Positions 1 to 64,000 of a stretch of 64,000 nt of DNA are shown piece after piece. The notes under the pieces were generated by a model. That model was not told the origin of the DNA and did not search any database. It saw only the letters and a list, made by a program, of their open reading frames with translations. The position numbers were made by a program, and so were the translations under genes. Source of the stretch: Strigamia acuminata (lineage: Eukaryota; Arthropoda; Chilopoda; Geophilomorpha; Linotaeniidae); contig CASHSZ010000033.1 in NCBI GenBank assembly GCA_949358305.1, positions 95,001-159,000 on the forward strand. Direction: 5' to 3'. The first letter of the stretch is position 1. Each line of letters starts with the position of its first letter.

Positions 1-2988
1 GTAACTGACTTTACCAATGGGATAGGTAGGCAGGAAATCCTTCAACAAATATTCTGTCATACGGACGCCCACTACTGTGGCGGTCAGCTCTAGGCGTGGT
101 AGGGATAACTTTGTCATCGGAGCAATGCGTCCTTTGCTTAAAAGCAACTGACAATCTCCAGACGCAGCGCGGACATAAATTGCGCATCCATACGCTTGCG
201 GGCTTGCGTCGCAATATACTTCAAGATCTAATGATTGACCCGAATAAGTTCCCATCCATCGCTTGACCTTTGCGTCAATAAGACGTTGCAAGTCGGTGTA
301 CCATTTGGTAACTCGCTCAGAACTCTCGTCCGAAATCCTATCGTCCCACTTGATCTCTCGCCCCCACATGGACTGCAAAAGTAATTTCATCGGCAAGATG
401 ACCGGTGAGATCAATCCGAGAGGATCGAAGACCGATGCCACCAAAGATAAGATACCCCTTCTTGTTCTGGTAATCTCAACTCCTTCAGGTATCCTAAACA
501 TGATAACATCTTCTTGAACTTTCCAAACAATACCCAACATCTTGATAATGTCCAAGTCCTTAAATTCCTCTGCTCTCATATGAAAATCTTCTCCCTTAAG
601 CGCGTTGAAAACCTCAGCACTTGAGGTAGCCCACTTTACAAGAGGCAATTTTCCCTCATCTAGAATAGTTCGTAAATTCACGCAATGTTGCGTCGTCTTT
701 GCAGCGTTATCGTCGCCGGACGTCAGGTCATCCATGTAAATACCCTTGTCCAGGGCGTCTGCTTCCTTCGGAAAAAGGACTAAATATAGACGCCCCTGCG
801 CTCGAATAACCGCGCAGAGCAAAAACGGGGATGAGTTGACACCGAAAGGCACAACTATCATCCGTAACACAACCAAATGGTCCCATAAGTTTTGCCATGA
901 ATATTCGTTCTGAAAATATTCGTCGGAAACCCACAAAAATCTTAAGTAATCGCAGTGTTTTAACTTAATCAATACCTGAAGAAAGGCTTGTTTAATGTCC
1001 GCTATCGCAACCACACAGTAAAGTCGGAAACGAACAATTACTGGCACAATGTCCGGATTAAGGCTCGGACCAGGGTATAAGCAGTCGTTTAAAGAAGGAA
1101 CTCCTTTCTTTGAAGACGACGCGTTAAAAACTACTCTAAACTTCGTTGTATCTCTATCCTCCCTAATCACTGGATGGTGCGGAATAACATAAACGCCAGA
1201 CTTCTTGTATCTTTCTGCAAGAGGTACTACTTCTGCGTGCTCTTCGCGCACGTAGTCCCACATGGCTTTGTGGTAGCGTTCTTTGTGGTCACTGCTGCTG
1301 TCAATCCTTCTCAACGTGTGCGACAACTGATTCAATGCCAAATCCCAATTGGATTCCAACGAACCAATTCGCTCATTGAAAGGTAAGCAAACTTCATAAC
1401 GACCATCTTCTCTTCTTGTCTTTGTTTTCTCGAAACGATCTCTAATGAAATCGGAATCACGCTCGCCGGCACTAATACCAACGGCTTCCAAACTCCATAG
1501 CTTCTCCAAGTCTCGGTCTGTTTTAATATCACAGGTGTTGCAGCAAGAAACGTCGCGCGAGCTCTCTGAGAAGACATCAGTCGACCCAGCTGCTCCTGAT
1601 AACACCCACCCAAAGATGGTGTTCACCAAACCCAGTCGACTATCCAGGCGTTTGCGTCCATCCAAGCAGATTTCCCACCAGACATCAACGCCAAGCAAGA
1701 TATCAACATTGCCTGCAGTTGAAGGTAAGTCCTCAGCCAATTCAAACCCCAAATTCTTAACTTTCTGAATAACATCTGGGCTGGCTATCCCATACACATG
1801 TGGTAAACTCTTTGCGCTTAAAGCTGTCACCTTGAGCTCTTTGGCTCCGTGTCGAGACTGAAGCAAGACTTTATATACGTCATAAGACGTTGACCCTGCG
1901 TTCTCCTCATTGAGACGTTGGGCTGTGGCCTCTATTGACCCACAACTCTTCAGCCGTATCCGGTCAGCTACGCTCTTAAGAATATAAGAACGGTGACTTC
2001 CAGGATCTAACATCCCACGTACCGTGTGCGAACCACCAGATTTCGTCTTTAATTCCGCTGTAAAAATCATCAATTGGAGCGTTGACGAGATCGCCAAGGA
2101 AACGTTAGCACTAACGTCCTTCGACTTCTCTGCCCCACCTGGACTCGTAACGATTGCCTTCCTGCAAATGCTGGAGTGGTGTCGACCACCGCACGTCTTA
2201 CAAGACGTCTTCAATCGGCATCTAATGGCCATATGTCCGCTTTGCAGACAATTGTAGCAAAGCCGATTCTTTTGCGCAATGGCAGACTTGTCCTCAACGC
2301 TAATCTCTTTTTTGCAAAAGGAGTTAGCGTGCCCTTCTTTGCAAAAAATGCAAGTCGCTTTATCGACTGTCAACTTGGGATTACTCGAGCTCTTTGTCCC
2401 TTGAGCCAATGCACAAGTGGACATTGTCCCTTTTCGTTGCTCTTTTTGGTCGCTCTTATCGACCTTGTCCTTCTTAATGTGAAGGAGATTGGATCCCATA
2501 ACGTCTTCTACTTGCTCTAGAAGCTTAACTTCTGTGGCAAAAAAATCCAAAATCGTCAATAAGTTTGATGATTTGGTACCGTGGGATCTGTAAAACTGAG
2601 TGACCATAATCGGCGGGAACTTCCTCAACACGTCAGGTGCTAAAAGAAAACCCGCTGTCTGAACAGGAACACTTAACTGCTCAAGCACCCTAATGGTTGC
2701 AGACAACTTTGTAAGTTGCGCCTTCACCGCCTTGACAGGGTGTACTTCTGTGATTGGTTTCAATTCCTTGAGAGACTTGAGCAAAGCTGCCCTCTGCGCT
2801 TCGTCGTCCCCATAACTTCGAATCAATTCACTACGAGCTAAGTCGTAGGATCCATCCACTTGTCTAAAGGTGGATATTAGCGTTGCTGCTTCACCTGTGC
2901 AGAATGACTGCAGGTATTGCAGCTTCTCTACTTCCGAGAGGTCTGAGTTTGTGTGCACTGTTGAGTCAAATCGGTCCAAAAAGGACTT
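1..2988 (-). CDS. BEL/Pao Gag(C-terminal part)-protease-reverse transcriptase-RNase H, partial
   Basis: Minus-strand frame, open from 2988 to base 1 and leaving the window. In order: rest of the DUF1759-type Gag domain (about 2988-2560); zinc knuckles around 2330-2170, including a CX2CX4HX4C set with C codons at 2257, 2248 and 2218; an aspartic protease of the DUF1758/Pao type with the active Asp of LDPGS at 2005-2007; the closing FGWVLSG segment near 1615; RT with one catalytic Asp in ADIKQAF at 997-999 and the YMDD box at 727-738; RNase H with Asp of YCDAS at 208-210 and Glu of RLELTA at 88-90. Integrase would follow to the left. Gag-Pol would act in cytoplasmic particles, copying element RNA into cDNA. 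The N-terminal part of the same protein is at 9579-10071. Disrupted by the nested element, otherwise no lesion seen. Confidence 0.92.
2985..2988. other. Target-site duplication, left copy (ACTT)
   Basis: ACTT directly precedes the TG of the left LTR at 2989; the same ACTT follows the right LTR at 9579-9582. Removing one copy plus the element restores the host gag frame. Four bases fits the 4-6 bp duplications known for BEL/Pao integrases. Confidence 0.88.
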
Positions 2989-4346
2989 TGTTGCTAGCAA
3001 CATAAAGGAAAGCTGCTAAACGTCTTAAAAATTAGTCATCTGGAATTATTAAAAAGGGTTTTTAATATTTATCTTAGATTGGGAATTTAATTAGACACTT
3101 ATTTGAATATAAGTCTTCTTTGAGTTAGTTTGAGTGAATTTCTCAGTACTGGTTGATCTGACCGGATAAATCTGGGAAGAAAAGAGTTTTTACATTAGTT
3201 ATTTATCCACTTAGAATTTATTTTCTATCTTGTTTACCTGTGTTATGCATGTTTTGATGTTTCCAAGTGTTTTCCTGTTTCCAGTCCACTACTGTCAATG
3301 TAGTGACAAGGTGTAATGATGCTCTCAGACAGCAAAAGGGTACTAGAATGAGAAATGTATGTTATTATCAGTTTTAAGCTGTTTCAATCAATTTCTGTTT
3401 GTTTTCTGTATATTACTAACCAATTAAGCGTTTTGTTAACTTAGATTGTGTGTAGCCTGTCTAGTGAGCTAATTTCAAGCCTTTCTATCTTCCTGCAAGT
3501 GATCTCTGTTTACATTGTCGGCCATTACTGTGGGAGTGGTCTACTTGTATCTGTAAAGAGAGGAGAAAATGTTTAATCCCAAAGAGTTTTTGTGGGTTCT
3601 GATTAATAATTAATCACTTAATTATTATGCAATGTAAAAGTGTTAAGTTTAAGATTTATCTGTGTTGATTTATAACTTAACTTCTGCACTTACTGTAAAG
3701 TTGCCAGCTCATTGGTCTAAAATGTCTTTACTTATTCTTTTCTCTATTTTATGAGTTGTTCAGTGTGTTTTAGAGTGAATAATTTAGTTCTCAACGAGCA
3801 TTGTGGTTAGAGACTGTTGTTAATGTATACTTTTGCATTTAATGTCAAATACTTGCTGTTAGGCTTATGTGTTTTCAACTATTAACTTCTACGGTAGTTT
3901 TGTTGTGCCAGCAGTACTTATTTCTCTTTACAAGCACTTAGAGACCTCTGTAACTTTAAGTGCAAGTGTCCTTATACAATGTGGAGATAGTTACACTTGT
4001 TGTTTCTTATTATTGTTAAAGTGTGACTTCTTTGTAATATCCTCGTGATTCAATTGTAGTAGTCTTGTTAAGAATTTAGAGAATAAAATGGTTGCTTTTT
4101 ATTTCTCTCCAAGTCTCATTTCTCTATACAACCAGAAAGCAATGTGCAGTGAGTAGAAAAATCCTCCTTCCTCCTCCTTGAACTCACCAGTGGCAGATCA
4201 TCATGTGAAGCAGCAAGTTCAAGTCCAGTGTTTGCATTTCTTCAAGTCTTTGGCCAACTTCTGTGTATCAATTTTAGCCAAGCAGCAGTCAAGTATTGCC
4301 GCCCCTCCTTCTGGCCTGGTTGTCGCCTGCGACCTTGCCAGAAACA
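2989..4346 (+). repeat. 5' LTR of the thymidine-kinase element (1358 bp)
   Basis: Starts TGTTGCTAGCAACA and ends CAGAAACA, giving canonical TG...CA ends. It matches 8221-9578 in length and, as far as I can read, in every base. A polyadenylation signal AATAAA is at 4082-4087, so R/U5 probably begins downstream of it. Short open frames inside it are also present in the other LTR and are not taken as genes. Confidence 0.95.
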
Positions 4347-5167
4347 ATTTGGTACCGTGAACCAAGGATTTCTTCCAGTTATCTCAGTGGACCTTCATGT
4401 GTGCTGCAAAATTCATCAGTGGGTTTTGTTCTCAACCTGTGCAAAGCTTTTATGTGTAAAGTGCCATTGAAGTTGTGCCACTACAGTGAAGTGTATGCTC
4501 TCGTCCGCCTTTCACAGGCAAAAAAGTGGGTTTTTCAAGTTGGATTCTCAAATTGTCAAGATGGTCAAGATGTTTTTCAACTTGGATCAAGCAAGGCTTC
4601 GAGAGTACGAGCGATCCTGCACGACAATCAATTCCAAACACAACGCAATGTACATCCTACAAGAAGATTTGAAGAAATAATTATTAAGAATTATTATTTA
4701 AATAGAATAATATCCGAATTTGCTGCTGTAATTATTTCAAAAAGAGTTTTTGATTAGAAACTGGTGTAGTTGGGGGGAGAAGAAGTTTAAGTCTTAACAG
4801 TTTGAATAAATTCTCGATTCCAGTTTGTGGAATTTAGAGAATATCCAGTGAATTAGTGAATAATACCAAGCTTTAGTGTTGGTATCCCAATTTAAAACGA
4901 GTATCTAGTCAGAAACTCAATTGTGAAAATAAGAGAATTGTCAATTACCTTTAATTATTGAATTTTGGGGGTTAATTTGCCAATCCTGTTAACATCCCGT
5001 GTGTTTCAATCCTGTTAACAGTTTGTGGATATCCATCCTGTTTTTGTGTGTTCAGTAAATCCTAGAGTGTAAAAGAATTAGACAATTTCTTGTTAACCAA
5101 TTTAGTCAGTTAAGTTGAGTTTGAATCCTGAACTGATCTTTGAATTCTTCATTTCTCGGTGAGGATT
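4347..5167 (+). other. 5' leader of the thymidine-kinase element
   Basis: Non-coding stretch between LTR and ATG. It begins AATT and then the primer site. From 4680 on it is AT-rich with no convincing frame. The motif CAATCCTGTTAACA occurs around 4980 and again about 27 bp later. Packaging signals would be expected here but cannot be identified by eye. Confidence 0.75.
4350..4367 (+). other. Primer-binding site of the thymidine-kinase element
   Basis: TGGTACCGTGAACC starts three bases after the LTR end. Its complement ends in ..TCACGGTACCA, the form of a tRNA 3' end with CCA. I cannot name the tRNA. Confidence 0.7.
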
Positions 5168-8100
5168 ATGGCTACATTATCCGCTGCTGATCTCGAGGAA
5201 AAGGAGGTCATTTGGAAAGCAAAGGCTCAAGGAGCCGAGGATCTGCTGGGATCTTCAGTCAACATTCTAGACGGAGGAGAGCTGGAAGCCATGCAAATAA
5301 CGGTTGACCAGCAATTGAGTGATCTCGCCGACGAATTGAAAGCTCTTAAAGACGAGTCAAAAAGAGAGGACTATTTAGCGGGGCTTCAACGAATTGAAGA
5401 CATTAGAACCAGAGTAAATTTATTGAAACAAAGAGCAAAAGTGTCTGGAAAAATGGCAGGGCAATTTGGTTCCCATCCGGGACAGAATTCCAGTTTAAAC
5501 CAGACGTCCGCTTCATCTAGGAGAAACACGAGATTGCCGAAAACCGACATTGCCAAATTTAGTGGCGATGCAACTGAATATAGAGGTTTTGCGAATTTAT
5601 TCGAATCAGCAGTTGATCAGAACACGGAGCTTTCGAACGTGGAAAAGCTTATATATCTGAGATCATGCTGCACTGGGGCTGCAGAATCCGCAATCAAGTC
5701 GTACCCAATAACTGATGACGCCTACCCATTAGCGAAAAATACATTGGAGAGTCTATTCGGATCTGAAAACACGCAGAGAAATGCGATTTCAAAGATGATT
5801 AGGGAGTCGAAACCCGTTTTCGATCTCTACCCAATCGAGCCACTTAAAGCTCTATTCACGTCATTGGCATCTGCTGTCCGGACCATGGCGCAACTGTCTG
5901 TGTCAGTTGACACTACTGGAACGTACCTTATTCCAGAGCTACTTAGAAAATTTCCACCGGAGATCTCCCAACGTTTTTACCGAAAGCATCAAGGAAAAGT
6001 TGATGATGTTAACGTTTTTCTGGACTTCGTAGCAACCGAGATACAACTGGCTGAATTGTCGGAAGAAAGCGTTCTCCTTAAGCGCGCTCATCTGAAGAAG
6101 TCAGAAAAATTTGAGAAAACTTCAAAGGAAACAAGAGAAAGACCAACTGGAACCATGTCCTCATTCGTGACTTCCGAAAATGGAAAATTGAGTATGAATT
6201 CCAAGTCAAATCCAAACCGCAAACCCGCCTGCGCTTATTGTGATGGTGATCACGCACACGCAAATTGTGATGCGGATCTCGATGTACCAGCGAGGATCAA
6301 AATAGTGAAGAAGAAACGACTTTGTTTCAACTGCTTGAGATATAACCACACAGCCAAAGAATGTACCGTGAAGTTTTGTTGTCGCTTGTGTGGTGGAAGA
6401 CATCACACATCGATCTGCAACAAAAACAACAAAGAAAAAGCGATTACACCAAAAGAAGAAAACGTGTCTACTAATGTATCGCTTACCGAGTCGGTGGAGA
6501 TTCAACTGATGGTCTTCACTGCTCTTTTTGTGAAGAAAAATGGAGACATGTACCCCGTCCGCGGATTACTAGATCCAGGAAGCCATCGCTCCTACGTCAC
6601 GAAGAGACTAGTAAATAAATTCCGGATGCAAAAGATCGAGACACTACACACGATGACACAGTGTCTGCTCAACAAAAAGCCAGTTCCGACGACACATGAT
6701 GTCTTTAGATTCGAACTACAATCAAGACACGGAACAAAAAAGACATCAATCCTTGCATTAGAAACCGACACACTCCCGAAAGTCAAAGGGATAATTGGAG
6801 CAGAAGCCATAAAGCAAGTCCAATCACTCGGACTTGAGATGGCTGAGATACATCCGTCAGAATCGGAAGACATTGACGTCTTATTAGGAAGCAACGCATG
6901 GTGGAAGATTTGTCAAGGTGGAAGCCGAAAAATCAACGACGAGTTGGGATTAATGGAGACAATTTTTGGGTGGATTCTAAACGGTCGACTGAAACCAAAC
7001 AACCCGCTTGAAGAAAACATGGCAGCGTGCAACATTTCTTGCATGGCGGTCGAGTCCAAAGAAGAAGTGATCTCAAATCAACCTGAAAATGACGAAAACA
7101 AAATAGTCCAATTAATTCCGAAATCACTGCCCAACATGAATGGCGAACCCGGTGTGAATAAACAGACAGACGTCACACCTTCTTGTTTTGCCGCGAGCCT
7201 CTCCAGTGGTCTGGAGAAAGAGGAACTGGACACCACCCTCCAAAAAACGAAAAAGTCGTTCAAGGATGGAGGATTGGTCAACAGAACTCCAAGCTCGGAC
7301 ATGAAGCCGGAATTACGAGGGCGAAATCAGTTAGAGTCAGGGAGAAAGAACGTCGAATTACTTACAAACCAAGTGCCCAGTTTACCCAAATTGTGTGCAA
7401 TCGTGAGATGGAGTGGAAACGTGATTCTGAATTTCTGGAAAAAGAAAATTGATTTGTCAACCAATCAAAAGGGAATTCATCTCATCATTGGTCCAATGTA
7501 TGCGGGGAAAACGACCAAGTTATTGAAGCTTTTAGAAAAGGAAGAGAAGACGTCGTCCCTGCTAATTAAACACTCCAATGACGATCGTTACAGTAAAACC
7601 GAAGTCGTGACCCACGACGGTCATCGACGAGAAGCAATCGCGACCAGTAGCCTAACCAATGCTGTGGAAAAAACGAAATTAGTGAAGACAATCGGAATTG
7701 ACGAAGGACAGTTTTTTCCCGACATTTTTACTTTTTCAAATGAAATGGCTGAGCAAAAGAAAAAGGTAATAGTCGCCGCATTAGACGTCGACTTCAAGAG
7801 GAAGCCATTTGATCAGATATCCGAGTTAGTTCCACTAGCCGAGTCTGTTGTGAAACTACAAGCAAAATGTTATTTTTGCGGAGATAAAGCTGAATTTTCA
7901 AGACGAATTTCGCACGAAACCCGAGTCAAGATGATAGGAGGGATCGACAAATACAAACCAACCTGTCGAGTATGTTTCTCAAAGCCCATGAAGTCCCTAG
8001 AGACGAAAAGGAAAATCATCAACGGAATTATTCGACTTAGTTGTATGATTGTCAACCGAAGAATACCTCCGTGGATACCAAATTTGATCCGTCAAAGAAT

Positions 8101-8185
8101 CATGCCACCCAGAGTGGAATACAAAAAGGTGAAAGAGGTCTCCCAAATATTATCATCAAAGACCAGAAGTAATCAAACTAAATGA
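5168..8185 (+). CDS. Gag-aspartic protease-thymidine kinase fusion polyprotein (1005 aa)
   Basis: Start is the ATG at 5168. Residues about 122-265 are a Gag DUF1759-type domain (LPKTDIAKFSGD). Zinc knuckles begin at C355, C386 and C405. The protease has active Asp469 in LDPGS and ends near residue 607 with FGWILNG, matching the outer element's protease end. After a linker of about 160 residues without known motifs comes a TK1-family thymidine kinase (769-940): P-loop GPMYAGKTT (775-783), DEGQFFPD (845-852, Glu846 the expected catalytic base), ALDVDFKRKPF, a zinc ribbon C901/C904 with C933/C936, and GGIDKYKPTCR for nucleoside binding. TK1 makes dTMP from thymidine and ATP. RT, RNase H and integrase are absent, exactly where Pao Pol would begin. 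A basic tail of about 65 residues follows. No intron, stop or frameshift; all key kinase residues seem present. Cellular versus viral origin of the kinase is unresolved. Confidence 0.93.
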   Translation: MATLSAADLEEKEVIWKAKAQGAEDLLGSSVNILDGGELEAMQITVDQQLSDLADELKALKDESKREDYLAGLQRIEDIRTRVNLLKQRAKVSGKMAGQFGSHPGQNSSLNQTSASSRRNTRLPKTDIAKFSGDATEYRGFANLFESAVDQNTELSNVEKLIYLRSCCTGAAESAIKSYPITDDAYPLAKNTLESLFGSENTQRNAISKMIRESKPVFDLYPIEPLKALFTSLASAVRTMAQLSVSVDTTGTYLIPELLRKFPPEISQRFYRKHQGKVDDVNVFLDFVATEIQLAELSEESVLLKRAHLKKSEKFEKTSKETRERPTGTMSSFVTSENGKLSMNSKSNPNRKPACAYCDGDHAHANCDADLDVPARIKIVKKKRLCFNCLRYNHTAKECTVKFCCRLCGGRHHTSICNKNNKEKAITPKEENVSTNVSLTESVEIQLMVFTALFVKKNGDMYPVRGLLDPGSHRSYVTKRLVNKFRMQKIETLHTMTQCLLNKKPVPTTHDVFRFELQSRHGTKKTSILALETDTLPKVKGIIGAEAIKQVQSLGLEMAEIHPSESEDIDVLLGSNAWWKICQGGSRKINDELGLMETIFGWILNGRLKPNNPLEENMAACNISCMAVESKEEVISNQPENDENKIVQLIPKSLPNMNGEPGVNKQTDVTPSCFAASLSSGLEKEELDTTLQKTKKSFKDGGLVNRTPSSDMKPELRGRNQLESGRKNVELLTNQVPSLPKLCAIVRWSGNVILNFWKKKIDLSTNQKGIHLIIGPMYAGKTTKLLKLLEKEEKTSSLLIKHSNDDRYSKTEVVTHDGHRREAIATSSLTNAVEKTKLVKTIGIDEGQFFPDIFTFSNEMAEQKKKVIVAALDVDFKRKPFDQISELVPLAESVVKLQAKCYFCGDKAEFSRRISHETRVKMIGGIDKYKPTCRVCFSKPMKSLETKRKIINGIIRLSCMIVNRRIPPWIPNLIRQRIMPPRVEYKKVKEVSQILSSKTRSNQTK

Positions 8186-8220
8186 TGGGTTGTTCGCACT
8201 TTCTTTTCGCCGGCAATCTA

Positions 8221-9578
8221 TGTTGCTAGCAACATAAAGGAAAGCTGCTAAACGTCTTAAAAATTAGTCATCTGGAATTATTAAAAAGGGTTTTTAATAT
8301 TTATCTTAGATTGGGAATTTAATTAGACACTTATTTGAATATAAGTCTTCTTTGAGTTAGTTTGAGTGAATTTCTCAGTACTGGTTGATCTGACCGGATA
8401 AATCTGGGAAGAAAAGAGTTTTTACATTAGTTATTTATCCACTTAGAATTTATTTTCTATCTTGTTTACCTGTGTTATGCATGTTTTGATGTTTCCAAGT
8501 GTTTTCCTGTTTCCAGTCCACTACTGTCAATGTAGTGACAAGGTGTAATGATGCTCTCAGACAGCAAAAGGGTACTAGAATGAGAAATGTATGTTATTAT
8601 CAGTTTTAAGCTGTTTCAATCAATTTCTGTTTGTTTTCTGTATATTACTAACCAATTAAGCGTTTTGTTAACTTAGATTGTGTGTAGCCTGTCTAGTGAG
8701 CTAATTTCAAGCCTTTCTATCTTCCTGCAAGTGATCTCTGTTTACATTGTCGGCCATTACTGTGGGAGTGGTCTACTTGTATCTGTAAAGAGAGGAGAAA
8801 ATGTTTAATCCCAAAGAGTTTTTGTGGGTTCTGATTAATAATTAATCACTTAATTATTATGCAATGTAAAAGTGTTAAGTTTAAGATTTATCTGTGTTGA
8901 TTTATAACTTAACTTCTGCACTTACTGTAAAGTTGCCAGCTCATTGGTCTAAAATGTCTTTACTTATTCTTTTCTCTATTTTATGAGTTGTTCAGTGTGT
9001 TTTAGAGTGAATAATTTAGTTCTCAACGAGCATTGTGGTTAGAGACTGTTGTTAATGTATACTTTTGCATTTAATGTCAAATACTTGCTGTTAGGCTTAT
9101 GTGTTTTCAACTATTAACTTCTACGGTAGTTTTGTTGTGCCAGCAGTACTTATTTCTCTTTACAAGCACTTAGAGACCTCTGTAACTTTAAGTGCAAGTG
9201 TCCTTATACAATGTGGAGATAGTTACACTTGTTGTTTCTTATTATTGTTAAAGTGTGACTTCTTTGTAATATCCTCGTGATTCAATTGTAGTAGTCTTGT
9301 TAAGAATTTAGAGAATAAAATGGTTGCTTTTTATTTCTCTCCAAGTCTCATTTCTCTATACAACCAGAAAGCAATGTGCAGTGAGTAGAAAAATCCTCCT
9401 TCCTCCTCCTTGAACTCACCAGTGGCAGATCATCATGTGAAGCAGCAAGTTCAAGTCCAGTGTTTGCATTTCTTCAAGTCTTTGGCCAACTTCTGTGTAT
9501 CAATTTTAGCCAAGCAGCAGTCAAGTATTGCCGCCCCTCCTTCTGGCCTGGTTGTCGCCTGCGACCTTGCCAGAAACA
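8221..9578 (+). repeat. 3' LTR of the thymidine-kinase element (1358 bp)
   Basis: Second copy of 2989-4346; AATAAA at 9314-9319. The preceding 35 bases (8186-8220, TGATGGG...ATCTA) contain the stop context but no clear polypurine tract. Confidence 0.95.
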
Positions 9579-9582
9579 ACTT
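9579..9582. other. Target-site duplication, right copy (ACTT)
   Basis: Same four bases as 2985-2988, directly after the CA that ends the right LTR. Confidence 0.88.
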
Positions 9583-10071
9583 GAACTCCACAACTTCTCC
9601 ACCAAACTTTGCTATTTCCAACTTTGGAAGTTTAGCGTTGCGATTTCTTCGCGCTAATTGCGAAAGACTACTTTGTTGTGAAACATTAGTCTGATTCTGG
9701 CTTGTATTGGCAGACAACGTCGACGCATTTGCTGTCCAATGCGACACAAATCGTTGCGCCACTTGGCTACGGTGCTTCAACACTGCCATAGGCGTGTAAT
9801 AACCCTCAATCTCCTTAAGGTTGGTCATGTACTGATCTCTGGGTATCAGTGGTTGCATCAGGTTCAGGTCATCAACCATCTTCTTAATCTGTTCCTCTGC
9901 GGCTAAAGCAGTTGCTTCTAGCTCTGCAGGATCGGTAATGGCCTTTGATTCCTTCAACAACTCCTCAACTGCGACCCCAACCGTCTCAAATCGAGAGGTC
10001 AAAACGTCCAACTCATCCGGCTTAGGAATTGTAACCGGTGTAGGTGAGGTTCTTCCTGGTGACGTAGACAT
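9579..10071 (-). CDS. BEL/Pao Gag N-terminal part of the outer element
   Basis: ATG at 10071-10069 begins the outer element's Gag. About 160 residues are present: a Thr/Pro-rich start, an acidic helical region, an Asn/Ser-rich linker and then the first residues of the DUF1759-type domain (LPKLEIAKFGGEVVEFK). The frame is broken here by the nested element and resumes at 2988 in register. The equivalent motif in the inner element is LPKTDIAKFSGD, so the two Gags are related but clearly diverged. As it stands translation would run into the inner LTR and stop at about 9451. Confidence 0.9.
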
Positions 10072-10837
10072 GCTGATCGCACCTGAAAAGGTTGGAAAGC
10101 AAAGACAATTACTACGGTCACCTTACACCAACACACAACACACACGTTAAACTTAAGACGAACCTTTAGAATCTGAGTGCTTAAACACCCAAACTCTCTG
10201 CTATACAGACAAACTCCAAGAGGATTTCTAAAATAATTTGAGTGGTTGAATCACAGACTCACTCAAAATCTCAACTGAAACCTTTTTAGAATAAATCCCT
10301 AACAATTCTGAGAATGTAAATACTCAGACTGACTAACTCTCTTCTAAAATTACAAGTAAACTGCTTCTGTTTACAAATAAATGCTCTAAGAGAACTTAAA
10401 TAATCCCTGTTCACAAGAATTCCACTAAAAATCATGCAAACTATAGACTATTCTAGCTAAATCTGTTGCTCTCCTGCTTATGCAGTTATAGTAGAGCCAA
10501 AACTTATTTTATATCACTTAAAATGCAATAGCAAGACTCATATCTCCCCCAAAAAGGACACAAATAAAAACCCAAAGCAAAACCCATCAAAATCACAAAG
10601 AAACAACTGAATGTCATCTTCAAAAACATGGCGAACTGCTGCACATTGCGTTGTGTCACTTGAACTGGACCCCTGGCATTGATGGTCGCTTCTAGACGAT
10701 TCTCAGCTGCACAAACTTGATCGGAAAGACATGCGGAACCAGCCGCTAACTGCACAAACCGTCCTGTTGTCACAAATCCCCTGAACCGTCTGTGAAGTGG
10801 CCAAACTCTAGCTTCACGCACGGTGATCAAACGCGCA
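10072..10837 (-). other. 5' leader of the outer BEL/Pao element
   Basis: AT-rich region between primer site and gag start, similar in length to the inner element's leader (about 800 bp). A 163-codon open frame (10995-10504) runs across LTR end, primer site and leader and is therefore unlikely to be a gene. Confidence 0.7.
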
Positions 10838-10859
10838 CGAATCCGGGTCACAGGCACCA
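10838..10859 (-). other. Primer-binding site of the outer element
   Basis: Read on the plus strand the stretch ends ..TCCGGGTCACAGGCACCA, a tRNA-like 3' end with T-arm and CCA; its complement is the primer site 16 bases inside the LTR edge at 10876. One base more than a standard acceptor arm. The tRNA identity is not assigned. Confidence 0.7.
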
Positions 10860-10875
10860 AAAAACCAACTTCCCC

Positions 10876-12146
10876 TGTTGCAAACAGACATGTCGAACTC
10901 GGAAGTCGCGTGGTACATTCATAGGCAACTGTCCTGTTGCGCATCCATGATCGTATAGTAGAAATTCCAGCAGCAGAAAGCGTTAGGCCTAGCATTAGGC
11001 CTAGTTCTCAAACTGTAGATCAAATGGGAAAAACATCTCAGCTAATGGGCAAGCAAATGTGTCTTCAAGGAGGAGGAGAGTCAGCTTGGCTCTCTACTCA
11101 CTCATTCTCTGGGAACTCATTTCAGAAATAATCCAAAGGAAGAACATCAAAGAAAGAGAAAAGAATAACAACTTATTTATTCTAAATCAACCATAACAAG
11201 CTTCTTCTAGCAACAGCTAGTAACAACAGTAACTCACTCTCAACCTAGCAACAACAAGCGCCTAGCAACCGTGAACAATGGCGCTAAAATAGGCTTATTT
11301 ACAAGCGACAATTACTCATTATAAATAACTTATTGCCTCCAAAGAGGGCGCTACGTGTCTCAAACTTAACCCTTTTACATCAAATTGATAACAAGTAATA
11401 AAAGCTTAATCTTAACATCTATTAGAGGCATAAAATACATAAATAAACAAGTATTAACAATTCCCATTCTTAGTTCCAGAGGAAAGCCAACTTTCCTTCT
11501 CAAAGACAAAAGCCAACCGCTCATCATGCAAGATGGCGGCACAGCAACTTGCTTACAGCTGTGCAGGCGAACAGGAGCGAGCCAGACAGACTTCCATAGC
11601 CGCCCTTGACCAGACATCGACGCAAGGACCTTCCAAACAGCGTGGGGACTCGAACGAGAGTCCAAACCAAGGCGTATCGACGCCGCTCTAAACACACACG
11701 CGGATCCGATGCGTCCAAATGCCGTCACTGTCACGGGAGCTTTACGCCGCTCGCCACCTGCTGCCTCACGTCTTGGAAAGTCGCTGACCCCCTAAAACAT
11801 CAAGCAAAAGGTAAACAACAATCAAATAAAATATGCCTATCTCAAAACAACTCTAATAATTCTTAAACTAATACACAGAATTACTAAACCACTAAAACGA
11901 TTACATCAAAACGACCACAAGTGACCGACAACACATCTCCCGACCAATCCAGGTGCGACTGGCAGCATGACGACCGTCAAGGACATCACCAAACAAGACC
12001 GCTGGTCAGCCAAACAACCGGACATCTCAGATATGTCTCCAACTTGTGTCAAAAACTAAAAAGCAAATTAAAAAGTCAAATCTTCTTTTCAGAAGCCAAA
12101 ACGTGGAAAACTTCTAAATCTTTTTGTTGCGTTCCTGCTCGCAACA
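10876..12146 (-). repeat. 5' LTR of the outer BEL/Pao element (about 1271 bp)
   Basis: Ends are TGTTGC (10876) and GCAACA (12146), a 6-bp inverted pair like the start of the inner LTR. The left edge is followed by the primer site, the right edge by the satellite. The middle (about 11500-11800) is GC-richer than the surroundings. The partner LTR is outside the window, so the edges are inferred from termini and primer site rather than from a second copy. Confidence 0.75.
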
Positions 12147-15100
12147 GTGCTAAGTCAACTGTGATGAGATCAAAAGTCTATTCTCCCAAATCATCGGTTG
12201 GATGTTTCTAAAACTTACATTGGAGCCTTCTACTAAGGTTTAAACACTATTTCTGAACATTCAGAGACATTGGTCTTTTGGTGTTTGTGCTAAGTCAACT
12301 GTGATGAGATCAAAAGTCTATTCTCCCAAATCATCGGTTGGATGTTTCTAAAACTTACATTGGAGCCTTCTACTAAGGTTTACACACTATTTCTGAACAT
12401 TCAGAGACATTGGTCTTGTGGTGTTTGTGCTAAGTCAACTGTGATGAGATCAAAGTCTATTCTCCCAAATCATTGGTTGGATGTTTCTAAAACTTACATT
12501 GGAGCCTTCTACTAAGGTTTAAACACTATTTCTGAACATTCAGAGACATTGGTCTTGTGGTGTTTGTGCTAAGTCAACTGTGATTAGATCAAAAGTCTAT
12601 TCTCCCAAATCATTGGTTGGATGTTTCTAAAACTTACATTGGAGCCTTCTACTAAGGTTTAAACACTATTTCTGAACATTCAGAGACATTGGTCTTGTGG
12701 TGTTTGTGCTAAGTCAACTGTGATGAGATCAAAAGTCTATTCAACCAAATCATCGGTTGGATGTTTCTAAAACTTACATTGGAGCCTTCTACTAAGGTTT
12801 AAAGACTATTTCTGAACATTCAGAGACATTGGTCTTGTGGTGTTTGTGCTAAGTCAACTGTGATGAGATCAAAAGTCTATTCTCCCAAATCATCGGTTGG
12901 ATGTTTCTAAAACTTACATTGGAGCCTTCTACTAAGGTTTAAACACTATTTCTGAACATTCAGAGACATTGGACTTGTGGTGTTTGTGCTAAGTCAACTG
13001 TGATGAGATCAAAAGTCTATTCTCCCAAATCATTGCTTGGATGTTGCTAAAACTTACATTGAAGGCTTCTACTAAGGTTTAAATACTATTTCTGAACGTT
13101 CAGAGACATTGGTCTTGTGGTGTTTGTGCTAAGTCAACTGTGATGAGATCAAAAGTCTATTCAACCAAATCATCGCTTGGATGTTGCTAAAACTTACATT
13201 GAAGGCTTCTACTAAGGTTTAAACACTATTTCTGAACATTCAGAGACATTGGTCTTGTGGTGTTTGTGCTAAGTCAACTGTGATGAGATCAAAAGTCGAT
13301 TCTCCCAAATCATCGGTTGGATGTTTCTAAAACTTACATTGGAGCCTTCTACTAAGGTTTAAACACTATTTCTGAACATTCAGAGACATTGGTCTTGTGG
13401 TGTTTGTGCTAAGTCAACTGTGATGAGATCAAAAGTCTATTCTCCCAAATCATTGGTTGGATGTTTCTAAAACTTACATTGGAGCCTTCTACTAAGGTTT
13501 AAACACTATTTCTGAACATTCAGAGACATTAATCTTGTGGTGTTTGTGCTAAGTCAACTGCGATGTGAAATGAGCTCAAAATTTTTTTTTCAAAATTTAA
13601 TGCTTGGGTGTTGCTAAAACTTATATTGAAGGCTTCTACTAAGGTTTAAACACTATTTCTGAACATTCAGAGACATTGGACTTGTGGTGTTTGTGCTAAG
13701 TCAACTGTGATGAGATCAAAAGTCTATTCTCCCAAATCATTGCTTGGATGTTGCTAAAACTTACATTGAAGGCTTCTACTAAGGTTTAAATACTATTTCT
13801 AAACGTTCAGAGACATTGGTCTTGTGGTGTTTGTGCTAAGTCAACTGTGATGAGATCAAAAGTCTATTCAACCAAATCATCGGTTGGATGTTTCTAAAAC
13901 TTACATTGGAGCCTTCTATTAAGGTTTAAACACTATTTCTGAACATTCAGAGACATTGGTCTTGTGGTGTTTGTGCTAAGTCAACTGTGATGAGATCAAA
14001 AGTCTATTCTCCCAAATCATCGGTTGGATGTTTCTAAAACTTACATTGGAGCCTTCTACTAAGGTTTAAACACTATTTCTGAACATTCAGAGACATTGGA
14101 CTTGTGGTGTTTGTGCTAAGTCAACTGTGATGAGATCAAAAGTCTATTCTCCCAAATCATTGCTTGGATGTTGCTAAAACTTACATTGAAGGCTTCTACT
14201 AAGGTTTAAATACTATTTCTGAACGTTCAGAGACATTGGTCTTGTGGTGTTTGTGCTAAGTCAACTGTGATGAGATCAAAAGTCTATTCAACCAAATCAT
14301 CGCTTGGATGTTGCTAAAACTTACATTGAAGGCTTCTACTAAGGTTTAAACACTATTTCTGAACATTCAGAGACATTGGTCTTGTCGTGTTTGTGCTAAG
14401 TCAACTGTGATGAGATCAAAAGTCTATTCTCCCAAATCATCCGTTGGATGTTTCTAAAACTTACATTGGAGCCTTCTACTAAGGTTTAAACACTATTTCT
14501 GAACATTCAGAGACATTGGTCTTGTGGTGTTTGTGCTAAGTCAACTGTGATGAGATCAAAAGTCTATTCTCCCAAATCATCGGTTGGATGTTTCTAAAAC
14601 TTACATTGGAGCCTTCTACTAAGGTTTAAACACTATTTCTGAACATTCAGAGACATTGGACTTGTGGTGTTTGTGTTAAGTCAACTGTGATGAGATCAAA
14701 AGTCTATTCTTCCAAATCATTGCTTGGATGTTGCTAAAACTTACATTGAAGGCTTCTACTAAGGTTTAAATACTATTTCTGAACGTTCAGAGACATTGGT
14801 CTTGTGGTGTTTGTGCTAAGTCAACTGTGATGAGATCAAAAGTCTATTCAACCAAATCATCGCTTGGATGTTGCTAAAACTTACATTGAAGGCTTCTACT
14901 AAGGTTTAAACACTATTTCTGAACATTCAGAGACATTGGTCTTGTGGTGTTTGTGCTAAGTCAACTGTGATGAGATCAAAAGTCTATTCTCCCAAATCAT
15001 CGGTTGGATGTTTCTAAAACTTACATTGGAGCCTTCTACTAAGGTTTAAACACTATTTCTGAACATTCAGAGACATTGGTCTTTTGGTGTTTGTGCTAAG

Positions 15101-18100
15101 TCAACTGTGATGAGATCAAAAGTCTATTCTCCCAAATCATCGGTTGGATGTTTCTAAAACTTACATTGGAGCCTTCTACTAAGGTTTAAACACTATTTCT
15201 GAACATTCAGAGACATTGGTCTTGTGGTGTTTGTGCTAAGTCAACTGTGATGAGATCAAAAGTCTATTCTCCCAAATCATCGGTTGGATGTTTCTAAAAC
15301 TTACATTGGAGCCTTCTACTAAGGTTTAAACACTATTTCTGAACATTCAGAGACATTGGTCTTTTGGTGTTTGTGCTAAGTCAACTGTGATGAGATCAAA
15401 AGTCTATTCTCCCAAATCATCCGTTGGATGTTTCTAAAACTTACATTGGAGCCTTCTACTAAGGTTTAAACACTATTTCTGAACATTCAGAGACATTGGT
15501 CTTGTGGTGTTTGTGCTAAGTCAACTGTGATGAGATCAAAAGTCTATTCTCCCAAATCATCGGTTGGATGTTTCTAAAACTTACATTGGAGCCTTCTACT
15601 AAGGTTTAAACACTATTTCTGAACATTCAGAGACATTGGTCTTGTGGTGTTTGTGCTAAGTCAACTGTGATGAGATCAAAAGTCTATTCTCCCAAATCAT
15701 TGGTTGGATGTTTCTAAAACTTACATTGGAGCCTTCTACTAAGGTTTAAACACTATTTCTGAACATTCAGAGACATTGGTCTTGTGGTGTTTGTGCTAAG
15801 TCAACTGTGATGAGATCAAAAGTCTATTCTCCCAAATCATTGCTTGGATGTTTCTAAAACTTACATTGGAGCCTTCTACTAAGGTTTAAACACTATTTCT
15901 GAACATTCAGAGACATTGGTCTTGTGGTGTTTGTGCTAAGTCAACTGTGATGAGATCAAAAGTCTATTCTCCCAAATCATCGGTTGGATGTTTCTAAAAC
16001 TTACATTGGAGCCTTCTACTAAGGTTTAAACACTATTTCTGAACATTCAGAGACATTGGTCTTGTGGTGTTTGTGCTAAGTCAACTGTGATGAGATCAAA
16101 AGTCTATTCTCCCAAATCATTGGTTGGATGTTTCTAAAACTTACATTGGAGCCTTCTACTAAGGTTTAAACACTATTTCTGAACATTCAGAGACATTGGT
16201 CTTGTGGTGTTTGTGCTAAGTCAACTGTGATGAGATCAAAAGTCTATTCTCCCAAATCATTGCTTGGATGTTGCTAAAACTTACATTGAAGGCTTCTACT
16301 AAGGTTTAAACACTATTTCTGAACATTCAGAGACATTGGTCTTGTGGTGTTTGTGCTAAGTCAACTGTGATGAGATCAAAGTCTATTCTCCCAAATCATT
16401 GGTTGGATGTTTCTAAAACTTACATTGGAGCCTTCTACTAAGGTTTAAACACTATTTCTGAACATTCAGAGACATTGGTCTTGTGGTGTTTGTGCTAAGT
16501 CAACTGTGATGAGATCAAAAGTCTATTCAACCAAATCATCGGTTGGATGTTTCTAAAACTTACATTGGAGCCTTCTACTAAGGTTTAAACACTATTTCTG
16601 AACATTCAGAGACATTGGTCTTGTGGTGTTTGTGCTAAGTCAACTGTGATGAGATCAAAAGTCTATTCTCCCAAATCATCGGTTGGATGTTTCTAAAACT
16701 TACATTGGAGCCTTCTACTAAGGTTTAAACACTATTTCTGAACATTCAGAGACATTGGACTTGTGGTGTTTGTGCTAAGTCAACTGTGATGAGATCAAAA
16801 GTCTATTCTCCCAAATCATTGCTTGGATGTTGCTAAAACTTACATTGAAGGCTTCTACTAAGGTTTAAATACTATTTCTGAACGTTCAGAGACATTGGTC
16901 TTGTGGTGTTTGTGCTAAGTCAACTGTGATGAGATCAAAAGTCTATTCAACCAAATCATCGCTTGGATGTTGCTAAAACTTACATTGAAGGCTTCTACTA
17001 AGGTTTAAACACTATTTCTGAACATTCAGAGACATTGGTCTTGTGGTGTTTGTGCTAAGTCAACTGTGATGAGATCAAAAGTCGATTCTCCCAAATCATC
17101 GGTTGGATGTTTCTAAAACTTACATTGGAGCCTTCTACTAAGGTTTAAACACTATTTCTGAACATTCAGAGACATTGGTCTTGTGGTGTTTGTGCTAAGT
17201 CAACTGTGATGAGATCAAAAGTCGATTCTCCCAAATCATCGGTTGGATGTTTCTAAAACTTACATTGGAGCCTTCTACTAAGGTTTAAACACTATTTCTG
17301 AACATTCAGAGACATTGGTCTTGTGGTGTTTGTGCTAAGTCAACTGTGATGAGATCAAAAGTCTATTCTCCCAAATCATTGGTTGGATGTTTCTAAAACT
17401 TACATTGGAGCCTTCTACTAAGGTTTAAACACTATTTCTGAACATTCAGAGACATTAATCTTGTGGTGTTTGTGCTAAGTCAACTGCGATGTGAAATGAG
17501 CTCAAAATTTTTTTTTCAAAATTTAATGCTTGGGTGTTGCTAAAACTTATATTGAAGGCTTCTACTAAGGTTTAAACACTATTTCTAAACATTCAGAGAC
17601 ATTGGTCTTGTGGTGTTTGTGCTAAGTCAACTGTGATGAGATCAAAAGTCTATTCAACCAAATCATCGGTTGGATGTTTCTAAAACTTACATTGGAGCCT
17701 TCTACTAAGGTTTAAACACTATTTCTGAACATTCAGAGACATTGGTCTTGTGGTGTTTGTGCTAAGTCAACTGTGATGAGATCAAAAGTCGATTCTCCCA
17801 AATCATCGGTTGGATGTTTCTAAAACTTACATTGGAGCCTTCTACTAAGGTTTAAACACTCTTTCTGAACATTCAGAGACATTAATCTTGTGGTGTTTGT
17901 GCTAAGTCAACTGCGATGTGAAATAAGCTCAAAATTTTTTTTTCAAATTTTATTGCTTGGGTGTTGCTAAAACTTATATTGAAGGCTTCTACTAAGGTTT
18001 AAACACTATTTCTGAACATTCAGAGACATTGGTCTTGTGGTGTTTGTGCTAAGTCAACTGCGATGTGAAATGAGCTCAAAATTTTTTTTTCAAAATTTAA

Positions 18101-19395
18101 TGCTTGGGTGTTGCTAAAACTTATATTGAAGGCTTCTACTAAGGTTTAAACACTATTTCTGAACATTCAGAGACATTGGACTTGTGGTGTTTGTGCTAAG
18201 TCAACTGTGATGAGATCAAAAGTCTATTCTCCCAAATCATTGCTTGGATGTTGCTAAAACTTACATTGAAGGCTTCTACTAAGGTTTAAATACTATTTCT
18301 GAACGTTCAGAGACATTGGTCTTGTGGTGTTTGTGCTAAGTCAACTCTGATGAGATCAAAAGTCTATTCAACCAAATCATCGGTTGGATGTTTCTAAAAC
18401 TTACATTGGAGCCTTCTACTAAGGTTTAAACACTATTTCTGAACATTCAGAGACATTGGTCTTGTGGTGTTTGTGCTAAGTCAACTGTGATGAGATCAAA
18501 AGTCTATTCTCCCAAATCATCGGTTGGATGTTTCTAAAACTTACATTGGAGCCTTCTACTAAGGTTTAAACACTATTTCTGAACATTCAGAGACATTGGA
18601 CTTGTGGTGTTTGTGCTAAGTCAACTGTGATGAGATCAAAAGTCTTTTCTTCCAAATCATTGCTTGGATGTTGCTAAAACTTACATTGAAGGCTTCTACT
18701 AAGGTTTAAACACTATTTCTGAACATTCAGAGACATTGGTCTTTTGGTGTTTGTGCTAAGTCAACTGTGATGAGATCAAAAGTCTATTCTCCCAAATCAT
18801 CGGTTGGATGTTTCTAAAACTTACATTGGAGCCTTCTACTAAGGTTTAAACACTATTTCTGAACATTCAGAGACATTGGTCTTTTGGTGTTTGTGCTAAG
18901 TCAACTGTGATGAGATCAAAAGTCTATTCTCCCAAATCATCGGTTGGATGTTTCTAAAACTTACATTGGAGCCTTCTACTAAGGTTTACACACTATTTCT
19001 GAACATTCAGAGACATTGGTCTTGTGGTGTTTGTGCTAAGTCAACTGTGATGAGATCAAAAGTCTATTCTCCCAAATCATTGGTTGGATGTTTCTAAAAC
19101 TTACATTGGAGCCTTCTACTAAGGTTTAAACACTATTTCTGAACATTCAGAGACATTGGTCTTGTGGTGTTTGTGCTAAGTCAACTGTGATGAGATCAAA
19201 AGTCTATTCTCCCAAATCATTGCTTGGATGTTGCTAAAACTTACATTGAAGGCTTCTACTAAGGTTTAAACACTATTTCTGAACATTCAGAGACATTGGT
19301 CTTGTGGTGTTTGTGCTAAGTCAACTGTGATGAGATCAAAGTCTATTCTCCCAAATCATTGGTTGGATGTTTCTAAAACTTACATTGGAGCCTTC
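12147..19395. repeat. 140-bp satellite array, about 52 monomers
   Basis: Monomer begins GTGCTAAGTCAACTG and recurs every 140 bp (12147, 12287, 12427...). Main type A has CGGTTGGATGTTTC and TTGGAGCC; type B has GCTTGGATGTTGC and TTGAAGGC. A divergent type C, with GCGATGTGAAATGAGCTC then an A/T run, occurs near 13559, 17485, 17910 and 18058. A few monomers are 139 bp (for example near 12451, 16377 and 19337). An A-B-B' trimer (about 420 bp) recurs at about 12840, 13975, 14520 and 16620, i.e. higher-order structure. No coding potential. Confidence 0.97.
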
Positions 19396-19424
19396 TAGGT
19401 TAGGTTAGGTTAGGTTAGGTTAGG
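19396..19424 (+). repeat. Interstitial TTAGG telomeric repeat, about 6 copies
   Basis: The satellite monomer is cut at CCTTCTA and continues directly as GGTTAGGTTAGG, followed by GTGCAAA. TTAGG is the usual arthropod telomere motif. The G-rich strand reads left to right. Confidence 0.9.
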
Positions 19425-20400
19425 TGCAAAGCAGTGAAAATGGTTTAATTTGTATTTGTTTGTTGTGTTTTATTTGTTTTTGCATTGAATTAGCTTTTTT
19501 TATTTTCCTAATATTTTGGGATTTTCTTTTAACTGTTTTTTTCTTTCTTTTTCCTCCAATTAGTTATTTGGGCTTCTGTGGGAAGGCAGCCCTAGTGCAG
19601 TCCTAGTGCCCCAGGTGAGTTGGTTTATTTACTTATTATTTCAGCCTCAAATGGCGGTTAACTGCAAGATCAAAATGGCTTTTTTTTTCATTGATTTATT
19701 TATTTATTTTTTTCTTCCTCCAGGAATTTTTGGTGTTGCCTTCTTTTGCAATCAGGAGGATCGCCCTTAGGCCCTGCCCAGGTCAATATGGGGACACGAG
19801 GGGTGAGTTCAAACTATTTTTAATTTTTACATCCCAATAGACTGGACCCTGTGGACTCAGTCATACTGTTCTGTAGGTGAATGCAATGTGGGTGATGTGG
19901 TCTTGTGTTAGTTTGTTGTGTCTTCAGGAGCCCAAATCTCAAATTTTCTGTGAGTTTTTTTTCTTTTTGGTCTTTGAATTGATGGATTTTTGGTGTGTAA
20001 TTTTGGTGTTTTTTTTTAATTTTTGGTCCTTTTTTTGGTTTTTTTTGGGGGTTTTTTGGTCCTTTTTTTTTTTTTTTTTTTTGGTTTTTTGTTTTTTTTT
20101 AGTACTGATTACTTTGTGGTGGATGAATACATTATTTGGATAATTTGTTAGTATAAATTTATAAACTGGCCCTCCAAATTGCTCTTCCAGCTCAAAGAAA
20201 AATGCTCTTGTGGGTAATTAACACTGCAGTGCCACGTTAGTGTGTTCATTCAATGGAAACAAAAAACCTCTGATGCATTTCATATTTCATATTTGGGAAT
20301 TGGAAATTGGAAATTGGGAATTGATAATTGGTAATTGGTAACTCAAGAATTGAACCAAACGATGCTTAAAGCTGGAGAAAGAATAGGATAAACACAGTAA
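19425..20400 (+). other. T-rich spacer with exon-like cassettes
   Basis: Contains two stretches bracketed by splice-like signals: about 19562-19611 (tract ending CCAATTAG, donor GTGAGTTGG) and about 19738-19799 (CTTCCTCCAG acceptor, GGTGAGTTC donor). The remainder is T homopolymers (20010-20100) and AT-rich DNA. No protein recognised. Confidence 0.45.
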
Positions 20401-20675
20401 TTACAGTATCAAATTTCGTCCAAATTCATATAAAATTGATGAAATTTTGTCAAAATTCATCTAAAATTCATGAAATTTTTTCAAAATTTATCTAAAATTC
20501 ATCTAAAACTGATCAAATTTGGTCCAAATTCATCTAAAATTGATCAAATTTGGTCAAAATTCATCTGAAATTGATCATTTTTGGTCAAAATTCATCTAAA
20601 ATTGATCAAATTTGGTCCAAATTCATCTAAAATTGATCAAATTTGGTCAAAATTCATCTAAAATTAATCAAATAA
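20401..20675. repeat. AT-rich minisatellite, about 30-bp unit
   Basis: Repeats of the form AAATTCATCTAAAATTGATC followed by AAATTTGGTC, imperfect, about nine units. Related degenerate tracts are at 22450-22770 and 24600-24800. Confidence 0.8.
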
Positions 20676-21279
20676 TTTTTAATTTGCATTTCTGTTGTTT
20701 ATTCGGTAATGAAATCTGAAATGTTTGGTTTTTTTTTTTCTTTCTTTTTTTGGGCGTTTTTTTTTTTTTTTTTTGTTTTTGTATTTTATTTTATAAATTG
20801 TAGGCTTGAAAAGAGAAATGTAACGTGTGCATGCTTTATTGCTTGTGATTATTTTTGATTCGAAAACATGACACTTTTCCACGTTGTTTCTTGCTGTTCT
20901 AGTTCGCGAGGTTGTTAACTGGACCGGGATCTCAAACCGGGTCAATGACGCTAGTCTCGTCGGCGGTTGCGGACGTCGCCACCGCACGCCACGGGCGCTG
21001 CCGGCGCGCCGCTAGCTCGTTCGTTTCGGTGCGTGGTCCGACAGCGCCGCCCGACACCGGTTTCGTCCCCGACGCGCCAGTTTGCAAGGTAAGACGGGTT
21101 TTCTTTGCTTTTTCCGCGGCCTAGGGAAACAGACGATCCAAAAGCAAGCACACGTTGACGCTGACGTGTGTACTTGGGAAGCGCCCTCTGTATACGGCAC
21201 TAGGAAGTTGGCGAAGCTAGCGCGCTTCCCTCGTTCGCCATTTAACAACATACGGGTGTTTTTGGTGTTCTAAAAACCG
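20676..21279 (+). other. Spacer with a GC-rich exon-like segment
   Basis: 20663-20725 is a fragment of the dispersed repeat described at 23512. T homopolymers follow to 20775. From about 20900 to 21088 the base composition turns GC-rich and the segment ends in CAAG followed by GTAAGACGG, a donor-like site. Its open frame (20912-21124) has no motif I recognise. Confidence 0.35.
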
Positions 21280-21503
21280 TTTTCACGGTGCCTTGTTCTG
21301 TACAAACTGCTAGAAAATGTTTGTGGCCGGCCGCACGGGCAGCTGAATCAATTCGATGTCGGCGAGCAAGGAAAACTAAAGACGCTGGATTTGGGCCCGA
21401 TCCACTGTAGTTTTATTTTCCCTTGCTCGCCGACATTCAGCTGCCCGTGCTTCCGGTCACGAACATTTCCTAGCAGTTTGTACAGAACAAGGCACCGTGA
21501 ACA
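21280..21503. repeat. Large foldback (inverted repeat, about 90-bp arms)
   Basis: The left arm contains GGTGCCTTGTTCTGTACAAA, CACGGGCAGCTGAAT and GTCGGCGAGCAAGG. The right arm (about 21411-21503) has their reverse complements in mirrored order, around a loop of about 40 bp holding GGATTTGGGCCCGATCC. A few mismatches and a small indel separate the arms. Confidence 0.85.
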
Positions 21504-21572
21504 CTTACTTTTTGAATATAAAGTCAATTATTGATGATTTAAAACGATCTTTAACGTTTTTTTCTTTAATCT

Positions 21573-22030
21573 AGGTGTGCAGGCGCACCAGAATGCAATT
21601 TTCGACGTTTGTTGCGTACCGGGAGAGTGGAATATCTTTGACCACGGCTATTTTGGACGTCGAGCAGGAAAACAGAATAGCCAAGTTTTCTGGTCCTAAA
21701 GGGAGCATCAAATGGGCAGATTTTAGAACGATGGATAAAAGTGGGTAATGAAATTAATTTCTGACTAGTTAAATGTTGAATTTTAATTTTTTAAAATGTT
21801 TTTCAGGTGTTTTTGCGACAGCAGCGAGAGATGAGTTCGTTATTGTTTGACAGGCGATTGATAATTCGGAAACAGGTAAATTTCCATTTTTCAACAAATT
21901 TTATTTAGTTTTAATTTAATTCAATTTAATTTTTACTCTTTAGTTGGATCATTTGTTTGCCAGCGGCTGCGACAACGTGATCTATAAGTACAACTGCCTT
22001 TTGGTCCACTTCCGGAAGGATGGGGTATGC
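21573..22030 (+). pseudogene. Exon-like fragments of an unrecognised gene
   Basis: Three stretches flanked by splice-like signals: 21573-21747 (acceptor TTTAATCTAG, donor GGGTAATG; open frame with MQFSTFVAYRESG and KWADFRTMDKSG), about 21807-21875 (TTTTTCAG, donor GGTAAAT; continues as VFATAARDEFVIV but reaches a stop), and about 21945-22025 (TTTAG to GGTATGC; with DHLFASGCDNVIYKYN). The reading suggests a decayed multi-exon protein gene. I do not recognise the family. Confidence 0.4.
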
Positions 22031-22187
22031 AAAATTGGTTACACAAAGGGAATAATTAAATACATTGTTTCTTCTCACAAATTGAACCTAATGGTCGGAT
22101 ATATATTGTAAATCATTAATTACCACATTTTTTTGTCGTTTTAATGGGTTAATTTTTAATAAGTGTTTCCTTGAAAATATAAACATC

Positions 22188-22232
22188 AAAAGCAAGCACA
22201 TGTTGACGTGTGTTAACGTGTGCTTGCTTTTG
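22188..22232. repeat. Short hairpin (AAAAGCAAGCACA... palindrome)
   Basis: AAAAGCAAGCACATGTTGAC is followed by its near reverse complement ending TGTGCTTGCTTTT. The same AAAAGCAAGCACACGTTGAC motif occurs near 21140. Confidence 0.75.
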
Positions 22233-22827
22233 GATCGTTTGGTTCTCTAGGCCTGTCGCATTGCTAGGGTTAACGTGTGCGATCAGGAGAATCGCACACA
22301 TTGCATTGCTAGGAGTAGATCAAACGTTGACAGGTGAATTTATTAACACTTTTTGCTCTTTGTAGGTTTTTTTACTCGAATTATTAGCTGAAACGGGGAC
22401 TTTGGATTGAAATTGGTTCATTGAGTTTTGAATGCGCTCGAATTAGGAATTAACACGTTGGAAGTAATTTATTGACGAGTTTTACTAAATGTTGACGATT
22501 TTGATGAAATTTCATTAATTTTTTATGAAATTTCGATAAATTTTATTAATTTTAAATAAATTTTGAAAGAAATTTCGACGAATTCTCTGCAGTTTGGATA
22601 CCTTTTGATGAAATTACGACGAGTTTTCTTAAATTTTGATAAAATTTTGACAAGGTTTTTAAATTTTGATGAAATTTTATGAATTATGAATTATTTTAGA
22701 AGTTTAAACGAAATCGATTAAGTTTGGATGAAACTTCGACGCATTCAATTAAGTTTTAATAAATTTTGTGGAAATTAAAGTTAAGAAAACGTAAAATTGT
22801 AACAATTCCTTTATTTCTCTCTGCAAC
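22233..22827. other. AT-rich spacer with degenerate minisatellite
   Basis: 22450-22770 is a decayed repeat built on GAAATTTCGACGAATT-like units. No gene or splice-flanked segment is convincing apart from a T-rich tract leading into the next fragment. Confidence 0.4.
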
Positions 22828-23160
22828 CAAGGTAAAAGACGCTGCAATTCAGGAACTAGAGTTCCAAGTGGAGGAAATGATGACCATGTTGGCGTAAAAT
22901 CCGGGACAAATCGACCTGTATGTGCCCGTGTTCTTAGAGAGAGCATGCGACTGCACGTATACTAGTGAAATGATGAAAGCGGCTACGGACACAATCTTTG
23001 AGAAGGTAAAAAATGGGAAAAGTTGGAAAAATTGGGGATAATAATAAATTGGAAAATTGAAGGGAAAAAAAAGGAAAAATTGGGAAAATTTAAAGATTTA
23101 AAATTGTTTTTGTCATTGCAGTCGGTTGTGTGGCCAAACCTGAGATATAACGGCATAATT
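22828..23160 (+). pseudogene. MIF4G-like (PAIP1-type?) pseudoexons
   Basis: About 22828-23006 follows an acceptor-like CAACCAAGG. It reads as a helical segment with an in-frame stop in the middle, then NPGQIDLYVPVFLERA and MMKAATDTIFEK, up to the donor GGTAAAAA. The next segment, from 23123 (CATTGCAG), reads SVVWPNLRYNG. The pattern NPGQ..LYVP..LE.. / IFE.S...PN.RY.G resembles the MIF4G domain of translation factors such as PAIP1. Family call from memory of the motif only; the stop and fragmentary state make it a pseudogene. A diverged copy sits in block Y at 46216 and 57196. Confidence 0.35.
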
Positions 23161-23210
23161 AAAGAAGGCGAGCGGGTTTTTATGGTAGAAATTTAATGGC
23201 TATGTTGTTG

Positions 23211-23289
23211 GCAGATTCGTTTGCTACGAGTGGGAATGAGTGACGAACCGCAGCATTGATTCGGCTGGTGTTGACGACGCTCTCGTCAA
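23211..23289 (+). pseudogene. ELP1: ELP1 (Elongator subunit 1) fragment
   Basis: Reads RFVCYEWEW, then after a one-base shift TNRSIDSAGVDDALV. This matches the ELP1 beta-propeller region that in animals has the form ..YDWxWTTDRS..., followed by a VAVIDG-like segment. The frame break shows it is not functional. The better-preserved duplicate in block Y (46930-47030) continues with VAVIDSS. ELP1 is the scaffold of Elongator, which modifies wobble uridines in tRNA. Confidence 0.6.
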
Positions 23290-23511
23290 GTTCGCTCTTC
23301 GCCCCTGCAACGTCATTGTTTTGCATTCCCGCCTCAATGCACGGTGACTGGCCAGGCTGTGCATTGCCGGCAGAAGTGAGAAACAATTTTCGTGCGCGGG
23401 CCCAGGGCATTTATTTCCGATATTTCAGTGATAAAAATGAAAATTCACTAAAATTTCGAAATAAAAATGTAATTTCAGGGAAATGTTGGCGGAATTTAGT
23501 CAAAACTCATC

Positions 23512-23819
23512 CAGAGTATTGACTAATTGGACACGCCGAGCGCTTGGCACATTTTTCATATCAATGCTCATTCGTTTTATTTCCTTTTTTTTTTATTTCC
23601 ATAAAGAAAGTATATTCAATCAAATCGTTTTTTTGGGTGGGAATTGGTTACGAATTTAATGGATCACCGAAAACCCATCAGGACGTTCAATCTGGTAGTA
23701 ACAGGTGGTGCCAAATAATAAATAAGCAATGTTTTGTATGAAAAAAATAGATAAGTGAATGTTAAATAATTTTTAATTTGCATTTCAGTTGTTTATTTGG
23801 TAATGAAATATGGATTTTC
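23512..23819. repeat. Dispersed 300-bp repeat, copy 1
   Basis: Shares with 24801-25106 the run starting GAGTATTGACTAATTGGACA and ending near GGTAATGAAATCTGGATT, nearly unchanged. A third fragment (last 60 bp) is at 20663-20725. Confidence 0.85.
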
Positions 23820-23879
23820 TTTGAAAAGACAAATGTAACGTGTGCATGCTTTATTGCGGGAATTGGAACAATCAAGGAA

Positions 23880-23996
23880 AGTGGCGCTGGTATTTGAAGC
23901 AGACTTTGGATTTCTCCATCAAAGATCGTTTGTCGTCGTCCGGTTGGCACCCCGCACAAGCAACTGCTAATTTGGTTGCGCCAACTAGGCAAGTGG
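23880..23996 (+). pseudogene. ELP1: ELP1 fragment (WYLKQ..FS region)
   Basis: Open reading RWYLKQTLDFSIKDRL followed by SSSGWHPAQATANL. In animal ELP1 the propeller has NYHWYLKQ.L.FS followed by a W(D/H)P segment, so the order and spacing agree. It is flanked by unrelated T-rich DNA and lacks neighbouring exons, hence a pseudogene fragment. The same fragment recurs in block Y at 46373 and 57353, joined there to the MIF4G-like piece. Confidence 0.65.
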
Positions 23997-24800
23997 TTTT
24001 TTTTTCGGGGGGACGCTTGATGAGGGCCCGGTCAAGCGTTCTCCAAAAGAAAAAACTACTTGTGGCCTGTGCAGGTGTGTGATAGGCTGGCTCTGGTTCG
24101 AGCACGTTTTTTTCCCTTTTGGGCACCCTCACAATCCTCGTTTATTACTCAGTGCTGGGCATGATGGACTAATAGTTTTATCAACAGGATCTCTGATTAA
24201 AAGAGGAAACATTCGTGTCGTGCAGCGCAGCTTTGGGCCCCTAAAAAAAGTCGCACATTCGTCACCACTCACTCACTCACTCTCGTTTTTGGATCTTGTG
24301 TTGCCGTTCGAACGGGAGCACACGGACGTTGTTCTCCTACCCGGGACGAACGAAATAATGTTGGACGGAAAAGTGAGCGTTTATTTTTCTCTTTATTAAA
24401 CGTTAGTTTATTTATTTTTGGATTTATTTATTTCAGTTTATGACAGTTTTGTTTCGTTTTGTTGGAGCTGATTTTGCCTTGAATCAAAGAGATATTGACC
24501 GACAAGATATTATTTGAGCCGATTACGTTGACTCGGGTGTGCAGGGACGGCGAATTGATTGCTGGCATAATTGTGTTGATGAAAATTGGCTCATTTTGTT
24601 GGCGAAATTTGAGGGAAACTGACTAAATGAACTTTCACGAATTTTGTCTAAATTTGATATATTTTCCACGAATTTCGTCTAAATTTGATGAATTTTGACT
24701 AAATCCGACGGATTTTTTTGTGAATTTAGTCAAAATCCGACGGTTTTTTCGTGAATTTAATCAAAATCCGTCGGATTTTTCATGAATTTAGTCAAAACTC
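23997..24800 (+). other. Spacer with one exon-like segment
   Basis: 24285-24375 reads SFLDLVLPFEREHTDVV and then LLPGTNEIMLDGK before a GTGAGCG donor-like site; no family recognised. 24600-24800 is a degenerate minisatellite (AATTTCGTCTAAATTTGATG type). The rest shows nothing I can name. Confidence 0.35.
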
Positions 24801-25106
24801 AGAGTATTGACTAATTGGACACGCCGAGCGCTTGGCCCATTTTTCATATCAATGCTCATTTGTTTTATTTCCTTTTTTTTTATTTCCATAAAGAAAGTAT
24901 ATTCAATCAAATCGTTTTTTTGGGTGGGAATTGGTTACGAATTTAATGGATCACCGAAAACCCATCAGGACGTTCAATCTGGTAGTAACAGGTGGTGCCA
25001 AATAATAAATAAGCAATGTTTTGTATGAAAAAAATAGATAAGTGAATGTTAAATAATTTTTAATTTGCATTTCAGTTGTTTATTCGGTAATGAAATCTGG
25101 ATTTTC
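24801..25106. repeat. Dispersed 300-bp repeat, copy 2
   Basis: Near-identical to 23512-23819, same orientation, 1.29 kb away; the two differ by a few substitutions and T-tract length. Confidence 0.85.
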
Positions 25107-26764
25107 ACGGACATTCGAATGGGAAATATAAAAAAGTACGTTTGTTATAAGGTTTATTGAATATGAAATTTAAAAAAAAGAGTTTTTGTGATTTAGTGTC
25201 CCCCGGAACAATTCTTCCAGACCGATTACATTCGCGATTCCAATCATCACGTTTTGAATTAACAAACTCAACAAGTGCCGTTTCTAGTGGATACAGACGG
25301 GAATCCGTACCCGAGGTCTATCAGAGGCTAGTTCCTGGAAGGGAGAACTGTAACGATTCGCAATTAGTTCCTCATATAGTCGATGGTAATGAAATATTTT
25401 GCGTTTTTATCATTTTGCATTTTTTACTGGTTAAAAAATCTGGAAAAACCAAAGGAAAAAAACCCTGGATTTTCTGCGGGTTCCTTCCGGTTTACAGGTT
25501 AATCCCGGAGATTGGAAACTAATATTGGTTGTCTGTAAAGACGAGGAGTATTTAATGTCTCTTTCTTCTCCCAGGCAATTTGGGCGCTTTGACACCACAG
25601 ATGGGCGCTTTTTGGTCTCATTCCACACTTGCAGTTCATTCCCAAATTTTGAATTCCTCATGTGTGCAAAGGCGTGGAATGTGTTTTTCAATTTGAAATG
25701 TAGTTTGGGCTCTGCAGGTCCATTAGGCACAGAAAAATGCGTTTTCTCATAATGTACACATAAATACATACATCCTAAAAAACCGTTTTTGGCCCTAAAA
25801 ATTTCTGTGAATTCTCCAAATCTCATCCAGCACTCCGAAAATCCACATAAATTCCCATTTAATCCACATAAAATTCTCCTTAAAATCCCATCGAATCCAT
25901 TAAACACCCTTTTAAGGTCACTAAGAACACCCTAAATTAAATGTAAATACTACCCCAATACCTACACCCCCCCCCCAAACTACATTTCTGATTTTCAAAA
26001 ACATTTCCCGAGGGGATTTTAGCCTTTATTTACGAATTCTTTGCTTTGAGCACGATTCAGAGGAAGACGTGCAGGGGTTTACGATCAATTCAATGAACAT
26101 TCCTGCAATAGTCAGCAAAGGTTGCTTGATTGTAATCGTCTGGATTTTTAAACAGAATTCTGAACAGTGCTGTGTTGTGGACAATGGAGGCAAAGTAGTT
26201 AAAACAAATATTTTTTTATGGTTTATTTATTACTGTTAAAAAACATCTCATTTAATTGGTCTTTAATTATTTTGTGGATTTGTAAGATGCGACCAGATGT
26301 TGTTGTAATAGCCATTTCATGTACGGTAAGGTGAGCATGTCCAAGATTGCAGTTGGGAGAACAGAGCGTTTGTTTTGTGAGGGCGCATGCCTTTCCAGCA
26401 TCCAAGCCCAATCGATTGGAACTAAAGATTTTGGTCCTCACTGAAGCAGTTCTTCGTTTTATACAACAAAACGAGGCGCTCGGAAAAATAGGTTTGCACT
26501 TTCACACCGACATTCAGTGATGGCCAGGCTGAATGAATGGAGTGAAAAATGTAAACCAGTTTTCCAGAGCTCCTCGTTTTGTTGGAACAACGAGGAAGAA
26601 AGAAGGAAAGAAAGAGAAAAAGAGAAATTTATGGTTTGGGACATCAAGCATTATGTAATAGCCAGAACAGACTTTACAGGATGTCATTTGTAACGTCAAA
26701 ATTTAAAACATGATGAATAAAAAGAATTGTTACATTATCCATTAATTGTTTTTAAGCGCCATTT
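25107..26764. other. Spacer with decayed exon-like pieces
   Basis: 25270-25390 has the open reading VDTDGNPYPEVYQRLVPG and 25490-25575 reads GDWKL followed by VCKDEEYLMSLSS, ending in a TTCTCCCAG acceptor-like site. These look like exon remnants of an unrecognised gene. 25760-25980 is C-rich with AATCCCAT-like runs. 26160-26760 has no feature I can support. Confidence 0.3.
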
Positions 26765-27133
26765 AATTTGGTGGAAATAAAATTTAAAAAATATGAAATA
26801 TTCAAAAAGCAAATGCATATTTATTACACTGTGTCCACGTACACATACACGCCTGGGTGCATCCAAACATTGGGCGGACCCAAATTATTACAATTTCTGG
26901 GGGAGAATCAAAAACCTTGGATGCTTTTTCATTTATTCACTCCTGTCCATGCATGTGTTCTGGGCCAGGTGCAAACAACGGTAATAAATTTTCCCCAACA
27001 CATGGGCGCCATTACCATCGTAAGTGGCGCCCTCTTTGGGAAAATTACAAGCAACACGCACGCCCCCTGATGCCGTTTATCCCAGACCAAAATTGCACGC
27101 GAAAATCCGGTTTCTGGGCCCGGATTGGCTATG

Positions 27134-27214
27134 GAGCGGTCGTGTTCGCTCTGGATCTGCCCTCCATGCACGTCGTTGGCTGAAGAGCAAATCCAGACCG
27201 AACACGACCGATCC
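27134..27214. repeat. Hairpin 1 of block X
   Basis: The CGGTCGTGTTCGCTCTGGAT arm is followed after about 25 bp by its near reverse complement ATCCAGACCGAACACGACCG. Repeated in copy 3 (about 60807-60887). Confidence 0.85.
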
Positions 27215-27249
27215 ATGCAAATCCGGTTCCTGGGCCCGGATTGGCTATA

Positions 27250-27380
27250 GAGCGGTTGAGTCCGGTCTAAATCTGTTCTCCATGCACGCCATTGGCTATG
27301 GAGCGGTTAAGTCCGGTCTAGATCTGTTTTTCAGCCAATGGCGTGCATGGAGAACAGATTTAGACCGGACTCAACCGCTC
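27250..27380. repeat. Hairpin 2 of block X, 48-bp perfect arms
   Basis: 27250-27297 (GAGCGGTTGAGTCCGG...ATTGGCT) and 27333-27380 are exact reverse complements over 48 bp with a 35-bp loop that itself holds a third partial copy of the arm. Conserved in copy 3 at about 60923-61053. Confidence 0.92.
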
Positions 27381-27682
27381 CACAGCCAACCCAGGCGCGT
27401 CCCCAAATCCGAGGATGCATTTAATATTTATAATATAGTCGGCGGATTTGGGGGTGAGAGATGGGCAAATGACAGGCGGCAAATCCGCTGCTCGCTGCTG
27501 GTTGGTTGCGGAAGAGCGTTTCCGGGCCAACTGGATTTGTTTTTTTAGTAGGGTTAACATTTTTGCAGGCAAAGCACAGCTTTTTGGTTGTTTCTGGATT
27601 CCTCCCAACTGGACAAGAAGGCATTTCCTTTGGAAAGGCATTTATTTCTGTTTTCAGGACGGCAATTTTGGAAAGCCTTCCC

Positions 27683-27812
27683 TTATTATTTCCTCATTAT
27701 TTCCTCATTTCTGTTTCCAAGACGGTATTTCTTGGCTTTGGGTAGGCATTTTCTCATTATTTCCTCATTATTTCCTCATTATTTCCTCATTATTTCCTCA
27801 TTATTTCTGTTT
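27683..27812. repeat. 11-bp minisatellite (ATTATTTCCTC)
   Basis: Tandem ATTATTTCCTC units interrupted by CATTTCTGTTTCCAAGACGG. Copy number differs between block X copies (47552-47812 and 61358-61610), showing ongoing length change. Confidence 0.9.
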
Positions 27813-27845
27813 CTGTTGGTGGCCTCAACATTGCCACCGCCATTG

Positions 27846-27976
27846 GCGGGGAGGGGGAGGGGGGAGAGGGGGCGGAGAGGGGGCGGGGAGGGGAGGGGGG
27901 AGAGGGGGGGCGGGGAGGGGAGGGGGGAGAGGGGGAGAGGGGGCGGGGCGGGGAGGGGGAGGGAGAGGGGGCGGGA
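27846..27976 (+). repeat. G-rich tract with strong quadruplex potential
   Basis: About 130 bp of GGGGAGGGG/GAGAGGGGGCGGGG units on the plus strand. The counterparts at 47851-47990 and 61650-61783 differ in unit number. Long open frames across it (Gly/Arg- or Pro-rich) are compositional. Confidence 0.85.
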
Positions 27977-28095
27977 CATCGTAGATGATGAACGGAATAT
28001 TTTGAAATTTGATTTGGACGTTTTTGTTTTCGGTTTTTTTTTTTCTTTTAATTTTTGATGTCTTTATTCATTTTTCTTTTATTTTCCAGGCATCT

Positions 28096-28166
28096 TTGAC
28101 CGACCAAAGGCCCGTGGACGACCCCCGACTGCGGTATAGCCACACAGGACATTGTAGAAGGTAAAT
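28096..28166 (+). other. Splice-flanked mini-exon cassette (GCATCTTTGACC type)
   Basis: Preceded by TTTTATTTTCCAG and ended by AAG followed by GTAAATTG. The open reading includes TDQRPVDDPRLRYSHTGH and ends CRR. The amplified cassette at 51271 reads TSQGPLDGSRTQLDHPGH and ends QKR in the same phase, so the two are related at protein level. No protein family recognised. Copies at about 48102-48172 and 61897-61966; the copy-3 version has lost 4 bases. Confidence 0.55.
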
Positions 28167-28612
28167 TGTTTTTTTTTAAAATTTGTTTTTGACGTTTTTT
28201 TTCATTTTTCATCTTTTTTTTTCAGTTTTTATTCATTTTCGTTTCATTTTCCATCATCTAATGATACAGTATGCCCTGATGGACAGATATATTTGCATGG
28301 AAAATGCGGTAGGTAATTTTTTTCTCTATCTGGAAACTATAGAAAGCGTGGCAAAATCTGACGCAATTCAATTAAGGTGCAAATCACGTTTGTGGTTGCG
28401 TTCTTCTCAGAATCGTGCCTTGAATCGTGCAACTGGACAAATATTATTATTCAACAAGTTGGTGCGCTAATTGCAGTCAACAGTCACCTCTGATTTTGTT
28501 GCGCTGAATAGTGAATACACTTTCCCAATTGAAATTTCATAAAACTGTACCTTTGAATTAATTGATTATTTATTTTTTTTATTAATTTTATCAATTAAAA
28601 TTGTTTTGGCAG

Positions 28613-28686
28613 TGTCTTGTTCTGCAGGAAAGTTTTTTGATTTGGATAAAAACCAGTGCAGTCAGTGCCCATCAGGGACTTATTAA
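28613..28686 (+). pseudogene. ELAPOR-like cysteine-rich pseudoexon
   Basis: After TTGTTTTGGCAG the frame reads SCSAGKFFDLDKNQCSQCPS, then GTY and a stop TAA. The C.AG.F.D....C..CP.GTY pattern is that of GCC2/GCC3-type cysteine-rich repeats and closely resembles the ELAPOR1/2 (KIAA1324) ectodomain, a lysosomal/endosomal membrane protein. The frame stops immediately after the motif, so it is a fragment. The same fragment is in copies 2 and 3 (48391-48464, 62184-62258). Other receptors with this repeat remain possible. Confidence 0.5.
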
Positions 28687-29555
28687 GATTCATCAAATCA
28701 ATTTGGATGTCACGTCTGTCCCCAAGAACACATGTATGCATCCCCTGGATGGAGCAGTTATTGACAATTTATTGTTGACTAATTCGCACGGTGATATATC
28801 GTTGCAGTTTTTATTTGTTTTTATGTGACAACTTGGGATTTAAATGATCTCGCCAAATAATCACGTTTTCCGGGTGCATGCATGACCTTTTTCTGGCGGC
28901 TGTACTGTACAGCAATTTCAGAAGCATTGCAGATACACGTTGTTGACAATTGTGACATTGTGAGTTATCTGGGAACTTTTATCTGAGGTCAGATGTCAGA
29001 CTCAGTCATGTATTTAGCTTTCAGATTCACCTATATCTAGCACACTGCACGAACTAATGATCAAGTCTGAATTGTATTTCACTATAGATCCACCAACCGA
29101 GTGGAGGCAGTGCTTTTGACAATGTACAATCAATAAACTTTGTGTTTTTTTGCTGCATGCCACCGAGTGTTGACAGTGCTTTTGAAAATGTGGAGTAAAT
29201 ATTGATATTCGTGATAAAGTGACCATGACATTTCTACTGCAAGCAGACACAGTTACTAATCAACATTCAAGGATGTTAATATTTTATTAATATATTTCTT
29301 TTCACAAAATCAATTCACAACATGATTGAAATTGTTGCCAATTTTCAACAGTGTGTTTCGGAAATTATGTTTGGATTCTTATTTGTCTGACATCTAGTGG
29401 CGAGTAAACGAATTAAACGATTCGGTCTTTCGGGTTTCTTAAGGATTTCCCGGCTCGTCAACGGAACCACAGGCAAAGCTTAATGTGTTTAACCTAATTT
29501 GTTTTAAAATAAAACAATTTTTATAATAATTTTTAAGTTACTAATTCTTTTTCAG

Positions 29556-29556
<1 letters not shown>

Positions 29557-29596
<40 letters not shown>
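29557..29596. repeat. CAGG microsatellite
   Basis: About ten CAGG units; the same in copies 2 (49055-49095) and 3 (62850-62890). Confidence 0.95.
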
Positions 29597-29673
29597 GTGG
29601 CATTTCATGTTTGAAGTGGCTTTTTTGTTTAATTTTTAATGATAGTGGCTTATTTTTTTGTTGTTTTTATAGG

Positions 29674-30364
29674 TAGGAATGGCGGGTGGATACGTCTTCA
29701 GAGTTGAAGGCTCTAGTGAACGATAAGTATTTCTTTTTCTTTTTCTTTATTTTTTTGACAAGGAATCGGTTCTTTGTGTTTTTTTCTTATCATTCTAAGT
29801 TCTTGTCCTCCTAGGCCTGTGAGTGCCCCATATTTACAGTAAGGTGAGTGTGAATTAAGGAAGGTTGGTTTGGTTTAAAGTTTGTTTAATGCATTTCTTT
29901 TGTTTTTGTTTTTCTTTTGTTTTATCGATATCGCGGCTATCGCCGCGAAATCAGTAGCCAGTGGTTGTTTTTTTTTTTTTTTGTTTTTTTTTATTCAGGC
30001 AAGGTAGGTTTGTTTAATAATTCGAATTTTATTTGCATTTTGCATTAATGCTTTTTTGTATGATTTTTGCACGATTTTTGCACCATTTTTAATTTCCTTT
30101 CTCTGTTTTTCAGGTGTTTTTCGTCTTAAGCGGCCCTCAGACCTCGCTCTTGGTTCCATATGTTTCTGAGGAGTGATAGATTAATATGTAAGAATTTTTG
30201 CCAGGGCTGGAGTGGGTACAGAAAGGTTTTTAAATTAATTATTTTATGAACGTTGGGAAATTGCGTGTATTTCGGCAATTTTCTTGTTTTTCTTTTGTTT
30301 TTCTAGGTGTTTTTGGCTGCGGACAGTCGTGGTCTGCACTAAGGCCATGCAGGACATCAAGGTA
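29674..30364 (+). other. Series of splice-flanked exon-like segments in block X
   Basis: Four segments bracketed by pyrimidine tract plus AG and a GT donor: 29674-29726 (TTTTTATAG; ends CGATAAGTA), 29817-29842 (TCCTCCTAG to AAGGTGAGTG), 30115-30188 (GTTTTTCAG to TATGTAAGAA) and 30307-30361 (GTTTTTCTAG to CAAGGTAAGC). The last ends GCAGGACATCAAG, like the ends of the amplified cassettes at 51271. Short, without a long frame, and more consistent with a spliced non-coding transcript than a protein gene. Confidence 0.45.
29923..29950. promoter_or_regulatory. TATCGATA element next to a GC hairpin
   Basis: TATCGATA at 29923-29930 equals the DRE motif bound by DREF in insects; a small hairpin CGCGGC-TATC-GCCGCG follows. 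Present in all three X copies (about 49423 and 63217). Function is not shown. Confidence 0.35.
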
Positions 30365-30735
30365 AGCAGGTTTTTTTGGGTGATTTATTTTGGATGATGT
30401 TTGGTGCAGTCACCCGTTTTTCTTTTATTCTTTTTGTCAATTTTGTCAATTTTGGATGTGTTTGTGTCAATTGTAGATGCGATTTAGTGCAAAAATTGTG
30501 TTAAAATATTGATTTTAACACAATTTATCGGCAAATTGTGATTAAAAATGCAATTTTCGTTTGTTTTTGTGGGAATTTAAGGAAGAAATGTGTTTTAAAA
30601 TGACATTTTATTATTATTATTATGAAATTGGCACAAAATCAAATGAAAAAAGCATTTCAAAACACACTAGTTTTGCTTCTAATGAAACTGTCAGACAGAG
30701 ATTTGTAGGAAATTTCTTTGGGAATAATTCCCATT

Positions 30736-31670
30736 ATACAGCAAAACCAATGAAAAGTGCCTGCAGAACTAATAATCGTTTTGGGTTGCTATTTCGGCGT
30801 GCGAATGAGCTCGGTGGATCGATTAGACCACCAACTTAATGAATCACACCAACAGTATACCGCAAAACCAATGAAAAGTGCCTGCAGAACTAATAATCGT
30901 TTTGGGTTGCTATTTCGGCGTGCGAATGAGCTCGGTGGATCGATTAGACCACCAACTTAATGAATCACACCAACAGTATACCGCAAAACCAATGAAAAGT
31001 GCCTGCAGAACTAATAATCGTTTTGGGTTGCTATTTCGGCGTGCGAATGAGCTCGGTGGATCGATTAGACCACCAACTTAATGAATCACACCAACAGTAT
31101 ACCGCAAAACCAATGAAAAGTGCCTGCAGAACTAATAATCGTTTTGGGTTGCTATTTCGGCGTGCGAATGAGCTTGGTGGATCGATTAGACCACCAACTT
31201 AATGAATCACACCAACAGTATACCGCAAAACCAATGAAAAGTGCCTGCAGAACTAATAATCGTTTTGGGTTGCTATTTCGGCGTGCGAATGAGCTCGGTG
31301 GATCGATTAGACCACCAACTTAATGAATCACACCAACAGTATACCGCAAAACCAATGAAAAGTGCCTGCAGAACTAATAATCGTTTTGGGTTGCTATTTC
31401 GGCGTGCGAATGAGCTCGGTGGATCGATTAGACCACCAACTTAATGAATCACACCAACAGTATACCGCAAAACCAATGAAAAGTGCCTGCAGAACTAATA
31501 ATCGTTTTGGGTTGCTATTTCGGCGTGCGAATGAGCTCGGTGGATCGATTAGACCACCAACTTAATGAATCACACCAACAGTATACCGCAAAACCAATGA
31601 AAAGTGCCTGCAGAACTAATAATCGTTTTGGGTTGCTATTTCGGCGTGCGAATGAGCTCGGTGGATCGAT
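30736..31670. repeat. 121-bp tandem array, copy 1 (about 7.7 units)
   Basis: Unit contains AAAGTGCCTGCAGAACTAAT, GCTATTTCGGCGTGCGAATG and GAGCTCGGTGGATCGATTAG. Units are nearly identical (one C/T change near 31174). Just past the array, 31725-31753 carries the reverse complement CGAGCTCATTCGCACGCCGA of the unit core, making a hairpin at its end. Overlapping 67-codon frames are an artefact of the period. Confidence 0.96.
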
Positions 31671-32381
31671 TAACGATGGTGAAGTAATGGCAAACCAGGC
31701 TCGTTTGCACGCCGGAATAGCAATTCACCGAGCTCATTCGCACGCCGAAATAGCGATTAAATACGACCATTAGTCCACTAAGCTAATGAATGACGAGAGC
31801 TAATGGATCACGCCATCCAATGAAAGGTGTGTTGGCGACAAAAACAGCTGCCTGCTGCGGACATTAGACCTTTTTTCTCCATTAGTTTATATGCACGCCG
31901 AAATGGTCAATCCCTTCGATCATTAGATCATGAAGCCTTTTTTAAATAATTTTCATTATTTTCATATTTTTATATTTAGATTGTTAAATTTTCTTTCATG
32001 CTTCTAATATACTATATATAATATATTTTTCTGTATCTTTAAATGTAAAACACACTTAACTCATTTACTTTTCCTTTCAGTATTTGGGTTGTTTACTATA
32101 GAATCCAAAGTACCTGTTGCTAAGAGATTGTTTTAGAGGCTGCTTCCTGCTTCATGCGCTTTATATTGGAATCTAATTAGATGATTTTTGTTGTTTTTCA
32201 ATGTGTTTTGGTCATTTTTTTATGTGTTTTTGATAATAATAATAATGATAATTGATGTTGGCTTTTTTATTTTATTTTGTTTGATTTTTTTTTTTATTCT
32301 GTTTACAATTTTATTTCATTTTTCTATTTCTTTCTTTAAATTTCTTTTTCTTATTTCTTTTTCTTTTTTCTCTCGCACAGG
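31671..32381. other. Spacer after block X
   Basis: 31671-31930 holds reversed and diverged pieces of the 121-bp unit (CGCACGCCGAAAT, CATTAG motifs). 31930-32380 is AT-rich with T-runs. No gene seen on either strand. Confidence 0.4.
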
Positions 32382-32849
32382 TCACACGTTCGGTTTTCTC
32401 GTGAATGCAGCAACACGATCACGTATCTGCCCAAAGGTGTACACAGATGGTAGATGTTTGAGGCCCACGCAATTTTCAAGAGCCCAACGCAATCGAGCCG
32501 AACGGGGCCGTCCTCGTCTGTCGGTTAACAACTTGAGGTGGCGCGCAATGACGGCTCGATCCTCAGGGGTGAATGATCCCCTTCGTCGCTTTTTCTGCCA
32601 GGACGGACACGTTGGCGGTGATGGTGGTGTCGGTGGCGTGGGCGGTGGGGATGGTGCTGTCGGTGGCGTGGGTGTGGACGGAGGAGATGGTGTTGGTGAC
32701 ATGGGCCATGGGAATGGTGGAGGCGGGGTTGGTGAATGCGGGGTTTCGTCCATGTTGGTTAGGAACATCAGTTCAATCAGTTCATCAGTCAGGTCGATAA
32801 GTTTTGCTGGTACGGTGCAGGTGGAACTCATTTGTTCCATAATGTCTTC
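32382..32849 (-). CDS. C-terminal exon of a second tyrosine-recombinase-like gene, partial
   Basis: Minus-strand segment entered through a good acceptor (TTGTTATTTCAG just before 32849) and open to a stop at 32382. The N half is a Pro/Thr/Ser-rich linker. The C half (SFTPEDRAVIARHL...YTFGQIRDRVAAFTRK) is homologous to the last exon of the recombinase gene at 34868 (SFTPPHRKIIRKHL...YTLQQIRDKARSFIR). The domain looks helical and may bind DNA, as Myb/SANT-like tails do in related proteins. No upstream exons found nearby, so it may be a remnant or belong to an unseen transcript. Confidence 0.55.
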   Translation of the reverse strand, partial: EDIMEQMSSTCTVPAKLIDLTDELIELMFLTNMDETPHSPTPPPPFPWPMSPTPSPPSTPTPPTAPSPPPTPPTPPSPPTCPSWQKKRRRGSFTPEDRAVIARHLKLLTDRRGRPRSARLRWALENCVGLKHLPSVYTFGQIRDRVAAFTRKPNV

Positions 32850-33694
32850 CTGAAATAACAATTTGTTTAGTTTAATCTCTTCTGTTAGTTAATCAATTAA
32901 ACAAGGAATTAAGGAGAGAAAAGGAAATGACTGATCCTTCTAGTTATTAGCCATTGCTGTGTGTTTTCATCTCAAAGGCTAATGTTGTGTGCATAAAAGC
33001 ATCTTTTGTGTCATTCACAACTAATTTGACTAATGACTGGTAGGTTAGACACGTAAGTTGTAGTTTCTTCCAAAGTGCTGGAGGGGTTGAATTTTGACAC
33101 ATATTGGTTAGATTTGAAGAAAACCCATGTTTGACCTTTTAAACACTGGACCTGGGTTTTTGAGTTTATTTATTTGGAATTCAGCAGAAATAATTATAAT
33201 TATACAATTATCCTTTTATGTTATTATTTCTTTCTATTAATTATTTTAATAGTAATTATTATTAATTTTATTAATTTTTATTATTATTAATTATTATTAA
33301 TAATAATGATTAATTTTTTCATTCTATTAATTTTTTCATTCTATTAATTATTTCATTCTATTAATTGATAAAAAGGCCTCTTGCAACATATTAATAGGTT
33401 TGTTTCTGATTCTTACCTTTGGGACAGCTAGCTGAGGTGGGTTCAAGGTAGACTTCTGTGGAGCTATGAAGATTTGGTTATCTTGACCAGCTGTCTCATT
33501 GGCTTTTTGGTTTTATTGCTGTGTCCCCTCTTGCAAATCTTATTGGTCTGGGTTAAAGGGGGGTTTCTGTAATTTTTCAATCAATATTTTTGGCTGGGAT
33601 ATTATTCTTTCGTAAAAAGCCGAAATTGAATATAAATGCATATTTTCCGTATAACAGAAAAAAAAACATAAATCGCCTTTTTTTGAGGGGGGGT
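32850..33694. other. AT-rich spacer
   Basis: 33235-33370 is a run of TTATTA/ATTAATT microsatellite. No gene, repeat of the named families or splice-flanked segment recognised in the rest. Confidence 0.5.
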
Positions 33695-34560
33695 TAATGG
33701 CGGTTTATGTTTTTACATAAAGATTACATGTACGTATTTATATAAACGTTGCGATTTCGATCGTAACAACAGTCAGTTATTAACCGTATTTGTGCGATCG
33801 AATGGTTATTATTGGCACCAATTAATTTACACTTGGATTAACACTGCAATTTACACTGTTTCTTTTTTTAAAAAACTTGTAAATTGAATGTTTACACTAC
33901 CAGTTGCACTGGTCATTTAGTGCATATGACTTTTCGTGTGCACCTAGTTGTAAATGACAAGTTAAATGACCCAACTTTCGAGTTGAAAAAAAAGTGTGAA
34001 TTCAAGCGGGAAAAGTCCAAATAATAACCATAGTCATTATTGCTGTTGTTCACTAAAAAAAAAACAGGAGATTACAAAAACATAATTATAAAATGTAAAT
34101 TTGTTTGGCGGTTTATGTTTTTATATAAACGTTACTCGTACGATTAGAAAAAATGTGATTAAATGGCAAAATTAATTGGTCCCAATAATAACCATTACTT
34201 GGATTTACACTGAAAATTACACTGGAATTTTTTTTTTAACTCGTAAGTTGGATATTTACACTACCATTCGCACTGGTCATTTAGTGGAAATGACTTTTCG
34301 TGTGCACCTAGTTGTCATTGGCTTTTAGGGTTTATTGCTGTTATTGGAGGGAGAAATTTTATCAATATTTTCTGCTTTTTCTTTTTTCAAAGTAAACTGG
34401 GAGTTTGACTACTGATTTTTGTAGTATTTGAAAAATGGCGGTTTATGTGTTTATATAAACGTTACATGTATGTGTTTATATAAATGTTGCATGCACGTAT
34501 CAATTTTGGCCTTTTTTTTATAAGTGTTGGTGAAAATATAAGTGTGGTTTTTGTTAATTC
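33695..34560. repeat. Three diverged tandem copies of a roughly 400-bp unit
   Basis: Shared landmarks recur: ATGGCGGTTTATGT followed by ATATAAACGTT (33698, 34107, 34436), GGTCATTTAGTG (about 33911, 34278) and ACTTTTCGTGTGCACCTAGT (33929, 34291). Copies are clearly decayed. 34561-34867 holds further related but weaker sequence with no gene. Confidence 0.7.
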
Positions 34561-34867
34561 GTAAGGCCTGGGTAAATTTCAGTGTAAATTCCAGTTTAAA
34601 TAAATTAATCCAAACAATAACCACAGTCAATATTCCTGTTGTTTACTCGGGAAAAAGAAACAGGAGATTACAAAAATATGATTAAAAGAGAAAATTCATT
34701 TAAGTTATTTTTATTATTAATATCCAAGATGGCTGCTAGCAAGACCCGATTTTTAACGAGAAAACTTGTTGAACGGTCATTTAACCAATTTAACGTTTTA
34801 CCAGTTCACACGACGTTTACACGAATTAATTCGTGTGAATGTTGTGTGAAAACGAGTGGAAACACAT

Positions 34868-37010
34868 TTACACTCGGATGAAACTTCTGGCCTTGTCCCG
34901 AATCTGCTGGAGTGTGTAACGCCTCTTTATTTCTGCTAACTCGGGAATTGTGTTTAGTGCTTCTCGTAGTAAGTCTGTGGCCACATTCCCATCACGGCCT
35001 CTAAAACGGTGTAGGTGTTTTCGAATGATTTTTCGATGAGGAGGTGTGAATGATTCGCGTGGACCAATCTTTGGCTGCGGATCTGAAGGTGTGTCCGGTA
35101 CTCTTCGTTGTCTCCTTTGAACCGCTGGCAACGGTGGACGGGGATCATGGAGTGATGCCGCCAACACGCTGGTCCAGTCCATCCCTTCGGGAAAGCCTGG
35201 GATGGTGGCTGTTTGCACAGTTGAGGGACCTGACACAAACAAGCAAATGAGTGAAGGTAGCATCAAGGCGTTGTAATCAGACACATACCAGCCTGACCTG
35301 TTTCCTGAGAGATGCACTGCAGTTGGTCTGTTTCCTGGGGGATGCACTGCAGTTGGCCTGTTGTGGATGCTGGATTCACTGTTGGCACATGAGGCATCTG
35401 ATTGTTTGCTGCAGTTGGCATGGGACTGGTGGTGAGAACTTCTGTGGCATTCTGCACGGAAGGCTGCAACGGCACGTCGCTTTCTCCCCTCTCTTCCAAT
35501 TGGCTGTCGCTTGTATCTGGAAAAAAGGTTGAAGTGTTAATGTTTGTTTGTGTTTGTTGGATGTAATGTCTGCTACCTGAGTCGTTGTCGTCCACTGCAC
35601 CCTCCGTCCCCATTATGTCAGCGATCCTCGTGACAGTCCTCACGGCCTTCTTTGCGGACCCGGCCACACGATAGTGTCGTTCCGCCGTGGCCAAAGTGTG
35701 GCCCATTAATTGGGCTAGGTCCGGCGCTAGGTCGTGGTGGCCCGAGTGCACCTCGGAGACGATTCCCTTGCGCACAATTGTGGCCGTCACGCGCCTAAGG
35801 CCGGCGCGTTGCCATGCGTTGCCCACGCAGCTGGCCGCGGTCGTGCGCGACATCTTCTTGCCCTGTGCTGAAACAAACAGCGGCATTGTTTCGTCTCGAG
35901 CCAGGGACCGTGAGGTGAAACAGGGACGGCGAAAGTTGGTGACGTATGCGGAAATCCGCTTTTCGAGTCGACCAGCCGCCACAACTTCAGCGCCACCTAT
36001 GATGGCAATGTTTTTCACCTCATGGACTGTAATTACAGCCTGTCCGTCTACCTTTTGGCGGCGATTCCACTCGCCCAGAGTCATCTGTGTGGCGTTACCT
36101 TGCCGCGCGCCATTTAACATCAACAGCTCGGACACCAGGACGTCTCTGACGTGCGTGGCCATTTTGCCGTCCCACTCATCCTTTCGCATTCGTGGGCCGT
36201 CGAGCGATCTGTGGATTCCCTTGACGTGCTCCGAAGCAAAAAACTGCCTCATTGTGTCGGGTGTGGGGGCGCGGAGCGAGTCCCGTTGCGCCACCTCTTT
36301 TATGCGCCGATTGGTGTCTTTTTTGATGTTTCTCAACCACACGGAGACCATGTAGTCGAGAGACAAAGCCAAATCCCAGGCCTGGTTTTCTTCCCAGCCC
36401 GACACTTGGGCAAACTTCATAAAATTAAAATAAAGGCGTATCGACGAGACTTGGCTCAGCACGGTCCCTGGCGCATACTTTTTGCGTGAGCGTACGAACC
36501 AGGCCTCGGCCCCTTGAAGCATTGATTTTTTGCCGCACAGGGATCCGATGAGACGCTGCGTCTGCTGGACGTGTTGACGAGTTGTCCGGGCACCCTTGTT
36601 ATGTCCGGCCGGATTGCTCAGCCACTTTTGAAAATTTTCAATGGCCGTGCGATTTTGCCTGTGGTCCAGGAACTTAATCATTTCCGTCGGCAAGTCTGGC
36701 GCTTCATACTGACTGCCGCTTTCACTCATGCTGTCGTCAGTGTCGTTGCAGTCGCTTTGATCCTGTTTTCTGCTCGGGTTTTTGTCTTTGTCTGTTTGTT
36801 TCGGCGCGTTGTCTTCGTTTGATGTGGCATGGGACAAATTTCCTGCTGGGTGTGCAAAACAATTTTTTTTGGGGCCCCATGGTGAGGTTAGTATTAGTAT
36901 AGGTTAGTAACTTGTTTTACCCTGCAGCTGGCCAATCAGTTGTTCGTTTGTTGTGTCTCCTTCTTCTCCACTGGGTGAAGGTCTTGACGGTGAGGAATGA
37001 GAAGCGTATT
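34868..37010 (-). CDS. Tyrosine recombinase (phage-integrase fold) gene, four exons seen, 5' end unknown
   Basis: Minus-strand exons by splice sites and frame: 37010-36921, 36845-35577, 35516-35289, 35229-34868; introns of 75, 60 and 59 nt, all GT..AG with matching phases. No convincing start ATG is seen, so further 5' exons are likely. The large exon has an SAM-like N half and then the catalytic fold: first Arg in LNGARQGN (36103-36105), a Lys in VHEVKN, an Arg in IVRKG, His of LMGHT and the nucleophile Tyr in RHYRV (Tyr codon 35671-35673). The usual HxxR histidine appears replaced. The last exon adds a helical tail (SFTPPHRKIIRKHL). Such enzymes cut and rejoin DNA through a 3'-phosphotyrosine; animal relatives include Crypton transposons and domesticated copies. 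The whole frame is open, so it could be functional. Confidence 0.75.
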
Positions 37011-37119
37011 CTGCCCGGAAAAAAAAACAAATATTTATTTTCCAGGAAAAAACAAACTTTAGACACTCCTCACAGACAGACAGACCAAAAAATAGCACTT
37101 TTTTTTTTTTTTTTCTGTA

Positions 37120-37969
37120 GGCGCGCCATAAGTATAGAATAATCAGTTTTTTAAAAATATTTCTTTTTGCGCTTCATCTGGAATGAAACCAATTTTTTAA
37201 TATATGTATTTAGGCTTTAGTATTCATTTCAAATTAACAGTTTTGTGGGGAAATAAATTTGACAGTGATTTTACACAAAAATGGGGCTGACATAAATATA
37301 GAATATTTTAGGTTTGATGCAAAAAAGATGGATAAAATTAATATCACAAAACATGCCTTTGTCTGATTAGTGACTTAAAATAATGAATATTTGCATTTCG
37401 GACTGTTTGTTTATGTTAAGAAATGGTTTAGTTGGGCCTTAAAAATTCATTTTTGACCGTTTGCACTTTAAAACATGGTTTTTTACGCTCAGAAATGTAA
37501 GGTTTGTAAGAAAATAAAATTAGCAGTGTTTTTACATAAGTATAGAATATTTTAGGTTAGGTGAAAAATGAAAAATGAATGAAATTAATATCACATAACA
37601 TGCCTTTGTCTGATTAGTGTCTTCAATTGCCATATTTCAGCGATTTCTACAATGGTTACAAGTTTTGCACAAGGGATTGCTTCAAAACAAAATGGCCGAA
37701 AATTGATGGCATAATCAAACAAAGGCATGTTGTGTGATATTAATTTTATCCTTTTTTTGCATCAAACCTAAAATATTCTATGCTTAAGTCACCCCCATTT
37801 TTATGTTAAATAAGTACCAAATTTTTTTTTCTCCAAAACTTCTAATCCCATTTATTGAAAATGAATTCTAATGTCAAAATACATTTATTTAAAAAATGGT
37901 TGGATTCCAGAAGAAACGCCAAAAGAAATAATTCCCCAAAACTAATTATTCTATACTTCTGCGTGCACC
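37120..37969. mobile_element. Foldback MITE, 850 bp
   Basis: The left end GGCGCGCCATAAGTATAGAA and right end (reverse complement GGTGCACGCAGAAGTATAGA) form imperfect terminal inverted repeats. Inside, a 100-bp subterminal motif (TAGAATATTTTAGGTTTGATG..ATATCACAAAACATGCCTTTG) occurs at 37290-37365, again at 37540-37625, and inverted at 37708-37806. No coding frame. A target duplication is not clear. It sits 110 bp upstream of the recombinase exon. Confidence 0.7.
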
Positions 37970-38149
37970 TTACTTATTTGAAAAACATTTATTCATTCTT
38001 TCATGTAGTTGACACCAGGTTGGAGAAAGAAAACACTAATTCTGTCCTGACACATAAGCAGGGTATTGTGATATGGACACATGTTTGTTTGGTTCCAAAC
38101 TCCCTTGTCTATTGTTGGCGGCTAATACACATTTCAGCCCTTTTCTTAA

Positions 38150-38450
38150 TTAATTAATACTCCCATTTCTTTTTTTTCGACCTGGTAGCTTTTTGCTGCT
38201 GTTTTTGTCTTTGTCTGTTTGTTTTGTCACAGTGTTTTCATTTGATGTGGCGTCGGACAGATTTTCGTTTCCTGCTGGGTAAACAAAACAATTTTTTTGG
38301 GCCCCTGTGGTGAGGTTATTCGGCTGAATACATAATAAAGGGAAGAAAAAAAAATATTCATTTTCCAAGAAGAAACACACCCAAAACACTCTCCACACAG
38401 AGAACCGCCGAAGCAGACAGACAGATAGCACTTTCTTTTTCTTTTTTGTC
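38150..38450 (-). pseudogene. Duplicated, decayed 5' exon of the recombinase gene
   Basis: Minus-strand reading NLSDATSNENTVTKQTDKDK matches NLSHATSNEDNAPKQTDKDK at the start of the recombinase's main exon, and flanking sequence also corresponds (GGGCCCC with an A-run and TTGTTTTG; CAGACAGACAG with AGCACTTT). The copy then reads into unrelated residues and stops. 37970-38160 and 38500-38720 are also a diverged direct repeat (GTTGACACCAG..AGAAAGAAAACACTAATT). Confidence 0.7.
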
Positions 38451-40027
38451 CACACAAAAATTAAACCAACAGATTTAATGTTTACTTATTTGCAAAACAT
38501 TTAAAAGATCCTAGTCGTGGTGTCATTCTTCCATGTAGTTGACACCAGAGAGAAAGAAAACACTAATTTTGTTCTGACAGATAGGCAGCTGTTTGGGTAT
38601 TGCTGCAGGCTTAGGTGTGAACACATATTTGTTAGGTTTGGTGGGAAACACATACAACCAACCATGCCTTTTACTATTTGCTGGGGGAATAATTAATTAA
38701 TACTTCCATTTAAATTTTTTCTTGTACTTGGTCACTTTTTTTTAATATCAAATTTATCCTTTCCGTTTCCACTTTTAAAATGGCTGTGAAATGTACTAAT
38801 TTTTTACCCTGTTTGTTGGTATGAAATATGTGAAAGGAAAATACATTTACGAGTGAAAACAGGTGCTGTTTAACCACTTAATGCTGATCCATTTTTTTTT
38901 TTTTTTTTTGGACACAAAAATTGCACCAACAGATTTGAAAAACATTTAAAGGACCCTGGTCGTGCTGGTTCACACCGCAGCTTGCTACTAATTATTGACA
39001 CTGATTTCACTCATTTATCTGTTCCTACACAGCTTGTCTTACCTTTTAGGTGTGTTTCCACATAAGCAGCCATGAGAAGGTCTATGGTGTTGGGTAGTTG
39101 GTGTTTGGTGTTCATCTGAGGGTTTATTAGCTCTAGTGACTAGTGCTAGCAGCTCATTGGCAGCTAGGATTTATTGCTCTTCTCCCTCTTTTCTTGCTTA
39201 GGAGTGTTGTTTTGACATATGATTGTTTGGTAGGAAAGGCTATTTTGGGAATGTGAAATATTGGAGGGTTTTTTTTTTATTTTTTTATATTTTCTGTCTT
39301 TTCTTCTAATTAAAGTTCAGGTGTTTTTAAACCTCTACGTTATGTTTGGGGGTTCAGATATTTTCTTTTCTTTTTGCATTACAGAGAGAAGTGCCATCTA
39401 GTAACAAAAATACATCCAACCTGTAACAGAGCCATCTGACTGTTAAATGTACACTCAAGATAAAATACTTTTTTTACATTTCAAATATTTCTTCTTTTCT
39501 TCTCAGTTTGGTGGTGTGGGAGGAGGTAAAAAAGAGTTTATCCCGGCTTCTCATGACCCGAAATAAAGTTAATAAGGCAATTAAACTGGTGCGGGATACC
39601 GACATGCGCCTGCCATGTTTTAATAACTGAACATAAGCGAAATGAAACATGTTTCGAGGCTGAATTGCACTCGAATATAACCATAGGATAAATCAATGGT
39701 TTATTACCTTGATTTATCCTTTACAAAAGAAAAAAGCACCGGCAAATATAATTGATAGCATAATGGAAAATGTAAAACAACACAAGCTCTTTCGAGCAGA
39801 CGACACGTGCTAATATGAATAAACGATACAAGCAAGTGGATAACATTCACAATCAGTTGATCACAATATCGGTCTATTAAACATTAGCACGCTTTTCGCA
39901 CATATCCTGAAGTGTGCAATAAATAAATCACGCGAACGATATGACGACAAACAATCAAACACTTCAAACTTGACTCAAACCCAAAAGGTGATATGGCACG
40001 TTCGGCTGTCGGTAATCCTCCGTCTTA
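38451..40027. other. Spacer without recognised gene
   Basis: 38451-39000 contains the diverged direct repeat noted above. 39000-40027 has AT-rich DNA and no convincing exon on either strand. Confidence 0.45.
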
Positions 40028-40717
40028 TCAAAATACGCCCTCTGAGCTGGATGTCGGTGAGGCCGGTGGTGGAGATGATGCCAACGGGAATTGCTCGTCC
40101 AGCTCAGCGAGCCGGGCATCCCACCACTCCACCAGCGGAATGGATGGAGATGAAAATGGTGGCTGAAAAACCAGCGCTTCCAGATCAGGAGATAAAAGAG
40201 GCGACGAGCCAAGGGGCGACGGCGACGAGCCAAGGGACGACGGCGACAAGCCTTCCTTATCCCCCTCCAGGATGTGGAGGATTTCCTCCTCGTGGTACAT
40301 ATCATCCTGAAATTTCGTTTACAGATATTGAATAGGAATGCCTGTGTTTAATCCAAACACACTTTTCCACCCACCTCTTCCTCATCTTCTTCGTCCTTCT
40401 TCCGAAGTTTGAAGTATAATTCTTTCTGTTTTTGAAAAAAGAAATGCATGTTCTTGTAGAGAAGTTGTGGAGAACTTGTGGAAAATTAGTACCACTGGTT
40501 TGTCCTTTTGTCTTTCTTGCTCCTCCTTTTGGACAAATTCTTCTGCCTTTTCTTGTTCTTCCTCTTGGTCCAATTCAGCTACCTCTTCCCTGTAATGTCT
40601 TTTCTCTGGTTTCAGCAGAATGAAGGCGAATTCCTGTAAGGTTTGGTGCAATCTCTGGCGTCCCTTTATGTTACTGTTCAGCTGCACTGTACTGAACTCA
40701 ACAGTGTATTTTGGTTT
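40028..40717 (-). CDS. Spliced gene fragment, Glu-rich and Ser/Pro-rich protein, three exons
   Basis: Minus-strand exons 40717-40493, 40425-40375 and 40306-40028; introns 67 and 68 nt, all junctions in phase 0. Readings: KPKYTVEFSTVQLNSNIKGR and a Glu/Gln-rich coiled-coil stretch (EEVAELDQEEEQEKAEEF), then KELYFKLRKKDEEDEEE, then DDMYHEEEILHILEGDKEGL with repeated SSLGSSPSPLGSS and a stop. 184 codons seen; the 5' end is missing or upstream. The layout of a charged helical segment before a variable tail recalls Myb/SANT-like transposon accessory proteins, but I do not recognise the family. Frame conservation over three short introns argues it is or was real. Confidence 0.5.
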
Positions 40718-41354
40718 CTGTAATTATATTCACATTTTATTTCAAACAAAGTTTTATGAAAATTCCAGCACTTACAAATTTAAATTTTATCTGTAGTTAC
40801 ATGACATCACTTCACAACCTATCACATCACTTCCTGTTATATTTTTAATTTTTGTACTACACACTCATAAAACATAAATACAAAAATTTTGAATTTCAAT
40901 TTCTGAAGACCTTTCATGAAAACAGGTAGCTCACCTGTGTACATGTTTTTAAGTAGTTACACAATTCTTATTCAAACCATAAAATTTGGTGTTTTCCTAA
41001 CTAAGATTGATAACAAATATTATTTAGATGCTTTATTAATTAATTTCTTCTTTCTTGTCCAATCACTTCATCTTGGAATTGATGCTGGAAATGACCTCTG
41101 GTGCCAGTTGGTCATACTTTTTTAAATTTTCTACCTCACTTCTGCCAGCAAGGCATAGAAATTTTAAATCCAACTGCAAATAATAACATCCCAACAATGC
41201 GTACTTCTTTCTATCACTTGGAGAGTATTATATGCTACATTTTGGAATTGATTACATATCAGGTGATCAATGATGTAAAATAGAGTTAAAATTCTCACAC
41301 TCAAAATTTAAACTTAAAACACACTTAAACTAAAATTGTAAAAACACAAATATT
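40718..41354. other. AT-rich intergenic or intronic stretch
   Basis: Lies between the two minus-strand gene fragments. Could be an intron if both belong to one locus, but the upstream fragment ends in a stop. Nothing else seen. Confidence 0.4.
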
Positions 41355-41624
41355 TTAATTTTTGGATGCAGCTAGTAATGTTGGCACAGCAACCTTTTTG
41401 GCAACTTCCTCCTCTTCCATCTTCTTCTCCTCCTCCTTCTGTTGCTTTCTTAAATTTTTGTAATATGTCATGAGCGGCATCTTCTTGGAAAGTTGAAACA
41501 GTGTTGTTGTGTTTATTGTCTGTGTTTTTGTTTGTTACATGAGGGAATAATAGTTGGCCAAATCGTTTTGTTTGTTTTCCAAATTGCAATACCATATCCA
41601 CAGACATATTTATGGCACCTAATG
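41355..41624 (-). CDS. Small spliced gene 3' end, lysine/glutamate-rich tail
   Basis: Minus-strand exon 41624-41539 (acceptor AAAATGCAG; reads ALGAINMSVDMVLQFGKQTK, then RFGQLLFPH) joins in phase 0 over a 55-nt intron to 41483-41355 (KMPLMTYYKNLRKQQKEEEK, then VAKKVAVPTLLAASKN and a stop). The acceptor of the second exon (TTTCCAAG) is weak. Family not recognised. Intron size matches the neighbouring genes. Confidence 0.4.
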
Positions 41625-41963
41625 CTGCATTTTATGGGCATTTTTTTTGGGGGGGGGCGGGACTAAACTTATCTTTGTGTCTTTCCCTGAAGAGCACCCA
41701 TTTTTGGAATTTGCCAAACAGATCTAATGCCTGTCTGCTGTGTCTATTTTGGCTTGCACGTAAGAAACTGTTCTAATGACTGTTCATTGTAACTGTTTCT
41801 CTCCACAGGTGATGGCCAGCAACCATTAGTTCTGTTAGCAAATGGTGGTGTGATTCATTAGATCACCAAAGAAATGTTAGCAAAGAAGAACAGTACTGTG
41901 GATCTGTTGTTAGGACCGGATCTAAAATGGCCAATTATTTGTTAGCTCCAAAGTTAGCATTAG
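41625..41963. other. Spacer before telomeric repeat
   Basis: Includes a G-run near 41640-41660 and a TTTCTCTCCACAG acceptor-like site at about 41808. No gene assigned. Confidence 0.4.
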
Positions 41964-42018
41964 TTAGGTTAGGTTAGGTTAGGTTAGGTTAGGTTAGGTT
42001 AGGTTAGGTTAGGTTAGG
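41964..42018 (+). repeat. Interstitial TTAGG telomeric repeat, 11 copies
   Basis: Perfect TTAGG array followed by TGCAAAAACA, the same TTAGGTGCAAA junction as at 19424, and same orientation. It marks the left edge of block Y copy 1. Confidence 0.95.
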
Positions 42019-42502
42019 TGCAAAAACATTTTTTTTTGTTTTTTGGCGCTTTTTTCGATCAAGGAATACATTTTTGGGTGCCAAAGTGCTCTTTCGGGAA
42101 GGGAAGGGCTTTTTTTCCCTCATTGAAAAAGGCACAAACAGTTTAACTTGCTGGGAAATCCATTTGTGCGAGCAAAAGGTGCACAGTTTGCACCGTTGCC
42201 CAGATATAAGTGAAAACGGCTTATATCTGGACAACAGTGTGAATTCAGCCAAATTCGGCTGCCAAAAAGGATTCCTGGGCCCATTTTCGACTGGTTCGAC
42301 TCTCAGGGCCCAGTGGTCATTTGTGTGCTAATGTTTTTACAAAAATTCAAGTGTAATTTATTCCAGTGAAATCAGGTGTTAAATAACAACTTAATGCCAC
42401 TTCAAAGTGCCCTTCGAATGATTTCAATCAAAGAAAAAATTTTATTTCACATATTTTTTTCTTCCTTTGGCAGAAAACACAAAAAAGCTGCTTTTGTCGT
42501 CG

Positions 42503-42517
42503 CCAGCAGATGGCGCT
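42503..42517 (+). promoter_or_regulatory. CTCF-like motif in block Y
   Basis: CCAGCAGATGGCGCT fits the general CTCF core consensus (CCASYAGRKGGCRSY) at every position; the copy in Y2 is at 53484-53498. Related AGATGG motifs are at about 43507 and 44385. Binding is not shown and chance matches occur. Confidence 0.3.
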
Positions 42518-44504
42518 CATTAAAACAGTGCCGTCTAGTGCCAGAGCTGTTTTAATTAGTACCATGGGCGCCTATAGATTGGTCGGGCCACTACGGCCAT
42601 TGGAATGTGTTTAAAAAAAAACGGTTTAAGCCGTTCTGGGTTAAATTTGGCACTCTTTCCACTAGCGCAAACAGCTAAAGTGCCGGATGAACACTTTGCT
42701 CTTTTTGACTGGAAAATTAAGGGTTTTGTGGCCCAAAATTTTGGAAAAAGGATTTGGATGGAAAAAAAGAAAACTAGAGACAATTTCACCCCTGGAACCT
42801 TTTTTGCAGCGATGAGCATTTGACTGGTGACCGGCTACACTGGAGACAAATTCACTACTGGAAAATCTGGATTAGTTGCGCAACAAAACGCTCACTTCTG
42901 TTTTTTTTCCGCAAATTCAAGTCCATTTTTCATCAACTGGGTGGAAATTTGGGGCAAAAATGCATTTATTTATTATTATTTATTTATTTATTTATTTATT
43001 TATTCACCAGGGGTAAATGGCGATTTATGTCTCAAAACGGAATTTTGGTTTCAGATTTTACGCTGAAATAGCCGGGGTCTAGAAATTATCGTGTAATTTG
43101 TTGGAAAAAAGCTGGTTTTCTGTTTTAAAAAGCTTGGAGTCATCACCAAAAGTGTTTATCTGACGGCAGGATGGCAGCCAATGTCGAAAACGGCAAACCA
43201 CCCCGTTTGGATAATTGGTCTACTTTCCAATTACAACGATGAGGGGGGTGGACTTCAATGTCTGCATTAGGGCCATTGGCCTCCAAGGGACTTAAAATCT
43301 CAGGGCCCAGTGGTCATTTGTGTGCTAATGTTTTTTTTATTGTAGAAATTTGATTTACAATTAGGGGTTTCAAAAAAGATACGCTGGCGCCTTCCAGCAC
43401 TGCAGAATATATTTATTTTGAACCAAAAGCCGAATTGGGCTTTAATTTGCTTATTTCCGGGGGAAAGTTTTGGTGCATAAATATAGCTAGTTCTGTCACT
43501 GCCGCCAGATGGCAGCTCCGTTAGCGGCAGAGCTCTGTCTTCGCCGCTTTGCAGACAACAATGTATCATATTGTATCGTGTACCTGGGTTTTGGTGTCTG
43601 GCTTTTGTGAAAGCTTGGAGCTTGGCAGGATGGCAGCCATTGTCGGCCATGGCATATTACCCCGTTTTGGGTTGTTTTGTCTTTTGGGAAAAATGAATTA
43701 ACAAACCAATAGCAGTTGATTTATTTATTTATTTATTGTTTTTTTTAATCAATTACTTTGTTTTCTTAGTCTAATATGGAAATGCAAAATGAAATTCATT
43801 TTATGTGCAGACAATATGCACAAAAAATTTCATTTTTGGCGAAATACAAATATGCGAAATAAAAAAATTTATTCAAGTGAAATCAGGTGTTAAATAACAA
43901 CTTAATGCCATTTCAAAGTGTTCTGGATGTAAATTAATTGTAATTCGTCACCACAATTCAATTTTTCTGTTTTTTTCATTGTTTATTTGTGTTTTTCTTA
44001 AAACTTTTTCCAGACACTAATTTAGTGACTTCGCCTGGTGTCTGTTTTGGGCGGAATCCTCAGTTCATCGAACGCAAGAATACGTACACAATATGTGTCT
44101 TAAAAAAAAGAAAAAAATTGATACGTTTTTTCCGGGTAAATGGCGGTTCACGCATTTGTTTACCGTTTTTGGCCAAACATGCAATTTAAGCCAATTACGG
44201 CTTTTTATTCAATATAAATATATTCTATGCATTTATGCATTTATCCGGGGTCTACTGCATTTCCATGTTTACTTGTTTCACACCTGATTTCACGCAAAGA
44301 AATTTTTTTATTTCACATATTTTTTTCTTTCTTTGGCAGAAAACAAAAAAAAAGCTGGTTTGGACGGTGACAACAGATGGTGCTGATTGAAACAGCGCCG
44401 TTTAGTGACGGAGTTGTTTAAATTCCACTTTTGATTCCACTTTGGAATCAACAATAAGTTGTTCATACTAAGCCTTGTTTTTTTCCGGCTGATATATTAT
44501 ATCA

Positions 44505-45115
44505 CAGCAGACACCCTGCACAAGCACCTTCAAATTTGGTTTCTGCAGACAAGCAAGTGGTGTTTTTTCCTAGGGGACGCTGGAACAGAGCTCATTCCAG
44601 TGTCCTCGACTGTGCTTGCGTGCACGCCCGCCGAAATCGAATTTGCAGGTGCCTGTGTTTAAGCCTAATCGGTATTGTGTGCGGGCGTGGGTCGGATCGA
44701 GTTTTTTTCCCTGTTTTTCAGGTGGATTTATATCTGTAATTTTTCGCAGAAGTAGTTTGTTTCCTACTGACTTAATGTTATTCATGATTATGCCAGCAGA
44801 AAAAACAATTTGGACAGGTAATGTTGTTTGCATGCCATTTTATAGTTGGTTGTTTTTTTTTTTTTTTTTTTAATATGTGAATAATGATTTGTTCGTTCAG
44901 TTTCTTCTTTGTTCTCAGCTGTGAACAGCCGTTGTGGTCAAAGTGAGAGGAGCACGCGTTTCGCCGTTGTTGTGCCGACTGTGGGAATTAATCTGGATCC
45001 GCCAAGTTCGCTCTTTGCCCCTGCGAGGTGATTGTTTCACATTTCCTCCTCCATGCACAGTGATGGCCTGGCTGTGTATTGTCGGCAGAAGTGTGTAACA
45101 ATTTCCGTGCAGGGG
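44505..45115 (+). pseudogene. Decayed exon pieces, partly ELP1-related
   Basis: 44505-44565 (CACCCTGCACAAGCACCTTC..) is a diverged copy of the ELP1 fragment end at 23948. 44930-45115 (CACGCGTTTCGCC...GTCGGCAGAAGTGTG...GGGGAAGTGGCGGTGTT) is a diverged copy of segments at 23285-23400 and 58525-58690. Frames are broken; the second segment's protein is not recognised. Confidence 0.4.
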
Positions 45116-45569
45116 AAGTGGCGGTGTTTCCCGACGATTTGGGCGATTTTTACTCATTTGCGACTTTTTTAAGGAGGCGGGGGGGGCTTCCCTGCCTGTC
45201 GCGAATCTGTTTGTCAACTCCAAATAGCTGCTGAATCAATTCATTTCATTATTTAATTTTATTTTCTAGCCTTTTTTCCCAGCTAGAAATTTAGGGTTTT
45301 TATTAAATTTACCTGTCCCGACTCGAAGTATTACCTGGAGATATTGTGCATGTCGGCAGGAGTGCGCGCCAACTGAAACGTGTTTGTTTCTTCTCGACCA
45401 AGTGCCCGTTTGACAATCGTTTGAACAAAATAGGTAGCACGAAGTGTTTTCTGAATTAATACAAACCAAACATTGCGCACTTATTCCATCGTGTCTGTTT
45501 CAACAAACAGTGTTGAAGATGTCTCCGGATTGGCGTTTTTTCCCAATTTAAAATACGTAGAACGAATGT

Positions 45570-45974
45570 ATGTTAGCGGCGCTAGTCTGGATGTTAATAG
45601 TTCAGCGTGGCCTCGAGTCGAGTAGATGTTGTCATTTCAGACCGTTCCGAGAGACAGTTGTCTTGAATTTGCAGAAACCGTTGGGTTGGAACACAACTTC
45701 CGGGCGAGGTAGTAAGATTTGGTTTAAGTTTCTGTTGTTTGATGTTTTGTTTTTTGTTTTTGTTTTCGCCGTAGGTCCGTCAGAGGACATTTTGCGCTCT
45801 GTGTCCGAGTCTGTCAATGACAGTGCGCCGCAGGACGGTCCAGTGCCTGAAAAGAAATCATCAGCTTCAGTTTGTTCAGCTTCAGCTTCGCATCAGGCAA
45901 AAGAGTTTATTCCTCGATCGACATCAAACTGCCATCATACTTCACTCATGAGACAACCACCGGTTAATAGATAA
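45570..45974 (+). other. Exon-like segment with donor/acceptor pair, unrecognised
   Basis: An open stretch containing a TTTTTGTTTTCGCCGTAG acceptor at about 45774, then GPSEDILRSVSESVNDSAPQ and a Ser-rich run to a stop. Duplicated at 56550-56954. The coding reading after 45774 looks plausible, the part before it less so. No family recognised. Confidence 0.3.
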
Positions 45975-46215
45975 ATATTTGGGGTGTTTGTTGTGGGGTT
46001 TGGTAAGAGTTGGGCCGAATTTGAACCGAAAAAAAGTGGCATAAATTGAAAAAAGTGAATTTTGGTAAGAAAGAAAAACAAAAATTGGTTTTTTTTCCCG
46101 AAAAAAGAACAAATATCGCATTTTTTGGTTTTGAAAAATTTTAATACTGTATTTCTCCGCTTTACATGGGATTAACAAATTTTGATTTTTGTTTGTTTTA
46201 ATTTTTCTCTGCATT

Positions 46216-46435
46216 CAAGGTAAAAGACGCAGTAAGTGGAGGAAAGAATGACCATGTTGGCGTTAAATCCGGGACAAAACGACCTGTATGTGACCATGTT
46301 CTTAGAGAGAGCAAGCGACTGCACGTATAGTAGGGAAATGATGAAAGCCACGACGGACAGTTGTTTGACGAACAATCACCACTGGTATTTGAAGCAGACT
46401 TTGGATTTCTCCATCAAAGATCGTTTGACGCCTCG
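46216..46435 (+). pseudogene. MIF4G-like and ELP1 fragments fused in one frame
   Basis: 46216-46372 reads MTMLALNPGQNDLYVTMFLE and on to MMKATTD. Then, directly in frame, 46373-46435 reads NHHWYLKQTLDFSIKDRL, the ELP1 propeller segment. At 22828 and 23880 the same two pieces are 870 bp apart, so block Y carries a deletion joining them. The frame continues a further 25 codons and stops at 46517. Fused by deletion; not thought to be functional. Confidence 0.5.
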
Positions 46436-46929
46436 ACGCTCTACTAAAAAACCACGTTCCTGGCTGTCGCAACCAAATCAGCTGCTGCCTGTGCGGGTGT
46501 GTTGCCATCATATATAATTTGGTTCAAGCACGTTTTTTCCCTTTTTGGGCTCAATTTTTACCCATTTGCGACTTTTTTCAGGGGCAGGGAATCTGTATGG
46601 CAACTCAAAAAAGCTGCTGATTCATTTCATTTCATTGTTTAAAACTAATTAATAATTATTTTATTTTATTTTCTAGCCAAACTGTGACGGAGGTATTTCA
46701 GCCGAGAAACTTGGAGTTTTGTGTAATTGGCATGAATAGTCCCAAACATTTTGTTGAGTTTCGTTGCATTTTGTTGAGTTTCTTTGGTATTCTGCTGGAA
46801 TTTTGAGGATTTTATTAAATTTGGGGTGTTTTAAATCGTGGGAAATGCGATGACCTACATCGGCGTCAACGTCGAATGAATATCACTGCATCACGCGGGA
46901 AGTGCCGCTGTTTTCCGACGATTTCGGCG

Positions 46930-47030
46930 CGGGCAGATTCGTTTGCTATGTGTGGTGACGAACCGCAGCATTGATTCGGCTGATGTTGACGACGCTCTCG
47001 TCGCCGTCATCGACTCCAGTGCGTTAAAAT
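46930..47030 (+). pseudogene. ELP1: ELP1 fragment (TNRS..VAVID)
   Basis: Reads TNRSIDSADVDDALVAVIDS, the ELP1 segment seen in weaker form at 23211. Followed by T-rich DNA and an acceptor-like TTTCTCGCAG at 47071, as if exon-intron structure is retained. Copy in Y2 at about 57909-58009. Confidence 0.6.
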
Positions 47031-47290
47031 GTTTGTTTTGTTTCTTGATCTCTTTTTTTTTTGTTTCTCGCAGATAAATTATTGGCAACGCCGTCCCGTC
47101 CAATGATAGTTGCGCCGACAAACGGATGGTCGTTGTGTCAGGAGCGGGTGTAGAAGGTTCGTTGGCCGCGGCTCGGGAGGATTCAATTGCCGACTCGCTT
47201 CACGTCGCGTTGCGGCTGTTTACGTGTAAGATCGATCTACTGTATATTTCTTTTTTTTTTGTTTATCAGTTGGATGAATCTCTCAATATC

Positions 47291-49055
47291 AATATTTATA
47301 ATATAGTCGGCGGATTTGGGGGTGAGAGATGGGCAAATGACAGGCGGCAAATCCGCTGCTCGCTGCTGGTTGGTTGCGGAAGAGCGTTTCCGGGCCAACT
47401 GGATTTGTTTTTTTAGTAGGGTTAACATTTTTGCAGGCAAAGCACAGCTTTTTGGTTGTTTCTGGATTCCGCCCAACTGGACAAGAAGGCATTTCCTTTG
47501 GAAAGGCATTTATTTCTGTTTTCAGGACGGCAATTTTGGAAAGCCTTCCCTTATTATTTCCTCATTATTTCCTCATTTCTGTTTCCAAGACGGTATTTCT
47601 TGGCTTTGGGTAGGCATTTTCTCATTATTTCCTCATTATTTCCTCATTATTTCCTCATTATTTCCTCATTATTTCCTCATTATTTCCTCATTTCTGTTTC
47701 CAAGACGGTATTTCTTGGCTTTGGGTAGGCATTTTCTCATTATTTCCTCATTATTTCCTCATTATTTCCACATTATTTTCTCATTATTTCCTCATTATTT
47801 CCTCATTATTTCTGTTTCTGTTGGTAGCCCCAACTTTGCCACCGCCATTGGCGGGGAGGGGGAGGGGGGAGAGGGGGCGGGGAGGGGAGGGGGGGGAGAG
47901 GGGGCGGGGAGGGGAGGGGGGAGAGGGGGCGGGGAGGGGAGGGGGGAGAGGGGGGCGGGGAGGGGAGGGGGAGGGAGAGGGGGCGGGACATCGTAGATGA
48001 TGAACGGAATATTTTGAAATTTGATTTGGACGTTTTTGTTTTCGGTTTTTTTTTTTCTTTTAATTTTTGATGTCTTTATTCATTTTTCTTTTATTTTCCA
48101 GGCATCTTTGACCGACCAAAGGCCCGTGGACGACCCCCGACTGCGGTATAGCCACACAGGACATTGTAGAAGGTAAATTGTTTTTTTTTAAAATTTGTTT
48201 TTGACGTTTTTTTTCATTTTTCATCTTTTTTTTTCAGTTTTTATTCATTTTCGTTTCATTTTCCATCATCTAATGATACAGTATGCCCTGATGGACAGAT
48301 ATATTTGCATGGAAAATGCAAAACTTTACCTTTGAATTAATTGATTATTTATTTTTTTTATTAATTTTATCAATTAAAATTGTTTTGGCAGTGTCTTGTT
48401 CTGCAGGAAAGTTTTTTGATTTGGATAAAAACCAGTGCAGTCAGTGCCCATCAGGGACTTATTAGGATCTGGAAACTTTTATCTGAGGTCAGATGTCAGA
48501 CTCAGTCATGTATTTAGGTTTCAGATTCACCTATATCTAGCACACTGCACGAACTAATGATCAAGTCTGAATTGTATTTCACTATAGATCCACCAACCGA
48601 GTGGAGGCAGTGCTTTTGACAATGTACAATCAATAAACTTTGTGTTTTTTTGCTGCATGCCACCGAGTGTTGACAGTGCTTTTGAAAATGTGGAGTAAAT
48701 ATTGATATTCGTGATAAAGTGACCATGACATTTCTACTGCAAGCAGACACAGTTACTAATCAACATTCAAGGATGTTAATATTTTATTAATATATTTCTT
48801 TTCACAAAATCAATTCACAACATGATTGAAATTGTTGCCAATTTTCAACAGTGTGTTTCGGAAATTATGTTTGGATTCTTATTTGTCTGACATCTAGTGG
48901 CGAGTAAACGAATTAAACGATTCGGTCTTTCGGGTTTCTTAAGGATTTCCCGGCTCGTCAACGGAACCACAGGCAAAGCTTAATGTGTTTAACCTAATTT
49001 GTTTTAAAATAAAACAATTTTTATAATAATTTTTAAGTTACTAATTCTTTTTCAG

Positions 49056-49096
<41 letters not shown>

Positions 49097-51250
49097 GTGG
49101 CATTTCATGTTTGAAGTGGCTTTTTTGTTTAATTTTTAATGATAGTGGCTTATTTTTTTGTTGTTTTTATAGGTAGGAATGGCGGGTGGATACGTCTTCA
49201 GAGTTGAAGGCTCTAGTGAACGATAAGTATTTCTTTTTTTTTTTCTTTATTTTTTTGACAAGGAATCGGTTCTTTGTGTTTTTTTCTTATCATTCTAGGT
49301 TCTTGTCCTCCTAGGCCTGTGAGTGCCCCATATTTACAGTAAGGTGAGTGTGAATTAAGGAAGGTTGGTTTGGTTTAAAGTTTGTTTAATGCATTTCTTT
49401 TGTTTTTGTTTTTCTTTTGTTTTATCGATATCGCGGCTATCGCCGCGAAATCAGTAGCCAGTGGTTGTTTTTTTTTTTTTTTGTTTTTTTTTATTCAGGC
49501 AAGGTAGGTTTGTTTAATAATTCGAATTTTATTTGCATTTTGCATTAATGCTTTTTTGTATGATTTTTGCACGATTTTTGCACCATTTTTAATTTCCTTT
49601 CTCTGTTTTTCAGGTGTTTTTCGTCTTAAGCGGCCCTCAGACCTCGCTCTTGGTTCCATATGGTTCTGAGGAGTGATAGATTAATATGTAAGAATTTTTG
49701 CCAGGGCTGGAGTGGGTACAGAAAGGTTTTTAAATTAATTATTTTATGAACGTTGGGAAATTGCGTGTATTTCGGCAATTTTCTTATTTTTCTTTTGTTT
49801 TTCTAGGTGTTTTTGGCTGCGGACAGTCGTGGTCTGCACTAAGGCCATGCAGGACATCAAGGTAAGCAGGTTTTTTTGGGTGATTTATTTTGGATGATGT
49901 TTGGTGCAGTCACCCGTTTTTCTTTTATTCTTTTTGTCAATTTTGTCAATTTTGGATGTGTTTGTGTCAATTGTAGATGCGATTTAGTGCAAAAATTGTG
50001 TTAAAATATTGATTTTAACACAATTTATCGGCAAATTGTGATTAAAAATGCAATTTTCGTTTGTTTTTGTGGGAATTTAAGGAAGAAATGTGTTTTAAAA
50101 TGACATTTTATTATTATTATTATGAAATTGGCACAAAATCAAATGAAAAAAGCATTTCAAAACACACTAGTTTTGCTTCTAATGAAACTGTCAGACAGAG
50201 ATTTGTAGGAAATTTCTTTGGGAATAATTCCCATTATACAGCAAAACCAATGAAAAGTGCCTGCAGAACTAATAATCGTTTTGGGTTGCTATTTCGGCGT
50301 GCGAATGAGCTCGGTGGATCGATTAGACCACCAACTTAATGAATCACACCAACAGTATACCGCAAAACCAATGAAAAGTGCCTGCAGAACTAATAATCGT
50401 TTTGGGTTGCTATTTCGGCGTGCGAATGAGCTCGGTGGATCGATTAGACCACCAACTTAATGAATCACACCAACAGTATACCGCAAAACCAATGAAAAGT
50501 GCCTGCAGAACTAATAATCGTTTTGGGTTGCTATTTCGGCGTGCGAATGAGCTCGGTGGATCGATTAGACCACCAACTTAATGAATCACACCAACAGTAT
50601 ACCGCAAAACCAATGAAAAGTGCCTGCAGAACTAATAATCGTTTTGGGTTGCTATTTCGGCGTGCGAATGAGCTCGGTGGATCGATTAGACCACCAACTT
50701 AATGAATCACACCAACAGTATACCGCAAAACCAATGAAAAGTGCCTGCAGAACTAATAATCGTTTTGGGTTGCTATTTCGGCGTGCGAATGAGCTCGGTG
50801 GATCGATTAGACCACCAACTTAATGAATCACACCAACAGTATACCGCAAAACCAATGAAAAGTGCCTGCAGAACTAATAATCGTTTTGGGTTGCTATTTC
50901 GGCGTGCGAATGAGCTCGGTGGATCGATTAGACCACCAACTTAATGAATCACACCAACAGTATACCGCAAAACCAATGAAAAGTGCCTGCAGAACTAATA
51001 ATCGTTTTGGGTTGCTATTTCGGCGTGCGAATGAGCTCGGTGGATCGATTAGACCACCAACTTAATGAATCACACCAACAGTATACCGCAAAACCAATGA
51101 AAAGTGCCTGCAGAACTAATAATCGTTTTGGGTTGCTATTTCGGCGTGCGAATGAGCTCGGTGGATCGATTAGACCACCAACTTAATGAATCACACCAAC
51201 AGTATACCGCAAAACCAATGAAAAGTGCCTGCAGAACTAATAATCGTTTT
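47291..51250 (+). repeat. Segmental block X, copy 2
   Basis: Begins at AATATTTATAATATAG, equivalent to 27423 in copy 1, directly after the end of block Y1. Lacks the two segments unique to copy 1. Holds the 11-bp minisatellite (47552-47812), G-rich tract (47851-47990), mini-exon (about 48102-48172), ELAPOR-like pseudoexon (48391-48464), CAGG repeat (49055-49095), DRE motif (49423) and the 121-bp array. Confidence 0.95.
50236..51250. repeat. 121-bp tandem array, copy 2 (about 8.4 units)
   Basis: Same unit as 30736-31670 and even more uniform. It ends at AATAATCGTTTTG and is followed directly by the TTTCTTTCTAG tract of the first 166-bp cassette. Confidence 0.96.
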
Positions 51251-51730
51251 GCGTTTTTCTTTTCTTTCTAGGTATTCAAGACCAGCCAAGGACCACTGGA
51301 TGGGTCCCGGACTCAATTAGACCACCCTGGACATCAGAAAAGGTAAGAAGGAATTTTTTGAAATTCGTTTTTATGCATTTTTCCCAGCTTTTCTTTCAAA
51401 TTTTAATGTTTTTTCAACGTTTTTCTTTTCTTTCTAGGTATTCAAGACCAGCCAAGGACCACTGGATGGGTCCCGGACTCAATTAGACCACCCTGGACAT
51501 CAGAAAAGGTAAGAAGGAATTTTTTGAAATTCGTTTTTATGCATTTTTCCCAGTTTTTCTTTCAAATTTTAATGGTTTTTCAACGTTTTTCTTTTCTTTC
51601 TAGGTATTCAAGACCAGCCAAGGACCACTGGATGGGTCCCGGACTCAATTAGACCACCCTGGACATCAGAAAAGGTAAGAAGGAATTTTTTGAAATTCGT
51701 TTTTATGCATTTTTCCCAGTTTTTTTTTGT
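51251..51730 (+). repeat. Three tandem 166-bp mini-exon cassettes
   Basis: Each has TTTCTTTTCTTTCTAG, a 71-nt segment (starts at 51271, 51437, 51603) and AAAAG/GTAAGAAGG. The segment reads KTSQGPLDGSRTQLDHPGHQ in an open frame. Splice-like signals are retained in all three copies while the intervening DNA shows a few T-run changes. Confidence 0.85.
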
Positions 51731-52640
51731 TGATAATTTTTCATGATTTTTGCCGATTTTTAATGCGAGTTTTGATTTTTTTATTTTTCCTAGGCATTTG
51801 AGCTTGCCCAAACGGCCGTGTACGGCCGTGTACTGCACGTGTGACGTCATCATGGTGAGTATGGTTGCTTGGGGATTTTTTTGTTGATAATTTTTCATGA
51901 TTTTTGCCGATTTTTAATGCGAGTTTTGATTTTTTTATTTTTCCTAGGCATTTGAGCTTGCCCAAACGGCCGTACGGCCGTGTACTGCACGTGTGACGTC
52001 ATCATGGTGAGTATGGTTGCTTGGGGATTTTTTTGTTGATAATTTTTCATGATTTTTGCCGATTTTTAATGCGAGTTTTGATTTTTTTATTTTTCCTAGG
52101 CATTTGAGCTTGCCCAAACGGCCGTGTACGGCCGTGTACTGCACGTGTGACGTCATCATGGTGAGTATGGTTGCTTGGGGATTTTTTTGTTGATAATTTT
52201 TCATGATTTTTGCCGATTTTTAATGCGAGTTTTGATTTTTTTATTTTTCCTAGGCATTTGAGCTTGCCCAAACGGCCGTGTACGGCCGTGTACTGCACGT
52301 GTGACGTCATCATGGTGAGTATGGTTGCTTGGGGGTTTTTTTGTTGATAATTTTTCATGATTTTTGCCGATTTTTAATGCGAGTTTTGATTTTTTTATTT
52401 TTCCTAGGCATTTGAGCTTGCCCAAACGGCCGTGTACGGCCGTGTACTGCACGTGTGACGTCATCATGGTGAGTATGGTTGCTTGGGGGTTTTTTTGTTG
52501 ATAATTTTTCATGATTTTTGCCGATTTTTAATGCGAGTTTTGATTTTTTTATTTTTCCTAGGCATTTGAGCTTGCCCAAACTGCCGTGTACGGTTGTGTA
52601 CTGCACGTGTGACGTCATCATGGTGAGTATGGTTGCTTGG
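51731..52640 (+). repeat. Six tandem mini-exon cassettes, 152-154-bp period
   Basis: TTTTTATTTTTCCTAG precedes GCATTTGAGCTTGCCCAAAC at 51793, 51947, 52099, 52253, 52407 and 52561; each ends CATCATG/GTGAGTATGG. The segment resembles the 28096 cassette at its start but has no sustained frame. Each unit contains CACGTGTGACGTCA (first at 51836-51849), i.e. an E-box joined to a CRE. Confidence 0.88.
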
Positions 52641-52992
52641 GTTGGAGAAACATGTTCCTCATTCTTCAGCAATAAATTATAAAATTCTGGAGAAAATTAT
52701 TTTTTATTATTAAGAACTAAGTTTGTTATTCTTAAGAAACATATTTCTTATTCTTAAGTAACATATTTCTTATTCTTAAGTAACATATTTCTTATTCTTA
52801 AGAAACATATTTCTTATTCTTAAGTAACATATTTCTTATTCTTAAGTAACATTTCTTTTTCTGGAAAAACATATTTCTTCATTCTTAGGACTTTTTTTTT
52901 ATTCTGGAGAAATAGAGATTTATCTTATACTTAAGAGTAACTGCACCATTACACTCGGGAATAACGGCTTTGTTAGGCCTAACTTTAACTTC
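52641..52992. repeat. 22-bp minisatellite (ATATTTCTTATTCTTAAGTAAC)
   Basis: About five units at 52737-52850, degrading on both sides. 52930-52992 is unique and ends ..AACTTC directly before block Y2. Confidence 0.85.
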
Positions 52993-55900
52993 GGTTAGGT
53001 GCAAAAACATTTTTTTTTGTTTTTTGGCGCTTTTTTCGATCAAGGAATACATTTTTGGGTGCCAAAGTGCTCTTTCGGGAAGGGAAGGGCTTTTTTTCCC
53101 TCATTGAAAAAGGCACAAACAGTTTAACTTGCTGGGAAATCCATTTGTGCGAGCAAAAGGTGCACAGTTTGCACCGTTGCCCAGATATAAGTGAAAACGG
53201 CTTATATCTGGACAACAGTGTGAATTCAGCCAAATTCGGCTGCCAAAAAGGATTCCTGGGCCCATTTTCGACTGGTTCGACTCTCAGGGCCCAGTGGTCA
53301 TTTGTGTGCTAATGTTTTTACAAAAATTCAAGTGTAATTTATTCCAGTGAAATCAGGTGTTAAATAACAACTTAATGCCACTTCAAAGTGCCCTTCGAAT
53401 GATTTCAATCAAAGAAAAAATTTTATTTCACATATTTTTTTCTTCCTTTGGCAGAAAACACAAAAAAGCTGCTTTTGTCGTCGCCAGCAGATGGCGCTCA
53501 TTAAAACAGTGCCGTCTAGTGCCAGAGCTGTTTTAATTAGTACCATGGGCGCCTATAGATTGGTCGGGCCACTACGGCCATTGGAATGTGTTTAAAAAAA
53601 AACGGTTTAAGCCGTTCTGGGTTAAATTTGGCACTCTTTCCACTAGCGCAAACAGCTAAAGTGCCGGATGAACACTTTGCTCTTTTTGACTGGAAAATTA
53701 AGGGTTTTGTGGCCCAAAATTTTGGAAAAAGGATTTGGATGGAAAAAAAGAAAACTAGAGACAATTTCACCCCTGGAACCTTTTTTGCAGCGATGAGCAT
53801 TTGACTGGTGACCGGCTACACTGGAGACAAATTCACTACTGGAAAATCTGGATTAGTTGCGCAACAAAACGCTCACTTCTGTTTTTTTTCCGCAAATTCA
53901 AGTCCATTTTTCATCAACTGGGTGGAAATTTGGGGCAAAAATGCATTTATTTATTATTATTTATTTATTTATTTATTTATTTATTCACCAGGGGTAAATG
54001 GCGATTTATGTCTCAAAACGGAATTTTGGTTTCAGATTTTACGCTGAAATAGCCGGGGTCTAGAAATTATCGTGTAATTTGTTGGAAAAAAGCTGGTTTT
54101 CTGTTTTAAAAAGCTTGGAGTCATCACCAAAAGTGTTTATCTGACGGCAGGATGGCAGCCAATGTCGAAAACGGCAAACCACCCCGTTTGGATAATTGGT
54201 CTACTTTCCAATTACAACGATGAGGGGGGTGGACTTCAATGTCTGCATTAGGGCCATTGGCCTCCAAGGGACTTAAAATCTCAGGGCCCAGTGGTCATTT
54301 GTGTGCTAATGTTTTTTTTATTGTAGAAATTTGATTTACAATTAGGGGTTTCAAAAAAGATACGCTGGCGCCTTCCAGCACTGCAGAATATATTTATTTT
54401 GAACCAAAAGCCGAATTGGGCTTTAATTTGCTTATTTCCGGGGGAAAGTTTTGGTGCATAAATATAGCTAGTTCTGTCACTGCCGCCAGATGGCAGCTCC
54501 GTTAGCGGCAGAGCTCTGTCTTCGCCGCTTTGCAGACAACAATGTATCATATTGTATCGTGTACCTGGGTTTTGGTGTCTGGCTTTTGTGAAAGCTTGGA
54601 GCTTGGCAGGATGGCAGCCATTGTCGGCCATGGCATATTACCCCGTTTTGGGTTGTTTTGTCTTTTGGGAAAAATGAATTAACAAACCAATAGCAGTTGA
54701 TTTATTTATTTATTTATTGTTTTTTTTAATCAATTACTTTGTTTTCTTAGTCTAATATGGAAATGCAAAATGAAATTCATTTTATGTGCAGACAATATGC
54801 ACAAAAAATTTCATTTTTGGCGAAATACAAATATGCGAAATAAAAAAATTTATTCAAGTGAAATCAGGTGTTAAATAACAACTTAATGCCATTTCAAAGT
54901 GTTCTGGATGTAAATTAATTGTAATTCGTCACCACAATTCAATTTTTCTGTTTTTTTCATTGTTTATTTGTGTTTTTCTTAAAACTTTTTCCAGACACTA
55001 ATTTAGTGACTTCGCCTGGTGTCTGTTTTGGGCGGAATCCTCAGTTCATCGAACGCAAGAATACGTACACAATATGTGTCTTAAAAAAAAGAAAAAAATT
55101 GATACGTTTTTTCCGGGTAAATGGCGGTTCACGCATTTGTTTACCGTTTTTGGCCAAACATGCAATTTAAGCCAATTACGGCTTTTTATTCAATATAAAT
55201 ATATTCTATGCATTTATGCATTTATCCGGGGTCTACTGCATTTCCATGTTTACTTGTTTCACACCTGATTTCACGCAAAGAAATTTTTTTATTTCACATA
55301 TTTTTTTCTTTCTTTGGCAGAAAACAAAAAAAAAGCTGGTTTGGACGGTGACAACAGATGGTGCTGATTGAAACAGCGCCGTTTAGTGACGGAGTTGTTT
55401 AAATTCCACTTTTGATTCCACTTTGGAATCAACAATAAGTTGTTCATACTAAGCCTTGTTTTTTTCCGGCTGATATATTATATCACAGCAGACACCCTGC
55501 ACAAGCACCTTCAAATTTGGTTTCTGCAGACAAGCAAGTGGTGTTTTTTCCTAGGGGACGCTGGAACAGAGCTCATTCCAGTGTCCTCGACTGTGCTTGC
55601 GTGCACGCCCGCCGAAATCGAATTTGCAGGTGCCTGTGTTTAAGCCTAATCGGTATTGTGTGCGGGCGTGGGTCGGATCGAGTTTTTTTCCCTGTTTTTC
55701 AGGTGGATTTATATCTGTAATTTTTCGCAGAAGTAGTTTGTTTCCTACTGACTTAATGTTATTCATGATTATGCCAGCAGAAAAAACAATTTGGACAGGT
55801 AATGTTGTTTGCATGCCATTTTATAGTTGGTTGTTTTTTTTTTTTTTTTTTAATATGTGAATAATGATTTGTTCGTTCAGTTTCTTCTTTGTTCTCAGCT

Positions 55901-58266
55901 GTGAACAGCCGTTGTGGTCAAAGTGAGAGGAGCACGCGTTTCGCCGTTGTTGTGCCGACTGTGGGAATTAATCTGGATCCGCCAAGTTCGCTCTTTGCCC
56001 CTGCGAGGTGATTGTTTCACATTTCCTCCTCCATGCACAGTGATGGCCTGGCTGTGTATTGTCGGCAGAAGTGTGTAACAATTTCCGTGCAGGGGAAGTG
56101 GCGGTGTTTCCCGACGATTTGGGCGATTTTTACTCATTTGCGACTTTTTTAAGGAGGCGGGGGGGGCTTCCCTGCCTGTCGCGAATCTGTTTGTCAACTC
56201 CAAATAGCTGCTGAATCAATTCATTTCATTATTTAATTTTATTTTCTAGCCTTTTTTCCCAGCTAGAAATTTAGGGTTTTTATTAAATTTACCTGTCCCG
56301 ACTCGAAGTATTACCTGGAGATATTGTGCATGTCGGCAGGAGTGCGCGCCAACTGAAACGTGTTTGTTTCTTCTCGACCAAGTGCCCGTTTGACAATCGT
56401 TTGAACAAAATAGGTAGCACGAAGTGTTTTCTGAATTAATACAAACCAAACATTGCGCACTTATTCCATCGTGTCTGTTTCAACAAACAGTGTTGAAGAT
56501 GTCTCCGGATTGGCGTTTTTTCCCAATTTAAAATACGTAGAACGAATGTATGTTAGCGGCGCTAGTCTGGATGTTAATAGTTCAGCGTGGCCTCGAGTCG
56601 AGTAGATGTTGTCATTTCAGACCGTTCCGAGAGACAGTTGTCTTGAATTTGCAGAAACCGTTGGGTTGGAACACAACTTCCGGGCGAGGTAGTAAGATTT
56701 GGTTTAAGTTTCTGTTGTTTGATGTTTTGTTTTTTGTTTTTGTTTTCGCCGTAGGTCCGTCAGAGGACATTTTGCGCTCTGTGTCCGAGTCTGTCAATGA
56801 CAGTGCGCCGCAGGACGGTCCAGTGCCTGAAAAGAAATCATCAGCTTCAGTTTGTTCAGCTTCAGCTTCGCATCAGGCAAAAGAGTTTATTCCTCGATCG
56901 ACATCAAACTGCCATCATACTTCACTCATGAGACAACCACCGGTTAATAGATAAATATTTGGGGTGTTTGTTGTGGGGTTTGGTAAGAGTTGGGCCGAAT
57001 TTGAACCGAAAAAAAGTGGCATAAATTGAAAAAAGTGAATTTTGGTAAGAAAGAAAAACAAAAATTGGTTTTTTTTCCCGAAAAAAGAACAAATATCGCA
57101 TTTTTTGGTTTTGAAAAATTTTAATACTGTATTTCTCCGCTTTACATGGGATTAACAAATTTTGATTTTTGTTTGTTTTAATTTTTCTCTGCATTCAAGG
57201 TAAAAGACGCAGTAAGTGGAGGAAAGAATGACCATGTTGGCGTTAAATCCGGGACAAAACGACCTGTATGTGACCATGTTCTTAGAGAGAGCAAGCGACT
57301 GCACGTATAGTAGGGAAATGATGAAAGCCACGACGGACAGTTGTTTGACGAACAATCACCACTGGTATTTGAAGCAGACTTTGGATTTCTCCATCAAAGA
57401 TCGTTTGACGCCTCGACGCTCTACTAAAAAACCACGTTCCTGGCTGTCGCAACCAAATCAGCTGCTGCCTGTGCGGGTGTGTTGCCATCATATATAATTT
57501 GGTTCAAGCACGTTTTTCCCTTTTTGGGCTCAATTTTTACCCATTTGCGACTTTTTTCAGGGGCAGGGAATCTGTATGGCAACTCAAAAAAGCTGCTGAT
57601 TCATTTCATTTCATTGTTTAAAACTAATTAATAATTATTTTATTTTATTTTCTAGCCAAACTGTGACGGAGGTATTTCAGCCGAGAAACTTGGAGTTTTG
57701 TGTAATTGGCATGAATAGTCCCAAACATTTTGTTGAGTTTCGTTGCATTTTGTTGAGTTTCTTTGGTATTCTGCTGGAATTTTGAGGATTTTATTAAATT
57801 TGGGGTGTTTTAAATCGTGGGAAATGCGATGACCTACATCGGCGTCAACGTCGAATGAATATCACTGCATCACGCGGGAAGTGCCGCTGTTTTCCGACGA
57901 TTTCGGCGCGGGCAGATTCGTTTGCTATGTGTGGTGACGAACCGCAGCATTGATTCGGCTGATGTTGACGACGCTCTCGTCGCCGTCATCGACTCCAGTG
58001 CGTTAAAATGTTTGTTTTGTTTCTTGATCTCTTTTTTTTTTGTTTCTCGCAGATAAATTATTGGCAACGCCGTCCCGTCCAATGATAGTTGCGCCGACAA
58101 ACGGATGGTCGTTGTGTCAGGAGCGGGTGTAGAAGGTTCGTTGGCCGCGGCTCGGGAGGATTCAATTGCCGACTCGCTTCACGTCGCGTTGCGGCTGTTT
58201 ACGTGTAAGATCGATCTACTGTATATTTCTTTTTTTTTTGTTTATCAGTTGGATGAATCTCTCAAT
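52993..58266 (+). repeat. Segmental block Y, copy 2
   Basis: Near-perfect copy of 42012-47287. Begins with a single vestigial GGTTAGG before TGCAAAAACA. Contains the CTCF-like motif (53484-53498), the Ser-rich exon-like segment (56550-56954), the MIF4G/ELP1 fusion (57196-57415) and the ELP1 TNRS fragment (about 57909-58009). Ends CTCTCAAT at 58266, after which the sequence differs from copy 1. Confidence 0.95.
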
Positions 58267-58450
58267 TCAGATTAGATTTGCCCAAAGCGGAAGCTGAACA
58301 GTTTTCCCTTCTGTTGAATTGGCGCCATTGGCTTTGTCTGAGTCCAGATTCGGTCGTGAGCGTCGGCAATCTCGACGGTTCATCCTCGTTGATGCAGTTT
58401 CGCTTGCACGGATCTTCGTTGAAACTTCAGTATGAATTGGATCGACTAGG
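58267..58450 (+). pseudogene. Exon-like segment of an unrecognised protein, possibly ELP1
   Basis: Open reading LPKAEAEQFSLLLNWRHWLC and then VVSVGNLDGSSSLMQFRLHG up to the donor GGTATATA at 58450. Its position between other ELP1 pieces suggests the same parent, but I cannot match it. Confidence 0.35.
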
Positions 58451-58811
58451 TATATATATATTTTTTTTTTTGTGTTTTTGTGGTATTCCCGTTTACAATT
58501 CCTTTATTGAAGTTTTCTTTAAATTTAGCACGCGTTTCGCCGACTGTGGGCGTTAATCTGGAACCGCCAAGTTTGCTCTTCGACCCTGCGAAGCCATTGT
58601 TACACATTCCCGCCTCAATGCACAGTGAGAGCTCGGCTGCGCATTGTCGGCAGAAGTGTGAAACAATTTTTGCGCAGGGAAAGTGGCGGTGTTTTCCGAG
58701 GATGGGAGATGCAAAAGGAAACGAGCGCACCAATGCTGTGGGCAAACCAGAATACAATTGGTGGGAGTGTTTGTTGTAAAAACATTTGTCGTAAACATTT
58801 ACAGTCAGAGG
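58451..58811 (+). other. Diverged copy of a block-Y segment
   Basis: 58525-58690 corresponds to 44930-45115. 58715-58811 (CACCAATGCTGTGGGCAAAC..) is repeated at 59365-59452, a local tandem duplication. Confidence 0.55.
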
Positions 58812-59120
58812 CGTGCGAGGTGCACGTCGACGACGGCAAACTGCGGTTGAGTTGACGCGGCGACGGACAGTTGTTTGCCGTGAGCGCTATTTCCGAATCG
58901 GGTCGGAGGAATATTTACGTATTTCGTTGCGGCTGCACTCTCGTGTGTTCTGACAAGGGCGTTCCGGGATTGGAATACACGAGCTGGAATACTTGAGCTG
59001 TAAACCAAACAGCAGCGTCGTAGCTTCGGTTCAGCGATTGCCGGACAAACATCAGGTGATATTTTTGGAAAAGAACGGGTTGCGCCACGGAGAATTCATC
59101 GTTTTTTCCACCGCCTACGA
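58812..59120 (+). pseudogene. ELP1: ELP1 N-terminal propeller pseudogene
   Basis: Reading across: CEVHVDDGKLRLS, a stop, then RGDGQLFAVSAISESGRRNI. After a damaged stretch with another stop and frame changes come ASVQRLPDKHQVIFLEKNGL and RHGEFIV. In animal ELP1 this order is WRGDG.FFAVS..., WKPSGSLIAS.Q, then V.FFEKNGL.HG.F, so identity is clear. Two or more in-frame stops and shifts show decay. No introns are evident within it, unlike the spliced fragments elsewhere. It is the longest ELP1 piece here and shows that the small fragments derive from one gene. Confidence 0.8.
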
Positions 59121-59217
59121 ATACACGGTGATTTATTCCTCAAGTTCTCAGAAATTTGTTAGTTATTTAAGTAAATTAGTAATTAAGTAATTAATTATTG
59201 TTATTATTCGATTCGTC
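59121..59217 (+). other. AT-rich gap
   Basis: Short AT-rich stretch after the ELP1 piece, ending in an ATTCGTCAG acceptor-like site. Confidence 0.4.
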
Positions 59218-59291
59218 AGATTTCGTGGCGTGCTCGCCATTTGGCCCCTGGACAACCCCCGACTGCCCCGGACTGTGGCGACATTGAGAGG
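59218..59291 (+). other. Mini-exon cassette relative
   Basis: Begins after TTCGTCAG and includes GGCCCCTGGACAACCCCCGA, ending CGACATTGAGAG/GTGAGATGG. This parallels the 28096 cassette (GGCCCGTGGACGACCCCCGA ... GGACATTGTAGAAG/GTAAATT). Confidence 0.5.
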
Positions 59292-59359
59292 TGAGATGGG
59301 TTTTTTGTTTTTTTTTTATTTTGGGAGTGCTTATGAATTTGTTTTGTTTTTGTGCACCA

Positions 59360-59720
59360 GGAAACGGGCGCACCAATGCTGTGGGCAAACCAGAATACAA
59401 TTGGTGGGAATGTTTGTTGTAAAAACATTTGTCGTAAACATTCACAGTCAGAGGTGTGCGAGGTGCGCGTTTGCGACGACGGCAAACCGCAGAGGAACAT
59501 TCACGTATTTTCTTGCGGCTGCACTCTCGACGATGAAGTTCCGGGATTGGAATACATTCGGTCCAGCGATTGCCAGATCTGCTTTGGCTTATTTTCTTGT
59601 TTTTTCAGACAGCAATGTTTTTCGCATTTCGGCATTGAGTCTGTTTGTCGAGCGAAGTTGGACCTATGATAAAAGGCGCTTCCCCTTTCTGCCCAGCCAA
59701 CTGTGGCGCGTAAATTGATG
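59360..59720 (+). pseudogene. ELP1: Second, shorter ELP1-related pseudogene copy
   Basis: 59365-59452 duplicates 58720-58811. It then reads CEVRVCDDGKPQRNIHVFSC and DDEVPGLEY, corresponding to the first copy with the RGDGQLFAVS part deleted and the LEY part kept. 59570-59690 continues with an unrelated open frame. A tandem duplicate with internal deletion. Confidence 0.6.
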
Positions 59721-60437
59721 TGAACGGCACGACCGAGGCGCTCTACATTGTTATACGCAGCCGAGCATTGTCACAGCCACCACTCACTATCCTCTTTTAT
59801 GCACGGCCAAGTGACACTTGGCCGCACACATTGGCGCGGAAATAACGATCAATGCTGATTTGTGTTTGACTAAGCTAGCTGAAAAAAAAAGATTTTTATC
59901 GGTACGCAGATTTCTACAGGTGAGTTTTTAGTGCACACATTTGATTTATATGTTTTATTTTTTTGGGTCTTGTTTTAAGCCATTTTCCGCCATTTTGGGT
60001 CCTCGCCTCTCGTCTCTGTGAGGATGGCTTCTTTGGAAGCGCACATCTGTTTTGTTCTCCAGCATCCAGCAGCCAAGTCTGAGCAACATTCGAAGTTCTA
60101 CCTGGTTTGGGTTAGGACAAAGTTCCGCTTTGGACACGAGCATCGAGCAATGGGTCTGGCCAGTCCGTTGCTCTGTGTTCATGTCCAAGGCAGATCTACC
60201 CAACACAGCCAGGTAGAACAAGGGTTTTTCCGGAAGTGGACGAATTGGACTATGTCTTATTACAAATAAATATTGCTTTGTTTTGTCATTTATTGATTCA
60301 TTCATGGACCACTGGACCACTGTGCCAAAAACGAGCTGTCCCAAGCACTGTGTCAGGAGCCCCAAAATGCATTTGCGTCATGTGTAAATTTAATTGGAGT
60401 TTACTATACACAAATGTGATTAAATAAATTTGTTGAA
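59721..60437. other. Spacer with imperfect foldback
   Basis: 60095-60219 is an imperfect hairpin: GTTCTACCTGG opposite CCAGGTAGAAC, with an inner TTGGACACGAGCATCGAGCA opposite GCTCTGTGTTCATGTCCAA. The remainder shows no gene. Confidence 0.6.
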
Positions 60438-62848
60438 AATTTGGTGGAAATAAAATTTAAAAAATATGAAATATTCAAAAAGCAAATGCATATTTATTAC
60501 ACTGTGTCCACGTACACATACACGCCTGGGTGCATCCAAACATTGGGCGGACCCAAATTATTACAATTTCTGGGGGAGAATCAAAAACCTTGGATGCTTT
60601 TTCATTTATTCACTCCTGTCCATGCATGTGTTCTGGGCCAGGTGCAAACAACGGTAATAAATTTTCCCCAACACATGGGCGCCATTACCATCGTAAGTGG
60701 CGCCCTCTTTGGGAAAATTACAAGCAACACGCACGCCCCCTGATGCCGTTTATCCCAGACCAAAATTGCACGCGAAAATCCGGTTTCTGGGCCCGGATTG
60801 GCTATGGAGCGGTCGTGTTCGCTCTGGATCTGCCCTCCATGCACGTCGTTGGCTGAAGAGCAAATCCAGACCGAACACGACCGATCCATGCAAATCCGGT
60901 TCCTGGGCCCGGATTGGCTATAGAGCGGTTGAGTCCGGTCTAAATCTGTTCTCCATGCACGCCATTGGCTATGGAGCGGTTAAGTCCGGTCTAGATCTGT
61001 TTTTCAGCCAATGGCGTGCATGGAGAACAGATTTAGACCGGACTCAACCGCTCCACAGCCAACCCAGGCGCGTCCCCAAATCCGAGGATGCATTTAATAT
61101 TTATAATATAGTCGGCGGATTTGGGGGTGAGAGATGGGCAAATGACAGGCGGCAAATCCGCTGCTCGCTGCTGGTTGGTTGCGGAAGAGCGTTTCCGGGC
61201 CAACTGGATTTGTTTTTTTAGTAGGGTTAACATTTTTGCAGGCAAAGCACAGCTTTTTGGTTGTTTCTGGATTCCGCCCAACTGGACAAGAAGGCATTTC
61301 CTTTGGAAAGGCATTTATTTCTGTTTTCAGGACGGCAATTTTGGAAAGCCTTCCCTTATTATTTCCTCATTATTTCCTCATTTCTGTTTCCAAGACGGTA
61401 TTTCTTGGCTTTGGGTAGGCATTTTCTCATTATTTCATTTCCTCATTATTTCCTCATTATTTCCTCATTATTTCCTCATTATTTCCTCATTCTGTTTCCA
61501 AGACGGTATTTCTTGGCTTTGGGTAGGCATTTTCTCATTATTTCCTCATTATTTCCTCATTATTTCCACATTATTTTCTCATTATTTCCTCATTATTTCC
61601 TCATTATTTCTGTTTCTGTTGGTAGCCCCAACTTTGCCACCGCCATTGGCGGGGAGGGGGAGGGGGGAGAGGGGCGGGAGGGGAGGGGGGGAGAGGGGGC
61701 GGGGAGGGGAGGGGGGAGAGGGGCGGGGAGGGGGAGGGGGGAGAGGGGGCGGGGAGGGGAGGGGGAGGGAGAGGGGGCGGGACATCGTAGATGATGAACG
61801 GAATATTTTGAAATTTGATTTGGACGTTTTTGTTTTCGGTTTTTTTTTTTCTTTTAATTTTTGATGTCTTTATTCATTTTTCTTTTATTTTCCAGGCATC
61901 TTTGACGACCAAAGGCCCGTGGACGACCCCCGACTGCGGTATAGCCACACAGGACATTGTAGAAGGTAAATTGTTTTTTTTTAAAATTTGTTTTTGACGT
62001 TTTTTTTTCATTTTTCATCTTTTTTTTTCAGTTTTTATTCATTTTCGTTTCATTTTCCATCATCTAATGATACAGTATGCCCTGATGGACAGATATATTT
62101 GCATGGAAAATGCAAAACTTTACCTTTGAATTAATTGATTATTTATTTTTTTTATTAATTTTATCAATTAAAATTGTTTTGGCAGTGTCTTGTTCTGCAG
62201 GAAAGTTTTTTGATTTGGATAAAAACCAGTGCAGTCAGTGCCCATCAGGGACTTATTAGGATCTGGAAACTTTTATCTGAGGTCAGATGTCAGACTCAGT
62301 CATGTATTTAGGTTTCAGATTCACCTATATCTAGCACACTGCACGAACTAATGATCAAGTCTGAATTGTATTTCACTATAGATCCACCAACCGAGTGGAG
62401 GCAGTGCTTTTGACAATGTACAATCAATAAACTTTGTGTTTTTTTGCTGCATGCCACCGAGTGTTGACAGTGCTTTTGAAAATGTGGAGTAAATATTGAT
62501 ATTCGTGATAAAGTGACCATGACATTTCTACTGCAAGCAGACACAGTTACTAATCAACATTCAAGGATGTTAATATTTTATTAATATATTTCTTTTCACA
62601 AAATCAATTCACAACATGATTGAAATTGTTGCCAATTTTCAACAGTGTGTTTCGGAAATTATGTTTGGATTCTTATTTGTCTGACATCTAGTGGCGAGTA
62701 AACGAATTAAACGATTCGGTCTTTCGGGTTTCTTAAGGATTTCCCGGCTCGTCAACGGAACCACAGGCAAAGCTTAATGTGTTTAACCTAATTTGTTTAA
62801 AATAAAACAATTTTTATAATAATTTTTAAGTTACTAATTCTTTTTCAG

Positions 62849-62889
<41 letters not shown>

Positions 62890-64000
62890 GTGGCATTTCA
62901 TGTTTGAAGTGGCTTTTTTGTTTAATTTTTAATGATAGTGGCTTATTTTTTTGTTGTTTTTATAGGTAGGAATGGCGGGTGGATACGTCTTCAGAGTTGA
63001 AGGCTCTAGTGAACGATAAGTATTTCTTTTTTTTTTTCTTTATTTTTTTGACAAGGAATCGGTTCTTTGTGTTTTTTTCTTATCATTCTAGGTTCTTGTC
63101 CTCCTAGGCCTGTGAGTGCCCCATATTTACAGTAAGGTGAGTGTGAATTAAGGAAGGTTGGTTTGGTTTAAAGTTTGTTTAATGCATTTCTTTTGTTTTT
63201 GTTTTTCTTTTGTTTTATCGATATCGCGGCTATCGCCGCGAAATCAGTAGCCAGTGGTTGTTTTTTTTTTTTTTGTTTTTTTTTATTCAGGCAAGGTAGG
63301 TTTGTTTAATAATTCGAATTTTATTTGCATTTTGCATTAATGCTTTTTTGTATGATTTTTGCACGATTTTTGCACCATTTTTAATTTCCTTTCTCTGTTT
63401 TTCAGGTGTTTTTCGTCTTAAGCGGCCCTCAGACCTCGCTCTTGGTTCCATATGGTTCTGAGGAGTGATAGATTAATATGTAAGAATTTTTGCCAGGGCT
63501 GGAGTGGGTACAGAAAGGTTTTTAAATTAATTATTTTATGAACGTTGGGAAATTGCGTGTATTTCGGCAATTTTCTTATTTTTCTTTTGTTTTTCTAGGT
63601 GTTTTTGGCTGCGGACAGTCGTGGTCTGCACTAAGGCCATGCAGGACATCAAGGTAAGCAGGTTTTTTTGGGTGATTTATTTTGGATGATGTTTGGTGCA
63701 GTCACCCGTTTTTCTTTTATTCTTTTTGTCAATTTTGTCAATTTTGGATGTGTTTGTGTCAATTGTAGATGCGATTTAGTGCAAAAATTGTGTTAAAATA
63801 TTGATTTTAACACAATTTATCGGCAAATTGTGATTAAAAATGCAATTTTCGTTTGTTTTTGTGGGAATTTAAGGAAGAAATGTGTTTTAAAATGACATTT
63901 TATTATTATTATTATGAAATTGGCACAAATCAAATGAAAAAAGCATTTCAAAACACACTAGTTTTGCTTCTAATGAAACTGTCAGACAGAGATTTGTAGG
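60438..64000 (+). repeat. Segmental block X, copy 3, continues past the window
   Basis: Same left edge as copy 1 and contains both hairpins (about 60807-60887 and 60923-61053), but shares the two internal deletions with copy 2. Minisatellite 61358-61610, G-rich tract 61650-61783, mini-exon about 61897-61966 (4 bases shorter), ELAPOR-like pseudoexon 62184-62258, CAGG 62850-62890, DRE motif about 63217. The 121-bp array would begin just beyond base 64000. Confidence 0.95.

What the first reader, a model, noticed from the sequence alone, without database searches (positions are those of the whole stretch)
2989..9578. LTR retrotransposon whose RT-integrase part is replaced by a thymidine kinase
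Directly visible: intact 1005-codon frame with Gag, zinc knuckles and Pao-type protease (Asp469), then a full TK1-type kinase (P-loop 775-783, DEGQFFPD 845-852, zinc ribbon C901/904/933/936, GGIDKYKPTCR), bounded by apparently identical LTRs and a 4-bp target duplication. Retroelements and retroviruses with dUTPase are known. I know of no BEL/Pao element with a thymidine kinase, so novelty is an inference. A kinase raising dTTP could help cDNA synthesis in cells with low nucleotide pools, with RT and integrase supplied in trans.
Basis: partly seen in the sequence, partly recalled or inferred. Interest (0 to 1): 0.95.

Follow-up and report, generated by a model that had tools for sequence, protein, structure and literature searches.

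The report
Jumping gene carrying a thymidine kinase
A recently active, non-autonomous retrotransposon family of a centipede carries, in place of its own copying enzymes, an apparently working DNA-building-block enzyme (thymidine kinase), a combination that our searches did not find described before.

Summary
The window (assembly identified by inference as Strigamia acuminata, a centipede) holds a 6,590-bp BEL/Pao-type LTR element at 2989-9578: identical 1,358-bp LTRs, a 4-bp duplication (ACTT), and one intact 1005-codon frame with Gag (DUF1759), zinc knuckles, a retropepsin-like region and a full TK1-type thymidine kinase (Pfam E 2.4e-54; model matches human TK1, target TM 0.96). No RT, RNase H or integrase. 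Leaving the element out rejoins the Gag frame of the BEL element that it interrupts. It is not a one-off: 54 TK rows of this family (47 full frames) and 44 (37 full) of a second, ~57% identical family. Their TKs group with other TKs of this genome, not with a poxvirus TK, and are under purifying selection (dN/dS 0.18), less tightly than Gag. A related 892-codon family keeps at most a TK remnant yet spread, so the kinase is not indispensable. An integrase-bearing family (1768-codon frames) in the same satellite-rich blocks shares the 3' pre-LTR motif and LTR terminus: the candidate helper. Best reading: a trans-mobilised Gag-protease-TK retrotransposon whose kinase feeds dTTP to its own cDNA synthesis (inferred, untested).

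The parts
2985..2988 (.). target-site duplication, left (ACTT)
2989..4346 (+). 5' LTR, 1358 bp, TGTTGCTAGC...AGAAACA
   Evidence: identical to the 3' LTR
4348..4370 (+). presumed primer-binding site TTTGGTACCGTGAACCAAGGATT
   Evidence: position directly after the 5' LTR; the pattern with A/C at one place has 71 matches in the genome, control 0, 69 of 71 within 3 kb upstream of an A or B Gag row; the tRNA was not identified
5168..8185 (+). single frame, 1005 codons plus stop: Gag-protease-thymidine kinase
5558..5983 (+). Gag, DUF1759 (residues 131-272)
   Evidence: E 2e-17
6230..6418 (+). three Cys/His (zinc-knuckle-like) motifs (residues 355-417)
   Evidence: zf-CCHC E 0.14 only
6488..7042 (+). 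retropepsin-like protease region, active-site LLDPGS (D469)
   Evidence: motif; homologues match DUF1758/Asp_protease_2 weakly
7043..7462 (+). fast-evolving linker (residues 626-765)
   Evidence: 28% identity between families A and B, dN/dS 0.63 within A
7463..7981 (+). TK1-type thymidine kinase (residues 766-938), P-loop 7490-7516, DEGQFFPD 7700-7723, zinc ribbon Cys 7868-7879 and 7964-7975
7982..8182 (+). C-terminal tail; its RRIPPWIPNLIRQRI part (8057-8101) is conserved in families B and F
8209..8216 (+). pre-3'LTR motif GCCGGCAA, at the place of a polypurine tract, shared in close form with families B, F and the candidate helper
8221..9578 (+). 3' LTR, 1358 bp
9579..9582 (.). target-site duplication, right (ACTT)
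1..2988 (-). rest of the interrupted BEL element: DUF1759, RT (weak), Peptidase_A17; runs off the window
9583..12146 (-). start of the interrupted BEL element (LTR from 12146 by its TG, leader, Gag start), itself abutting the 140-bp satellite
12147..19397 (.). 140-bp tandem satellite, 51.6 copies, of the kind that flanks two of three family B copies read

Best explanation
It is a non-autonomous BEL/Pao-type LTR retrotransposon ('Gag-PR-TK' element, family A) of the centipede Strigamia acuminata. Shown: one frame encodes Gag, a protease-like region and a complete TK1-type thymidine kinase; identical LTRs, target duplication, dozens of copies with full frames; a second family B with the same plan; purifying selection on the TK. 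Inferred: the kinase came from a centipede-lineage TK1 (as an intronless copy) and was joined to a Gag-protease frame before families A, B and probably F split; F then lost the kinase core. The Gag-PR-TK polyprotein builds, or co-assembles into, virus-like particles that bring the kinase to the site of reverse transcription; it phosphorylates thymidine, raising dTTP where host salvage is low, which favours cDNA synthesis of the RNA it is packed with. RT, RNase H and integrase come in trans, most likely from an autonomous BEL family (H) that shares the pre-3'LTR motif and LTR terminus and lies in the same satellite-rich blocks.
For: Anatomy and exact borders. TK fold: human TK1 entries matched at E 4e-43 to 1e-42; model mean pLDDT 82.7, 145 of 251 residues at 90 or more, target TM 0.96 to several human TK1 chains. 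Copies: 54 A rows (34 frames of 1013 and 13 of 1009 codons) and 44 B rows (37 frames of 995/1002) among 150 scored of 203 candidates. Selection: A1013 against A1009 (one copy each), TK 13 synonymous and 9 non-synonymous differences, dN/dS 0.18, Fisher p 1.1e-4 against neutrality, while the linker is 0.63, p 0.33; B copies L021 against L023 and L022, TK 6 syn/4 non-syn and 4/3; A against B, dN of TK 0.365, Gag 0.363, protease 0.274, linker 0.687. TKs of A+B one group 99/97, all five TK groups of this genome one side of a branch 98/92; A+B with the poxvirus TK rejected, p-AU 0.0105. Helper: motif GCCGGCAA-GACGC-TGTTGCTAGCAAC, 29 exact places (control 0), found downstream of 8 of 8 rows with 1768-codon frames; one such element read at both ends only (L048, L049), with DUF1759 and with DUF5641 and Integrase_H2C2.
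Against: Family F (26 rows, 19 with 892-codon frames; one copy read) lacks the kinase core and still multiplied, and family G, nearer to A/B in Gag, has no TK, so the kinase is not required for spread. Within A the TK (0.18) is less constrained than Gag (0.01), and the tail is not constrained (0.82, p 0.68). The TK comparison rests on 22 differences, and differences pile up at residues 701-850 (40 of 85), which hints at recombination. The primer-binding site of A/B is not that of the helper element read; the helper's RT was not read; one of its 29 places is on a contig (C12, X by length) without A/B rows. No expression, enzyme or particle data. The host's own TK1 was not identified.
Confidence: 0.7

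Rival explanations
1. The TK is an inert passenger, picked up by chance and carried along by an element that is mobilised in trans.
For: Family F multiplied without a kinase core; non-autonomous elements tolerate cargo; TK is less constrained than Gag within A.
Against: Purifying selection on the TK between A subfamilies, p 1.1e-4; TK dN between A and B equals that of Gag while the linker's is nearly twice as high; catalytic motifs intact in the A and B copies read.
Confidence: 0.13
2. The TK fold is kept as a structural or oligomerising part of the Gag-PR protein (TK1 enzymes are tetramers, recalled), not for catalysis.
For: In family F the conserved tail and a P-loop-like stretch remain although the core is gone.
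Against: Nucleotide- and thymidine-binding residues and the zinc ribbon are kept, not only the fold.
Confidence: 0.08
3. The element-borne TK serves the host: the host's own TK1 gene is lost or weak and dispersed TK copies replace it.
For: The TK matches scored fall into the repeat groups A-E with single-exon frames; no spliced host TK1 was seen (150 of 203 and 150 of 200 candidates scored).
Against: Exon-split genes score low in these searches and 50 or more candidates were not scored, so absence is not shown; A and B copies sit in satellite-rich blocks, an unlikely place for a household gene.
Confidence: 0.06
4. Assembly artefact or host TK pseudogene fused by mis-joining.
For: None found.
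Against: 84 of 98 A/B rows at separate places have full-length Gag-TK frames; target duplication and clean empty site.
Confidence: 0.01

Closest known systems
Autonomous BEL/Pao LTR retrotransposons (Gag DUF1759, DUF1758 protease, RT, Peptidase_A17, integrase, DUF5641)
   Same: Gag and protease region are homologous (39% identity to the two autonomous-type elements read in part), LTR ends TG...CA, 4-bp duplication, shared pre-3'LTR motif
   Different: no RT, RNase H or integrase; TK in their place
LTR elements and retroviruses with dUTPase (bdelloid rotifer Juno/Vesta/TelKA elements, vertebrate retroviruses; PMC5408684, passages read)
   Same: a nucleotide-metabolism enzyme inside the polyprotein; presumed help to cDNA synthesis
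   Different: those keep their own RT and integrase; the enzyme is dUTPase, not a thymidine kinase
TR-GAG type non-autonomous LTR elements of plants (search listing only; details recalled)
   Same: Gag kept, pol missing, trans-mobilised
   Different: plant elements, no added enzyme known to me
Cellular and poxviral TK1-type thymidine kinases (PF00265)
   Same: whole domain, catalytic motifs, fold
   Different: fused behind a protease, with a family-specific tail; tree separates it from the poxvirus TK

Membership tests
BEL/Pao LTR retrotransposon | LTRs with TG...CA ends and a short target duplication | tested here: met
BEL/Pao LTR retrotransposon | BEL-type Gag (DUF1759) | tested here: met
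   E 2e-17; Gag-protease identity to autonomous-type elements
BEL/Pao LTR retrotransposon | DUF1758-type protease | tested here: inconclusive
   motif LLDPGS present; no Pfam match in this copy, weak in B, F, G
BEL/Pao LTR retrotransposon | RT, RNase H/Peptidase_A17, integrase | tested here: not met
   no such match in the frame; the element is therefore filed as a non-autonomous derivative, not as an autonomous BEL/Pao member
TK1-type thymidine kinase | P-loop, DEGQFF, zinc ribbon with 4 Cys, TK fold | tested here: met
TK1-type thymidine kinase | phosphorylates thymidine | not testable with these tools
   needs an enzyme assay
Trans-mobilised non-autonomous LTR element | no pol, but recent dispersal of many copies | tested here: met
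Trans-mobilised non-autonomous LTR element | cis sequences shared with an autonomous helper | tested here: inconclusive
   3' motif and LTR start shared; primer-binding site not shared with the one helper read

The most novel reading that the evidence does not exclude
Thymidine kinase is a recurrent tool of mobile DNA in this genome: at least two LTR families (A, B) plus three further repeat types (C, D, E; at least 59 places) carry a single-exon TK of one clade, at least 157 places in all, as if dTTP supply in the germ line limited mobile-element replication and elements competed for, or shared, the gene to overcome it; family F shows the loss of the kinase once others supply it.
Probability: 0.35. 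Interest if true: 0.93.

Novelty: new variant of a known kind. Interest (0 to 1): 0.85.

Why it matters
Retroelements are known to carry dUTPase, which keeps uracil out of cDNA; a thymidine kinase would act on the supply side, by making the precursor. It would show that a retrotransposon can trade its own polymerase for a nucleotide-supply enzyme and live by trans-mobilisation, and it makes testable the idea that dNTP supply limits retrotransposition in animal germ cells, with natural TK-plus and TK-less sister families in one genome.

Tried and rejected
Poxvirus origin of the TK: rejected, p-AU 0.0105, though the poxvirus row is a long branch. Gag-TK proteins elsewhere: none at E<=0.001 among 6,173 candidates (only proteins of 0.55-1.75 times the query length sharing exact words). 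A spliced host TK1: not seen, but the searches cannot show absence. Autonomous element with the A/B primer-binding site: 69 of 71 matches lie within 3 kb upstream of an A or B Gag row; the other two (C6, C7) were not explained. Tail of A/F in the helper's C-terminus: no convincing match. Satellite search returned mostly one contig, 40 of 643 candidates scored, so it does not map the satellite. Centromere targeting: only suggested by clustering; not shown.

The comparison of A/B positions with autonomous BEL positions used the 150 best-scoring of 1068 candidates, a family-biased sample; by my reading of the coordinates none of the chromosome-placed ones lies inside an A/B block (two lie just beside one, C8 6.76 and 6.80 Mb). 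The nearest relatives do lie in the blocks, so block location is a trait of the wider clade, not of the TK.

Results weaker than first thought: family F is not matched by the Pfam TK model even at E<=10; its remnant rests on my A/B profile, where the tail gives 24.4 bits and the P-loop-like stretch alone only 10.4 (E 0.006). The two C copies compared differ by 1 synonymous and 3 non-synonymous changes (dN/dS 0.95), E copies by 6 and 7 (0.28), and one C copy read (L040) has an altered P-loop.
Full report
What was checked. The finding places a BEL/Pao LTR retrotransposon at 2989-9578 with a thymidine kinase in place of RT-integrase. A repeat search found the LTR pair; a direct comparison showed 1,358 identical base pairs, 2989-4346 and 8221-9578, TG...CA, flanked by ACTT on both sides. 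The single frame 5168-8185 has 1005 codons. Pfam finds TK (PF00265, E 2.4e-54, residues 770-937) and DUF1759 (E 2e-17, residues 131-272) and no RT, RNase H or integrase domain at E<=1. The soft part is the protease, which in this copy rests on a motif and on weak Pfam matches of homologues.

Where it sits. The genome handle G000 has 237,517,015 bases, a longest contig of 66,985,994 and a 15,068-base contig with COX1. The best of the listed COX1 matches is Mecistocephalus marmoratus (87%; a geophilomorph centipede, recalled). These lengths equal those of the Strigamia acuminata assembly in PMC10556566 (first of three parts of the text and one passage read), so I identify the species by inference. 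The element lies inside another BEL element on the minus strand, whose Gag frame becomes continuous when the insert and one ACTT are left out (1,159 codons to the window edge) and which has DUF1759, a weak RT match (below Pfam's cut-off) and Peptidase_A17. That element in turn abuts a 140-bp satellite array of 51.6 copies (12147-19397).

It is a family, and there are two. Searching the genome with the TK domain gave 150 scored rows out of 203 candidates. By identity and frame length I group them as A, 54 rows (90-100% identical to this TK; 34 frames of 1013 codons between stops, 13 of 1009, 7 others); B, 44 rows (55-57%; 37 frames of 995 or 1002, 7 others); C, 13; D, 34; E, 5. A second query added 7 D places. 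The Gag part gives the same two families (92 scored of 1232 candidates). The LTR query gave 40 scored matches of 122 candidates, 99-100% identical. A and B are 58% identical over Gag-protease and 56% over TK.

The kinase. Human TK1 entries are matched at E 4e-43 to 1e-42. A model from 33 sequences has mean pLDDT 82.7, with ten-residue means of 90 or more over most of the kinase core and low values in the last 40 residues, and matches several human TK1 chains with target TM 0.96 and rmsd 1.0-1.2. Between subfamilies A1013 and A1009 (one copy each, window and L045) the TK has 13 synonymous and 9 non-synonymous differences, dN/dS 0.18 (Fisher p 1.1e-4); Gag is 0.01 and protease 0.17; linker (0.63) and tail (0.82) do not differ from neutrality. 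Between A and B synonymous sites are saturated over Gag, protease and TK, but dN is 0.365 for TK, 0.363 for Gag, 0.274 for protease and 0.687 for the linker. So the TK is clearly constrained: as much as Gag over the long term, less than Gag in the recent comparison.

Origin of the kinase. In a 48-row tree A+B form one group (99/96) and the five TK groups of this genome join at 82/91, with one long unnamed row among C-E. In a 32-row tree without most long rows, A+B is 99/97, all five groups are one side of a branch at 98/92, and placing A+B with the poxvirus TK is rejected at p-AU 0.0105; the tool warns of long branches meeting. The simplest reading is a centipede-lineage TK1, captured as an intronless copy. 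The host TK1 gene itself was not found; the searches are blunt for exon-split genes.

Loss of the kinase. A Gag query revealed family F: 26 rows, 19 with frames of 892 codons (150 scored of 592 candidates). The one copy read (L046) continues after the protease into a stretch with GPMFLGKKEKLL and ends with KRIPEWISNLLRQRI, matching the tail behind the TK of A and B; a profile of A and B TK-plus-tail scores 34.0 bits (E 3.3e-10) on it, the best of 300 shuffles 5.0 bits; most of that is the tail (24.4 bits), the P-loop-like stretch alone gives 10.4, and the Pfam TK model finds nothing at E<=10. The catalytic core is gone. Family G (one locus, L047, 897 codons) has hydrophobic segments and no TK. 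A Gag-protease tree of 7 rows puts F outside G+A+B and rejects A+B+F as one group, p-AU 0.0056. So either the TK was gained before F split off and was lost in F and G, or parts were exchanged by recombination. Either way a kinase is not indispensable.

How it moves. The protease query shows, after A, B and a few relics and G, relatives with frames up to about 1768 codons and more, many in the same blocks (150 scored of 1029 candidates). One with a 1768-codon frame was read at both ends, not in the middle (L048, L049): DUF1759 at the start, Integrase_H2C2 and DUF5641 at the end. Directly before its 3' LTR stands GCCGGCAAGACGC followed by TGTTGCTAGCAAC; A has GCCGGCAATCTA and the same 13 bases, B and F have close variants. 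The A/B/F form has 125 matches, 100 listed, each with the A, B or F spacer, control 0. The helper form has 29 exact matches and 11 with one mismatch, control 0, and lies downstream of 8 of 8 rows with 1768-codon frames. Of the 29, 26 lie on C1, C5, C8, C11 and C13 in or near the A/B blocks, 2 on small contigs that also hold A or B, and 1 on C12 (X by length), which has no A/B row. Shared end sequences and location make this family the best candidate for supplying RT, RNase H and integrase; the primer-binding sites differ, so it is a candidate, not proven.

Location. The 78 chromosome-placed A+B rows occupy 25 of 453 half-megabase bins; random placement gives a mean of 71.7 and a minimum of 64 in 2,000 trials (lengths of two chromosomes were taken from the paper). 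By length match to the blocks lie on chromosomes 1, 4, 6, 7, 9 and the last 2.4 Mb of Y (C13). Two of the three B copies fetched (L022, L023) are flanked by the 140-bp satellite. Pericentromeric heterochromatin is a guess; PMC4244043 (passages) mentions one long metacentric and seven telocentric pairs in S. maritima, which gives no positions here.

Mechanism. Shown: anatomy, recent insertion, multi-copy families, selection on the kinase, relatives and a candidate helper. Inferred: particle assembly with the kinase inside or attached, local dTMP and dTTP production, benefit to cDNA synthesis, helper identity. It works like a retroelement with dUTPase (PMC5408684, passages) in that a nucleotide-metabolism enzyme travels in the polyprotein, but it has given up its polymerase.

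Novelty. Paper searches returned nothing; 25 (8 papers), 61 (3) and 66 (12 listed of 68) returned no title or abstract on a retrotransposon with a thymidine kinase; 67 (12 listed of 69, on dUTPase and nucleotide metabolism) gave the bdelloid paper, whose text has no occurrence of 'thymidine'. Subscription papers, preprints and Repbase were not searched. I rate it a new variant of a known kind: a trans-mobilised LTR element with a captured enzyme that, as far as these searches go, is new for retroelements.

Noticed in passing
L030-L032; at least 41 places: Group D: a 190-codon single-exon TK frame inside a dispersed repeat of at least 9.8 kb, about 98% identical between the three copies read, with no other recognisable gene found.
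   Followed up: partly
L024-L029, L036, L039, L040; L033-L035: Groups C (13 rows) and E (5 rows): single-exon TK frames in other large repeats; C against D TK dN/dS 0.11, E copies 0.28, two C copies 0.95 on 4 differences. What these repeats are is unknown.
   Followed up: partly
L046 (C13:9689700-9692800): Family F: Gag-protease frame of 892 codons with a TK remnant, 19 of 26 rows with full frames.
   Followed up: partly
L047 (C14:38600-41600): Family G: Gag-protease frame of 897 codons whose C-terminal part has hydrophobic, possibly membrane-spanning stretches instead of TK or pol.
   Followed up: no
window 42009-47291 and 52990-58269; 28967-31672 and 48467-51172: Nearly identical kilobase-scale duplicated blocks (99.9% and 99.7%), the second with 121-bp tandem units.
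   Followed up: no
G000, chromosome-scale contigs: Very many BEL/Pao pol frames, often about 1,740-1,816 codons and apparently open, genome-wide: 150 scored of 1068 candidates.
   Followed up: no
A1013 (window) against A1009 (L045): Differences between the subfamilies pile up around residues 701-850 (40 of 85), as if the linker-TK part had been exchanged by recombination.
   Followed up: no
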